Below, piece by piece: positions 1 through 64,000 of a stretch of 64,000 nucleotides of DNA. This stretch comes from Spinacia oleracea. Lineage: Eukaryota; Streptophyta; Magnoliopsida; Caryophyllales; Amaranthaceae. Within the stretch, counting starts at the first letter, position 1, and the number at the start of each line of letters is the position of its first letter. The position numbers were made by a program, and so were the translations under genes. The stretch covers positions 104,318,141 through 104,382,140 of the forward strand of contig NC_079487.1 of NCBI RefSeq assembly GCF_020520425.1, given 5' to 3'. A model generated the notes under the pieces. The model was not told where the DNA came from, searched no databases, and saw only the letters and a list, made by a program, of their open reading frames with translations.

Positions 1-199
1 TGACCTAGACTTGAATCCATAACAATCGGAAATCAATTGGATAATAAATTTTCGATTTTTCGCCCTAAAATTATGAAATTAATATTATTTATTAATTTGT
101 CATTAATTTTAAATATAAATTTTAAATTTTTATGCGATTCGTTCATAAAACTTGCACGCACGAAGCAATGGACGCTTCGTGTTACCCTTAAGGGGTGTT

Positions 200-810
200 G
201 TATAATGCGGGCATGCGACGACGAGCAAGGGAGCTCGTCGCCCGTGCGGCACGAATGCAATGAGCAAGGGCGTAGTGCACGAGCACAAGGCAGCAGCCCT
301 GCCTTGTGTCGTGTGCCACGAGCAATGAACGAATGGGCATGGGCGAAGGGCGAGCCAAGGCAGTCGCGTGTGGGCAGCAAGCGAGCTGCGCCACAACGCG
401 CGCTGCCTCGCACAAGAGCGCGCAGCCTCGCGCGCAGCGAGCGCAAGCTCGCGTGCCACGAGCGCTGCGCCCAGCATTACTCGCGCGCACAGCGCGCGAT
501 GTCGCCCGCCCAGCGAGCGATGTCGCGCCCCAGCGAGCGATGGCTCGCGCGCACAACGAGCGATGTCGCGCGCCCAGCGAGCGATGGCTCGCGCGCCCAG
601 CGAGCGATGTCGCGCGCCCAGCGAGCGATGTCGCGCGCGCGCACAGCGAGCGATAGCTCGCGTGCGATGAGCGCTGGCGCGCGCAGCGAGCACCAATGCG
701 TGCGGAGGCTTGCGATAGGGAAGCAGCAGCTATGCGACGAGCGCATGGGCTGCGCGCACATGGCCAGCAATGGCTGTGTGCGTACGGCCCATGGGCGTGC
801 AACGCATAGG
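200..810. repeat. GC-rich degenerate tandem repeat in the copia leader
   Basis: This block is strikingly GC-rich against AT-rich surroundings. It is built from variants of a roughly 21-24 base unit containing cagcgagcgatgtcgcgcgc, clearest at 480-660. Long overlapping open frames occur on both strands, but they are the by-product of a repeat without stop codons and look like Arg/Ala/Ser low-complexity strings. I see no gene. A similar GC-rich patch lies inside the 3' LTR near 7795-7890. Confidence 0.75.
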
Positions 811-3800
811 GTGTTTGCGTTACGATTAGATCGTTTTGAATGTTTAATTTGAAAATTTCAGTTCACGTAATTTTAATTAATTTTAAAATTAATAATTTGA
901 ATTATTTTCTTGGATTTTAATTTTGAATATTATAATTATAATAAATGTTATTTATTCTAATTATTTTACTAAAATTAGAATCATGAATTAATTTAAATAC
1001 GACTGAAATTAAATTAAATTTTTGGATTCAATTATAAATTGATATGAGCTTTAAATTTTAATTAAATTTGTATGTTTCCGGTTGGACTAGTAATACATTT
1101 TTATGTTTAAAATTGGTAAAGCATATGAATTTATTGGTTTAAGTGGGAGCGCTTTTTAGTCATAAACTCTTGATTAGGTCTACAAATCCTTAAGGTTAAA
1201 ACAACTTGATTAGAATTAATAAGGACTGAATAATTGGTAGATTATTGGTGCCCTTGATTAATTGCTGCAAATGTTTACGTGATGCATAATGTGTTTTACT
1301 AACCAGCTATGTGGGCCATTCATGATAATGAATGGGTGAATGGTATATATTGTATATGTACTGTTTTGCAGGTTATGAAGTGACTAGTATGGCCCAAATA
1401 GGATAGAAAATATGGTCTGCGTACCATTAATTTGAATGTAATTGGTCTAAAGTACCAAAGTTATTTTTCAATTCAAATATGGTCTGCGAACCATCAAATA
1501 GTTGTAATTAGTTATAGCTTATCCTATTTGAAGAAAATGGTGCCTCCCACGGAGATTTTCAAGACGGACTTTGAAGTCAAAGCTTCAAGATGAAGTCGGG
1601 CCATACTAGATCACAAATATCTTATGCATGTTTTAAGTTATTTATTGTTTTAAATATGTCTTAAAATGCATGAGATCAAAAGCTTGATTATGTTGCATGA
1701 TTAAGGATTTTAGTTCACTTAAAATCTAACCAACATAGTAAGAGCCTTAAGTTCCAAACTTAAAAATTGAGTTAAAAGGTGCCATGCCAAAATATACACT
1801 TGCTTGGATATCCTTTACATCAATCTAGTAATAGTTTTCGCTCAGCGAGGTGTTACTTATTGGTCCTAAAGGGGCAAGGTACACAAATAATTGTGAGTAC
1901 ATGTTAGTTTTGGTGAAACTCAACGATATAAGTAAGGAGTCCTTTTATGTCGTGGCAAAATCGATAGGTTTACCTAACAAGTTCTTAGACGTACCTATCA
2001 ACCAAGAGTAGTTTCTAGACTATTAGCAAAAGGCTTTTGCTTACCTAAGATGTTCTAGGATTAAGTCGACAAACTGTGCTTAATTCTTCAATGATTTTAG
2101 GATCTTGGAATCATTTTATTCACACCTGCCGGAACAATAAAATCGAATAAAATGCTAATAACTTGTTTGAATTGCATGGTTGCTTTAATTTCAAGTTATT
2201 ATTCATGATAAATGTTTAGACTTTGCATGCTTCAATGTATGTTTTAATTATTGTTTATAATTAAATATCTTGCACTGCAATAAATCCTTTTTGAAAGGTA
2301 ACAGTAAATTTCCTCGATTGGTAGTGAATCCAAGAACGATTCACGGAAATGAGAGAAAGTGAGCAATTTAAAATGTACGTTTCTTATATCGACTTTTATG
2401 GTTGTTTTCGAGTATCAAAATCGAATGGCAAACCAATTGGTGCTTGTGAATTCAAAATACACTGTAGTTTTGAGATCATAAAGCATTGAGTTTAATACGC
2501 TCAGCTTTACCAATGGTTAACAACCTAATATCTCTGTCCATTTAATTCTCGAATGAGTCTAGTCCCTAGACATTCGAATAGATCGATGCTTAAAGAACTT
2601 TAGAAGCTTCTGGTAAGATCATCTAGTTGAAACAAAATATTCAACATAAATGGTAAAGAACCTTGTTGGTGACATTGGACATGTCTAACAAAGTATAAAA
2701 GTCAACACTAAAGAATTCAATTCTTAAGACTATAAGAAAGGGTACAAGAAATAGGAAAACGAGGAACAATGAAAGGAATTTACGATTCCGTTTCTACCTA
2801 TAAGTTTATGTTTAAAGAGAAGTGACCTAGCAATCAAACTTCCTTGGTATCATATACCGCTTGAGGTTCTTACTTTGGTAATAACTCAAACAATGGAAGC
2901 TAGGATACACTAATGACCTACAAGTGGGAAATGAAGCATGGCAATGCTACATTAATTGTAGGGTCATCTAAGTTTGTTTTAAGTCCTTTCAAAGGCTGGA
3001 ACTTAATGGCTATTTTGTTCCAAAATCAGCATACCTAAATTTCTGCTTCAAACACAGAAAGACTCACATTCAAAGAAAAACAAAAACAATGTTTGTTTGT
3101 TTATTTGAATGAAATGGTCAATTACAGGTTGAGTCAATATGCTTGATTAAAACAAACAACTCTTTAAAGAACTTTACTAGGTTCAAATCAACCCCTTGAT
3201 TTGAGTTCCACAAATCTTTGGCATTGTTGCTTAGACCATATCAACAAGTTAACATTCATAAGCTCTATTTTGATGGACTTCTGAAAGTTGATTGATTTCT
3301 AGATCATTTTAAGACAACTAGTCTTACTTGTTGAAAGTAACAAAAGATATGAACTATTGTTAGAACGCCTAGACAATGGAGTTCAAAGCTAAAGAAAGAT
3401 TTTATGACTTTATTATTTCACATGGATTTGAGTGAATATAGGTTTATTTACTCAAATGTGATATAAGTTGAATCTGTTTGGCTAGTTCAAAGATTCAGAA
3501 GTATAAAATCCACTTGGCAAGAAATCATAAAGATCTAGGTTAGATCATGTTGATGATTACTTGAGACCAAATATGATCATCAATGATTGTGTGTTGTAAT
3601 TTCACAATCTAGGTCCATAAGATATGGCATATCTTAGTTGGAATAATCGAAGTCAATTAGTACTTGATTCGATCAATGATGAATCATAAAGACTTTTCCT
3701 ATAATTTCTAAAACAAAATGCTCAACTACCAAACTAAACCAAATTCGTCAAAGCTATTGAAAAGTAATTTCAGAATATCTTTTCATAATATATCTAAAGA

Positions 3801-4510
3801 GTTCTTAAACTCAGTGGGAGCTTAGTGTTTGTTATTCAACAAACTAAGGTCCAAGTATAGATATATGTTTCATTGTGATTTATTCAAATGAGACACAAGG
3901 GTATTGTTTCTACCACGAATTTTTGAGAACATAATGTTTGTTTGCTCGAAATAATGTCCTTTTGGAGATTCGTTTCCAAAATGACAAGTGGGAGAAAATA
4001 GACCTCGAAAGTTTTCGAGGCGAACAACAAACATAAACGGACATTCCGGAGGCTTTTCGAAGTGCTTCAGAAAATCCGAACTTATTCTTTAAGGACTTTA
4101 GAAGTGGCTTTAAAGAATAGATATCTCTTAGAAGACTTTACAAGTGCTTCAAGGAGAACAGAATATTCAAAGGACTTTAAGTGGCTATTGATATTCTAAT
4201 GTTTGATGTTCTATACCCAAGTAGGCATAGAATTCAAGTCACTGAAACTATGAGATTCTTCTATTAGATAGTAAAAAAAAACATAGAGATCAGGTCAATG
4301 AAACTATGAGATTCTTCTATTAAATAGTGAAGAAACCTACAACTTGCAGTCAAACTATTATCATGTAGATTAATGAGTTTGTGACTTGTAAGAAAGCTAT
4401 GACGAAACCTAGATTCCCTAAAATGGTTAGAGGCCATATATAGACTCAAATGTTTTAATTGGTTAAAGGCCATAAAACATACTCAATGTTTTGATGACAA
4501 AATTGAAATT
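811..4510 (+). other. Non-coding leader and eroded gag/integrase part of the copia element
   Basis: No open frame of useful length exists here. By position in the element this should be leader, gag, protease and integrase, but stops and indels have erased them to the point that I cannot draw domain limits. The purine-rich motif agtgggag recurs (for example near 1142, 3813 and 3987). Confidence 0.45.
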
Positions 4511-4723
4511 TTGTTGATTTGCAAGAATGGGTTCACACCTATTGGTTGCAAGTTTGTTTTAAGGATAAAAACCATCAAACATGGAATTGTGTTCACACAC
4601 AAAGCTAGATTAGTTGCTAAAGGTTACAAGCAAATTCATGGTGTAAATTGTGTTGAAACCTCATGCATAATCGTAATGCTCAAGTCTATAATTCAAGCAA
4701 TGATTGCATATTGGTACATATAG
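4511..4723 (+). pseudogene. Reverse transcriptase remnant of the copia element
   Basis: A 70-codon open stretch contains KARLVAKGYKQIHGV, the highly conserved N-terminal block of Ty1/copia reverse transcriptases, followed by a decayed version of the next block and a stop. The family's later YVDD active-site block cannot be found in frame downstream. It is a broken piece of the retroelement polyprotein, not a gene of its own. Confidence 0.75.
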
Positions 4724-5439
4724 CAATTGGATGACAAAACGTATTCCTCAATCAAATGTTGGAATAAACTATGTACATGGTATGTCATAGGATTTGTGGA
4801 TCCAAATAAATGCTTGAAAGAGAAAGCTAGCTTATAAAATCTAAGTACAGATTTAAGCAAGCAATTGGGAGTTGGAACTGTATTTTAGTGAAGCTAATAA
4901 GTATTTTAGTTTCATAAAATGTACATGATTCTTATAGATGTATAAGAAGTTTAGTGGGAGTACATAAAAACTTATTTGGTCCTATGTGTATCACACACAT
5001 ATCTCTCTATTGTGAAATAACATTCAAATGCTAATGACTTAGATTTGAAATTATTCATCAATGATGGACCATGGCGAAACTTAGTACATATTGGGTATTA
5101 AGATCTATTTACAAAGATCTTATAATATTGTTTTAGATTAAGTAATGGCGTTTACTAAATCAAACACGAAAGTCTCCATTGGAGATATTCGACCCATGTG
5201 AATAAAACTAAGTAAAGAATGTTTGAACTATGTATAAGCATTTACTAAGTTAAACATCAAAGAGTCTAAATGAGATTCTTAACCTATATTATATGTCAAA
5301 GAATTTAGCTGGATTCAGTATCTACTAAAATTGAATGAGCTAAAGTTACATGAATAGAATTCAATTGGGAATTATTCTGCAAAAGAATTTATCATGTATG
5401 ATATAATATGAGGATCGCCAAAAACGTATCGTATGACTT

Positions 5440-6190
5440 TAGGCATGACGAACATATACCAATCTCTATTGATCTAAGTGAAGATCAACTAGATTGAGAC
5501 CAAGAATACTTATGGTACTTGAAAAGGTACATAGGAATAGTTCTTGATTCAAGGAAATAAAGATACGCTTAATATTGATGCTACACGCATAAACACTGGC
5601 AAAGGATCAAGCAAGACCCTTTGGAGTTAACCATTGATAAGGACGAGCTATAGAGCATCGTGTTTTGAAATGGCAACATGGATTGGAGACCATGAGTTGT
5701 TGCGTGGGAAATTAAAATATTAATTTCTATGTTCTAAGATATAGTTGGAGAGTCTTCCACATATCTATGAACTGCTTGGATAGGTAAATCCAAACAAAGC
5801 ATCACTAGCAACCTATGCAGTTGAAGTAAAAGTAATTATTGCCTAAGAAGCAATAAAACAGGGTTGTTTAAAGTTCTTCACTGAACTGGTAGATCACCTA
5901 TCTGCTGGCTTGATGGTTCTTCATTGAAAAATGCGTGGAACCACTCTTGAAGCAAGAAAAACGTCTGCTAACTTAATGGTTCTTCATTGCAAAATGCGTA
6001 GAACCACTAATGTAGTAAGAAAGACTAGATCACATAATAAACAAACTCGAAAAGATCTTATCATCATATCTCAAAGAACATTCGATGAAAAGGATGTTAA
6101 GATTGGCAAAGCATGATAACTAAACCTATGCAACAAGTGAGAAGCAACACTCACATTGTCGCACTGGAAATCAAGCATAGCTTTGAATTC
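5440..6190 (+). pseudogene. RNase H / pol C-terminus remnant of the copia element
   Basis: Short in-frame islands survive among stops. Near 5515-5560 there is a YLK-type block typical of the region before RNase H. At 6090-6180 a DEKDVKIGKA-like block is followed by TKPMQQ, matching the TKP motif that ends copia polyproteins. Frameshifts separate the islands. This fixes the 3' end of pol at about 6190, with nearly 900 bases of non-coding tail before the LTR. Confidence 0.6.
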
Positions 6191-7369
6191 CATGAATTGT
6201 TTTAGAAAATGGGTTTGAGGCCCATGGTTGTAAAACATTGGGGTTGAACATTTATCATATATGAAATGTATTTTCATATTCCATTTAATCTTGGTTTAGT
6301 ATTAAATGATGAGTCCCTTCAAATTTGACGAAATATTCAAGATAGACTGTCAGGACCAGTCCTGTGACTAAGAAATGTCTATCAAGTGAACTTGAATGTC
6401 AAAGGTTGAAAATGGTCCCTAGTCGGAGTTTTCTATAAAATTGGACGCATAGAAAACGTTAGACGATTAGAATGCAAGATGACTAGTAGTTCTGTTTCTT
6501 GAACTATGTGGACATGGCAATGTCATAATCATTTGCATAGATACTTACTTTGGGAAGATTAGTATCGGACAAGACCTATGAAACTTTACTGTAAGAGATG
6601 AAAGTCTGTCATAAGTAAATTTCATTAAATTATTAGACACTAAATCCTCAATACCTGAGTGATTTGAGATTACTTGTTTGAGAACTGATTGCTTTGACGT
6701 TGACCAACCGTCGCACCGTAAAAGGAGGCTATAAAGGCAACGCTCAGGTAATCACCTATCAAACGAAGTCTAATCTCAAGATCGCAAGATTGGGATTGTC
6801 CTCCCATAAATCGGGATGAGATGCTTAAAAGTTGTACAAGGCCACTCGGAGAGCTAGAAACTGTGAAATGCATGGCCGTGCTCGGATGAATCATAGGCTA
6901 TGATTATCTGTTTATTTGATCAGTTGAACTCTGAAACCGAGGAACACCTCTGGACGTAATAAGGATGACAACTCTTACCTTATGTTCAAGAGCAAGCATC
7001 GAGCGACAAAGGAATTAGGAAATGCACACTTGTCCCTAAGGACAAGTGGGAGACTGAAGGAAATAATGCCCTTGGTCCAAGTATGCATTCTATGTTAAGT
7101 CTAATAAATGCGGTTCAGTATTAATTAACAAGTTAATAATTCTGTGAGATCAAGTGAGCTGAATGCCTAGCTAGAGGCCGCTTCAGTTCAAGTGGAATTA
7201 ATGATATTAATCCACAGCTTACTCTTGACTGAACCCGTAGGGTCACACAAATAGTACGTAAACGGATCAAGTATCTAATGGCATTAGATACTCTATCTAT
7301 GAATATTCGGAATCGACGGATCTTGGTTTCAGTGGGAGCTGAGATCGTCACAGGCAAGAAATGAATACT

Positions 7370-7690
7370 CCGGAAACGATGATATTGCCGAAAACGGAAA
7401 TATGGATCGTATCGGAAATATAAATATTATCCAAGTCGTAGATGTTGCCGGAAACGGAAACATGGTACGTATCGGAAAATATTATCGGAAATGGAAATAT
7501 TGCCAGAATCGGAAATATTGCCGGAAACGGAAATATTGTCAGAATCGGAAATATTACCGGAATCGGAAAATAATTCCGGAAACGGAAATATTAAATATTT
7601 GTTCGAAACGGAAATTAATTCCGGAATCGGAAATATTAAATATTGTTCGTATCGGAAATGAATTCCGGAATCGGAAATTTAATCGGAAGC
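7370..7690 (+). repeat. CGGAAATATT tandem repeats in U3 of the copia LTR
   Basis: About fifteen degenerate copies of cggaaatattgccggaa-like units follow each other with spacing near 17 bases, alternating 'aatcgg' and 'aacgg' variants. The 164-codon open frame across it (from 7402) is a repeat artefact rich in R, K, Y and N. Confidence 0.8.
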
Positions 7691-7794
7691 GCATCGTACG
7701 AATAAGCATCGGACGAGGCCTGCCGGACGAGGCCCAGCACGAAGCCAGGCCATCGCCCAGCAAGCCAAGCGCGCCGCACAAACAGCAAGGCCAG

Positions 7795-7890
7795 GCCCAG
7801 CAGGCTGCGCGCAGCGCGCAGCGCGCACAGCGCGCACAGCACGCGCAGCGCACAGCGCGCACAGCGCGCGCAGCGCGCAGCGCGCGCGGG
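7795..7890. repeat. GCGCGCAGC/GCGCACAGC minisatellite in the copia LTR
   Basis: Nearly pure repetition of gcgcgcagc and gcgcacagc, 9-10 bases per unit, extremely GC-rich. Overlapping Ala/Arg/Cys open frames on both strands are artefacts of the repeat. Confidence 0.8.
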
Positions 7891-8114
7891 CGCTGAGTGG
7901 GCTGCTGCTCGCGCGCACGCATGAGGCCCATCGTGGCTGTCGTGCGTGTGTGTGCAAGTGTTTGTGTTCGTGCACGTTTCCTAAAACATGCAGAGTTCGG
8001 TTAATGATTAAATTCCTAATTCTATTTGATAAATTAATTAAATTAGAGTTCTTGTAAGATTCTAGGTTTGATTAATTTGTATCTGAATAGGATTACGATT
8101 CCCTTTCCATACCG

Positions 8115-8125
8115 CTATAAATATG
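8115..8125 (+). promoter_or_regulatory. TATA box of the copia LTR
   Basis: The motif ctataaatatg sits about 360 bases before the LTR end, after the GC-rich part and before a leader-like stretch. It is the best candidate for the element's transcription start signal. Confidence 0.5.
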
Positions 8126-8479
8126 AGGCTAGGGCTCACAATTTATAACACAAGTTTCAAAGTATTCAAAGTGAGTTTTTGAGAGAAAAATTCAGTCACA
8201 CATTTGCCTATAAAGTGCCGAAAATAATAGTACCTTAAGGGCGATTCTAGTTGGTCAATCTTAAGGCGGATCCGGACGTGCTGTGGACTATCTACGGAGG
8301 GACGACACTTGGAGTCCTAAAGACTTGTTCTTGTTCGGTTCGGGCGCAGCTAGGGAAGGCACGCAACAAAGAGTATGCATCTAATCTATGCTAAATGATT
8401 ATGTGTAAATAATATGTATTCCTGGGTTTATGGTTTTTCCGCATGATTTATGAATTGTCATATGTATCATAACCTAACA

Positions 8480-8925
8480 GAGATGCGGGTGACGGATGAA
8501 GCGGGTGACGGATCGGGTCGGATATGGATGATGATTGCTCCATCCGTTATCATCCATCCACCCATTTAATATATTTTTCTTCAAAAATTTTAATCAAAAT
8601 GTTAAATATTTAAGAAAATAATTTAATTTCTTGTTGCAATTTTTTTTTTCCAAACCAATTGTTCTTATTTTTGTAACTTTTATTATACAAAATAATTTTT
8701 ATTGATAAAAATAAATATATATTGGTGTTGATTTAAAAAAAAAATATATATAAAACATTCATCTGTTAGTCATCCGATCCACCCGCTTCATCCGCGAATG
8801 ATGGATGGGTGGATACGGATGACGGGTTAAGCGGGTGACGGATGGATGCGGGTGGAGCGGATTGATAAACGGATGGATGCGGGTGAAGTTTCATCCGGCC
8901 CGAATCCGATCAATTGTCATCCCTA
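8480..8925. mobile_element. hAT-like non-autonomous element, left end cut off
   Basis: Both flanks of this 446 bp stretch are made of GGATGCGGGTGACGGATG-type repeats in inverted orientation around an AT-rich core. The right terminus, read on the other strand, is TAGGGATGACAATTG, the usual start of plant hAT-like MITEs. The matching left terminus is missing where the copia LTR abuts, so the left end lies beyond the copia element or was lost. Confidence 0.6.
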
Positions 8926-8967
8926 TCTCTGCATTTGCACAATGCTCTACCAATTGAGCTAGTAGGC
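8926..8967 (-). other. 5' half of a tRNA-like sequence
   Basis: On the minus strand TAGCTCAATTGGTAGAGC (8961-8944) is a good tRNA D-arm / polymerase III A-box, preceded by a seven-base acceptor-like stretch and followed by a poor anticodon arm. Then the hAT-like element starts. No B-box (GGTTCGAATCC) follows. It is either half of a tRNA gene split by the transposon or the head of a tRNA-derived SINE. Not a working tRNA. Confidence 0.4.
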
Positions 8968-9051
8968 TAGTAGTATAAGCTCATAAAAATTAGAACAAAC
9001 GAGACAATGTGAAAAGAAGAGATAGATTCTTAAGAAGTATTAATAACTCAC

Positions 9052-9252
9052 CGCGATTGTGTTATGGAATTTTTAGGATCTTCAGGCTCTTCAAAGGATA
9101 GAGCTTGGCTTCAGTTTGTAAAATGGTCAAAGTTTACTGATCTTTTGCACAATAATGTCACTGGAACTCTAGAAAGACATATAGTAATCGATTTTAAATG
9201 AACTGACCACATATGAGGTAGCTCCAACCGCAAAAATGTTTTGACCATTACG
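9052..9252 (-). pseudogene. Possible relic exon, unrecognised
   Basis: On the minus strand a pyrimidine-rich tract ends in ttttgcag, and about 200 bases later CGCG is followed by the strong donor gtgagtta. Between them the first 27 codons are open (including NGQNIFAVGATSYVVSSF) and then run into a stop. A different frame continues later (EEPEDPKNSITQSR). This could be one exon of a lost gene with a frameshift. I do not recognise the protein. Confidence 0.25.
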
Positions 9253-9599
9253 CTGCAAAACAAACGAAAATATGATAATAAGCTCATAATGTATGTTGGT
9301 TTGGAGGAAGACGGATCAGACAATTTATCTAGAGTTTAAACTGCTAAGTACCTTAGCCACTCCTTTTGCAGGGTAACCCTTGAATCTAAGATCAACAAAC
9401 TGCTAATTTTGTCTTCACTCAGCCTTGGGGTTATAACAAACACATGTTTATCTATTCACGAGGCAAACAAATAAATAGTATGATCCAAGGGTTTGCGTCC
9501 AGTTAATAGCTCCATTACCGTCCAAGAGAAATACTACCACGGAAGATAAAAATCCACAAAAATCTACAACACGCCACTCAGCATAGCCTTCAAAATCTT

Positions 9600-10540
9600 A
9601 TCCACCACATTCCTTATCTGATGGGTAGATAGAGACACGGTGCAAGCCGAAGACCTCTACTACCTCTACGATATGCTAAAAAGAGTCTGTGGCAAAGCCA
9701 CTCATCCACCTCCCGACAATATGTCTTAGCTAATCAACCATGTACTAAAATTTCAAAGTGATCCTAACCGCCACAGAATAGCCCTTAAGTGGATTGGTTT
9801 CTCATCTAGCCCACCATTTTTGTGTTCTCCATGACGAATATGATGTTTTCCCGATCCAAACCCTCGACTTGGAAACACTCCAAGAAGTAGGTTACATCGC
9901 CACTGATTCACATGGATGGTTTACATGTTTGGTAGACTCATCGTCGTACTTCTCACTCCCTAATCAAGACCGCACAAGCATCTTCGACAGTCGCAACTTC
10001 TCCCCACTCATTCAAGGATTGGAGTATGAGAAATCATCTCCTAGTGCACCCATGTCTACCTCCTCTCCGGAAAAGCATTATTTTTGGATGATGGACACTA
10101 AGATCCTCTACAAGGATCAATATGATGATGAGCTCCTACGGAGGAGAGGGAGTGAAAGAGGTGAAGCACGTCGTTTCAGCACAAGCTGCGTTGAGGGGCT
10201 TGATCACCCCCAACCTTGAGCGGCCATCACTCACAAGCCGAGGAAAGGATAAAGTGGTCGTGGCTCGTGAGGACCAAGAGAGTGAGAAGGATTGAAAGGG
10301 AAAGGGGAAGGTTAAGGAAAGTGGGAAGAAAGGTCTGCCGAGAAAAGTGAAGGACGGAGCAAGGTCCTTGGGCCCCTTTGGCTCAAGGAGGCAAGAAGGA
10401 GGGGTTGATCCGCAATCCACCAAGGACTAATGTTGAGAATGATGATGATATAATGACAGTGACCTCGAGTTCCTTGAAACTTTGAAAGACGAGATGCTAG
10501 ATGGTTACCCTTGGTGAGGTACGTCTCTCTCCACCACCCG
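9600..10540 (+). pseudogene. Retrotransposon ORF remnant, possibly Athila/Ogre-like
   Basis: Frame-shifted islands include VQAEDLYYLYDMLKR near 9640 and an open stretch at 9794-10219, with a basic tail and LEFLETLKDEMLDG near 10460. The first island resembles the 'ARDLYYLYCM'-type block of the plant gypsy-like ORF1 family often annotated as a retrotransposon protein. Behind it comes a T-rich spacer with many 'ttgcat' repeats (10580-10770), common after such ORFs. Several frameshifts and stops make it non-functional. The family assignment is tentative; a BLASTX of this interval would settle it. Confidence 0.4.
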
Positions 10541-10849
10541 GCTAAACCACATCAGGACGATGTGATCAGTTTAGCTTAGGGGTGTTTTTATATAATATTT
10601 TCTTTTTATGTAGTATTTTCTTATTTTTTCTTTGATAGTTTTCTTTGCATGTAGGTTGCATCTAGTTTATTTCTTTCTTTTTCTTATTTCTTTTCGTAGT
10701 CTTTGCATTGTTTTTGCATATTAGGTACTAACCCTTGCATTAGTTGCATCATTTTGTATATTAATCTTTTGTTATAGCTCCTTAGGAATTCTCAAAGTTA
10801 TAAGGATGAAGTGTTTTATGTTTGGATTCTTATCTCTTGCTATAAAATG

Positions 10850-11395
10850 CCACCCGTCAAACGGGTCGGTCGGGTCGGGTTGTAAAAAATTATTTTCGGG
10901 TTCGGGTTAGATCGGGTCGGTCACTTTCGGGTTCGGGTTTACAAATGCTTGTTCAAGACCCAGAACTTTCGGGTTCGGGTCAACCCAACGGGTTGAGAGA
11001 TTTTAAAACGCGCATTATATTTTCATTAATTTAGGTGATAAATATACAAAATATGGGCACAAATTAACAAATTTTCCTACACAAGTTTATATTTAGTCAA
11101 ATTCAACCATAAAAGGGCGTATAATTCAAATTAAAATCATATTACACACAATAATAGTAAAAACAGCGTGTTTATTATGCTTAAATTTTCTCATAATCGC
11201 ATTTATTACTATAAATACAACGATTTTCAATCGGTCGGGTCCAAAACGGGTTCGGTCGGGTTTTGACCCATTACTTTTCGGGTTGCTCGGGTTCGGATAA
11301 AATCGGGTTACGGGTCACAAAATCTTGTTCAGGACCCAGTATTTTCGGGTCGGGTTCGGGTCGGTTTTCGGGTCGGGTCGATTTTTGACAGGTCT
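10850..11395. mobile_element. hAT-like MITE made of CGGGTCGGGT repeats
   Basis: The termini are inverted: left ccacccgtcaaacgggtcgg, and right (other strand) agacctgtcaaaaatcgacc. Both subterminal regions consist of many copies of cgggt/ggttcgggt around an AT-rich core. I find no convincing 8 bp target duplication, so the ends are approximate. No coding capacity. Confidence 0.6.
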
Positions 11396-14300
11396 GTTGT
11401 ACATTATGGTGATGCATGATTGAATGATTCTTGTACTTTTGTATACGTGACTTCGAAATGTTCCTACAAAAGCATAGATTTTCAAAAATCAAATGTTTTG
11501 TCTTCCTATATTAGTCTAGTTTTCTCGATCGAGTCTCACACAAAAGTATCTCTCAAGCGTCATTGTGGTGTAAAGTATAATTCCCCCATCTTCCCACGAT
11601 TCATGAAACTTGGATTTGTTCTATTTCTCTTTATATGCACTTGTCTTTATTAACTACATGTTGATTTAGGATGGAGGCCATTTTTCGTATCATGTTGTTC
11701 CTAAACACAAACCCTTCTTGAATACATCCTTTTCATACCCATGTTGAACCCCACCCAACTCTACTCCCAAACACAAGCTATAAGCCTTTCTTTGATACCC
11801 CAATCCTTGAACGCTTTATTCATGATGGAAGTAAGGTAGCTTCTAAGCATCTCAAGAAGTCGTGTTGAAGTTCACTCCGTAAATGTACCATGTTTTTACA
11901 TATGTGTTCGTGTTTGTTTTTCGTTTCAATTAAAAAAATCGGAAAAAAAAATGTATGTCCTCTCCTCACTCCAGAAATGAAGCATACACAAATAAATAGA
12001 AAAAATACTTTAGTTCAAAAAAATATTCTCCAAAATGCTTTAAGTGGTTGTATAGCATTCTCTTGAAGCAATCTTCTCGCTTATTTGCCTACACTTGTAT
12101 ATATACGACATATGTTATTTATTCCTAGTGATTGTATTTTTGCCTTATTGATAAGGGTAGTGAAAGTTGAAGTAGTTGATGGATAAATATATACTCCATA
12201 TATATTTATATCTTCCCCTCTCGACGACTTTGTGCACCCAGCTCCGCCCGAGGCAGCAGTAGCACCACGACAACTAGCATCCACCGCATGACACCGCCGC
12301 CCGCCGCTGAGTCCCTCATCCTCGTGCCGCCGTTAGGCCGTGCATGGTGGTGCATACTTCTCTCTCTCTTTTTTCTCCTTTTTTCGGGTTTGATTAGATA
12401 ATAAAATAAAGCAAACCTTAGAAATCCGCGCCTCCAAACATGTATACCTACACAAATAAAATAAAATAAAAAGACGAGGGGAGAACGAGAAATATAAAAA
12501 TAAAACGAAAAGAATAATGAAAATAAGAGTTACTAAAATGAAATAGAAATATAAATTAATTACGAAAACTAAGTTAAATTAACTATAAAATTATTAAAAT
12601 AAGTAAAACAAATAAAATACTAAATTGAGACCTAAAAACTAAGAAAACCCACTAATTACGCTATTTAAGCTACAAAATATAAAATAAAAGAAATAAAGGA
12701 TAAAAATGATAAAAATAGATTAAAAATAGGAAAATAACCTAGAAAAATACGTAGAAACTACCCTAGGAGCATCACCTTTACACTTTCCGTTTTAGTAATG
12801 TTCATTACATTGTGTATTATTTTAGTTTTGGACATGGGATATTTACTACCTTACCCTCTTACCCCACAAAATTTACAATTTTCAGTCTCATGCTTTATTC
12901 ATTTATTTTCTTACACCCACTCACCTTTTTAAACGTTTCTCTTACTTTATCCATATTTTATTATATGTACCCACATTTTTATCTTAATATTGCATGTAGT
13001 AACTATAAAGATCACTATTAAAATGGAGGTAATATATGATAATTTTTTTTGATGGATAAATATTTTAAAGGGTTACATAATTGTTTTTATAGAAGTGCAT
13101 TATTAGTGATTTTGAAGGGGTAATTTTTATTAAATTGAAATATTTTATTACTAAAAATATAATTCGATGTAACTTTTAAACAATTTGACTTAACTGTTAC
13201 CCCGATTTACAATATTTATTGTACATCGCCTTTAAATAAGAATATGTGTACTCAATCGTATAAGCTGGTGGTTAAAGCCCTCAATATTAATTTTATTATA
13301 CTCTATCGGTGTGCTTTAATATACGGAGTAGTATATTTTTTGGAAAAAGTAACGTATAAAAAGAAAAAAAACGTAACCTTGACGAAGAAGTATTTTAACG
13401 ATATTCGGGTATGAATATCATTCATAGTCGATGCTAGATAAATGATGATAACGTAGTGAGTGATTCTCCAACTGCTGGGCCAATATCAACATCCATTGGT
13501 GCTTACGTTGCCGTTAATTCTTCAACTGGGAATTTCAATCACATACTTGATACTTGACAATTGACATACATGCAAAATGCCCCCCACTGCACCCCATAAC
13601 AGAATCTCTCTTTTTTTATCCGCATTTTCTCGAGAATCAATCCTAACATTACGTACAGCAACAATATTATTTTACTCCTCTGTCATTTATTCAACCAAAA
13701 TAACCAAAATATATTTTCTTATTATCTACTGTATTGGAAGCCGGAGATCATAAGTTTCTTAAGCTCCACGCATTATCAGATATTATACTTATTGAAAAAA
13801 CGGATGGAATCTATTACTCCGGTCCAATTCCGGTCTAATTTTCGGTCCGGACCGGACCGTGCACACCCCTAATTATATATATTCCTATTTTGATAAACTT
13901 TTTTTTTTTAAATTCCGTCATTAATTGGCTCAATTTCATGCTTTTGTTACATGTTGCCTTTCAATGTCTCGCTTCCCATAATTCTTGTGTTAATTTATAA
14001 TGAATCTAAATAACATTTAGGAACGCGTTCCCGCTTTGAATATATTGTGGTGTTTATAATTAAAAGATAAGAATGTTCGAATTTTTATATACATATATAT
14101 AAAAAAAAGCGTTCCTTAAAAAGCGCATTTGTGATACGTGATACATTTACTTTCTTAGAAAGATTGTCCTATTCAATATACACATAATTTAAAATAGATA
14201 ACCATGCCTAATCGAACACAACTTAAAATAGATAACCATATGGTACATACCTAATCGAAATAGAGGGAGTGTCATTACATACTCATTCTGTTTCTAAAAC

Positions 14301-14826
14301 CTACTTCTTTAGCTTTTAAACTTAATTGGAGTACATCCTATTTTGAATTTTTTTTCTCTTTTCCGCTAACCCTAATCGCATTCTTCATTTGAATCCTCTG
14401 TTTTTTAGTTGTACCATATGATTTTTGGTACTATTCGCGTGATCATCTCTGGCCTATGTTTATTATATGAATAATAAAGAACATTGTCATTTCTTTAAAG
14501 ATTTCTCTCAACGTATATTTCAATACATAACCTTTTATAATTTCTACCAACATATAATTTAAATTTTTATATTCAAAGCCATACGTGCGTTGAAAAACAT
14601 ATCTAATTAAAATGGAACAGCTAAAAGAAAACATAGGAAATACGAAGGAGAAGTATTATTGATCTCCTCCACAATCCATTAAACATATTTACATTAACCA
14701 CACTTGTAACTTGTAAGTTACATTATTTATTTTCATTTACTACCCTAAAATTAAGTTTTTCTTAACCGACACAAACATAAATGTTGCGAATATTTAGGAA
14801 CGGAAGTAACCCCCACCAAAGAGATA
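11396..14826. other. Intergenic region without recognisable genes
   Basis: AT-rich sequence with only short open frames. 11400-11900 resembles the spacer of the retrotransposon remnant upstream. A GC-rich island at 12220-12345 has no sustained frame. 12790-13040 resembles a decayed MITE. At 13810-13870 a single hAT-like end remains (ggtccggaccggaccgtgca followed by cacccct). Nothing else stands out. Confidence 0.5.
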
Positions 14827-15181
14827 CTCCATCCGTCTCTTTTTGTTTTTTACTTTTTCCTTTTTGGGTGTTTCAAAATGTTCTTTACATTTCATTTTAT
14901 ATTATCACATAAATGATTTAATATTCTATCAAAATTTGTGTCCAATTATTATTTTAACCAATTAAATCCATAGGAACATTTAATCTCTCACACTTTTCCA
15001 TTATGACATTAACTTTTTCTCATTTTCCCAATATCAGAATTTTGATAAGAGTGAAAACATTATAAATAAACGTAACTTTCCTCGTTTACATAAAAACTAA
15101 GAAGAATCTCAATGCACATTAATTAGTCGTTAAAACGCGTGCAAAATACCAAACGTAAAAAACAAAAAGAGACGGAGGGAG
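14827..15181. mobile_element. Stowaway MITE upstream of the pyrophosphatase gene
   Basis: 355 bp with terminal inverted repeats CTCCATCCGTCTCTTTTTG (left) and CTCCCTCCGTCTCTTTTTG (right, other strand) that continue for about 30 bases. TA target duplications sit at 14825-14826 and 15182-15183. It has no coding capacity. It lies in the proximal promoter region of the downstream gene, roughly 150-250 bases before the likely transcription start. Confidence 0.85.
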
Positions 15182-15339
15182 TATCTATGATTTATACCAA
15201 GTATAAATAAGTATTTATTTAATAAAAAAAAGTATAAAAAAGTATTAGTAGTAAAAGGACAAATATCATGAGAAATAATATCACGAAAATACTAATTTAA
15301 GAGGTGGAATATTTTTCCATAATAAAAGTATCAAGTTTG

Positions 15340-16612
15340 GCTTAAAATAGCAGTGAAAGTGACAGAGAGCGGGAACGCGTTGCTCTTTCTCCTTCTTCCC
15401 AGCTTTCCTTTGCTTGAGCTCACAGTCATTTCTCTTCCTTTCTCCTTTTTCTCTCTCTCCATTCTTCCTTTTTTTCAAGCTTATATACCAAGCGATCTGC
15501 AACATTTCGAGATCTGAGCTTCTTTCTCTCTCTCTCTCAAACATCTTCCTCTTCTCATTCACAGGTAATTTTGTTTTTGTATTTTTGCTTCAATTTTCTT
15601 CGAAACTAGTCGATTTTTGTTTCTTCTTGCTGGTATGATGATTCATTGATTCAGCTGTGTTGTTTGATTTTGTTCTTGAGTTAATTTGTTTGATTTTTGC
15701 AACTCATTTTGAACTTCTTGGGCTAATTTTTTAGTAGTTTCGATTTGGCATTTGTCATTTCTAGTGGCGAGTTATTCAATTTAATTTCGTGTCGGTCGGC
15801 TCGAATTTGTGTCTGTTGTCAGATTGTTCTATCATAAAAAAAAAAATCAATTTAGACAAATACTCTTACTTATAGTTTAATTGATTTAATCTTTGGGTCG
15901 GGTTGACTCGGGTCGGCTAAATTAAGGACGAGGGTCTAATTTGGGTTACTTTAATTTAGGTTTAGAATTTAGATCGAATCGAATCAAGATACTGTGTTCT
16001 AGTCGGTTTTGACAGGTCTACGTCCCACTCGTTAGGGTAATTATGCTACAAAGTACCAACTACACACCCTACCCCTAAAAGATCGTCCCATATTGATTTT
16101 TAGTTGTTGTGAGTGTCCTACTTACCTTAAAATGTTACTTTCCCGCTCACCGTATTAAATAAAGTGAAATTTGATCGACAATCTTTTAGAAATCGAAAGT
16201 AAATTTCTTCTTGCCTTTAACAAAGAATGAGAAAAATTCATTAGAATAAAGCCCTACAGCTTAAAACACTAGTTTAAAACTCAAGTTTAGAATAAAATAT
16301 TTTAAGGACTTGAGAGAATCTAGTTTATGTCCACATGATTGAGGTGTCATTTAACATTTGGTTTATTTAGTTGCAAGTTGTAGTTCTATACTACTACTCA
16401 TATATTTTTAATCTCAACATTTGATTAATAAATTATAAATATTGTAAGAATTTAAGGTATTTTTGTTATGAAAATTTAGACATCTAAGGTCCAGTTTTGT
16501 TGCTAGAAGGGTAGCCTTGTTTTAGTTGCAGTGTTGCACATTGGTTGTTGTTGTTATTTAAATGTTGATGGAGCTCAATAACAAGTGAGGTTCCTATCTG
16601 CAGTTTCAAAAC
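15340..16612 (+). promoter_or_regulatory. 5' UTR and leader intron of the pyrophosphatase gene
   Basis: A pyrimidine-rich leader (15380-15564, long TCT/CTT tracts) ends in acag followed by a gtaatt donor at 15565. The leader intron runs to ctatctgcag at 16603. The second exon begins nine bases before the start codon. Long 5' UTR introns are common in highly expressed plant genes. The transcription start is not fixed; the nearest AT-rich core-promoter candidate is around 15310. Inside the intron, 15890-16022 resembles a decayed hAT-like element (gggtcgggttgactcgggtc ... ttttgacaggtct). Confidence 0.6.
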
Positions 16613-19600
16613 ATGGTTTCTACCATTGATACTGAGACTAAGACTGAAACTAAGACTGAGACAAAGGAGGTTGAGAATTCGACATACAAGTACTCCAGGC
16701 ATCCGCAATTGAATGAGAGGATTCTTTCATCCATGACCCGTAGATCAGTTGCTGCACACCCTTGGCATGATCTGGAGATAGGTATATTATTGTTCCATAT
16801 GGTCATTTGATCGTCATGTTATGTTTTGGATGTTTGAACTGTCCATTTAGTTATGTGTTCCTTTCGTTAAGTTCTTTGTTCTTGTTTTTTTGTTGTTGGT
16901 GCTTATGTAGGTCCTGGAGCTCCTGTGATTTTCAACTGTGTAAGAACTCTCAACTATCATTTAACATGCCAATACTCAATTTCCTTTGTATATTGGTTCT
17001 TTTTGTTTCTGTTTTTTGACACGAGATGTCATTCCTGTAAAAAATTTGGGTATATGCATATACTATATTTATTGTAAAATGATGTAGTCGTTGCATATTA
17101 GATAACGAGTTAAAACTTACATTTGACATCCCCTTACCCCGCATAGGATGGACCTGTTTAGAGGCATTTGGATGATATTGAGGCTGATGTGAAATTGTGA
17201 ATATTGGTGTTGAGAGGTACAATTGATAAGATCCCAAGGGTTACATTGACCTTGCCTTACCTAACAGGCTAATTAGGATAGAATGTCTTCAAAATATTTT
17301 TGGGAAATATTGTTGTTGATGTTGAATATATGCTCCCGAGACAAAAGTCATGATGAAGATTGGAGGAACATTATTTAGATTAATGTTGGAACCAAAGAAA
17401 ATAGAAAATTAGTCATTATGGAAGTTACTCTTAAGTGACTGCCTGTTTCAGTCTGCACTGCATTTTCGAAATAGTCATTCCTGGAAAAAAGAAAAGAAAA
17501 ACTGATGCTGTCATTTGTATCAGCTACTATCTTAACACTTAAGCAAGTTGTAAAAAAAGTTAATTAGATGTTGTGGCACATGATTGACTTTCTCTATTAA
17601 TGGATATGCAAATTGCTGAAGAATGTGCATAAGCATATACCTTCCTTCAAAAGGAGAGCAAATGTTATAGCAGGATCTTTATAAGCTCCACTTATGTGCC
17701 TTTTTCGCTTTTAGTGTTTGCATCTTTCTTTTCTCCTTTTCTCTAAAGATTTCCCATTACTTGTAGGCTTTGTGATTGTCCAACTGTTTGCTTAGTGTAT
17801 TGGCACTTACTCACTTAGCCTCTTATGAATATTCTTGTTTCCTCATTGCTTGCTAAGCAACCCAAGCACAGCCGCACAGGACAGATAAATTTGATTTATT
17901 CTGTTGTTTTCAGAAGAACTTTTTTTAACAATCCTAAATTTGAATTTATCCTTGACATATATATTCATGGGATACCATCAGCTTGTTTTCCCAGTTCGTG
18001 GTTAAAAACTAAACATAAGAAAAAGAAAGCAACAAAAGGCCCTCTGTTATATAACTAATGTTTGATGAAACAGTATCATATAAATCTTTATGACTATGCA
18101 TGAAATAGGTTTCTTTTCTTCTGGAAACAGTGGATTATAGAAAGGTTATCAAATTGGGACAAGTTCAACTTCTTATCTTAAGTATTTACATAAATCCCAT
18201 GGAAATTTTCAATAATGTTTTCATTGATTGACACACGTCTTCTTTAATCAGATTTTCATGCTAGAAAATCTTTATCATTCCTTACAGCGCGCCGTGGTTC
18301 CTTCAATAGCAATAGAAACCTGTAGTGGCTTTGCTTTTACTCAACTTTCAGTCATCAAAATTTAAGATTTATTGGCTTTTATCTCCTGGGCAGTATCTGC
18401 TTAAGTACCAAGCTTAGTTGCAGTTTTCACTTTTCACTGCATGAACATGTCTATCCAAAATAAAGCTTGAAAAACTGAAGATCTGGAGCATTACATTTAG
18501 GTTTTTAAACAGAGTTAATCAGTATGAAGGTACTGATCAACCTTCAAATTACCAAACCTGAATGCAGTTTCCACCAGATGAACATATCTAATATCTATAC
18601 AAATTAAAGCTTGCAATATTGAAGATTTGGAGCATCAGAGAGTACATTTATGTTCCTAATTCCTAAATAGTGTTAATTCAGTATGAAGATATTGTTCAGG
18701 CATTCATGCATCTCTGTCTCCTGCAGGTCATTGAAATAGCTAGAGGAAGCAAGGTGAAATATGAACTAGACAAAAAGACGGGTTTGATTAAGGTGTGAAA
18801 TTGAGCTTGGTTATATTTTCCACTTGTTATGGCTCATTTGAGATTAATATTATAACATCACAAACCATTCTCGTGCAGGTTGATCGTATCCTTTATTCAT
18901 CAGTTGTCTATCCCCACAATTATGGATTCATCCCTCGAACTCTTTGTGAAGACAGTGACCCCATGGATGTCTTGGTTATCATGCAGGTACTTTTAGATGA
19001 AATATATATGCTGACATATATTTGCGTTTTTTATATCTAAGAACTTTCACTGTCAATTTAGTGCCAACTTTTCAGTGTAACGACAAAAGATAAAATCGGG
19101 CAATGTCAAAAAGAGATATAGCTGTGTTGTCATGTGGCCATGTCCATAAGATCAAAACTGTTTTGTAATTTCAATTGTTAACTAGCATTGTCTTGATGAG
19201 AAACTTTGAAACCCATCAGCTCAAAGACTTATCATACAAGTTTTACTTGATGCAATTCAAATGTCTGTGGTCTTCACGAGTTTATAGTGGGTTGCTGACC
19301 TTGTTGTGAATTCAATATCACATGAATCTGTCCTTTTCTCATATTTACATCTCCATGTCTTTATTTTGTGCCTTTTATGGACTTTCCATGTCTTGTTACA
19401 TGTTCTGCAAAGTTCAGTCATTATATTTACTGCTTACATTTGGAGCTTGGCTTATAAATTTCCATAAATGTATGGTTTTTCGAAACATGTAGGAGCCTGT
19501 TCTTCCAGGATGCTTCTTGCGGGCTAAAGCCATTGGATTGATGCCTATGATTGATCAGGTTCTTGTGTTTATCCTAAAGTAAATATTGCTTGTAAATTAA

Positions 19601-20495
19601 AGAAAGTTGCTAATCTTTCTTTGTTCAGGGGGAGAAAGATGACAAGATAATTGCTGTTTGTGCTGATGATCCCGAGTACCGTCATTACAATGACATCAAG
19701 GAGCTCCCACCACATCGTTTGGCTGAGATTCGTCGCTTCTTTGAAGATTGTATCCTTTACACATTTTTTTTTGTTTGTTCCCAAATCCCATAACAACAAG
19801 CGCATCCAAGTGTCACCAGTTCAATTCCTGCTCATTTTTCCAGTATCAATCTATATACTGTGCATTTTCAAGAATCTTGTACTTCAAATTATTTTTTCTT
19901 TGACAAATTTTTTCAGACAAGAAAAATGAGAACAAGGAAGTTGCAGTTGATGATTTTCTGCCGTCGACTAAGGCTCATGAGGCAATCCAACACTCCATGT
20001 ATGTTTTGTTCCTTACTATCCAAGATCTAATTAATTGTTATTTTTACTTTTATTTTCTGCTCAGTATCCATCTCTTAATTAAAGATTTAAAGTAGTTGTG
20101 TGTCGGAAAGTTTTAATGATAATATAGACTTGATATAAGTATGTGATTAAGATATACGAAGTACTTACTACCCCATTGGGATGTGATACTCAACAAGGAA
20201 AGGAGAGGTGTGTATGACCTCATGTCTTTTTGACATCCGTAAAATAAATTTGGGGTGTAACACCCAACAAGGGACGGAGGAAGTATGTTTTTAAGCTTTC
20301 ATGTGTCTTTTTCTGACTTCCAAAATTGCTAATCAAGACTAAGTTACTAGAGACTTGAACACATTCTGCTATATATTGGTCAAATATGTTACTACAATGC
20401 GGTATTTGCCATAGTCTAGAATGATCTCACATCTATGTTTTGTTTTGTGAAGGGATCTTTACGCAAACTACGTTGTGGAGACCTTGAGGCGGTAG
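16613..20495 (+). CDS. Soluble inorganic pyrophosphatase (family I)
   Basis: Hydrolyses pyrophosphate to two phosphates with Mg2+, pulling biosynthetic reactions forward. There is no transit peptide, so it probably acts in the cytosol. Eight coding exons follow the leader exon: 16613-16781, 16911-16939, 18727-18792, 18879-18986, 19493-19558, 19629-19749, 19917-19998 and 20453-20495. All introns are GT-AG and the exons join in phase to 684 bases, 227 aa plus a stop, the usual size for plant soluble PPases. The family signature DSDPMDV is at residues 113-119. YPHNYGFIP (99-107), VKYELDK (76-82) and EKDDK (148-152) supply the expected metal- and phosphate-binding residues. The N-terminus carries three TETK repeats (7-18) before the conserved core. 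The ATG chosen is the first after the leader intron. All key residues are present, so it should be functional. Which paralogue it is cannot be said. Confidence 0.95.
20164..20283. mobile_element. Small MITE-like element in the last pyrophosphatase intron
   Basis: About 120 bp with imperfect inverted ends (left cttactaccccattgggatg; right, other strand, cttcctccgtcccttgttgg) and TA on both sides. The inner inverted copies of 'caacaagg' support a foldback element. Decayed. Confidence 0.45.
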
Positions 20496-20903
20496 TATTC
20501 TTTGATCAAGTGGATATGGAAAAGTTTTGTATTATAAGCCCTCTGAAATTGAACAAAGTATTCAAACAGGTGTATAACCTCTTCTGTTGAAATCAAAATC
20601 CAGTGAAATGTAGAAACTTTGATGACATACTCTTATTCCATATGCTTCTTTGAGTTGAATTCTTACATGTTTGTAATAACAATCTCAAGCATTGTAATAG
20701 TCCACATGTGAATTGTCTTTCTTCTGTTTTTATCACCATTTTTTGTTCTTTTTTTCCCGTGTATTTCTATTATATCGTGTCAATAACAGGCAGCTTTTAT
20801 TCTCAATGTGCTTTGATTCATTGACGAAGATGAGTAGGAAAATGGGTTTGAATGGTGTGCATTTTCGCCTCCATTTTTAGGTAAATGAAGAGCAAAAGTA
20901 CTA
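20496..20903 (+). other. 3' UTR and downstream region of the pyrophosphatase gene
   Basis: Non-coding. T-rich stretches and ttgtaataac-type signals near 20670-20700 are plausible polyadenylation signals. The stop codon is about 400 bases from the transposon nest. Confidence 0.5.
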
Positions 20904-20935
20904 CTTTCTCCGTTTCGTAATAGATGCATCATTTC

Positions 20936-21724
20936 TGTTATAAATGAAGGACCTTTTAGGCTTGAATGTTGATTTGTATGACAATTTGATGTTTGAATAA
21001 TGAGAAGAAATAATTAAAGAAATTAAAACACACACAAAGATTTAAGGTGGTTCACTCTTCAATGAGCTACATCCACCATGAGGGAGGGTTTGGAGCTTGT
21101 ATTACTCTTCAATGGAGAAAGGATTACAAAGAGGAATTCTCAAAGGTGAAGAAGAGAGAATTCTTAGATCTAGGGTTTCAACCTCACTTGTGTTTCTCTC
21201 TCTTAATTCTTAAAATCTCATTACATTTGGTATTTATAGTGTTACACATCAAACTAATCTAAGGGACAAGAAAAGGCCACGTCGATTGAACCTTGCGGAG
21301 AAGAAAACAGTTTACCAGCAGAGTTCGGTCGAACCTTTAAAGGGTTCGGCCGAACCAAGGTCAGGTTCGGCCGAACTTACCCAAAGTTCGGGCAAACCTC
21401 CCAAAACAAAGCTACTGACTTCAGGTTCGGCCGAACCACCAAAGAGTTCGGCCGAACTTCCAGCAGGTTCGGCCGAACCTCCAGCAGATTCGGCCGAACT
21501 TCCCCTGCTGCATGACAGCTTCTCGTAAAACAGTCATAACTCCCTCATTTCTCATCCAAAATGAGATTATGACCAGGCGTTGGAAAGCTATTGTGCCAAG
21601 CTTTCACCTCCAACTTGAATCAACTCAATCTAATGAGTAGATCATGAAATATGTCCATTTGAAGTCAGACCTTCCACTATAACACCCTAACATCCTTCAA
21701 GGAAGATTCGAGGCACACATAACA
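20936..21724 (-). repeat. 3' LTR of the nested copia element (789 bp)
   Basis: On the plus strand it begins tgttataaatgaagg and ends cacacataaca; it matches 40444-41190 closely. It has a cluster of TTCGGCCGAAC palindromes (21320-21500) and is 42 bases longer than the other LTR because of extra palindrome units. The polypurine tract (minus strand aaggtggagaat) adjoins it at 21725-21736. Confidence 0.92.
21310..21510. repeat. TTCGGCCGAAC palindrome cluster in the copia LTR
   Basis: The 11-base palindrome-like unit ttcggccgaac and one-base variants (ttcggctgaac, ttcgggcgaac, ttcggtcgaac) occur about ten times with spacing near 21 bases. The same cluster with fewer units is in the other LTR at 40830-40965. 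Each unit is self-complementary. Confidence 0.8.
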
Positions 21725-21814
21725 ATTCTCCACCTTGACTTGAATCCTCCACACTTCCTCATAATGCAATACCAGACTATACTCCAAACACGCTCCCAAC
21801 AAGCCCTTATGGGC

Positions 21815-23791
21815 TTACATCGACCATGGAGAAAGACCAACTAAGTCCACACACAAAGTGAACTTAGTTGTCGGCAAAGGCTTTGTCAACATGTCGGCGG
21901 GATTCTCCTCGGTACCAATCTTCTTCAAGAGCAATTCTTTCTTAGCTATCACATCTCGAACGAAGTTGTACTTTATGTCAATGTGCTTGGTTCTCTTGTA
22001 GAATGTGTTTTGATTCTTAGCCAAATGTATGGCACTTTGACTATCACAAAACACGGACACCAAGCTTGAATATGGACTAAAATCTCCCACTAGACCCTTG
22101 AGCCACTTTGCTTCTTTGAATGCTTCGGTAATAGCCATAAACTCGGCCTCTGTAGTTGAAAGAGCTACAACATCTTGTAGCGTTGATTGCCAACTCACGG
22201 CCGTACCACCCAAAGTAAAGACATAGCCGGAAGTAGATTTTCGGTCATCCAAATCACCTCTATAATCCGAATCACAAAAGCCCTCAAGTCCGTTTGCATT
22301 TCTACCAAACTCAAGGCAAACGTTTGAGGTACCCTTCAAGTACCTCAACAACCACTTCACGGCTTCCCAATGGACCTTTCCCGGTCTTGACATATACCGA
22401 CTAACCATACTCACCGCATGAGCTATATCCGGTCTTGAACACACCATGGCATACATCACACTTCCAACCGCACTAGTGTATGGAATGTGAGTCATGGACT
22501 TTTCTTCTTCCTTGGATTGAGGACTAAGCTCCTTTGAGAGCTTAAAGTGAGAACTCAATGGAGTGGAAACGGGTTTTGCATGCACCATGGAGAAGCGCTC
22601 AAGCACCTTCTCAATGTATCTCTTTTGACTAAGATACAAAACACCCGCATTCCTATCACGAATAATCTCCATACCAAGAATCTTCTTGGCTTCACCAAGA
22701 TCTTTCATATCAAACTCACTTGCCAACAACTTTTTCAAGTTGTCAATCTCAATCATATTCTTGCAAGCCACCAACATATCATCTACATATAAGAGCAAGT
22801 AGATGAAGGAACCACTCACAAGTTCTTTGTAATAGACACAACTATCAAAAGAGATCCTTGTGAAATCATGTGCCAACATGAACGAATCAAATCGTTTATA
22901 CCATTGCCTTGGAGATTGCTTCAAGCCATACAAGGACTTTAAAAGATGACACACATGATTTTCCTTCCCTTTCTCCTCAAAACCTTCCGGTTGCTTCATG
23001 TAGATCTCCTCCTCCAAATCCCCATGGAGGAATGCGGTCTTCACATCAAGTTGGTGTAGCTCCAAGTCTTCCATAGCTACCAAGGCAAACAACACCCTTA
23101 TGGATGAGTGTTTCACAACCGGAGAAAATACTTAATGAAAGTCAACACCTTCAATTTGTGTGAAACCTCTTGCAACAACTCTTGCCTTGTAGACGGGACC
23201 ACCCGATTCCGGTGTACCTTCCTTCTTCTTGTACACCCACTTGCACCCAACAATTCTTTTGCCTTTCGGTGCAATGCATAAGCTCCAAGTATTGTTCTTG
23301 TGCAAGGACTCCATTTCTTGCTCCATGGCCATCAACCACTTGCCGGCATCATTTAGAGACATTGCTTCCTTGAATGAACAAGGATCATCATTATCGGTCT
23401 CCACTTGACTTGCAACGGAGAGAGCATATTGAACATAATCACACTCCTCAATGTATCTACTTGGAGGCTTGATTGGTCTCTTTGCTCTTTCTTCGGCAAT
23501 AGATTTCTTTTGAGCTTGTGGTGTCGCTTCACGAGGTCTCCTTGATGAGGGACCATCTTCATGTGAATGCTCATCTAGCTCCACCTCCTCCTCGGTATCA
23601 TGGTGTGAACCTACATCATTGCAAATAGAAAGCTCCTTTCCCGGAGTGATCATACAATTTTCATCAAAAACAATATCTCTAGAAGTTATGACTCTTCTAG
23701 ATTGGTTACACCATACTCTATAACCTTTAACTCCTAAACCATAGCCAACAAAAATACATTTTTTAGCTCTAGGTTCAAGTTTACCATCACT
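21815..23791 (-). pseudogene. pol C-terminal part: reverse transcriptase and RNase H
   Basis: Continues the integrase frame on the other side of the CACTA, starting SDGKLEPRAKKC. The integrase C-terminus and spacer run to about 23330. The reverse transcriptase has the YKARVVARGFTQIEGVDF block and then an in-frame TAA at 23132-23134, where the family normally has a glutamate codon. The frame continues with LDVKTAFLHGDLEEEIYM, the active-site block LLLYVDDMLVA, and the RNase H region (FCDSDYRGDLDDRKSTSGY, STTEAEFMA, FCDSQSAI). It ends with MLTKPLPTTKF. There is no frameshift anywhere; the stop and the insertion are the only breaks in this half. Confidence 0.9.
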
Positions 23792-23805
23792 CACTAGAGG
23801 AAAAA

Positions 23806-24155
23806 AGCTCAAGTGCGGGCTCATTTTAAGGGGTTAAGTGCGGGCTTTTACATGTGCAGCACATGGCGTGCTCGCACTTGATGTTTCTCAAGTGCTGCCA
23901 AAATATTGGCAGCACTTGATGCTTCAAGTGCTGCCAATTTACAAAATGAGCCCGCACTTGACAAAGTTGGTGCTGCCAATTTTGCAATATGAGCCCGCAC
24001 TTGACAAAGTTTGTGCTGCCAATTTTGGAAATTAGCCCGCACTTGACAAATTTGGTGCTGCCAATTTTGAAAATTAGCCCGCACTTGACATAAAAATGGG
24101 CAGCACAAACATAAAAAAAAGCCGCACTTGATATATAAATGAGCCGCACTTGATC
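23806..24155. repeat. Left subterminal repeats of the CACTA element
   Basis: About a dozen copies of the core cgcacttga / tcaagtgcg. Four occur in a regular array of 42-43 bases (gcccgcacttgacaaa followed by gtgctgccaatttt, cores at 23951, 23994, 24036 and 24078). Divergent and inverted copies lie nearer the tip. Confidence 0.85.
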
Positions 24156-25320
24156 TAGAAATTTGTTATATAACTAATATCCCCTGCTACATATATTATA
24201 AAATTAGACCACGTCCACTAGTTAACCTCCATACATCACATAAAAAAAGTATCCAATTATATAGATTATTAAATAAATAGTATATAATTGTAAATATAAA
24301 AATTGATTACATTACAATCATATGAAAAACTAACATCCATAATCTAAGATTTACTACAAGAAATATCAAAGACAATAAATAGTAATGAAGTTTGACAACT
24401 TTTCTCGAACTTCATTTATCTACTCAATGGTAAAAGGCTGTTCCCTCGGATTGTTGAATACCTAAAGAAGATCGACCATCAAGAAGAAAAAAAATATGTT
24501 AGTTATATTATGAATATTGTATGGTATAATAAAGTAAGACATAATTTGCTCACAACAATGAAATAATGAACCTTATAATAATAAAAATGGCTTATTTCTC
24601 TCCTACGTTCAACCAATGAACCTAAATAATTAAAACTATGTAAAATTAAAACTATTATTTCATGGGTTGATTTCAACAAAAAAAAAATGGTTTTGTTCCT
24701 TTTGTTATCCACTTATCTTCTCTTTGTACCACACTACCACACCACAAATTAAATGGTACACCCGATTGCATATAGAGCTACATGCAAATCAGAACACCAC
24801 ACAATCCCTTATCTTTTGGGGTTGGAATTTTTTTGTTGCAAAGGCAAACTGTCAAATTTACCGGTATTTGGTTAAAGGGTGTACATATATTGCATTCCAC
24901 ATTCCATACCAGAAAAAGAGTTTCATGTCACTCATCTTCATCACCATCAACCTCAACAAACCGAGACATGACCGCACATGAGTTTTAAAAAGTACACAAA
25001 ACATAAACAGCATGTTACAATGTAAATTTTGGTGAGATTATTTGTATGTACAAATCTTAAAACTTGTCTTTTGGCATTCTGAAAAATTTCCTGTTCATGT
25101 TAGTTAAGTTTATTTTTATTTTTTTCTGATGACCCACTGACTGACCTGGTTTGCAGAATTGCAGATAACCGATTCCATTCAGAAATTAGCAAGCAGCTGA
25201 ACAATACAGGTTCATTGCTGCAAAGAATCTGCATTCAATAAAACAAATTGTGTAAATATAGATTATACAGGGGAAAAACAGCAACAAGAAAACAATTTCA
25301 CTGTTTTTGCAAGAATTTAC
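24156..25320. other. CACTA interior, AT-rich, no gene seen
   Basis: Short open frames only. 25140-25260 has an exon-like GC level and could belong to the captured gene fragment beside it, but no frame is convincing. No transposase motif. Confidence 0.4.
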
Positions 25321-25579
25321 CTATTTCTTGTTTCTTGCCTCTTTTTTCCAATCTCTTCTTCCGGTTTTACTTATAATTTTCTGGCTACCATTCAGATTGC
25401 TTTCTGAAAGAACTTCACTTTTCAAAGTTTGTTCTGATTCCCGTGTTCCTGAAGGAATAGACTCTTCTGGTATGGCGGCATGGACTCTTCTTGCTTCCTT
25501 CTTCCAGTTGTGCCTACAATGAACACGAATTCCAGCTTGTTCCTCAATCTGCAGACAATATCCAGTACGATTCATATAC
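25321..25579 (-). pseudogene. Captured host-gene exon inside the CACTA (unrecognised)
   Basis: A minus-strand exon preceded by a cctctaag acceptor. It has an open frame of about 84 codons ending in TAG: MNRTGYCLQIEEQAGIRV, then HCRHNWKKEARRVH, and near the end RRDWKKEARNKK. WKKEAR occurs twice and the C-terminus is basic, like a nuclear localisation signal. A 5'-UTR-like exon on the same strand lies at 27083-27170, so the CACTA seems to carry part of a spliced host gene. I do not recognise the protein; no transposase family resembles it. Confidence 0.45.
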
Positions 25580-26309
25580 CTTAGAGGGTATCACTTTCAA
25601 CGTTCAAGCAATGTAATAATAGCAACAAACTAAGCCTGAAACCTGGAAAGCATGCAAAAGAAGAAAAAAATATTTAAGTCCAAACAAGAGAAGTTATGGT
25701 TTTCAGCTTAGAGAATATTTTGCAACAAACTGCGTGAATTCGGTCTTGTCAAGTAATCACAAAGAAAAAATCCAGTGTACAGTAATTAAAGTGAAACCAC
25801 TTTTATGCTTAAGAACCCACAGCCATATAAGAGGTAAGATTAGGGAAAGAAAACACATTATTAAGGAAGTGTACTTCAAGGAAGCACTGTGAAAATAAAA
25901 GGGTAAAGATAAAAGAATATCATGTAAACAGTAAACATAATGAGCTTTTTAGGTTAGCAGTTGATCACTCATCAATATTAGTATAGACGGGGTATAAAAT
26001 CTTTGCATAATACAGAGTACTATTAAGTCCATCAAGGTCTAATAGCAAATTGCAATAATACTCCTACTTTTGGACCTAATATGTTATTTATGTTTCTTTT
26101 TATCTTTTTCCTTACACTTTCAAATTGAGGCTAGACTGCAAATGATACACAAAGCAAGGTTCAGAATACTGACACCCAATCATAAACACACACACACAAA
26201 AACAAGATGGCATCAGAAAATGATACTCAATCTTGCACAATATCCTAAGAATTTAGTCCGAAGATTACAAAACAGGAGACTCCTTCAAAACAAATATTTC
26301 TAAATGGAA

Positions 26310-26480
26310 ATTCGATAAACTCACCGGGCCTACCACAAGCCCGTACATGAGAAGGGATTGACCACATATAAGTTTGACGGGGTTCCATCCTAAAATCAAT
26401 TGGTGATAGGTGGAGTAGCCCACCAATCTTATATGTAAGTCAATCTCTCTCTTATTTCTTCAATGTGGGATAATTAGTCT
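26310..26480. repeat. LTR-like fragment resembling a TRIM terminal repeat
   Basis: Contains gggttccatcctaaaatcaa, ggtggagtagcccacc, then 'cttatatgtaagtc' and 'caatgtgggataattag', a combination typical of short LTRs of plant TRIM-type elements. I see no partner copy or target duplication, so it may be a solo LTR or a fragment. Confidence 0.35.
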
Positions 26481-27082
26481 AATACTCACATGTGAATTAT
26501 AATCTTAACAAAATTTCATGCTAGAATTATGACAAGAATTTGAAACAGACAAACACCACATCCCAATTTCCTTCTGTTTAATTAGGGGTAAATGTTGCAA
26601 ACAAGATTCTTCACGAGGAGGGCGTAGTCCTCTCAACACCTACATTTATTGATCTGCAATATGCTAGAATCAACAAGGTATCTTCCATTATTAGAAGGCA
26701 TGTATCTTCCTTAACCAATAGACTATACACTTTCAACTCCGCAACCAGGCAGGACCCCAGCATAAATACTGCAGCAGCAATGCCCATCAGGGAATGCTGG
26801 TACCAATACTATGGTCCATATCTGACACCATATATAAATCTAAATCTAAATTTATTTACAGTAAACAGAAGCAAGAGCTAGAATTAATGACCTCAAGCTT
26901 CTTTGTTGAGCCTTAATATCTCTAAGGAATTGAATCTTAATGAAGTCAAAGAATAACATTCGAACACAGTGCATAATCAATTAAATCCTATCTAAAACAG
27001 GATCCATTCATAATCAAAACATCAATAATCACTACTAGCAGTTATAAACTAACAGATTCAAGGAACAGGAGAGAGATTTTTT

Positions 27083-27170
27083 ATTACCTGGAAAAAGCCA
27101 CCCGGTATTTTCTAGGGTTTGGAGAAACACAAATTGAAATTCGACTTTCCGAAATTCGCGACGGTGGGGA
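27083..27170 (-). pseudogene. 5'-UTR-like exon of the captured gene
   Basis: On the minus strand the sequence contains aaaccctagaaaataccggg, a typical plant leader motif, and ends in tttttccag followed by a gtaataaa donor at 27082. Continuation upstream (27599-27673, and beyond the gypsy at 38043-38200) is CT/GC-rich like a promoter-proximal leader. A TRIM and a gypsy element are both inserted in this leader. Confidence 0.4.
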
Positions 27171-27593
27171 TGTTACGGTCCATTGTAAGGTATGGGACTT
27201 AAGTCCCACATCGATCATATGGGTGGCTGATGTGGGGTTTATATAGGATCATGGGCTCTCCTCCCCTTGAGCTAGCTTTTGGGGATGGTTCTCCTGTGGT
27301 CCTGTATCAATGGTATCAGAGCCGACCACCGCTCCTAGCACCACATGTGACCGATGGAGGTGACGCCGGTGCTCGTCCGGGGCTAGGAACCTTCTCTCTT
27401 TGCCTAGCGCAAAGCCTGCCACATGAGGGCATGTGGCTGCGAAGAGGGGTGGTATGTTACGGTCCATTGTAAGGTATGGGACTTAAGTCCCACATCGATC
27501 ATATGGGTGGCTGATGTGGGGTTTATATAGGATCATGGGCTCTCCTCCCCTTGAGCTAGCTTTTGGGGATGGTTCTCCTGTGGTCCTGTATCA
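27171..27593 (+). mobile_element. TRIM retrotransposon (423 bp) with identical LTRs
   Basis: Two 139 bp LTRs (27171-27309 and 27455-27593), identical by eye, begin tgttacggtccattg and end ggtcctgtatca. The primer-binding site tggtatcagagc (27311-27322) follows the first and the polypurine tract gaagaggggtggta (27441-27454) precedes the second. The 5 bp target duplication gggga is at 27166-27170 and 27594-27598. The 145 bp between the LTRs is too short to code. It needs proteins from another element to move. Confidence 0.93.
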
Positions 27594-27673
27594 GGGGAGC
27601 AGCAGCGGCGACACGACGGTTGGGAGCGGCGACGCGGCGATAGGGGAGTGCGGTGTGTGCTGTGAGTGTTAGA

Positions 27674-30473
27674 TGTAATCCCCCGTAATTTTATTATGTT
27701 TTATTTATATATTTTAACGTATATTTAATATATTTAAATAAGAATTTATGAATTTTGAAAATAAATATATAATTAACGTATATTTATTTATTACATTTTA
27801 ATATTTTCAACGATTTACGAAATCGAAAATAAGTTTAGAATTTTAAGTTGAAAAGAATTTGAATTACGAAAATTGATTGAATTTAGAAAACGATCCTATT
27901 CAGTTTTGGATTCGAATCAGAAAAGCTAAATCCTAATTCTAGCCCACTTGGGAAAGCCCAACATGAAAACCCAAACCTCATAACCTCACCCAAACTGTTT
28001 CACGTAAAACAACTCAAGCCCTCCTCTCCCTTTTCTGTTTCACGTAACTCAAACCCTCATCCATCACACTGCAGTTTTCTCTCCTCCCTTCACGTCCGCC
28101 GCTTCTGCCAGCCGCCACAGCCACCGGCGACCCTAACGCCGGTAACCCCTTTCTTCTTCTTCGATCTCCTACTTCTCCGTTCTTCGTCCTTCTAATTTGC
28201 TTGCGTTCCCTTTTCCTTTCGTTTGTTCTCACCATTAACCCCCTCCTTGTGTTCGACTTTGCACAGCAGCACCACGAGCTTCGTGCCGCCGTCCACCACC
28301 TAGCGCAGTCACCCACGAACCTCGACCACCGCCGCACGGTAGTCCTCTTAATTTCCTTCTTTTTCGTTTTTAATTTTCTTGCTCTTCGTTCTTGATTCTT
28401 CGACCCTTATTAAACATGTCGTTCTCCACAGCCGTCGAGCCGCGCAACCAACCTCCGCAAGCTGCCGCCTTGCCGCCGCCGTGATCTGTCCGCCGGCCAA
28501 CCCTTCTCTCTCCCTCTTTCTTGGTTATTTCTTGAACTCTAAGCAATTGAATTAAGTATTTTAATTTAAATGTTATTAATCTAAGTTATAATTTAATTAA
28601 ATTGAATTTATGAATTTATGATTTAATTAGAATTTCAGAATTTTATATTATGTTTAAATAATATATTTAATTTTCAGATTATATAAATGCATTGAAATAA
28701 TGATTTTTAATTATTTAAAGCATGAATTTTAAGTTTTAAATCATGGTAGGATGATTGTGGATTATTAAATTTATTGTTTCGATGTTCTAAGAACGTAGAT
28801 TGGCCTTGGTGAAGTTTTTAAATAAGTTTACATTGCTGAAATTGAAAGTACGATGTTTGCAAAGAGTTTTCAACAAATTTCAATCTCTAATTCAATAATT
28901 GTTATGCTAGGAAAGCAAATATTCAAGTTTTGTTATTGGAGAAAAGTTCTAAATATGTTTAGGATGTAGTTAGAATGTGTTACTATAGCTGTGAACGATT
29001 AGAAGTTGATTTGGAATCCTTGTTGGTTGTTTTTAGGCGGAGAATTCTCTGTAGGCGACTTTTGAATTATTAAAGTGGTCTTGAAGTTTGTTTACACAAG
29101 GTACGTACATACCTGTGTGCTTGGAATGTGTGCTAATTGTTGAAACCATGTTGAATTTGTTGTTGAACTTGGCTATGTTGATATTATTGTTGAACTTGGT
29201 GATGTTGATATTATCGACGAACCTAGTCAGGTTGAAATTGCATGTTTAATACTGTTGGATGGACGTATTGAACCTATATTGCATTAAGAGAATTATAACA
29301 TGTTAGTATGGATGATTGATGCAAACATGTTTGATTGGGAACACTAGATTACTTTGTATATGTTGATTCAGATCAGTTGATTGTTGTTCCCTTTTTAGCT
29401 TTTCACTACTTTATGAGGGTCGAGGACCTTGTTTAGTAAGTTGAAACTTTATACCCATATACAGGGTTGATCATGGTTAAAGGAAAGGTTGGGTAAATTG
29501 GAATGAGTCTTGATTGATGCCTTTATGATCACGTACTTAATTCTAAGATAAAAACAGTTGTGAACGAATGTGGATTATATGCCTTATGTGATTGTTGAGT
29601 CATAACAGAGTCTCAATTTGTAAATCATGTAAAGTGAAACTGAGTAGCAATAGCTTTAGACTGTGCACGTCTAAAGTGACGGACAAACAGGAGTTGGGGT
29701 TCATGGTGGTAGCCCATGGCCTTTATCTCGGACCGGATTGATCACCGTGTCCTATTTTTATTCAAATGTTCCTCGATATCGCAGGTCTCTGAGGTTACGG
29801 AGTCGCGCCCGTACCTCGTTTTCCTTAGTGAAGGCTGTCGGACCGTCAACTCGGTCCATTGTCTATTTCAACTAAAATAATATTATTGCTAAAAGTTTAG
29901 CCTAGTCTAGTCTGGTCAAGTATGGTCGTCAAACTATCATGTTTTGTCTGCCTTTATTTGTGTTCATTAGTATCATGTTAGGGTTGTTCGTTTAATAGAA
30001 TCATGTTAGGATTATTATTGATTTAGTATGTAGTACTCAGCTTTGCTGATTACGTGCTTTTTCTTGTGCATGTTGATCATGGCTATGCCTTATTGATCCT
30101 GTGATGACCCAATCTTTGGTGAGCAGTCTCTAAGGATCAATAAGCATTATCCATCTGCAGGTTTGAAGATGTTGCATCATTGGGATCGGGAATAGAGAGC
30201 TTGTATTTAGTTTTGATTTGCTAAGTTGACTTGGGTTTGTTTAATTGGACTTTAAACTTGTCGTACTATTTATATTTCCTTATTTTCGTTGGTTGATTTT
30301 TGGGACTAAACCTGTAATCGATTATTTATAAACCTAAAGTTAGTTTTATGTTTTCCGCTGCAAAATTCTGAATAAGCCGTTACGTTTTCACACGGGCGAT
30401 AATGCCTTGATAATTGTCTACGTTTTATATTAAAAGGTTATTTTAGAAAAGAAAGAATTGTCGGGGCGTTACA
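27674..30473 (+). repeat. 5' LTR of the gypsy element (2800 bp)
   Basis: TG...CA termini, with the same length as the other copy. Short open frames on both strands (for example around 28014-28395) recur in both LTRs simply because the LTRs are near identical; I do not regard them as genes. Confidence 0.9.
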
Positions 30474-30799
30474 AAGTGGTATTTTAGAGCTATAGGTTTT
30501 ATTGATTTTTCGTGTCTACTTTTTAAATTTTTAGGCGCCTAAACTAGCTAGTTTCCTAAAACGAATTTCCTAGAATGGAGCTTCTATTTATTATATCATT
30601 AAAAAATGCGTACTTTTTTTTTGGGGGACCAACTTCATTTTATTTTGTTTGAAAGTATATTAACATTTCTTATTTAAGTTCGGAATTAACTTATTTATTC
30701 GAAACTTTTCGTTTATGTGAATTAAGTACGTTTTTCTTTATTTTCGAAATTAAATTAAATACATTCGAAAAAAATAAAATAAAAATCTTATTCCTTAAG

Positions 30800-30965
30800 T
30801 ATATTTATTCGTTTAATATTTATTCGTTTAATAAATATTTATTCGTTTAATAAATATTTATTCGTTTATTATTTATTTGTTTAATAAAAATTTCTTATTA
30901 TTTATTCGTTTAAAAAAATAAATAAAAAAATATTCGTTTATTATTTATTAGTTTAATAATTTTTT
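30800..30965 (+). repeat. TATTCGTTTAATAAA short repeats in the gypsy leader
   Basis: About ten degenerate copies of a 15-20 base unit (tatttattcgtttaataaa) just after the 5' LTR. Non-coding. Confidence 0.6.
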
Positions 30966-31974
30966 TTTTAATCGTTCTTGTTTTATTCTTTAAATTCTTC
31001 AATGTTTGACCTATTATGATTTATTATGAGAGATGGGTAATATAGGAAAGGGCATATAGGATAGAATTATATGTGCATTAGTAGTTAATTGCTAGCATAA
31101 GAAGTTAATTGCTATGTGCATGTGTTAAATGTTTAACTGTTGCATGTAAATGTGCATAGAAATTGTTTGATTCCACCAAACTTATTGTTTTATTGAATTC
31201 TGATTATGCTTTGGTTGGGAAATCGTTAGTAAGATCTTAAGTTGTTTGTTTCATGAATAAAACACTTCTTTCCAAGTACACCAACATAGGATCCTTTGAG
31301 AAGATCGACGAATACTGAGGATCTAGATTTCACTTCACAAATTTCCAAGGAAAGAACAGATAGACAAGATGCCTTAAACATTTGAAGTTGTAATAGTTAG
31401 TTTGTTCTTAAATGTTTTGGAGAATAAGTAGCAAAGCTACAACAGTTTAAAGTTAAAGCAATAGGAGTTTGAGTTATTCTTTATTCTTTTCAAGGATGTA
31501 TTAAACCTTTATAGAATTAGCAATAAAGTTAAATATTCGTTTCCAATACGAGAATTCCATAATTCGCTCAACAATAGTTTATGTTTATGTCATAGAACCT
31601 TTATTTTATTTTGGGACAAATATAGTGTTATGGTTTAGGAAGTGTTATCAACATTTTTTCTTTCGAGGAGTAAAAGTTAGATTATTGATAATCCAAATGA
31701 TCCAGAGTTTATTTTGGGCACGCGAATGGGAATATTATTACTTATTTGTGGTGATTGAATTTCCATTCATTGATTTTCAAATTGTGTGTCTTTGATGGAG
31801 ATAATTTTTTTCATGAATGAGTGACGAGGATTAATCTAATATTGTTGTACTTTCTTGAATAAGTGTTTGTTGAGGTGATCTCTATGATCAAATCAAATAT
31901 TTCCTCCGTAGGGAATGAACTATAAGTCATGTACCGAACCTAAGGTAGAGTCATAAATTTCAGGCCGCGTACTA

Positions 31975-32945
31975 GAATGGAAAACAACCACAGTGAGTTA
32001 GCTGCTGCTTTTCGCAAAAACTGACACAGGAAAGAACCGAGTGTCCTGATTCTGCTAGGGACATGTTTGAAAGGTTAGTCAAAGTTAAGTCACCATACTT
32101 CAAGGGGGAAACTGATTTTACTTTTTAGAGAAATAGGTTAGAGATTTTGAGAAATTGTTTGAGGCGTTGAACTGTCCTTAGAATATGAGAGTGTGTCAAG
32201 TTGTCATGTATTTGAAAGATGAAGCTGATTTATAGTGGAGAGAGAATAGAGTTAGGCTTAGCAATGCTGAGAGATTCAATTAGGATTCAATTGTTACTGC
32301 CTTAAGGGAAAGTTTTACCCTACCTTTTATGGGAAAGCAAAAAGTTTAGGAATTCATAAACCTTAGTATGGGGAGCATGACCATTGCCGATTACTATAGC
32401 AAATTTATAGCACTGTCGTGGTTTGCACCTGAGGTTGTAGCCACAGAGGAGCTAAAGGCTCTGAGGTTTAAGCAAGGTTTGAGTGAGGAGATCCAATTAG
32501 GATTAGGTGGGGAAACCTTTACATCTTTGGATATTGTGTATGGGAAAGCTACTCATATTTATGGTTTGCAGTCTAGAAGGGACAAGAAAAAATATTGTTC
32601 TTGGGGAGAAAAGAAAAGAGTTTAATGCTGAGGAAAACCAAGGGAATTTCAAGAGGAATATGAATGAAAATGGGAATGGGAATGGATATGGAAACTTTCA
32701 AGGAAGGAACAAACAGGGGCACAACAATAGGAACCAATCTGAAAGAGTGTATCACTGTAAGATGTGCAATAACAACCATCCTGGTAGGAATTGTAAGGGA
32801 GAATTAATGAACTGTAACTATTGTCAGAAAAAAAGGGCATAGGAAGTATGAGTGCTTTAATAAGCAGAAAAAGGAACAAAATGGTAATAAGAGTGGTAAC
32901 CAGGTGAAGTCGGGATTTAACCAGTCAAGAAATTAGAGTTCGAAG
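31975..32945 (+). pseudogene. gag of the gypsy element, decayed
   Basis: Islands in several frames match chromovirus gag. First comes a VKVKSPYFKGETDF block near 32080, then MTIADYYSKFIALS and EELKALRFKQGLS at 32377-32480. Two zinc-knuckle-like sites follow near 32755 and 32810. The first is CKMCNNNHPGRNC, one residue shorter than CX2CX4HX4C. The second is disrupted by an extra A in a run of A's at 32826-32834. Internal stops occur near 32125, 32234 and 32281. Confidence 0.75.
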
Positions 32946-33329
32946 CCTATAGGGTCGCAAAACAGCCAAGGAAACCTCCATAAGTCTGCTAATTAGAATA
33001 ACAACCATAACAAGGCCCCGGGTAAACTGTCTGTGATAAGTCGAAATGAAGTTGAACGACCTGTTGACTTAGTTTCTGTTACTTTTCTATTAACTCCGTG
33101 CTAGTTAGAAAGTTATTTGATTCAGGGAAAGCTTATTCTTTTGTTTCGTCATCTCTTATTAAGAGTCCGAAGTTAGTAGATTTTGAGGTGATGGATTTAC
33201 CCGTTAGTATTCCTACTGTTGTAACCATAAGGTGTACCAAATTGTTTCAGAACTTGCCTTGTGAACTATTTTTCGGTTGTGTGAGCTAGATGTGAGTTAA
33301 GAAGTCGGAATGAAGATCGAGGATGTTCC

Positions 33330-34880
33330 AATTGTGAATGAATTCATGGATGTGTTTCCTAGTGAGATTGCAGGTATGCCACTTGCTAAGAGCCGTTGAA
33401 TCCCCTATAGACTTAGTTCCTAGAATGACGCATATATCTAGAGCACCATATAGAATGACACCTCCTGAAATGAGCTAATTAAGACAAAGTTGCAAGAGTT
33501 GTTTGGTCAAGGAATATATTAGGCCTAGTGCATCACTGTGGGGAGCTCCTGTGTTGTTTGTTAAGGAGAAAGATAAGAGTACGGAATTATGCATCGATTT
33601 TAGGGAGCTAAACACCATCAAGAACAAGTATCCCTTGCCTAGGATAGATGACATATTAGACCAATTGAATTGGGCGAGTGTGTTCTCGAAGACTGATTTG
33701 GGTTTAAAGTACCACCGATTGAGAGTAGCTGATAAAAATATACTTAAGACCTCATTAGGATTCGTATTGTCATTAAGGGTTTAGAGTAACGTCTTTTGGG
33801 TTACCCATTGCACCTGCATTAACTATGGATTTGATGTATAAGATTTTCTACGAATTCCGAATTGATGATATCCCGATTTGTTCAAGGAATGAGAAAGAGC
33901 ATGACAAACACTTGAGAATTACTTGGAGACGCTTAAAAAAAATCTAGTTTTATTAAATGAAGTATACAAATCTTGAAGTCATATGTGTATAAGTGACACC
34001 GACAGAAAAGTGAAGGACTAAATTGATTGAGAGCTATGTTACGTAAGGGAATAAATTTAAGAGAAGATTTGAGTGGTCCAGGATCGTTAGAAATCATTTG
34101 TTGTCTTGAAAAGATGGTAATGTATGAATTGGTGAAAGTGCTAAGAGTTAATCCCAAGAGTTATACATCCATAAAAGGCGTAATGAGGATCACTAGAAAG
34201 AGAAAGCTGAGTAGAAGGAGTTTCTGTAGATCCTACTAAGAATCAAGTTGTGAGTGATTGACCTACTCCAAAGGAACGTGTCTGATATCTGAAGTTTCCT
34301 AGGCCTAGCTGACTATTATAGGGAGTTTGTGAAGACCTTTCGAACAAAGAAAAACCAATGACCAACTTGTTGAAAAAGGAATCGAAATTCAAGGGGAGTG
34401 AGAAATGTGAAGAAGCTTTCCAGATTTTAAAGGAATGTTTGACCTCCGCACCTGTCGTCGCGACAATTGAAACCTTATGAAATCAATTACCCTACCCATG
34501 ATCTAGAGTTAGTTGTTATTATGTTCACTTTGAATGATTTGGAAACATTATCTTTATGGGGCAACATTTGAGATCCTTACCATAAAAGTCTGAAATTTTG
34601 GCAATAAGGTCCAGTTGAATTTGGGACAACATTGAAAAAAAAGAGTAATACCTTCCACCCTGCAATTGATGGTCAGCCTGAGAGGACTAACCAAACTATG
34701 GAATATATATTCAGAGCCTGTGATATTGACTTTAAGGGTAGTTGAGAACCATCTAGATTCGATTGAATTTCTTGCAACAATAGTTACTATGTGAGCTTTA
34801 AAATGGCACCTATTGAGGAATTGTGTGGAAAAAAGTGTAGAAATCCCACTTGCTACGATTTTAGTGGAAATGTAGCGTTG
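33330..34880 (+). pseudogene. pol of the gypsy element: RT, RNase H start and integrase remnants
   Basis: The reverse transcriptase begins near 33500: [40 protein letters not shown]. After a frameshift at about 33780 a catalytic-type block IDDIPICSRNEKEHDKH follows. Near 34300 FLGLADYYREFVK marks the end of RT, then the start of RNase H. Most of RNase H and the integrase core are deleted. From 34640 an integrase C-terminal block (TFHPAIDGQPERTNQT, KMAPIEELCG) remains. Protease is only suggested near 33100. The element cannot make these proteins itself. Confidence 0.8.
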
Positions 34881-35242
34881 GGGACATAATTCGTTGAAAT
34901 AGAAATATCCAAAGTATTCCCTGAGATGAGTTACGAGGGCGTAACTCGTTTTCTTTAAAAGGGGTAGAATGCAATAGAAATTCGCGCTTTTTACATATTT
35001 GTATAACAAATTTTTTTGCATTTTATGCTTATTCTTAGCAACTTATACATGTGATGCAAGTAAATAGATTCTCCGCATAAGAAAATGTGTACGTGAATAT
35101 AACAAGTAACTCTTAGTCGGCAAAAGAGTGCACAAGAGTGGCACAAAGTACTTCTACAATAAGAATAAGTTGAAAAGTTTGGAAAGATATGTGAATTTTC
35201 GTGTCAAGTTTCGGGACGAAACTTCTTTTAAGAGGGGTAGAT

Positions 35243-38042
35243 TGTAATCCCCCGTAATTTTATTATATTTTATTTATATATTTTAACGTATATTTAATAT
35301 ATTTAAATATGAATTTATGAATTTTGAAAATAAATATATAATTAACGTATATTTATTTATTACATTTTAATATTTTCAACGATTTACGAAATCGAAAATA
35401 ATTTTAGAATTTTAAGTTGAAAAGAATTTGAATTACGAAAATTGGTTGAATTTAGAAAACGATCCTATTCAGTTTTGGATTCGAATCAGAAAAGCTAAAT
35501 CCTAATTCTAGCCCACTTGGGAAAGCCCAACATGAAAACCCAAACCTCATAACCTCACCCAAACTGTTTCACGTAAAACAACTCAAGCCCTCCTCTCCCT
35601 TTTCTGTTTCACGTAACTCAAACCCTCATCCATCACACTGCAGTTTTCTCTCCTCCCTTCACGTCCGCCGCTTCTGCCAGCCGCCACAGCCACCGGCGAC
35701 CCTAACACCGGTAACCCCTTTCTTCTTCTTTGATCTCCTACTTCTCCGTTCTTCGTCCTTCTAATTTTCTTGCGTTCCCTTTTCCTTTCGTTTGTTCTCA
35801 CCATTAACCCCCTCCTTGTGTTCGACTTTGCACAGCAGCACCACGAGCTTCGTTCCGCCGTCCACCACCTAGCGCAGTCACCCACGAACCTCGACCACCG
35901 CCGCACGGTAGTCCTCTTTATTTCCTTCTTTTTCGTTTTTAATTTTCTTGCTCTTCGTTCTTGATTCTTCGACCCTTATTAAACATGTCGTTCTCCACAG
36001 CCGTCGAGCCGCGCAACCAACCTCCGCAAGCTGCCGCCTTGCCGCCGCCGTGATCTGTCCGCCGGCCAACCCTTCTCTCTCCCTCTTTCTTGGTTATTTC
36101 TTGAACTCTAAGCAATTGAATTAAGTATTTTAATTTAAATGTTATTAATCTAAGTTATAATTTAATTAAATTGAATTTATGAATTTATGATTTAATTAGA
36201 ATTTCAGAATTTTATATTATGTTTAAATAATATATTTAATTTTCAGATTATATAAATGCATTGAAATAATGATTTTTAATTATTTAAAGCATGAATTTTA
36301 AGTTTTAAATCATGGTAGGATGATTGTGGATTATTAAATTTATTGTTTCGATGTTCTAAGAACGTAGATTGGCCTTGGTGAAGTTTTTAAATAAGTTTAC
36401 ATTGCTGAAATTGAAAGTACGATGTTTGCAAAGAGTTTTCAACAAATTTCAATCTCTAATTCAATAATTGTTATGCTAGGAAAGCAAATATTCAAGTTTT
36501 GTTATTGGAGAAAAGTTCTAAATATGTTTAGGATGTAGTTAGAATGTGTTACTATAGCTGTGAACGATTAGAAGTTGATTTGGAATCCTTGTTGGTTGTT
36601 TTTAGGCGGAGAATTCTCTGTAGGCGACTTTTGAATTATTAAAGTGGTCTTGAAGTTTGTTTACACAAGGTACGTACATACCTGTGTGCTTGGAATGTGT
36701 GCTAATTGTTGAAACCATGTTGAATTTGTTGTTGAACTTCGCTATGTTGATATTATTGTTGAACTTGGTGATGTTGATATTATCGACGAACCTAGTCAGG
36801 TTGAACTTGCATGTTTAATACTGTTGGATGGACGTATTGAACCTATATTGCATTAAGAGAATTATAACATGTTAGTATGGATTATTGATGCAAACATGTT
36901 TGATTGGGAACACTAGATTACTTTGTATATGTTGATTCAGATCAGTTGATTGTTGTTCCCTTTTTAGCTTTTCACTACTTTATGAGGGCCGAGGACCTTG
37001 CTTAGTAAGTTGAAACTTTATACCCATATACAGGGTTGATCATGGTTAAAGGAAAGGTTGGGTAAATTGGAATGAGTCTTGATTGATGCCTTTATGATCA
37101 CGTACTTAATTCTAAGATAAAAACAGTTGTGAACGAATGTGGATTATATGCCTTATGTGATTGTTGAGTCATAACAGAGTCTCAATTTGTAAATCATGTA
37201 AAGTGAAACTGAGTAGCAATAGCTTTAGACTGTGCACGTCTAAAGTGACGGACAAACAGGAGTTGGGGTTCATGGTGGTAGCCCATGGCCTTTATCTCGG
37301 ACCGGATTGATCACCGTGTCCTATTTTTATTCAAATGTTCCTCGATATCGCAGGTCTCTGAGGTTACGGAGTCGCGCCCGTACCTAGTCTTCCTTAGTGA
37401 AGGCTGTCGGACGGTCAACTCGGTCCATTGTCTATTTCAACTAAAATAATATTATTGCTAAAATTCTAGCCTAGTCTAGTCTGGTCAAGTATGGTCGTCA
37501 AACTATCATGTTTTGTCTGCCTTTATTTGTGTTCATTAGTATCATGTTAGGGTTGTTCGTTTAATAGAATCATGTTAGGATTATTATTGATTTAGTATGT
37601 AGTACTCAGCTTTGCTGATTACGTGCTTTTGCTTGTGCATGTTGATCATGGCTATGCCTTATTGATCCTGTGATGACCCAATCTTTGGTGAGCAGTCTCT
37701 AAGGATCAATAAGCATTGTCCATCTGCAGGTTTGAATATGTTGCATCATTGGGATCGGGAATAGAGAGCTTGTATTTAGTTTTGATTTGCTAAGTTGACT
37801 TGGGTTTGTTTAATTGGACTTTAAACTTGTCGTACTATTTATATTTCCTTATTTTCGTTGGTTGATTTTTGGGACTAAACCTGTAATCGATTATTTATAA
37901 ACCTAAAGTTAGTTTTATGTTTTCCGCTGCAAAATTCTGAATAAGCCGTTACGTTTTCACACGGGCGATAATGCCTTGATACTTCTCTACGTTTTATATT
38001 AAAAGGTTATTTTAGAAAAGAAAGAATTGTCGGGGTGTTACA
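35243..38042 (+). repeat. 3' LTR of the gypsy element (2800 bp)
   Basis: Near-perfect copy of 27674-30473. Differences noticed include substitutions near 35268, 35309, 36740, 37385 and 38036. Confidence 0.9.
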
Positions 38043-38204
38043 GTTGAGAGTGTTGATTTCGCGCCCAGAGAACCGGAGAGGGGAAGATCGAAGAAACCAG
38101 AGAGGGGAAGAGCAAAGAACCGGAAAATGAAGATATGTTTTAGGAAACCAGAGAAGCGGAAGGAGAGGACAAGCGGGAAATGAAATATTTTGTGCGGGTC
38201 ATTT

Positions 38205-38345
38205 GTAAAAGGAGTCCGCACTTGAAATTAAGTGCTGTTAATTTTTTAAAATTAGCCCGCACTTGTAAAACGTAATTTTTTTTTTTTATGTTCTCAAGTG
38301 CTGCCAATTACCTAAATGAGCCGCACTTGAAGAGAAGCACATGGC
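38205..38345. repeat. Right subterminal repeats of the CACTA element
   Basis: Four copies of the same core (tccgcacttgaaa, agcccgcacttgtaaa, tcaagtgctgcc, agccgcacttgaag) in mixed orientation. They match the left subterminal motif and confirm that the two ends belong together. Confidence 0.85.
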
Positions 38346-38361
38346 GATTTTTCTACTAGTG

Positions 38362-39600
38362 ACTAACATGAATATAAGCCGGACAACCAAACACTCTCAA
38401 ACTAGAATAATCAACGGGTTTTCCGTACCATACCTCAAGAGGTGACTTGAAGTCAAGAGCCGAGTGAGGAGAGCGATTCACCAAGTAACAAGCCGTTGAA
38501 ACGGCTTCCTCCCAAAAAGATTTCCCCAAATTTGCTTGTGAAAGCATACATCTAGCCCTCTCTAAGAGAGTTCTATTCATTCGCTCCGCAACCCCATTTT
38601 GTTGAGGTCTACCCGCACAAGTTCGATGCCGCACAATGCCATGCTTGAGACAATACTTCAAGAACTTCTTCTCTACAAACTCTAGACCATTATCGGTCCT
38701 CAAGGTTTTGATCTTTTTCTCGGTCTTCTTTTCAATCATGGTCTTCCAATCATGGAACACATCAAAGACATTATCTTTATGCTTTATAAAGAACACCCAA
38801 ACCTTCCTAGAGAAGTCATCAATTATAGTGAGCAAATAATTACAACCACCAATCGAAGGAACTCTAGAGGGTCCCCACAAATCCGAATGGATGTATTCAA
38901 GTATCCCTTTGGTGTTGTGTACGGCGGGTTTGAAGCTAACCCTCTTGTGTTTACCAAACACACAATGCTCACAAAAGCCAAGGCTTCCAAGCTTCAAGCT
39001 TCCAAAACAACCTTGCTTGCTAAGCTCCGACATACCATGCTCCCCCATATGGCCAAGTCTCAAATGCCATAACTTTGTTTCACTATCACTCATAGTACCC
39101 GTGGAAACATTTGCCGAGCCTACCATGGTGGATCCTTGCAATGAGTACAAGCTACCCACTTTGGCACCCTTCATCAACACAAGAGCACCTTTCACAACCT
39201 TCATTACTCCACCTTCCGCTATGCACTTACAACCGTTAGTGTCAAGAGTGCCAAGAGAGATCAAATTCTTCTTTGGCTCCGGAACATGACGAACTTTAGT
39301 TAAGGTTCTCACAATACCATCAAACATTTTGATGGCTACCGTCCCAATTCCAATCACCTTGCACGTTGCATTGTTTCCCATGGTGACATTACCTCCATAA
39401 TACTCCTCATAAGAGCTAAAGAGATCCTTGTTGGGGGTCATATGAAACGAGCAACCCGAATCCAAAATCCATTCATCCTTACCCTTGATTCTTCCATGAG
39501 TGGCAACCAATGCACCACTATCACTATCGGTATCAACATAGCTAGCCTCGGCGGTAGCATGAGGTTCTTTGCCCTTTACGGACTTACCATCACCTCCCGA
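38362..39600 (-). pseudogene. pol N-terminal part: protease and integrase, cut by the CACTA
   Basis: In frame with gag after its stop. From the first Met at 39510: protease motif DSGCSFHM (residues 17-24) and the integrase zinc-binding block HLRLGHMGEHG ... CEHCVFGKHKR. Integrase core acidic residues lie in IHSDLWGP, LRTDNG and the QQNGVAERMNR segment. The open frame ends a few codons after RVFGCPAYIHVS because the CACTA insertion (target duplication act) interrupts it. The C-terminal part of the same frame resumes at 23791. The residues needed by protease and integrase look intact, but the polyprotein is physically split. Confidence 0.9.
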
Positions 39601-40377
39601 TTATTTCTTTTGCCACTTCCAACATTCCGACTTAATGTGGCCTTTAATGTGACAATAATTGCAAGACTTGTTATGGTTAGGATTCGGTTTCTTTGACTTG
39701 GACCGACCCCTATTCTTTCCCCCATTGCCACCATTACTAGTAGAAGTCTTCTCATGATTTCTACCCCTCACAAACAAGCCATCATTGGAGTTATTTGATG
39801 ATTTAGAAATTAATTGATTATCAATTAAGTCCCTTTGGGTCAAAGCATCTCTAACATCATCAATACTCAAATCATCTCTACCATACAAGATAGTTTGACG
39901 AAAATGTTTATAGGATGGTGGTAATGAACATAACAAGTAAATTGCAAGATCCTCATCATCTAAAACAACATCAATATTTTGAAGATCCATAACAATCGAA
40001 AAGAACTCATCTAAATGAGACTTAAGAGAATTACCTTCCTCAAGCCGAAGATCATAGAGTCTACTCTTGAGTAGTAGACGATTGGTGACACTTTTAGCCA
40101 TATAAAGAACCTCCAACTTCGACCATAGATCATTCGCGGTTTCCTCCTTGGCAACTTCCCTCAATACTTCATTCGAGAGGCAAAGTTGTATAGCCGACAA
40201 AGCCTTCAAATCAATCTCCTCCCACTTCTCTTCCGTAATGGTAGTGGGTTTCTTATCCTTCCCTTCAAGAGCCTTGTGCACACCATTTTGTATCAAAATA
40301 GCTTTCATTTTCGATTGCCAAAGGCCAAAGTTAATTGACCTATCAAACTTCTCAATATCCAACTTCATTGTTGACAT
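39601..40377 (-). CDS. gag protein of the nested copia element
   Basis: 258 aa plus a TAA stop. It begins MSTMKLDIEKFDR and continues with the UBN2-type gag fold common to Tork/Tnt1 elements (SLPPSYKHFRQTI near residue 155). The zinc knuckle CNYCHIKGHIKSEC, a perfect CX2CX4HX4C, is at the C-terminus, preceded by a basic RGRSKSKKPNPN linker. The protein packages element RNA in virus-like particles. In related elements gag and pol form one frame. Here the downstream protease-integrase frame is exactly in register with gag, and only this TAA separates them. The first ATG after the leader is the start. Confidence 0.88.
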   Translation of the reverse strand: MSTMKLDIEKFDRSINFGLWQSKMKAILIQNGVHKALEGKDKKPTTITEEKWEEIDLKALSAIQLCLSNEVLREVAKEETANDLWSKLEVLYMAKSVTNRLLLKSRLYDLRLEEGNSLKSHLDEFFSIVMDLQNIDVVLDDEDLAIYLLCSLPPSYKHFRQTILYGRDDLSIDDVRDALTQRDLIDNQLISKSSNNSNDGLFVRGRNHEKTSTSNGGNGGKNRGRSKSKKPNPNHNKSCNYCHIKGHIKSECWKWQKK

Positions 40378-40428
40378 GAGTATTCAATACTCCCAAGAAA
40401 TCAAACAAACAACCCAAACACAACCTTA

Positions 40429-40441
40429 GCTCTTGATACCA
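40429..40441 (-). other. Primer-binding site of the nested copia element
   Basis: On the minus strand TGGTATCAAGAGC lies two bases inside the 5' LTR. It is complementary to the 3' end of plant initiator-Met tRNA, the usual primer for Ty1/copia elements. Confidence 0.8.
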
Positions 40442-40443
40442 AT

Positions 40444-41190
40444 TGTTATAAATGAAGGACCTTTTAGGCTTGAATGTTGATTTGTATGACAATTTGATGT
40501 TTGAATAATGAGAAGAAATAATTAAAGAAATTAAAACACACACAAAGATTTAAGGTGGTTCACTCTTCAATGAGCTACATCCACCATGGGGGAGGGTTTG
40601 GAGCTTGTATTACTCTTCAATGGAGAAAGGATTACAAAGAGGAATTCTCAAAGGTGAAGAAGAGAGAATTCTTAGATCTAGGGTTTCAACCTCACTTGTG
40701 TTTCTCTCTCTTAATTCTGAAAATCTCATTATATTTGGTATTTATAGTGTTAGACATCAAACTAATCTAAGGGACAAGAAAAGGCCACGTCGATTGAACC
40801 TTGTGGAGAAGAAAACAGTTTACCCGCATAGTTCGGTCGAACCTTTAAAGGGTTCGGCCGAACCAAGGTCAGGTTCGGCTGAACTTACCCAAACTTCGGG
40901 CGAACCTCCAAAAACAAAGCTACTGACTTCAGGTTCGGCTGAACCACCAAAGAGTTCGGCCGAACTTCCCCTGCTGCATGACAGCTTCTCGTAAAACAGT
41001 CATAACTCCCTCATTTCTCATCCAAAATGAGCTTATGACCAGGCGTTGGAAAGCTATTGAGCCAAGCTTTAACCTCCAACTTGAATCAACTCAATCTAAT
41101 GAGTAGATCATGAGATATGTCCATTTGAAGTCAGACCTTCCACTATAACACCCTAACATCCTTCAAGGAAGATTCGAGGCACACATAACA
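40444..41190 (-). repeat. 5' LTR of the nested copia element (747 bp)
   Basis: Matches 20936-21724 base by base apart from roughly sixteen substitutions and the 42 bp indel in the TTCGGCCGAAC cluster. It is followed inward, after two bases, by the primer-binding site at 40429-40441. Confidence 0.92.
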
Positions 41191-41840
41191 ATTTCTTTTT
41201 TCACGTATCCCAACATGATTCTTTGAACATTAATATCTCTAATTGCGTGTAAGTAAAAATTATAAAAAAAATTGATATTTGGAATCCTCACATTGATACG
41301 AATTTAACAAGATCTCAGTTGACTATGTTTGTTTTTACATAATGTGAAAGAATAGTTGTCAAAGTTAGTTAATGAATAGTGTTCAAAAGAGAAACGATGC
41401 ATCTATTGCGGAACGGAGGAAGTAGAATAGAGGCAATACCCAACACGCTCTAAGAATCGAAGTTGGGAAGAAGAAAATGCATGATTTTGAGGAAAAATTG
41501 TTACTTTGCACATTACAAGCTTAAACTTCTATTTTTGTAAATTACAACTTGAAAAATCACTTGACATTTGAAACTACAACCCCGGATCGAATTCCGGCAA
41601 ACCGGGACTTGAAATTATATTTGATTAGCCAAAAATCGGATTTCTCAGTACGTTAATACTTGTGATGAGTCAGATTGTAAATGTTCTTTACATGATGATC
41701 TTTGTCATTAGATCATTACATTGCTACGAAGTCGCTTAAGCGAATCTTTCAAATTAGCTGGTGGTATCATACAAAAAAAATATGTTGAAAATTCCTTTTT
41801 TTTTTTTTTTGTTACGCCCTAGCTAATACGTAGTGACTAA

Positions 41841-44482
41841 TTAAGTTCCTAAAGCGTCAAATTCCCAGTCAATGCTATCTTTATGTATTTTATGTTTTGC
41901 TGATTCTGAATGTGGTGTCATTCCATCTTCTAAGTCTAGCAAATTCCAGTCAAGCATTGTTGTGTTGTTACATTCTCTTCGTGTAAATGAACTCTTCTTT
42001 AAATCATCATGAAGCTTCAATTTCAGGGGACTTCCCTGCCATATTAGATGTTTTTGTGGCTCACATTCTAAAGATGGTCTTTCTAGGGATTGAAACTCTT
42101 GATTTATCTTTTCAAACATGCTAAATAACTCCTCCATGCTTTTCTCATCGTTCCTAATTTCAAAAGTAAATAAACATCAAGTTAAATACATATGTTATTC
42201 TTGCTTATAATTCCTCGGTTCTTTTTAACCTGACACGTTTTGTTTTGGCTCACATATTAAGAAAATGTGACAAAATAGTGTACCTCACACACTTGCATAC
42301 TCTTGTAAGGGTTAAACCACTACAAAAATTTGTATCTTTTATGACAACCTAATAACGACGGGTAAAAATCCCGTCTCAAAAGGGCTTTTGCGACGGTGAT
42401 AACAACCCAACAAAGACGGGAACAACCGTCGCAAATGTCTTTTACGACGGGTTAATGACGGGATTTTCCATTAACGACGGCCCTCTTCTATGACGGGTTC
42501 ACGACGGAAAATCCCATCGTTAATCAACAAATATTGGGCTTTAGCGACGAGATTTCCCGTCGTTAATAGTACAATTTCTTGTAGCGAACATAAAATTTAC
42601 ATTACAAACTTACCAAAGCAAGAATTGTGTCAACTAAAAGAACGTTCCTAAAAAGGGAATTTGTCAACTAAAAAAAGAACGGAGAAAGTATATATTAAAA
42701 TTCCTCAAAAAGAAAAGTAATATACTAAAAACCGTTTCTAATATTAATTTCGTAATGTATACATGTCATATAGAACTCTTCTATTCACTAGAACGTGACA
42801 TGTCTCCGTAGCAAATAATATTTACTACAATGTACATCAAATTTTTCTCATGGTAGGATTCAAACATATATGTGTGTGTTGTAAAATGTTAGTAAGATAT
42901 TGTTGAATTAGTATTTATACTTTACTTTCTATAATTGTTACTTTTTTGTGTGAATGAGCCATAAGAATAATAAAAGTTACAATAGGGAGAGAGGAATTAC
43001 ATAATTGTTACTACTTCGGTCACAATTGTGTATTTGTCAATCTAATAACGCATTTAGTCAGGAACGTACGAAGAGAAAAACTAAAATACCAATTGTTCCT
43101 AAAAAAAAAAAATCTATCTATTACTATATATACTAAAAGAGACACCAGGAATGACACGTGTCATTTCCTGGTGCGATTTTTTCCCGCCAAATTTTTTTTT
43201 ATTTTTTTACTTTAAAATAAATAAATTACATTACGTTTTTTTAGGAAACTAAGATAAAAATATATTTTAATTACCATAGATATGTACTGCATAATATATT
43301 ATAGGAGGAAAGCTAAATCAATATTATTTTTTTCCTTTATGATATAATTTTATTTATGTATTGTTATAACTTTTTAATCTGATAAGAAATATAAAAATAT
43401 TGATAAATGAACTTCTAATGTTAGTCTACTATTAATAATATAATACATGGTAAGTAGACTAACATATAAGTTTATTTATCAAGATTTTACTCAATTCAAA
43501 ATATGTTGTATTTGACTAACTCGGTTATGCTCGGGTCTTTTCGAAAATTAGTCTTGAGTCATTCGGGTTTGGTTAACGTTAGTAGATCGTTCTACATACA
43601 AGTAAACGACTATAATTTTTAACTTTGTATAGTAATATGCAAATTTAGTTCATTTCAATATTTTTTTTACACAATTTTGATTTTATATTTTTTCATATAT
43701 CGTTTTTACTTTCATGTTTTTCTAATATCACAAGTCTTTTAGTTACTATTAAAATAATAAATTGTTTTAGTAGTAGCCGTGCGTTGCACGGGCCCTAAAC
43801 TAGTTACTAAGTAAAGAGATACCTAGTAATTAATCAGGTAAAACTGTGGTCAAATAATACTACTCCGCAATACTCCGTTTATATTTACTTGCATCACTTG
43901 CATGGACGCACAGTTTTAGACTTTTAAATAGGTAGCCCATAGAAAAATAATATTAAATGCGAAATGATCGATGTAATATATTTGGACAAAATATAATGAA
44001 TTAAAAAGTGAGACCAAACATTAAGAGAGAAATTATAAAATAATGTAAAAACCTTCTAAAAGAGGAAGTAGTGCAAGTAAATAAAAATATCAATTTTAGG
44101 TAAGTGATGTAAGTAAATAAAAATGAAAGAAATAATTTGTTGCACCTGGAAAATTCTTCTCTTTGTTTATCTGATTGCTTTATGCCTTCCACTAAATCAA
44201 ACGCGGTAATGAGCTGAAAATATAATTAAAATGTTTAAAAATTAAAGAATTAACTTGTAATTAAAAAAAGAAATGAACGTATTAGAAATGAACGTATAAT
44301 TAGGGGTTCCTTACTCCTCCTAGTCTCCTACGTACCTTGAATTCTAAATCTAGATATTCTTCCTCCAAATCTCTCCTTGTTAGAGCTATGGGGAAGCTTT
44401 CATCTTCTAAATGAGATATTTCAACAAGCCTGTCCATCATTTTTAATTAGTGACGTGTCATATAATTTAGGACTACATACAT

Positions 44483-44545
<63 letters not shown>

Positions 44546-47500
44546 GAAATTAAACATACTTTTCTTTTGGTTTTAGTTGTCCTATAAGTATTCTAAAGCG
44601 AGTCACTAGATTTTCTAACTCCACCTGAGACAATGATTGAATACAAATTAACATTAAATTAATCATAATAATAATATAAAATGAAGTGAAATTAGTTAAG
44701 GTGTACGTACGTACCTTGTATGTGAGGAGAAGGTCTGTTATCATTTTAGCTTGATGATCTGAATGTCTTTTTAATTCCTCACTTTATCAAAGGAGAAAAA
44801 ACAACAAAATCAATACAACTCGCAATATATATTTGTCTGTGGATGAAAATGTCTTAAAAAAAACTTATTTTGTTTGAAATAAATTTATTTGTGCTTGAAA
44901 ATATTTTGGATAAACTTAATTTCTTTTTAAAGTTAACTTATTTGAATTTACCTTAACTTATCTGGACTTATATGAACATATATTAGACCTGATCAAAAGG
45001 AGGGCCGGGCCGGGTTCGGGCTGGGCCGTGGCATAAAAAACTTCCCATCATGTCGGGCCGGGCCAAACTTCAGGCCGATTTTTTGTGCAAAAACCCGCTA
45101 TTTCGGGCCAAAAATAGCTGGCTGTTCCGGACGGGCCTAATTTATAACTAAAATGTTGTTTTACGTTGTCCAAAGCCCGCACAATTTTTAAAAAGTTCGG
45201 GTCGGGTCGGACCAGCGTGCCGGGCCAACATTGATCAGCTCTAACATATATTAAGTTATCTGGACTTTAACTTCCTCCTCTCTCTCTCTTTCTTAATTTG
45301 TGTGCAAATAATTAACAACCATAAATAACATTTCGAAAAATGTAGTATATAAAAAACTATAGAGTAAATGTTCATACATATTGTTCTTCTCAGTTTGTTG
45401 AGTGATTGCAAGTTTGATGTTCCATGTATCCTCCACAAACCTCAACCACCTGATCACAACCTTAGCCTCTGATTTGGACGAAGTTATCGATTTTGATTGA
45501 TCTTCTTCCTATACAATAACACGTGAATTTTACTTTTTTTTTTTAAGCATACATGTAATACAAGAATTAATGAATTGAATAAGATCGAGTAACTATAATT
45601 TCTTTCTTTTTTTTTTTTTTTTTTGAAGGAAGAGTAACTATAATTTCGGTGTGTAGAGAAACATCAATCGAATAATAAGCATTCATAAAGTAACACCAAC
45701 TTTAATGTTTACTACTATAATTTAGAATTAATGGATTATGGCATATATATGTGACGTAAGCTGCGTTTTTTTACCCCGTACAATACAACATTGATGATTT
45801 TTCTTATACTGTATCAAATTATCATCATACAAATATACACAGTTCTTTCATAAAATTAACTAATTAAAATAATAAGTGAATAATTTTTTGATTCATTGGA
45901 TATATACAAATCAAATAGTCCTTATGAATAATATAGGAATTAGTGAACGAAAGGTAAAAATGAATTATAATTTAATTTCAATTATTGGTAAATGCATAAG
46001 AAATAGATTTAAAATTAAAAACTTAAAGTTAATAATCTCATAAAACGTTCATCTAACTATGATTTAAGTATAATACCTTCAATTGTAAGTCTTGAAGAAC
46101 TCTATTACTCGCTTCATAAAACTGATCCTTTTCTTCCCTAACATTACGAAGACTTGTTTTAGCGATAGTTAATGAGGCATTCACCTGGAAAATCATTTTT
46201 TCATATTACAACAAATTTATAATACAAAAATAATACAACATGACATGAAAACTGATATTCCGTCCGTATTTATTTAAAGGATACACTTGCCTTTTCCGGC
46301 CGTATTTATTTAAGAGATACACTTGCCATTTTTAGTAACTTATTCACCCCACCATATAATTAAATAATACGGAGTACATCTAATTTACACTATGACCTAC
46401 CATCCTATTAAATAAATAATTTCTGAAACCCACTCCACCTCCCACCCCACAAAATGACATGGTCTCCACTTGTTTACTTATTAAAATATCTACCCAACCC
46501 ACTTGTTTTATTATTTTATTTCATTCAATTATTCTTGTTAATGTCCGTACCCGGCCAAGTGTATCTCTTAAATAAATACGGGGGAGTAAGATTAATTAGA
46601 TGATTATGAAGACAATACGTAATCGAGGAGATAATATGCTATTACATGTAGTTGTAACAAAGAAACACCAACCTAACCAAAATATATTACGGCGTAACCG
46701 CGTAAGGGTGAACCGGGTGCTAACACCAAAAAAATAAATATTACGGCGTCCTAGAAATGAGATCTTGCATTGTTCAATATTCTACTCCCCGTAATAGTTT
46801 TCATTGTTTTTTTTGTTCTACTATGAGGAGTTCTCGTTGCTTCTGCATGGAGCTCCCGCGGGAGTTTGCATGGGTACCTGTACCTCGATAGACAACATCC
46901 CTCACAGCTGAGGTTTTTTCCATACCCAAAGCTAGATCGAATCCGAGAGACCGAGACCTTAGTTAAGGCCGAATCAAGAGATCCTTAACCATTCACGTCA
47001 ACCTCAGTTGGTTAATACGGAGTAGTTCTTTTATTAACATTATTGAAAATACAATATAAAAAAAACCTCACACGTACCCACGCTAATACAAGAAATCGAA
47101 AATGAAACGAATTCAACGTTTTGGGAAAATTCTTAGGATGATTTTCAATTAGGGTTATAGTGATATCGGATTATTAAAATCAAATTTCTTCTTAAACATA
47201 ATTACCTATATGTATATAAAGAATCTTTATCAATCTCGAACCAACAAGAAAATAAAATATACCTTTCGCAATGCAAATTTGAGTTCTTCCTTTTTCTTTT
47301 CAAGGGTTTCAATTTCTGTTACCAAAACCTATGAAAATCAGGATGTCAATTTAACAGTATAACTATAGGAGACAAAAAAAATCATGCGAATTATCAATAT
47401 AACATTATTTAACATTTAAAATTATGAACACATATACGGAGTAAACAACAATTTACTAGTGAAATGTATTTCAAACCTTTTCAATTTGGGCTACTTCAGT

Positions 47501-49360
47501 TGCTTTTACTACACGAAAACGTAGGGCTTCCCCCTTATGAGATCTGCTCAAATATGATAATAAGATAATACGGAGTAAATATTAACATCAACTATATAAG
47601 AATATTATTTTTAGGTTGCATAAATCCACTGCTCCACATATATTAAATAAATTGTATTGTAGCCTAGGTATAATTTGGATCAAATGAAAGTTTATCTACG
47701 TGAATATAATATAAGTACTTCCTCTTATTTTTTTTAGTTGCAACATTTTGCTTTTTACAAACTTTTCTATAAGGCGGTCTTACACAAAAAACCACCTTGG
47801 TATCATATAAGTTAAGCAATGGAACCAATTAGTTAAGCACTTGAACTAATTAGTTAACCACTGAAACCAATTAGTTAAGCAAAGTAATTAATTAGTTAAG
47901 CAATTGAATCAATTAATTAAGCAATGTAACCAATTAAATTAGTTAAGAAATTGAATCAATTAGTTAAGCAACCAAAGTGGTCTTTCCGGTAAGGCGGTCT
48001 TACACAAAAGTTGCCGATTAATTTTCACAAAATATACATTTAGACGGATCTAACAAGATCTCACATTAATATGTTTTTCCTAAAGTATAAATCATAAAAT
48101 TAAAATAAATAAAGTAGATTATGTGAATAGTGCAAAAAACAAAGTGTTGCAACTATTTTGAAGCGGAGGAAGTATATCATTATATATAGCATGAATGTGT
48201 ATAGAGAGGTAATTAAGTGTTTAAAGTTAAGGGAACCAAACCTGTGATCTAAAATGCGTCTCTCAGCTTTCAAATTAGATTTAGCTAGAGATTCTAATAA
48301 AACTTTCAACTTGTTCACCTGTCAAAATATTTTTCAACAATAGATAAAATTACATTGTTAACTTGTTAAGTAACTCTTACTAAATATAGGATTATCGCAT
48401 AATTTTAAAATATGATTAAATATTATTGCATATGTACCATGATATGTTATTCCAATTATGAGATAAATGTTGTAACATTTATCTCATAAGTTAAAAAAAC
48501 AATTACTCCTAAAATTTTAAATGGCTTATCGCATAATTTTTAAATAACATGAAGTTATGTTAATTATATGGAGTTGATAAAACAAGCAATTAACCTTCTG
48601 AGTACGACTTTGCAATGAATCTCCATCACGTATAACTTTCCTTTTGAGTGAGATATCTTTCATCTTCAAATATATCTGCATTTAATAAAAAAGAAAACTA
48701 AACTACTACGTATGAATTACACAATGCGTAAAGTTTCAGATAAAGACAATACAATATTTCAAATTGATGTTTAGTTTACCTCCATTTTTATAATGTTGTT
48801 TTGTTGAGTGGCATCATCATCACCCTTGGTAAAATGATTCTTGGTTTTTGTTTCATACAACATCTTTTCCAATTTCGAAACCTTCATATCTATTCTGAGA
48901 TCAAATCATCAAATCAATAATAAAATCATTATTGCTCCATTTAAAAGGTAAGCTATTTTTAAGTTAATCTATTAAATACTCTTTCTTATATTACCTATTT
49001 TTGTATACATATAATCCCTCCGTTTTTTTTTTATTGCTTATAGTTACCATAAATGCATGCGTTTAAGAGTACGGTGAGAAAATAAAGTTAAATTTTGGGG
49101 TTTGTGGAAGAAAAAACAGGAAAGATATTGAAAAATTAGAATTGAGTATGTTTTTTTTTTTATATGTGACTATCATATATGTAAGATCGTTGATGTCAGC
49201 ATTAAAAAAGTAACTATTTAACTATAATCTAAAACTATCATCAATCAATAATAGTAGAATATAACTACTTGATTAAAAAAAATCAACTAATTGGTAAGAA
49301 ATTGATATTATACATAAGACCGTCTTACATAAGCTTTTGTAATTAGAGTTTGTGCAATAA

Positions 49361-49391
<31 letters not shown>

Positions 49392-52300
49392 AGGAGATAC
49401 GGAGTAGAGTGTTGCTAGTAGAGTTTGTGTAAAAAAAATAACCTCTCTATTTGACAATGGCGGATCTTTGTTGTAGGTTCACCCCAGCCGAAAAATTTTG
49501 TAGTGTATTTTTAGTTACGGCTCATTTGTGTATAATTGTATAATTACATAGTATATTGCTTAATTTTTTTTCTACCGGCCGCCCTCGTAAAACCGTTCAA
49601 GGTCCGCCACTGTCTATTTCTGAATAGATGGATTGCTTGGATTTTTTCACTATTTATATACTCCGGCCCATGAAAGTTCTTTCAAGCTTGAGTCTTTATA
49701 GAGATTGTAATTAAATTGGAACCAAATACACTGCCGATGAATATATAAGTCAAAACATATTCATGTTTGATACGTCTCGATTTATAGTTTTAAAACATCA
49801 AATGTTTTTAAAATTTTAAGTACATATCTAAAGATATTAATGATTCAAGTGAAAAGAACTTTCGAGAAAAGAGAAAGTACTAAACGTGACTTGATTAATT
49901 AATTTGTTTTTTTCACTAACATATACGTAGTACTTTGTAAAAACTAAATTTTACTATACGAAATATTATTGGATTATGTATATTTTCATACCATAAACTT
50001 ATTTTAGAGATATTATCTAGTTATCAAAGTTATGAATTAGCAAGTGTGTAGTCAGACTAATTACAAACGTGTCACTTATGAAGGTTTGCGCGGTAATTAA
50101 TAAAATTGAGAAGTGTGTAAGAAAAATAATGATTAGGAGTGTTTTTTTTGAGGGAAAGGATAAAGTACACTTTTTTTTTTGGTATTAAGTAGACAATTGT
50201 TTATTGATAAAGTACAAATAAAAGTGGATGTGGGAATTGAAAAGTGGGAAAAGTGTAGAATGTGTAAGGAAAAATAATCATAATTTATGGAAAAGTGAGC
50301 AAAATGTATGGAACAGTGGGAAAAGTATATGTTCAAAATGGAAAGTGGACACATATAAGGAACACGGCTTTAAGAAAAGTGATACGTATTTAGGAACGGA
50401 GGGAGTAACTTTTAACATGCTTTGATTATTTTTTATATTTTATGTATTTTTCTTTTTTTTTGCGAATAAACATTTTAAAGGGTTACATAGTTACTTTTAT
50501 AAATTATTAGTGATTCTGAATGGATAATTTTTATTTAAAGCAAAAAAGTTTATCATTAAAAAATACTTTAAAACTTTTTGACTTAACTAGGATACGTTTG
50601 TAGAAAAATAAAATGAGAGAAAAATAATCAAATAGGATACTTTTGTAGAAAAATAAAAGGAGAGAAGAAGAAGTCAAATTACCTTTCCATATCAGCATTA
50701 ACTTTTAACCCTCTTATTGCAATTAGAACATATTGAAGTAATTCTTCCCGCCTCAACTGCAAAAGAACGGAGGAAGTATATTAATAGAGAAAAAATAACT
50801 TCAAAGAAAAGTTTCAAAAATTGCTATATTTCAAGATCACTATTGCATACCAACACTTCATCATGGTAGTTTGAAAAGACTTTTGCTAATTCTTGTATGC
50901 CTCTCATAATTGTATCATGAATTTCCCTTTTGCCTAAGAGAGAATGTCTAACAAAAATTATTACAAGACAATGTTAGTTAGTTTAACGGAGACTATATAA
51001 AAGCATCACAATTGGTGATCTAGTCCAAGTAATTAAAGGTCAAAAGCTTTTATAAGTGTTTTAATTTATTTCTCTAATGATAAGTCATAATTTATTTAAT
51101 TTTCTAATATTCACCTTGACACCTTGAGACTCAATTGCGCAACGGTGAGAATCAAAAACTCAATTCTCACTTTCGGTGTAGCTGTTTTTTTTTAATTTCT
51201 TTTACAAAAAAATTCCTTTGTGAAAAAAGAAAAAAAGAATTTTTTTGAGAAGAATTATGAGATGGGGCTCATTTTTTACAACACATTTTCTCTCTTTTGG
51301 AACCCCTACTTGACCTATCATTGGAGATGGACTAATGTCAATTAATGCAAATATATTGAGTAGCATGACATTTAGGCTACCAAAACGATTTCCCCTTTTC
51401 AACCATTTTACATTGTTTGGTTGGGTAACAGATGAAAAACAATTTTTCATGACTCCCTCCAAGGTGGAAAACCCTTTTACATTTGAAATGGAGGGAAACC
51501 ACTTTTCCTTCTTTCCTCATTACCTCCCTCTCCTTTTTTTCCCCTCAATCTTCACCATCTTCTCCCATTTTCCTTTAAGATACCAAACAAAGGAAAACTA
51601 GTTTGAAATTATGTTTTCCCTTGAAAATTGTTTTCCATGGAAAATCATTTTACAATGAAAACGTTTTACGCCCTACCAAACGGAGTCTTAGTAAGAGAAA
51701 ATTTTCATTTTTTTTTGATACTTTTCGTGTTTTTTTTGTTTACCTTTTTGCATATTTAGCAATACACAAGAGAAAGGTCAATAAAAAAAATTGACTAGCC
51801 TAAGTGAAAATATCATGTACTCGTATTAATTAGCAATTACTGCGTATTTTTTAGTATCCATTTTAGTACAAGAGAATGGATACGTAATATCATGTGATCT
51901 TCTTACCTGAAAATCTCTAAAAGTAAAGTAATTTCTTCCTCATTGGGTGCTTCAAGAATCTGCATCAAAATAGTAATCAGAGCTCATTATTTTTGAAAGA
52001 GAGAAGAATCCGAGTGCAATGAAAATTGGGTGCCTAAGTGGGCAATCAGAGCTCATTATTAAACAGTAATTAAATGGTAAAAGTGAGAAATTTTATGAAA
52101 TAGATGTACTATGTTAGTAATTATTTTTTTTGTTGACATTGACTTAGGCTCTGTTATGAACGATTTGTTTTGCCTTATTTCATACAAAATAAATTCAGCA
52201 AACATAAGTTTTTTTCAGACATTTTCACACACAAATAAGTCTATTTCAGACAAATTAAGTTTTTTTCAAATTTTTTCACACACAAATAAGTTTATTTCAG

Positions 52301-55300
52301 ACAAATTAAGTTTTTTTTCCAGATAAAGTAAATTTAGTTAAGTTCAGATATATAAGTTCAGTTAAATTCAGATAATATAAGTTCAGTCAAAATAAGTCCA
52401 ATAGAACGGAGACTTAACATACATAAATTAAAAAGTTCAATCTAATACCCAACTACTACTGGGATCGAGGGAGTAAACTAAGATTTTTTTTATTTTTGAT
52501 GGAAAGTAAACTAAGATCTTTATCAGAATACTTTTGCGATAATGTTTTGTAGTTATTGTTGGTTTCTCATTTGCAACCTAAGTTTTTTTTAGTTGTACAT
52601 AATTCTTTAAAAGCTAGGAGTGCTACATTAAAAAATTTAATATCTTTATAAGCCTTAAAAAGTGCACTCTATATAAATGGGGCATAAAATTAAACTAACC
52701 ATGGACAATGCAATGCCTTCAACAACGTGACTACGAAGAATGACATCACGTAAGTTCAAATGTGCATATCGTATGTTATCCAAGTCGTCAGATGATACCT
52801 ATATGAAATAAAATATATTAACCAAAAATAAAAGTGATAGAGTAAGTATATACTATATCTAGGTGTAAATGAGTGCAGACTAATTAGTTGATTGTAAATG
52901 CATGCATGGGCAACATAGTGATCCGTAGAAATCAAAGAAATACATGATATGCTGATTTGAACTTTTCTTTTTGTTGATTCACTAGTGTATCTTTAATTCT
53001 TTTTACGTGAAGATAAGAATTATTTTTTTAAAAAAAATAGGTAAAATTTAGGGGTTTAATTTTGAGATTTTTTTTATTAATTTATTAAAATGATTAAAAT
53101 ATAATTAATGGTTAATTATGATGTCATTAGTAGATTAACTGCCGGGATATGTAATACGGTAGCAATTGACATCAATTGTTATAAATGTATGTAGTAATTG
53201 ACAACTTTTAACAATAATTGACAAACTCTCTATCAACCTAGATAATGATATATTGACAAATATTCCTTCATTGTTTGTCCATGTTCCATAATAGTGTACC
53301 AATATTAAGACAAATGAAAGAAAGTGTGTGAAAAGTTTGTTGAGTATAATGAAACATGGTTAAAGTAAGAGATATATAGTGTAAAAGGTGGGTGTGTGTA
53401 CGACAAAAAATGAATAAAGTAAAAGAAGGTGAGTGAAAATATGTAAATTTTGTGGTTGTGGGAAAAGGGGCAGGAAAGCACATTTTTATATCAAAAACTA
53501 ATATAAAACACAATATAAAAAACATTATGAATGGAATAAAACAGAAAGTCTAAAAAGTTCATTTTGAAAATTGAAACGAAAGTGAATGACTCACAATATG
53601 AAGTTCTTCACTCTTAGATTTTTGATGAACTTTGTCAAAAATGTTATTGATATCTTCTGAAATGAAGTCTATCCTTGTTCTTTCGATTAGCTCGAGTGAT
53701 GCTAGTAATCGCCTTAACAGCATAATTCTTTCTACCCCTTTACATGAAATTGATACTTCGTCTAATCTTTTCAAGGCATCTACAAAGCTTTCAATTTTTT
53801 CACTTCCCTGGAACATATAAAACAAATAAATTAGGATATACTCCCTCCATTTTTAGTGATGGTTTTCGTAGTACATATGAATTTTTTTTTTTTTTTTTTT
53901 TGAAAATACATACTACCTCCGTTTCAAAAAGATCTTTACAGTTACTATTTGCACGGACTCCAATGTAATATTTAACTAATAATATATCCCATTTCGTATG
54001 TGAAAAAATTATAAAAATTTGATATTCTGAAAATACATCCCGAGACCAATCTAACAAGATCTTACATGTAACGTTTTGATGTATATAATTGTGAGAATTT
54101 ACGGTCAAAGTTTTTATACTTTGGACACATTTTCCAAAGCGTAAAGAACTTTCTGAAACGGGGGTAGTAATTGAATAGGAGTTCAACGATGTTTCAAGCA
54201 TATTTTGCTATTTGTAACCTCTGAATTTTTTGTCAAAGTTTATGAAGTTTGACCACAAAAATCAAAGTGTAACCATAAAAAAACGGAGGGAGTATAATTA
54301 ATAAATTACTCCCTGATCCATTTTCTTTTTGTGTATCTCATTTACTATACCTTTTTGCGCCATTTTCAATTTAATATATACATTAACCACCACAACAGTA
54401 ACAAAACCTTAGTCCCAAAAAGATTTACGCAGTTTTCAATTTAATGTATACATTAACCATAGATAAAAATATTATAACAAGTTGATATAATAAAAAAAAA
54501 TACATATCGAGACTATCTAGATAAGCTAACGAATGAACTCCCACATAAATATATTTTTCTTAAATATGTCCACGATTAATTCATGGTTAAAGTTCTCGAT
54601 CTCGCTCTCTTCAATTGCAGATTGCAAATGGAATAAAAAAGACAAAGCAAAATAATTAAATGACGTAAACCAATGATTATAATTTATAGCACGAAATTAT
54701 ATTATTATATACGTCGGACTAACCAACCATATTATGTACCATAAAATTAGTGCAAGGAGTAACTTAGTATTGTAGTATACGCATAAATTGTCCAATTATT
54801 CATGTAATATGCATAGTGTTATTAGAATCCATAATAACTACCCCGTATATATATTCACTTTTCTCATAAGCCATGCAATTTGATCTAGATATATAAACTC
54901 AAATTTCTTTTTGCAAAACACTAAAATATAGGAAAGGAAGAAAATGGTGAAACAATTAGAAAATTCTTCCCCCTTTTTATTTTGGACCGTCTCATGAATT
55001 TCTTGCCACTTTTCCTTCAATTCTTTTCGAGCATACCTAAAGATCGGTGTACCTCGTTGCACTAGTTTTGCCCATCAAAATTGATCAAATGAGCAAAATA
55101 ACACCCCTTAGTACACCTAGCTCTAGGTATCCTCGTAAACAAGATAGAGGTTCTAGTGAAAATACAGTATACAGAGTATATATGTACACCAAAGAAATTT
55201 GTGAAATACTCCCTCTGTCCCTTAATACTCGGCTTGTTTTGACCGGACACGATTGCCAATGCACAACTTTGACCAACAATTTCTTTAACTACATATTATA

Positions 55301-55656
55301 AAATCTTATAAAAATATTAATATTTTGAAAGTATATATTAAGATGAAGCCAACAATATATTATATACTAACATTTGTTTTCATATACTATAAATATAAAT
55401 AAAATAGGGTTAAAGTGAATTATGTGAACAGTGCAAAAAGTCAAAACAGGTCGAGTATTAAGGGACGAAGGGAGTAGACGGAGTAAGACAAAAGAGGAGT
55501 TACAATGTGATCGTGGAGAATGTTAGCACCACCGGCAACAATGTGACCAACATGAAGTAGGACTATCTCCATAACCGAGCGAATGCGAGATATGTTGGCT
55601 ATATTGTTTTTCTTCACCTCCATTGCCCTATACACCGTTGAACTTAGCCAAGACAT
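41841..55656 (-). CDS. Large multi-exon coiled-coil protein of unknown function
   Basis: Not recognised. Seventeen exons join in phase to 595 codons, all with GT-AG introns: 53595-53807, 52700-52798, 51907-51959, 50851-50947, 50683-50756, 48780-48894, 48595-48675, 48242-48318, 47477-47543, 47263-47328, 46077-46184, 45378-45508, 44715-44781, 44560-44624, 44336-44429, 44146-44213, 41841-42153. Upstream, a likely first exon (55504-55656; Met at 55656 or 55623; VKKNNIANISRIRSVMEIVLL) and one at about 54954-55036 (YARKELKEKWQEIHE) fit in sequence type, but I could not join them in phase. The protein is rich in K, E, L and Q heptads (ETLEKKKEELKFALRK, RNVREEKDQFYEASNRVLQ), so mostly coiled coil. 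It has no signal or membrane segment. The C-terminus is WEFDALGT. A structural or scaffold role is only an inference. Confidence 0.75.
42318..42586. mobile_element. Small non-autonomous CACTA element (269 bp)
   Basis: Left end cactacaaaaatttgta; right end on the other strand cgctacaagaaattgtac. The 3 bp target duplication aac is at 42315-42317 and 42587-42589. The interior is made of acgacggg / cccgtcgt repeats in both orientations and could fold into hairpins. It lies in the last intron of the coiled-coil gene. Confidence 0.85.
43113..43804 (+). mobile_element. Non-autonomous Helitron (692 bp)
   Basis: Starts TCTATCTATTACTATATATA after an A and ends CTAGT before a T, the A/T insertion rule of Helitrons. 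A 3' hairpin ccgtgc-gtt-gcacgg (43777-43791) lies nine bases before the CTAGT end. It has no Rep or helicase coding. It sits in the last intron of the coiled-coil gene. Confidence 0.82.
44483..44544. repeat. (TAA)n microsatellite
   Basis: About twenty uninterrupted TAA units directly beside the exon at 44560-44624. The exon's donor site lies 15 bases from the repeat edge. Confidence 0.9.
44984..45243. mobile_element. hAT-like MITE (260 bp) made of CGGGCC repeats
   Basis: Termini tagacctgatcaa (left) and tagagctgatcaa (right, other strand). Perfect 8 bp target duplication acatatat at 44976-44983 and 45244-45251. The interior carries ggccgggccgggttcggg and similar units. It lies in an intron of the coiled-coil gene, inside an older repeat with 'acttatctggactta'. 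Confidence 0.88.
46258..46586. mobile_element. Stowaway-like MITE with a duplicated left end
   Basis: Right end (other strand) ctcccccgtatttatttaag. The left end appears twice in tandem (46258 and 46298: ccgtatttatttaa followed by 'gatacacttgcc'). TA flanks at 46256-46257 and 46587-46588. 329 bp, intronic. Confidence 0.75.
47718..48172. mobile_element. Stowaway MITE enlarged by a minisatellite
   Basis: Left cttcctcttattttttttag then 'ttgcaacattttg'; right on the other strand cttcctccgcttcaaaatag then 'ttgcaacactttg'. TA flanks at 47716-47717 and 48173-48174. Its 455 bp length is unusual because of the repeat insertion at 47772-48010. It lies in the intron between exons 48242-48318 and 47477-47543. 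Confidence 0.75.
47800..47975. repeat. 21-base minisatellite AATTAGTTAAGCAATTGAACC
   Basis: About eight degenerate copies in tandem, with no stop-free frame. The tract is flanked by direct copies of taaggcggtcttacacaaaa (about 47770 and 47990), which suggests it arrived as one unit. Confidence 0.8.
49357..49392. repeat. (AATA)n microsatellite
   Basis: Nine uninterrupted 4-base units in the 1.8 kb intron between exons 50683-50756 and 48780-48894. The rest of that intron is AT-rich, with decayed MITE ends (near 49017 and 50390) and no gene. Confidence 0.85.
51375..51687. mobile_element. Possible Tourist-like MITE
   Basis: Flanked by TTA on both sides (51372-51374 and 51688-51690). It is internally built from cattttacattgtttgg and gaaaattgttttccatgg type inverted pieces. 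Terminal repeats match poorly, so this is a weak call. Confidence 0.3.
52147..52413. mobile_element. Tourist-like MITE (267 bp)
   Basis: Left ggctctgttatgaacg and right (other strand) gtctccgttctattgg, with the 3 bp target duplication TTA at 52144-52146 and 52414-52416, as for PIF/Harbinger elements. A unit containing tttcagacaaattaagtttt is duplicated inside. Confidence 0.65.
53841..54292. mobile_element. Stowaway MITE, outer of a nested pair
   Basis: Left ctccctccatttttagtgat and right (other strand) ctccctccgtttttttatgg, TA flanks at 53839-53840 and 54293-54294. Another Stowaway is inserted in it. The pair lies between exons 54954-55036 and 53595-53807 of the coiled-coil gene. Confidence 0.75.
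53913..54167. mobile_element. Stowaway MITE, inner of a nested pair
   Basis: Left ctacctccgtttcaaaaaga and right (other strand) ctacccccgtttcagaaagt, TA flanks at 53911-53912 and 54168-54169. 255 bp, a different subfamily from the element around it. Confidence 0.75.
55209..55474. mobile_element. Stowaway MITE at the 5' end of the coiled-coil gene
   Basis: Left ctccctctgtcccttaatac and right (other strand) ctcccttcgtcccttaatac, TA flanks at 55207-55208 and 55475-55476; 266 bp. It lies 29 bases from the likely first exon's donor site, in the first intron. Confidence 0.85.
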
Positions 55657-57183
55657 TCATTCAACAATAAAAAAAGGCATTCAACATTGACAAAAGGATG
55701 TAATTTTACAAACAAATTATAATAGTAATGTTATGAAATGGAATAGGTTTAAAGATTCAAAGAAAACTAGGGAGGAAATAGGGATAAGGAGAAGGTAGAG
55801 GCAATGTTTTCTCCTACCTTTTAGGAGATCTATTTGAAATTTAGACCTTTTGTTTACTACAATTGGAAATATTGACTATTTAATGTCTTCAAAATAATTT
55901 ACTCATTGTCAAAAAAATTATTTACTTAAAAACAATCATTTTCAAGATTCTTGGAGTAGGAGACGTCATACACGTAAGACCGCTTGATGTTCAACAACAT
56001 TAAAAAAGATAACTAATTGCTTGGAAAAATATAATTATTTGATTAATTGAAGAGTATGATTAACAGTGTAGTATAACTATTTAATCACAAACGCACAATG
56101 TGTAACTATAGTACAACTATTTGGTAAGAAAGTTGATCGATCTTATAGATAAAACCGTTATATATAAGTTTTTATATTCTTATGTGTTGTAATATGCCCT
56201 TAATTGTTTTACTTTATTGGTTTTATGGTAAATGGATGGCATACCTTGTCAAGGAAGTTATATTTGATCATTTTATTCAATCTTAGGCTTAATACTACAT
56301 TCACAATCACAATAACCTACTTGACAAATAAATTTGTAATAGATTATTTATTTATTTGAAATGCCTTTTTCAAAGGTAAATAAATTACTTTTTCATTTGA
56401 ACATATTTGACCGAAAATAGCAAGGATATAATAGAAATTTCAAACAAGAACACCCAATCTTTAAGAGTTGGCTAATACGGAGTACGAAGTATAATATTGT
56501 ATAATATTTTATTTGTTCCTTAAATATTGCTGCATGTTGACTTTAAGTTTACTAACACATAACTACTCTTAATCTCTCGAATGATGCATAAATAAAATTA
56601 TAAAAGGTTGATATTTAGAAAGTATATATCGATGTGAATCTAATAAGATCCAACATGATTACGTATTTTTTTTACAGCGTGAATAGTGTAATAGCCAAAG
56701 TAAACAAAAAAAAATGTAGAACGGATGAAGGTTATAATTTGCCAAGAAACATGTTGAAGACATTTTCTTTAAGTAGCCAATAATACAATGTTTATGTCAA
56801 ATTACGCGAAAGCAAATTACTGCTACAGAACAGAAAGGAATGAGAACCTATATTATAAGCTGAATAATCCTGCGTATCAAAATTAAAAAATTTAACTTCC
56901 TTATTAACAGAAGGTGCAGTGACTGTATCTATCACAAAGAAAACTACAACAAAGAACATTACAACATACAGATTTACAGTTAACAGCCACGATCACGATA
57001 TGAATGAGCTTTCAGATGCTTTTGCCTTGAAGATCCCTGCAAAAACGTCGATACAACAAAGAATGCAACTATCTGGTAATCACCCAATGCTACATATTCT
57101 AATAGCCTCTATTAGTTTCGATCAATTGCCTGTTGAAAAATGATTAAGTCTGGCTTCAAAAGAGCCATTAAGCCGTCTGCTTT
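55657..57183. other. Intergenic region between the coiled-coil and lipin genes
   Basis: AT-rich. Contains decayed MITE-like pieces (near 56500-56740) and, at about 56850-57183, the probable 3' UTR of the lipin gene on the minus strand. It should hold the promoter of the coiled-coil gene next to 55657; no clear TATA box was singled out. No other gene. Confidence 0.5.
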
Positions 57184-60100
57184 CTATATGCTAATATCTG
57201 GCATTGGCATCTTCCAATAATTCCATGAATTATAGTCTTCCTGTACATAAATTTATCAAGTAAAAAAGTATGTCAGAAGATGGTTATTACTCTCAGAAAT
57301 TTTCGGTTTTGATATGGTAATGGCGATTATTACCTGCTCGACCATTGATGTTGGTGGGAACATATCGTTGACTAGAGTATGTAATGATGTATACGACTTC
57401 ACATCGATACGATGATTAATTGCCACCTCACCCTGTCAGTTTCAGTTGATATTAGTTCATTACTTTTTGACAGCTTTACTAGTATACCAAGCATGTTTAC
57501 AAAAGATACTACCTTTGGGTTGATTATAAAGATTTTCCCCTTTGGAATTCCAAGCTTTCTGTAAGTAAGCTCATCCGTGTCTCTGTTCCCAAATCCCGCG
57601 TAGAATGGATTGTAATCCGGTGGAAACAGTGCCTTGATATCCTGCAGGTCAAAGTTGATGAGATCACAGATAAAGGACTTCATTTTCCTTTTAAAAACTA
57701 ATATTTTACGAAGATTTCGCATTCAACGAAGATTAGTAAGTTTTTACCTCCAAACAAGCAATCTTGAATTCATGAGGAGCTCTTCGGATTACTGCAATCA
57801 TCGAATAAAGATATGTTAAATCAGAAAGGAAAATTAACTTCCCTTTTCTAAATAAAAGGTGTACAGATCTAGTGAGGAGTTAAATAGCTGTAGAAGAATA
57901 CGCAAATCTGTATGTGTACGAACAAAGCAACTATAGCAGAAGAAATGTTGCGGGCTCTGAGTTTCAAGGACAAGTTAACTTCAAGAAGCCAAGTCTAGTC
58001 CTACTATACAGAGGAAATGGCATCTCTACTGTGCCCCTATTAAAACCCTCAGCCGTAACAATATATTGTGACTAGTGTTTATGCACGCGATACATGAATG
58101 ACATTTTATATAAATATTGTAATTTATACTATTAAGTATAGGAACGTTACATATTCCATAAAATACTATTCGGTATATATTTATAAATATTATTAACCTG
58201 ACAGGGATAGTACGTATAGGTATTTCACAGGGGAGACACCAAAAAGTCAACATCAGCTGTTACCTTATAGAATAGTGGATAACCAGATCTAAGGGGTGGC
58301 AGTCCTTGATGAAATCTCAGATATTCTCTACTAAAGACTCATATAACAACATCAAAGAATCACTTTTGCAGAAGTAAGAAGAAAGTTATTGTAGCTAAAC
58401 TTTGTGCATTTAACAGATCTAACTTGTGGCCGCTTTGCACCAAAACCTTGCAACTATGGACAGACTGATTCAATTTGGTTATACCAGTTTATCACTGAAC
58501 TTAAGAGTGTATTAACCAAACAATATGTATCTGTCAATTCTTCAATGAGATACGTGCAGGTTTCATCTCTTGAAGGATTATACACAACTTATAAGTGAGG
58601 AAGAATGGAAGTGGCTACAGACTGCTGCAGTAGCTACCAAAAGAAAAGAAAAAAAATATATGAAGACTATAATGTAGCACATTGCTTTTTCTGAGGTGTA
58701 TACTTAAAAACTATTTGGATACGGCGTAACCAATGGGTGTTTTACAGAGGCGAGAAGAATCTTGATGTGATGGTTAAGCAGTTAGTAATGGATGGTACAT
58801 TTCCATAATCTCAAGGTTGAGTGTGATTACGGGTTCCAGTCAGAGACTCGGAAATTTGATTTCAATCCCGTTTCACAAGTCAGATCTGGGTTATCCACTT
58901 GTAGTGGACAATAATCAGAACTCAGAAACTAAGCAGCCCAAATTCTCATTCAACTATTCAAAATATATAAAAAGAAGGAAAGCTAATAACATTATGATGA
59001 CCAACAAGAGAATTATTTACCTTCACGGAATAACGAAGGAAATAATCCATTAGGTGAAATAACAACAGGTCCATTTGGCAGTGTCTTTCCATCCTGTAAG
59101 TAGTAAAAACTTTGAAGTAAGATGGCAGAGGCCTATATATACCAAATTCCATAACGAATAACACTAACAGAAGGATACAAGAAAGTCGAGAATAGTAAAC
59201 CACTTTTATGTGACAAATAACTACGAAGTACTTCCTCCGTCTTTTAATACTCGCAACGTTTGTTAGTTTCACGCATGCCAATGCACAACTTTGATAATTT
59301 ATTTCTTAAATTCTCTTTATGCAAAAATTATAAAAAGTTGATATTTTGAAAATACACATTGAGACGAATCTAACAAGATCCCACATGACTATGTTTTATC
59401 TTATACAAAAAACACTACAAATAGTCAAAGTAGATTATATGAATAGTGGCAAAAGTCCAAACGTTGCGAGTATTAAAAGACGGAGGAAGTATTATATTAG
59501 AATATAAAAATGAAAATCAGGAGAGAAGACTAATGTTGATAAAGATCTAAAGTTCCAAGGCCTCTATGCATCGCTGCTTATATAAACTAATATAATAAAT
59601 AGGAAATTTGATGCAAACCGACCTCAACTATGGACATCCTTCTCTAAATAGTTTAAACTTTTTGGTGTGTTTTATGAGAGTGCTAGTGCAGTGAGAGCAT
59701 ATATAAGGTATTTGATCCATCTAACAATAGATCCTCTTATGCCAAAGAATCATCAGAGGTTGTAAACAAACCCTGCCACCCCTAATTATCTCTCCAATTC
59801 TTTGATAATCTCTTTTTCTTCTTCTCACAAATCCATCAATTTATAAGCACATTATTCTCAATTCAAATACAAAAAAGGGAATGAGATAAAGATGGAAAAT
59901 TGAACCCAGTAGGCAATTCAGTTTAATTTCCAAATCATACAAATCTAAATTCAGAAAATGAACATGGTATATTTTTCCAATTCAATTGAATCACCAATTA
60001 TTACAAACCCAGATGTACTTTCCTCTAATCCCAATAATCAAACCAACTTCAACAGTTCTCAATTTGCAGTAATATTGTGGTGACTAGGGCTGTCAATTCT

Positions 60101-61730
60101 CAACCCGAACCGTTGAACCCGCTGGGTTAATCCGTATCGTTAAGAACCCGAACCGTTAATAACCCGTTAATTGGAACCCGAAACTAAACCGAACCGATAA
60201 TATTTAACCCGAACCCGAACCGTCTCGAAAACATTAACCCGATTAAGACCCGATACCCGATAACAAACCGACATTAGCTGTTCGAAAACATGAAATTAAT
60301 TGGATAGTGAACATTACTACATTAGCTGTTCGTCAAAAAAAAAAAAACATTAGTTATAAATCACGTAATCAAATTGTATGGGCTCTTTTACCTTTTCACT
60401 TTGCTTCAATAATGTAGATATTATAATATAAGCGCATTGAAAATTGTGATTTTAATAATAACCCGACATTTTTTGTAATTTGTATCCGAATTGATCTGAC
60501 TAAACACGAACCCAGCCCGATATAAACCCGACCCGATATGAACCCGACCCGATTACAATCCAGCTAAACCCGTTAACGAACCGAACCGAATTGACCCAAC
60601 CCGACTACAATCCGACCCGATCTGACCCGATCCGATATGAACCCGACCCGATATGAACCCGACCCGATTATAAACTGAACCGATATGAAACCGACTTAAC
60701 CCGTTTTTTACCCAACCAAATATGACCCGACCCGATATGAAACCGACCCGGCATGAAACCGACCCGATATGAACCCGACCCGGTATGAACCCGACCCGAT
60801 ATGATCCCGCACTACATAACCCGAACCCGAACCGAACCGTTTATTTTTCAACCCGACCCGAACCGAACCGATAGCAAAATGAACCGGTTTCAACCCGAAC
60901 CGATGAACCCGAACCGAAACCGAACCGATGACCCGATTTGACACCCCTAGTGGTGACGTTTCACTTCGCCGCCAATTTGATTTACCCTTGAGGTTGATGA
61001 ATATCCATAACCAGTCACCATCACTAATTGTTGCTTCCAGTAAAAAGGAAGATTAGAAATTTTTTGAAGAGGTGATTGGAGAAGGTTGAGTGAGGAAGGA
61101 GGGAAAAAAATGAATGAACCGAGAATGGAAAAGATGAAGAATGGGAATAGAGGGAAACTGGAAAAGGCAAAAAAGACAAGGGAAGAATTATTAAAAGTCA
61201 CGTGATTGACATGCGACATCAATTTTACCTACTATAGCAAGCCACCCTTGTCAAAGATCGCTCTCATAAAAATACAATAAAAATTTAGGACCAGTCCAAG
61301 TTAATTGATAAGTGGGACTGTTTAAAGAAGGACGTCGATAGTTGGGACTGTTTGTATCAATTTTACTGATAAATAACTCACCGGCCTACAGTTTTCAATC
61401 AAGGGAACATTGGGGAAAAGACAAATGCAAGCATAAAAGTGCTACCAGATTTGACAGGGAAATACATACCTGCTTTAGGTTAAACAAAAAGCTTTTAGTT
61501 AAATAAGCTTGGACAATTGCACGTGCACTCAGAAAGAGCAGCTGATATCCATTCTCCTGTTACACATGGAAAATCATTCAACATATATTCCATAAAGAGA
61601 GAGAGAAAGGGTGCAAAAGAACAAGCCTTTAGAGCCTAATGTTACCTTAATGGCAGAAAACAAGCGAGCCACACCAGATTGCGACCAGTCCTTACCAACC
61701 AGAGGCATAAACTGACCAAGAACATCAGAT
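57184..61730 (-). CDS. Phosphatidate phosphatase PAH (lipin), C-terminal part only
   Basis: Lipins remove phosphate from phosphatidic acid to give diacylglycerol for storage and membrane lipids, acting at the ER surface and in the cytosol. Seven 3'-terminal exons join in phase: 61646-61730, 61470-61556, 59021-59093, 57748-57791, 57513-57641, 57334-57432, 57184-57240 (191 codons with the stop). They cover most of the LNS2/HAD-like C-terminal domain: [84 protein letters not shown] and [16 protein letters not shown]. The usual catalytic DxDxT lies immediately N-terminal to SDVLGQ. It is not found in the remaining 2.3 kb, so it and the rest of the gene lie beyond 64000. All recognised residues are intact. 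PAH1 and PAH2 cannot be told apart. Confidence 0.93.
59231..59489. mobile_element. Stowaway MITE in a lipin intron
   Basis: Left cttcctccgtcttttaatac and right (other strand) cttcctccgtcttttaatac are identical over about 30 bases. TA flanks at 59229-59230 and 59490-59491; 259 bp. The near-perfect ends suggest a fairly young insertion. Confidence 0.88.
60085..60949. mobile_element. hAT-like element (865 bp) made of CCGAACCC/CCCGACCCGATATGAA repeats
   Basis: Termini tagggctgtcaa (left) and taggggtgtcaa (right, other strand). Perfect 8 bp target duplication gtggtgac at 60077-60084 and 60950-60957. Most of the element is short repeats: aacccgaaccg on the left and cccgacccgatatgaa on the right, around a 200 bp AT-rich core. 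No transposase. It lies in the 2.4 kb lipin intron between exons 61470-61556 and 59021-59093. Confidence 0.92.
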
Positions 61731-64000
61731 CTGAAATAAGAGTCACAGATCAGAATCATACTACAAAAAAGAGCCAATTGATAAGTTGTATGAAAAAAAA
61801 GACAATTCAAAGTCTAATCCGAAACTTTGTTAAAATGATTGATCGTCCAACAAGGGGAGAAAAACTGACATCCATATCTTGGATTCTGATTCAACAACTT
61901 TTCTTATTGTTTATGTCAACCATCACAGAAGTAGTAATAACTAATAAGACATATCCGTACGCACAGAGCATGATGAGACGCTCCATATCAGACTTTGAAA
62001 CTGCAAGTCCTACTGACACAAGACTCCTGCTTTTTCATACGGCTAAAGCCTAAATGTAAGTAAAAAGATCTTAAACCTCAGCCTCCCCCCTCACACCCCG
62101 AAAAAAAAAAAAGCAAAAGAAAGGGAAAGAGAGAAAGAGAAAGAGAAAGAGAAAGAAGAAGAATTTGGCCAGTGTTTATAATAATGATTGAACCGCGAGT
62201 GGCAACAGATCAAATAAGTCATAGAAGAAAGATCATACATTAAAAGAGGCAAAAAAAGGTACACAAAGATGAATAAAACTAAACTTGAGCAGCTGAAACA
62301 TTTTTTAAGGCGAGCCAACTTAAAACCTAGCAGTGGCAGACTGGCGGTACCAGAAAAACTTGCTTATGGGTTCTGAGGTTTCATACCAAATAATGAAAAT
62401 CAAATACCATAATCTGAACCCATACTAAGACCGCAAATGAAACCAGGTAACATCCAAACTAATCCACTAAGTTCATTTCCAGTGAGCCTGCAAATTTCAA
62501 CTTCTAGGTTTTGCGTGTACGAGTTAAACTATGACAGCTACGAAGTATTCTCAGATTTATCATACTTGGATTCAGTTCATTAGCTGACAATATGTTCACA
62601 AAGAAGGAATAGTTGAGTTGTTAAGGTCAGAGGTTATAACCAGGGTTTCTCTGTTGGTGTCCCAGAAACTCAGAAAGTAAAAAACACAGTTAATTTTCCA
62701 AGATATGACAGAAAGACTTGATTTTACCGTAAAGAATACTATCTGTTCTGTAAATTGAAAATTCTCCCCGATGAATAGAAAGATGGATGATGCATCTCAC
62801 AAATTGGTTGAAGAGAGATTATCAAAGAAATAAATAATAAGATCAACTGTTTAAGATGTTTAGTTAATATCCAGAGTTCCAGACATACTTTGTGAAATTG
62901 TTCCCACATGTTTGTTGGTAAGTAGAACTGTAGAAGAAAATAGAGATTTAGCTGTCTCCTAACTTCAATGTTAAGGTGGTTATCTCTATCCCCTTTACCC
63001 AATGCTCAAGGAAGAATGAGATAAGATTATCAAGAATAACGCAGTCACTCTTTTTAGTCTTCCCATGATTCAGAAAAGGACCCAGCCTCTTCCCTCCAGA
63101 AACCAAGCCACATAAAGAACGGTAATGTCAGCATAAGATTGGGATAAAGGCCTTGGGTGGTCCAGTTCAAAATACTAGTCAGCAGTCATATGTTAATCAT
63201 TAAAAACAAGCTCCAATACTCTGAATAAAATTTAACAAACTACCCTCATATTTCCCCTGGTGCTTCGCGGCCATCGCATTGAGAAAGGACAGGAAACTTT
63301 TCCACTTTAGTATTGTAATTCAAGTGAATTTTAGCATATGTTTTAGATTAAAGTTAACAATATACTTTCTCGAACGTATTCCTAATTTCCTATACATAAT
63401 GACTACATAATAGTCTATGAAAGATGTGATGCTTTTTCAAATCACATGTGAAAGAGCGTCTTTTGGAGATTGGAAAATTCAAATTCTGTTACAGAAGTTC
63501 CTATGTAATGGAACGATCTTGACTAATCTATACGGTTTGTATTTAAGGAACTTCTTACTCTGTTTGTACTTTGATCTTCGGTTAACTTCCACCATGACTC
63601 AAGGGAAAAGTAAGCTAAAGTGCTAAACATGGAACATCCAAATCAATGGATGTTCCTCAATCAAACAGTGGGACTTTGTTAACTTCCATGAAATTTGAAA
63701 TTCCCATGCTATCTTAGAGACTTAGATTCAACCAAACAAAGACGTAATTCACTCCTAAGTCTCTACTTCATGCTGTGCATGTAACCAAATTTCCATATAA
63801 AGAAGAAATCAGAATCTCCATCCAGCAGTAGATCCTTACACACCTTATTTTGCATCAAGAAATATATGGCTTAGCTGTATACAAACTCTTTTGGAAACCA
63901 TAGAACTGGATCTACACAAAGCCCCATGAGTATGGCTACCCGTGGGTGTAAGTCCGTGTGACACTGATATACAGAGTAGTTAATAACTTAATAACAATGT
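61731..64000 (-). other. Lipin intron running off the right edge
   Basis: Begins at the acceptor (cttatttcag on the minus strand) of exon 61646-61730. I find no further lipin exon, and in particular no DVDGT-coding exon, up to 64000. Apart from the GA repeat at 62101-62162, nothing recognisable. Confidence 0.55.
62101..62162. repeat. GAAA/GAGAAA purine-rich microsatellite
   Basis: A purine tract with about six gagaaa units flanked by poly-A and gaagaag. Located in the lipin intron. Confidence 0.8.

Follow-up and report, generated by a model that had tools for sequence, protein, structure and literature searches.

A 64,000-nucleotide stretch of the Spinacia oleracea genome (the window, G000:C1:104318141-104382140) was found to carry a transposon nest of a kind ordinary in plants, in which five elements inserted one after another beside a soluble inorganic pyrophosphatase gene with intact exons, and we put the probability of this reading at about 95%. 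A Stowaway-type MITE would have inserted into the 3' flank of the pyrophosphatase gene, followed by a Ty1/copia element into the MITE and a gene-carrying CACTA element into the copia element. Finally, a TRIM and a Ty3/gypsy element entered the CACTA element, and either of these two may have been first. The CACTA element was presumably moved by transposase from another element, and the TRIM and the gypsy element by proteins of other elements. The order of insertion was readable because target duplications and uninterrupted relatives were found at each split layer, and the LTR divergence fits this order. The initial annotation had described a nested cluster in which both halves of the MITE, the copia element and the CACTA element can be read, and the boundaries and relatives bore this out. 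The searched assembly comprised 894,210,420 bases in 242 contigs, of which contigs C1-C6 (115-189 Mb each) turned up in the searches. Each genome search scored its best 40 candidates, and the match numbers given below are not genome counts.

Boundaries and order of the five insertions

The outermost layer, the Stowaway-type MITE (20904..41422), was present in two parts, 20904-20935 and 41191-41422, and is 259 bases long when ATTTC is counted once. It was flanked by the TA target duplication typical of Stowaway elements, at positions 20902-20903 and 41423-41424. Stowaway elements have inverted ends of the consensus type CTCCCTCCGT. The ends of this MITE were inverted, with 3 mismatches within the first 27 bases, and read CTTTCTCCGTTTCG and CTTCCTCCGTTCCG, which is of the Stowaway type. 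It was also short and multicopy, as expected of this group, and was found in at least 39 other places. When the MITE was joined across the copia element, 39/39 other scored places matched at 93-96% and all were continuous through the join (the best 40 of 2017 candidates were scored, including this locus itself). Among 11 aligned MITE relatives, a single ATTTC was present in 10 and ATCTC in L018. The claim that a Stowaway MITE with a TA duplication was split by a Ty1/copia element with an ATTTC duplication was thus supported by both the duplications and the uninterrupted relatives.

The Ty1/copia element (20936..41190, coding on the minus strand) has LTRs at 20936-21724 and 40444-41190, and its target duplication ATTTC was found at 20931-20935 and 41191-41195. 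The structural marks of Ty1/copia elements were present, namely LTRs of the form TG...CA, the 5-bp duplication, a primer site and a polypurine tract, the last two read by eye and the primer site having one extra A relative to what we take to be the iMet site. The Pfam domains Retrotran_gag_2, gag_pre-integrs, rve and RVT_2 were found on the minus strand in separate ORF pieces, which gives the Ty1/copia order with a copia-type gag and the integrase (rve) ahead of the reverse transcriptase (RVT_2). This copy should make no full polyprotein, because it has in-frame stops at 39601-39603 and 23132-23134. After the copia element was joined across the CACTA element, 40/40 scored places matched at 96-100% (best 40 of 130 candidates), and a single ACT was present in 4/4 copia copies read. 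The copia frame was open over the CACTA site, reading YIHVS-DGKLEP in the 120-base joined flank. Insertion of a CACTA element with an ACT duplication into the copia element was therefore confirmed by the duplications on both sides and the uninterrupted copia relatives. In-silico excision of the layers, which had been proposed as a check, gave a joined MITE and a joined copia element that match uninterrupted relatives in the same genome.

The CACTA element (23792..38361) interrupts the polyprotein frame of the copia element and is flanked by ACT at either end; its remaining parts around the later insertions are 23792-27170, 27599-27673 and 38043-38361. It has CACTA ends, a 3-bp duplication and sub-terminal repeats; past the CACTAG motif, agreement between the ends is only partial. 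Ten CACTA siblings were aligned (L025, L026, L028, L029 and L031-L036, with the own-locus pieces L027 and L030 excluded), and their identities ranged from about 69% to 91% over the aligned pieces, one 19-base piece apart. Both the TRIM and the gypsy element were absent at the two inner sites in all ten, in agreement with the earlier view that a TRIM (GGGGA) and a gypsy element had inserted into the CACTA element. The GC-rich repeat between these two sites was longer in 10/10 siblings than in the window. The TRIM (27171..27593, plus strand) has identical 139-bp LTRs at 27171-27309 and 27455-27593 and the target duplication GGGGA at 27166-27170 and 27594-27598. With its short LTRs, a primer site that presumably matches the initiator methionine tRNA, its 5-bp duplication, a total length of 423 bp and no room for coding, it resembles known TRIMs. 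Full-length matches (423 bases) were found in 10 other places, nine at 99-100% and one at 95%, among the best 40 of 61 candidates scored.

The Ty3/gypsy element (27674..38042, plus strand) has 2800-bp LTRs at 27674-30473 and 35243-38042, and the start of the LTR resembles what we take to be the Tekay type. Its internal region (30474-35242, plus strand) contains a shattered gag-pol. A 101-aa piece at 33479-33781 matched the Ty3 reverse transcriptase 4ol8 (E 1.8e-13), which places the element in Ty3/gypsy; the same piece had no match in Pfam. RVP_2 at 33068-33286 was above the Pfam cut-off, so that the protease precedes the reverse transcriptase, and RVT_1 (33777-33944) and RT_RNaseH_2 (34322-34477) were below their cut-offs.

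The initial annotation had reported target duplications at every junction except that of the gypsy element. Four layers did show matching duplications; at the gypsy element the flanks form a near match, with GTTAGA on the left and GTTGA on the right. The window reads TGAGTGTTAGA to the left of the element and GTTGAGA after it. The closest CACTA siblings, L025 and L033, read TGAGT-GTTGA-GA at this site (full reading TGAGTGTTGAGA), and among the 10 siblings GTTGA was present in 2, GTTGT in 5 and a short deletion in 3. The duplication is probably the 5-bp GTTGA, the left copy having gained a base, because L025 and L033 carry GTTGA and this matches the right flank in the window. It is also possible that a 3-bp GTT was duplicated and three extra bases were added, with AGA left from the polypurine tract, but this reading presupposes a variant donor and is the less economical one. 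Entry by recombination between two elements or by end-joining, with no regular target duplication, would explain why the left and right flanks differ. Two other elements of the gypsy family also have imperfect duplications, GTTGT/GTTGC (L063/L062) and CCGGT/TCGGT (L073/L072). However, a solo LTR of the same family has the perfect 5-bp duplication ATAAT (L003, L068), and in L025 and L033 a single GTTGA stands between the same neighbouring bases, so we consider such an entry improbable and prefer a GTTGA duplication in which one base has changed. Three elements of the family could be read at both ends, and of their duplications 1 was perfect and 2 had one mismatch; L065 (preceded by the purine tract of another element), L066, L069 and L071 (no LTR end), L070 and L075 (inner LTR starts) and L002, L004, L007 and L074 (left side only seen) were excluded from these pairs.

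The paired halves would be misleading if they came from separate insertions or from an assembly misjoin. Nothing that speaks for this was found. The window contains no N, four layers are flanked by matching duplications and the fifth by nearly matching ones, and at every inner junction there are relatives that run through uninterrupted. Such duplications and relatives would not arise from a misjoin, and we regard this explanation as extremely unlikely and retain successive insertion.

The two LTRs of the copia element differed at 16 of 747 sites and by a single 42-bp gap (K2P 0.0217, 2.2%), and those of the gypsy element differed at 25 of 2800 sites (K2P 0.0090, 0.9%), with a Fisher p of 0.011 between the two. 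A published rate used for spinach is 1.3e-8 per site per year, and the same report places a peak between about 0.5 and 0.8 million years (PMC6337768). At this rate, and provided that the LTRs diverged in a clock-like manner and without gene conversion, insertion is estimated at about 0.84 million years ago (0.47-1.34) for the copia element and about 0.35 million years ago (0.22-0.51) for the gypsy element. The TRIM LTRs showed 0 differences in 139 sites, too few to date, and an insertion at any time within about the last 1 million years would fit. The jump of the CACTA element, a type that has no clock of its own, is bracketed by these estimates because the copia element is older and the gypsy element younger.

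A gene fragment in the CACTA element

The CACTA element carries a gene fragment (24638..26708, minus strand) whose other copy lies at G000:C6:148666755-148669910, which makes it a Pack-CACTA element, a feature absent from the initial annotation. The cargo is about 2.1 kb long and comprises the 3' part of an open frame and surrounding non-coding DNA, which we read as introns and downstream sequence. It aligned to the C6 place in four pieces, with 84-97% identity per 100 bases, gaps apart. In the window cargo, 401 bases of the C6 place are missing, including the first part of an open frame of 153 aa (L045 3628-4089) that appears to resemble a last coding exon, and the two aligned pieces that meet at this deletion share 7 bases. 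The cargo, the C6 place and many other places have in common a dispersed repeat (26314-26510 in the window); it probably arrived with the gene, because the C6 place has it too. The right limit of the cargo was set by the CACTA siblings, since two of them (L046, L047) hold 26706-26833 and 6/6 hold the stretch before 27170. Outside the repeat, the cargo matched nothing but the C6 place and its own locus among the best 40 candidates scored.

An 89-aa piece of the cargo, the one piece of the CACTA element scanned against Pfam, gave no match, and the C6 counterpart gave bZIP_1 and CcdA, both sub-threshold. The one open frame suggests a working gene at the C6 place, although the cargo may have been taken from elsewhere. 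The cargo was probably captured before the CACTA element entered the copia element, because its identity of 84-97% compares with a divergence of 2% between the copia LTRs. No transposase frame was found in the CACTA element; in 24100-27170 the longest ORF was 115 aa, in 38043-38361 it was 61 aa, and 23834-24099 held no ORF of 120 aa or more. Captured gene fragments occur in CACTA elements of Chenopodium (PMC8978399). The spinach element shares with Pack-CACTA and other Pack-TYPE elements, as described in PMC8903248, its CACTA ends, the 3-bp duplication and a gene-like fragment with no transposase frame found. In comparison with Pack-CACTA, one CACTA copy with the fragment was found among the best 40 scored candidates, and the fragment is about 2.1 kb with apparent introns.

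Shared coding breakage in the gypsy family

Five stretches related to the gypsy element were compared (L052-L056). The internal region was all or nearly all present in 3/5 at 99.1-99.3% identity, L055 held part of it, and L054 had none next to the LTR. Three gypsy copies share 357, 356 and 351 of the 362 stop triplets of the window copy, counted in all plus frames. A full gypsy polyprotein is above 1,000 aa, and the longest plus-strand ORFs were 133, 112 and 142 aa in the three copies, 111 aa in the window copy, and 271 and 284 aa in the more distant relatives L057 and L058. The left flanks differ among the window copy and the copies at C5:19.91 Mb and C2:54.70 Mb. The copy at C2:50.37 Mb sits in an apparent tandem array, and the purine tract of another element precedes its LTR (L065). 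Segmental duplication could explain some of the copies.

The breaks appear to have preceded the spread of the family, because the breakage is common to separate insertions. As the coding region is wrecked nearly alike in all four compared copies, the gypsy element most likely moves with the proteins of other elements, a point that the initial annotation did not contain. We lean slightly towards a family that was wrecked in gag-pol before it spread and was then propagated in trans over much of the history of spinach, its gene remnants still being recognisable. LARD, Dasheng and Morgane are non-autonomous LTR retrotransposons. The gypsy element is like them in its long LTRs and several young copies with no working polyprotein, and unlike them in that remnants of gag, protease, reverse transcriptase and RNase H can be recognised.

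The pyrophosphatase gene and the meaning of the nest

The soluble inorganic pyrophosphatase gene (16613..20495, plus strand) has 8 coding exons encoding 227 aa: 16613-16781, 16911-16939, 18727-18792, 18879-18986, 19493-19558, 19629-19749, 19917-19998 and 20453-20495. When spliced by script, the coding exons were intact with GT..AG borders, and the protein matched PF00719 (E 1.5e-59). A tRNA scan of the window with the bacterial setting found nothing. The stop codon lies at 20493-20495, 408 bases from the start of the MITE, close to the distance of about 400 bases given previously.

The nest might alter the expression or 3' processing of the gene through spread of heterochromatin or antisense read-out. 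Apart from the short distance to the MITE, the copia 3' LTR adjoins and contains a TATA box (TATAAA, 21238-21233, minus strand) that points toward the 3' end of the gene, and no AATAAA was found in 20496-20935. Seven TTCGGYYGAA palindromes lie upstream of this TATA box in the same (left) LTR (21324-21498, minus strand) and five in the right LTR; all 12 in the window are within the copia LTRs, and the 42-bp gap between the LTRs (21447-21488) falls inside the array. That the palindromes and TATA box act as a putative promoter is a guess from the sequence. TTTGTA/TGTAA-like motifs mark plant 3' ends, and such motifs were found at 20670-20697, well ahead of the MITE. Together with the intact coding exons and the presence of paralogues, these motifs argue against an effect, which we consider unlikely. 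If there were any effect, antisense read-out from the copia 3' LTR would be the likeliest route, favoured over a loss of the native 3' end of the gene.

At least three further multi-exon soluble pyrophosphatase loci were found by genome search (C2:106.56 Mb, C3:154.48 Mb and C6:145.65 Mb), besides 5 single weak matches elsewhere. In Arabidopsis, a report describes a vacuolar enzyme and five cytosolic soluble pyrophosphatases acting beside it (PMC7266078). Given these other loci and the several Arabidopsis enzymes described there, the label of an essential gene was rejected as stated.

A literature search, made without the locus name as a query, revealed no paper on this locus from titles or the starts of abstracts. 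For bread wheat chromosome 3B, 30,199 nested insertions of up to 8 layers are reported (PMC4290129). Like the wheat nests described there, the spinach nest has several superfamilies stacked by successive insertion, whereas it is smaller (20.5 kb), four levels deep and located beside a gene. Nests of this kind are common in plants, and nothing in this one is mechanistically new. The nest says little about the pyrophosphatase gene itself. It is a clean worked example of an order of five insertions that places both DNA transposons and retrotransposons, in which two LTR clocks bracket one CACTA jump, and it illustrates a gene-carrying CACTA element together with a gypsy family whose copying probably took place in trans.

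CACTA cargo and copia LTR palindromes

Inside the CACTA element (23792-38361), about 2.1 kb of gene-like sequence was found at 24638-26708, and a second copy was located on contig C6 (148666755-148669910). The C6 copy contains an open frame that includes the basic stretch RLKNRERQRRYRERKR; the match of this frame to the Pfam domain bZIP_1 was weak and below the cut-off. Both LTRs of the copia element carry tandem palindromes of the GGTTCGGCCGAACC type, with seven in the left LTR (21324-21498) and five in the right LTR (40832-40964), and the 42-bp gap in the alignment of the two LTRs is located within this palindrome array.

Short elements with inverted or Stowaway-like ends

The stretch at 59229-59491 has perfect inverted ends of 34 bases and is 71% alike to the long half of the outermost MITE (41191-41422). 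Additional partial relatives were present at 48029, 54001, 55203, and 56594. A Stowaway-like end, GGGACGGAGGAAGTA, lies at 20140-20290, within the final intron of the pyrophosphatase gene. Just past the nest, a short element at 42319-42585 has the ends CACTACAAAAATTTG and CAATTTCTTGTAG and looks like a CACTA-type MITE.

Gypsy copies and primer sites

The gag-pol region is shattered in the gypsy internal region (30474-35242), and this breakage is common to other copies. The gypsy primer site in the window is TGGTATTTTAGAGC. The primer site of two genomic copies, L052 and L053, likewise starts with TGGTATTTTAGA, whereas that of copies L055 and L056 is TGGTATCAGAGC, unlike the window gypsy. In the copies at C2:50.37 Mb (L065 and L053), a polypurine tract instead of host DNA precedes the LTR, and these copies therefore look like a tandem array with common LTRs.
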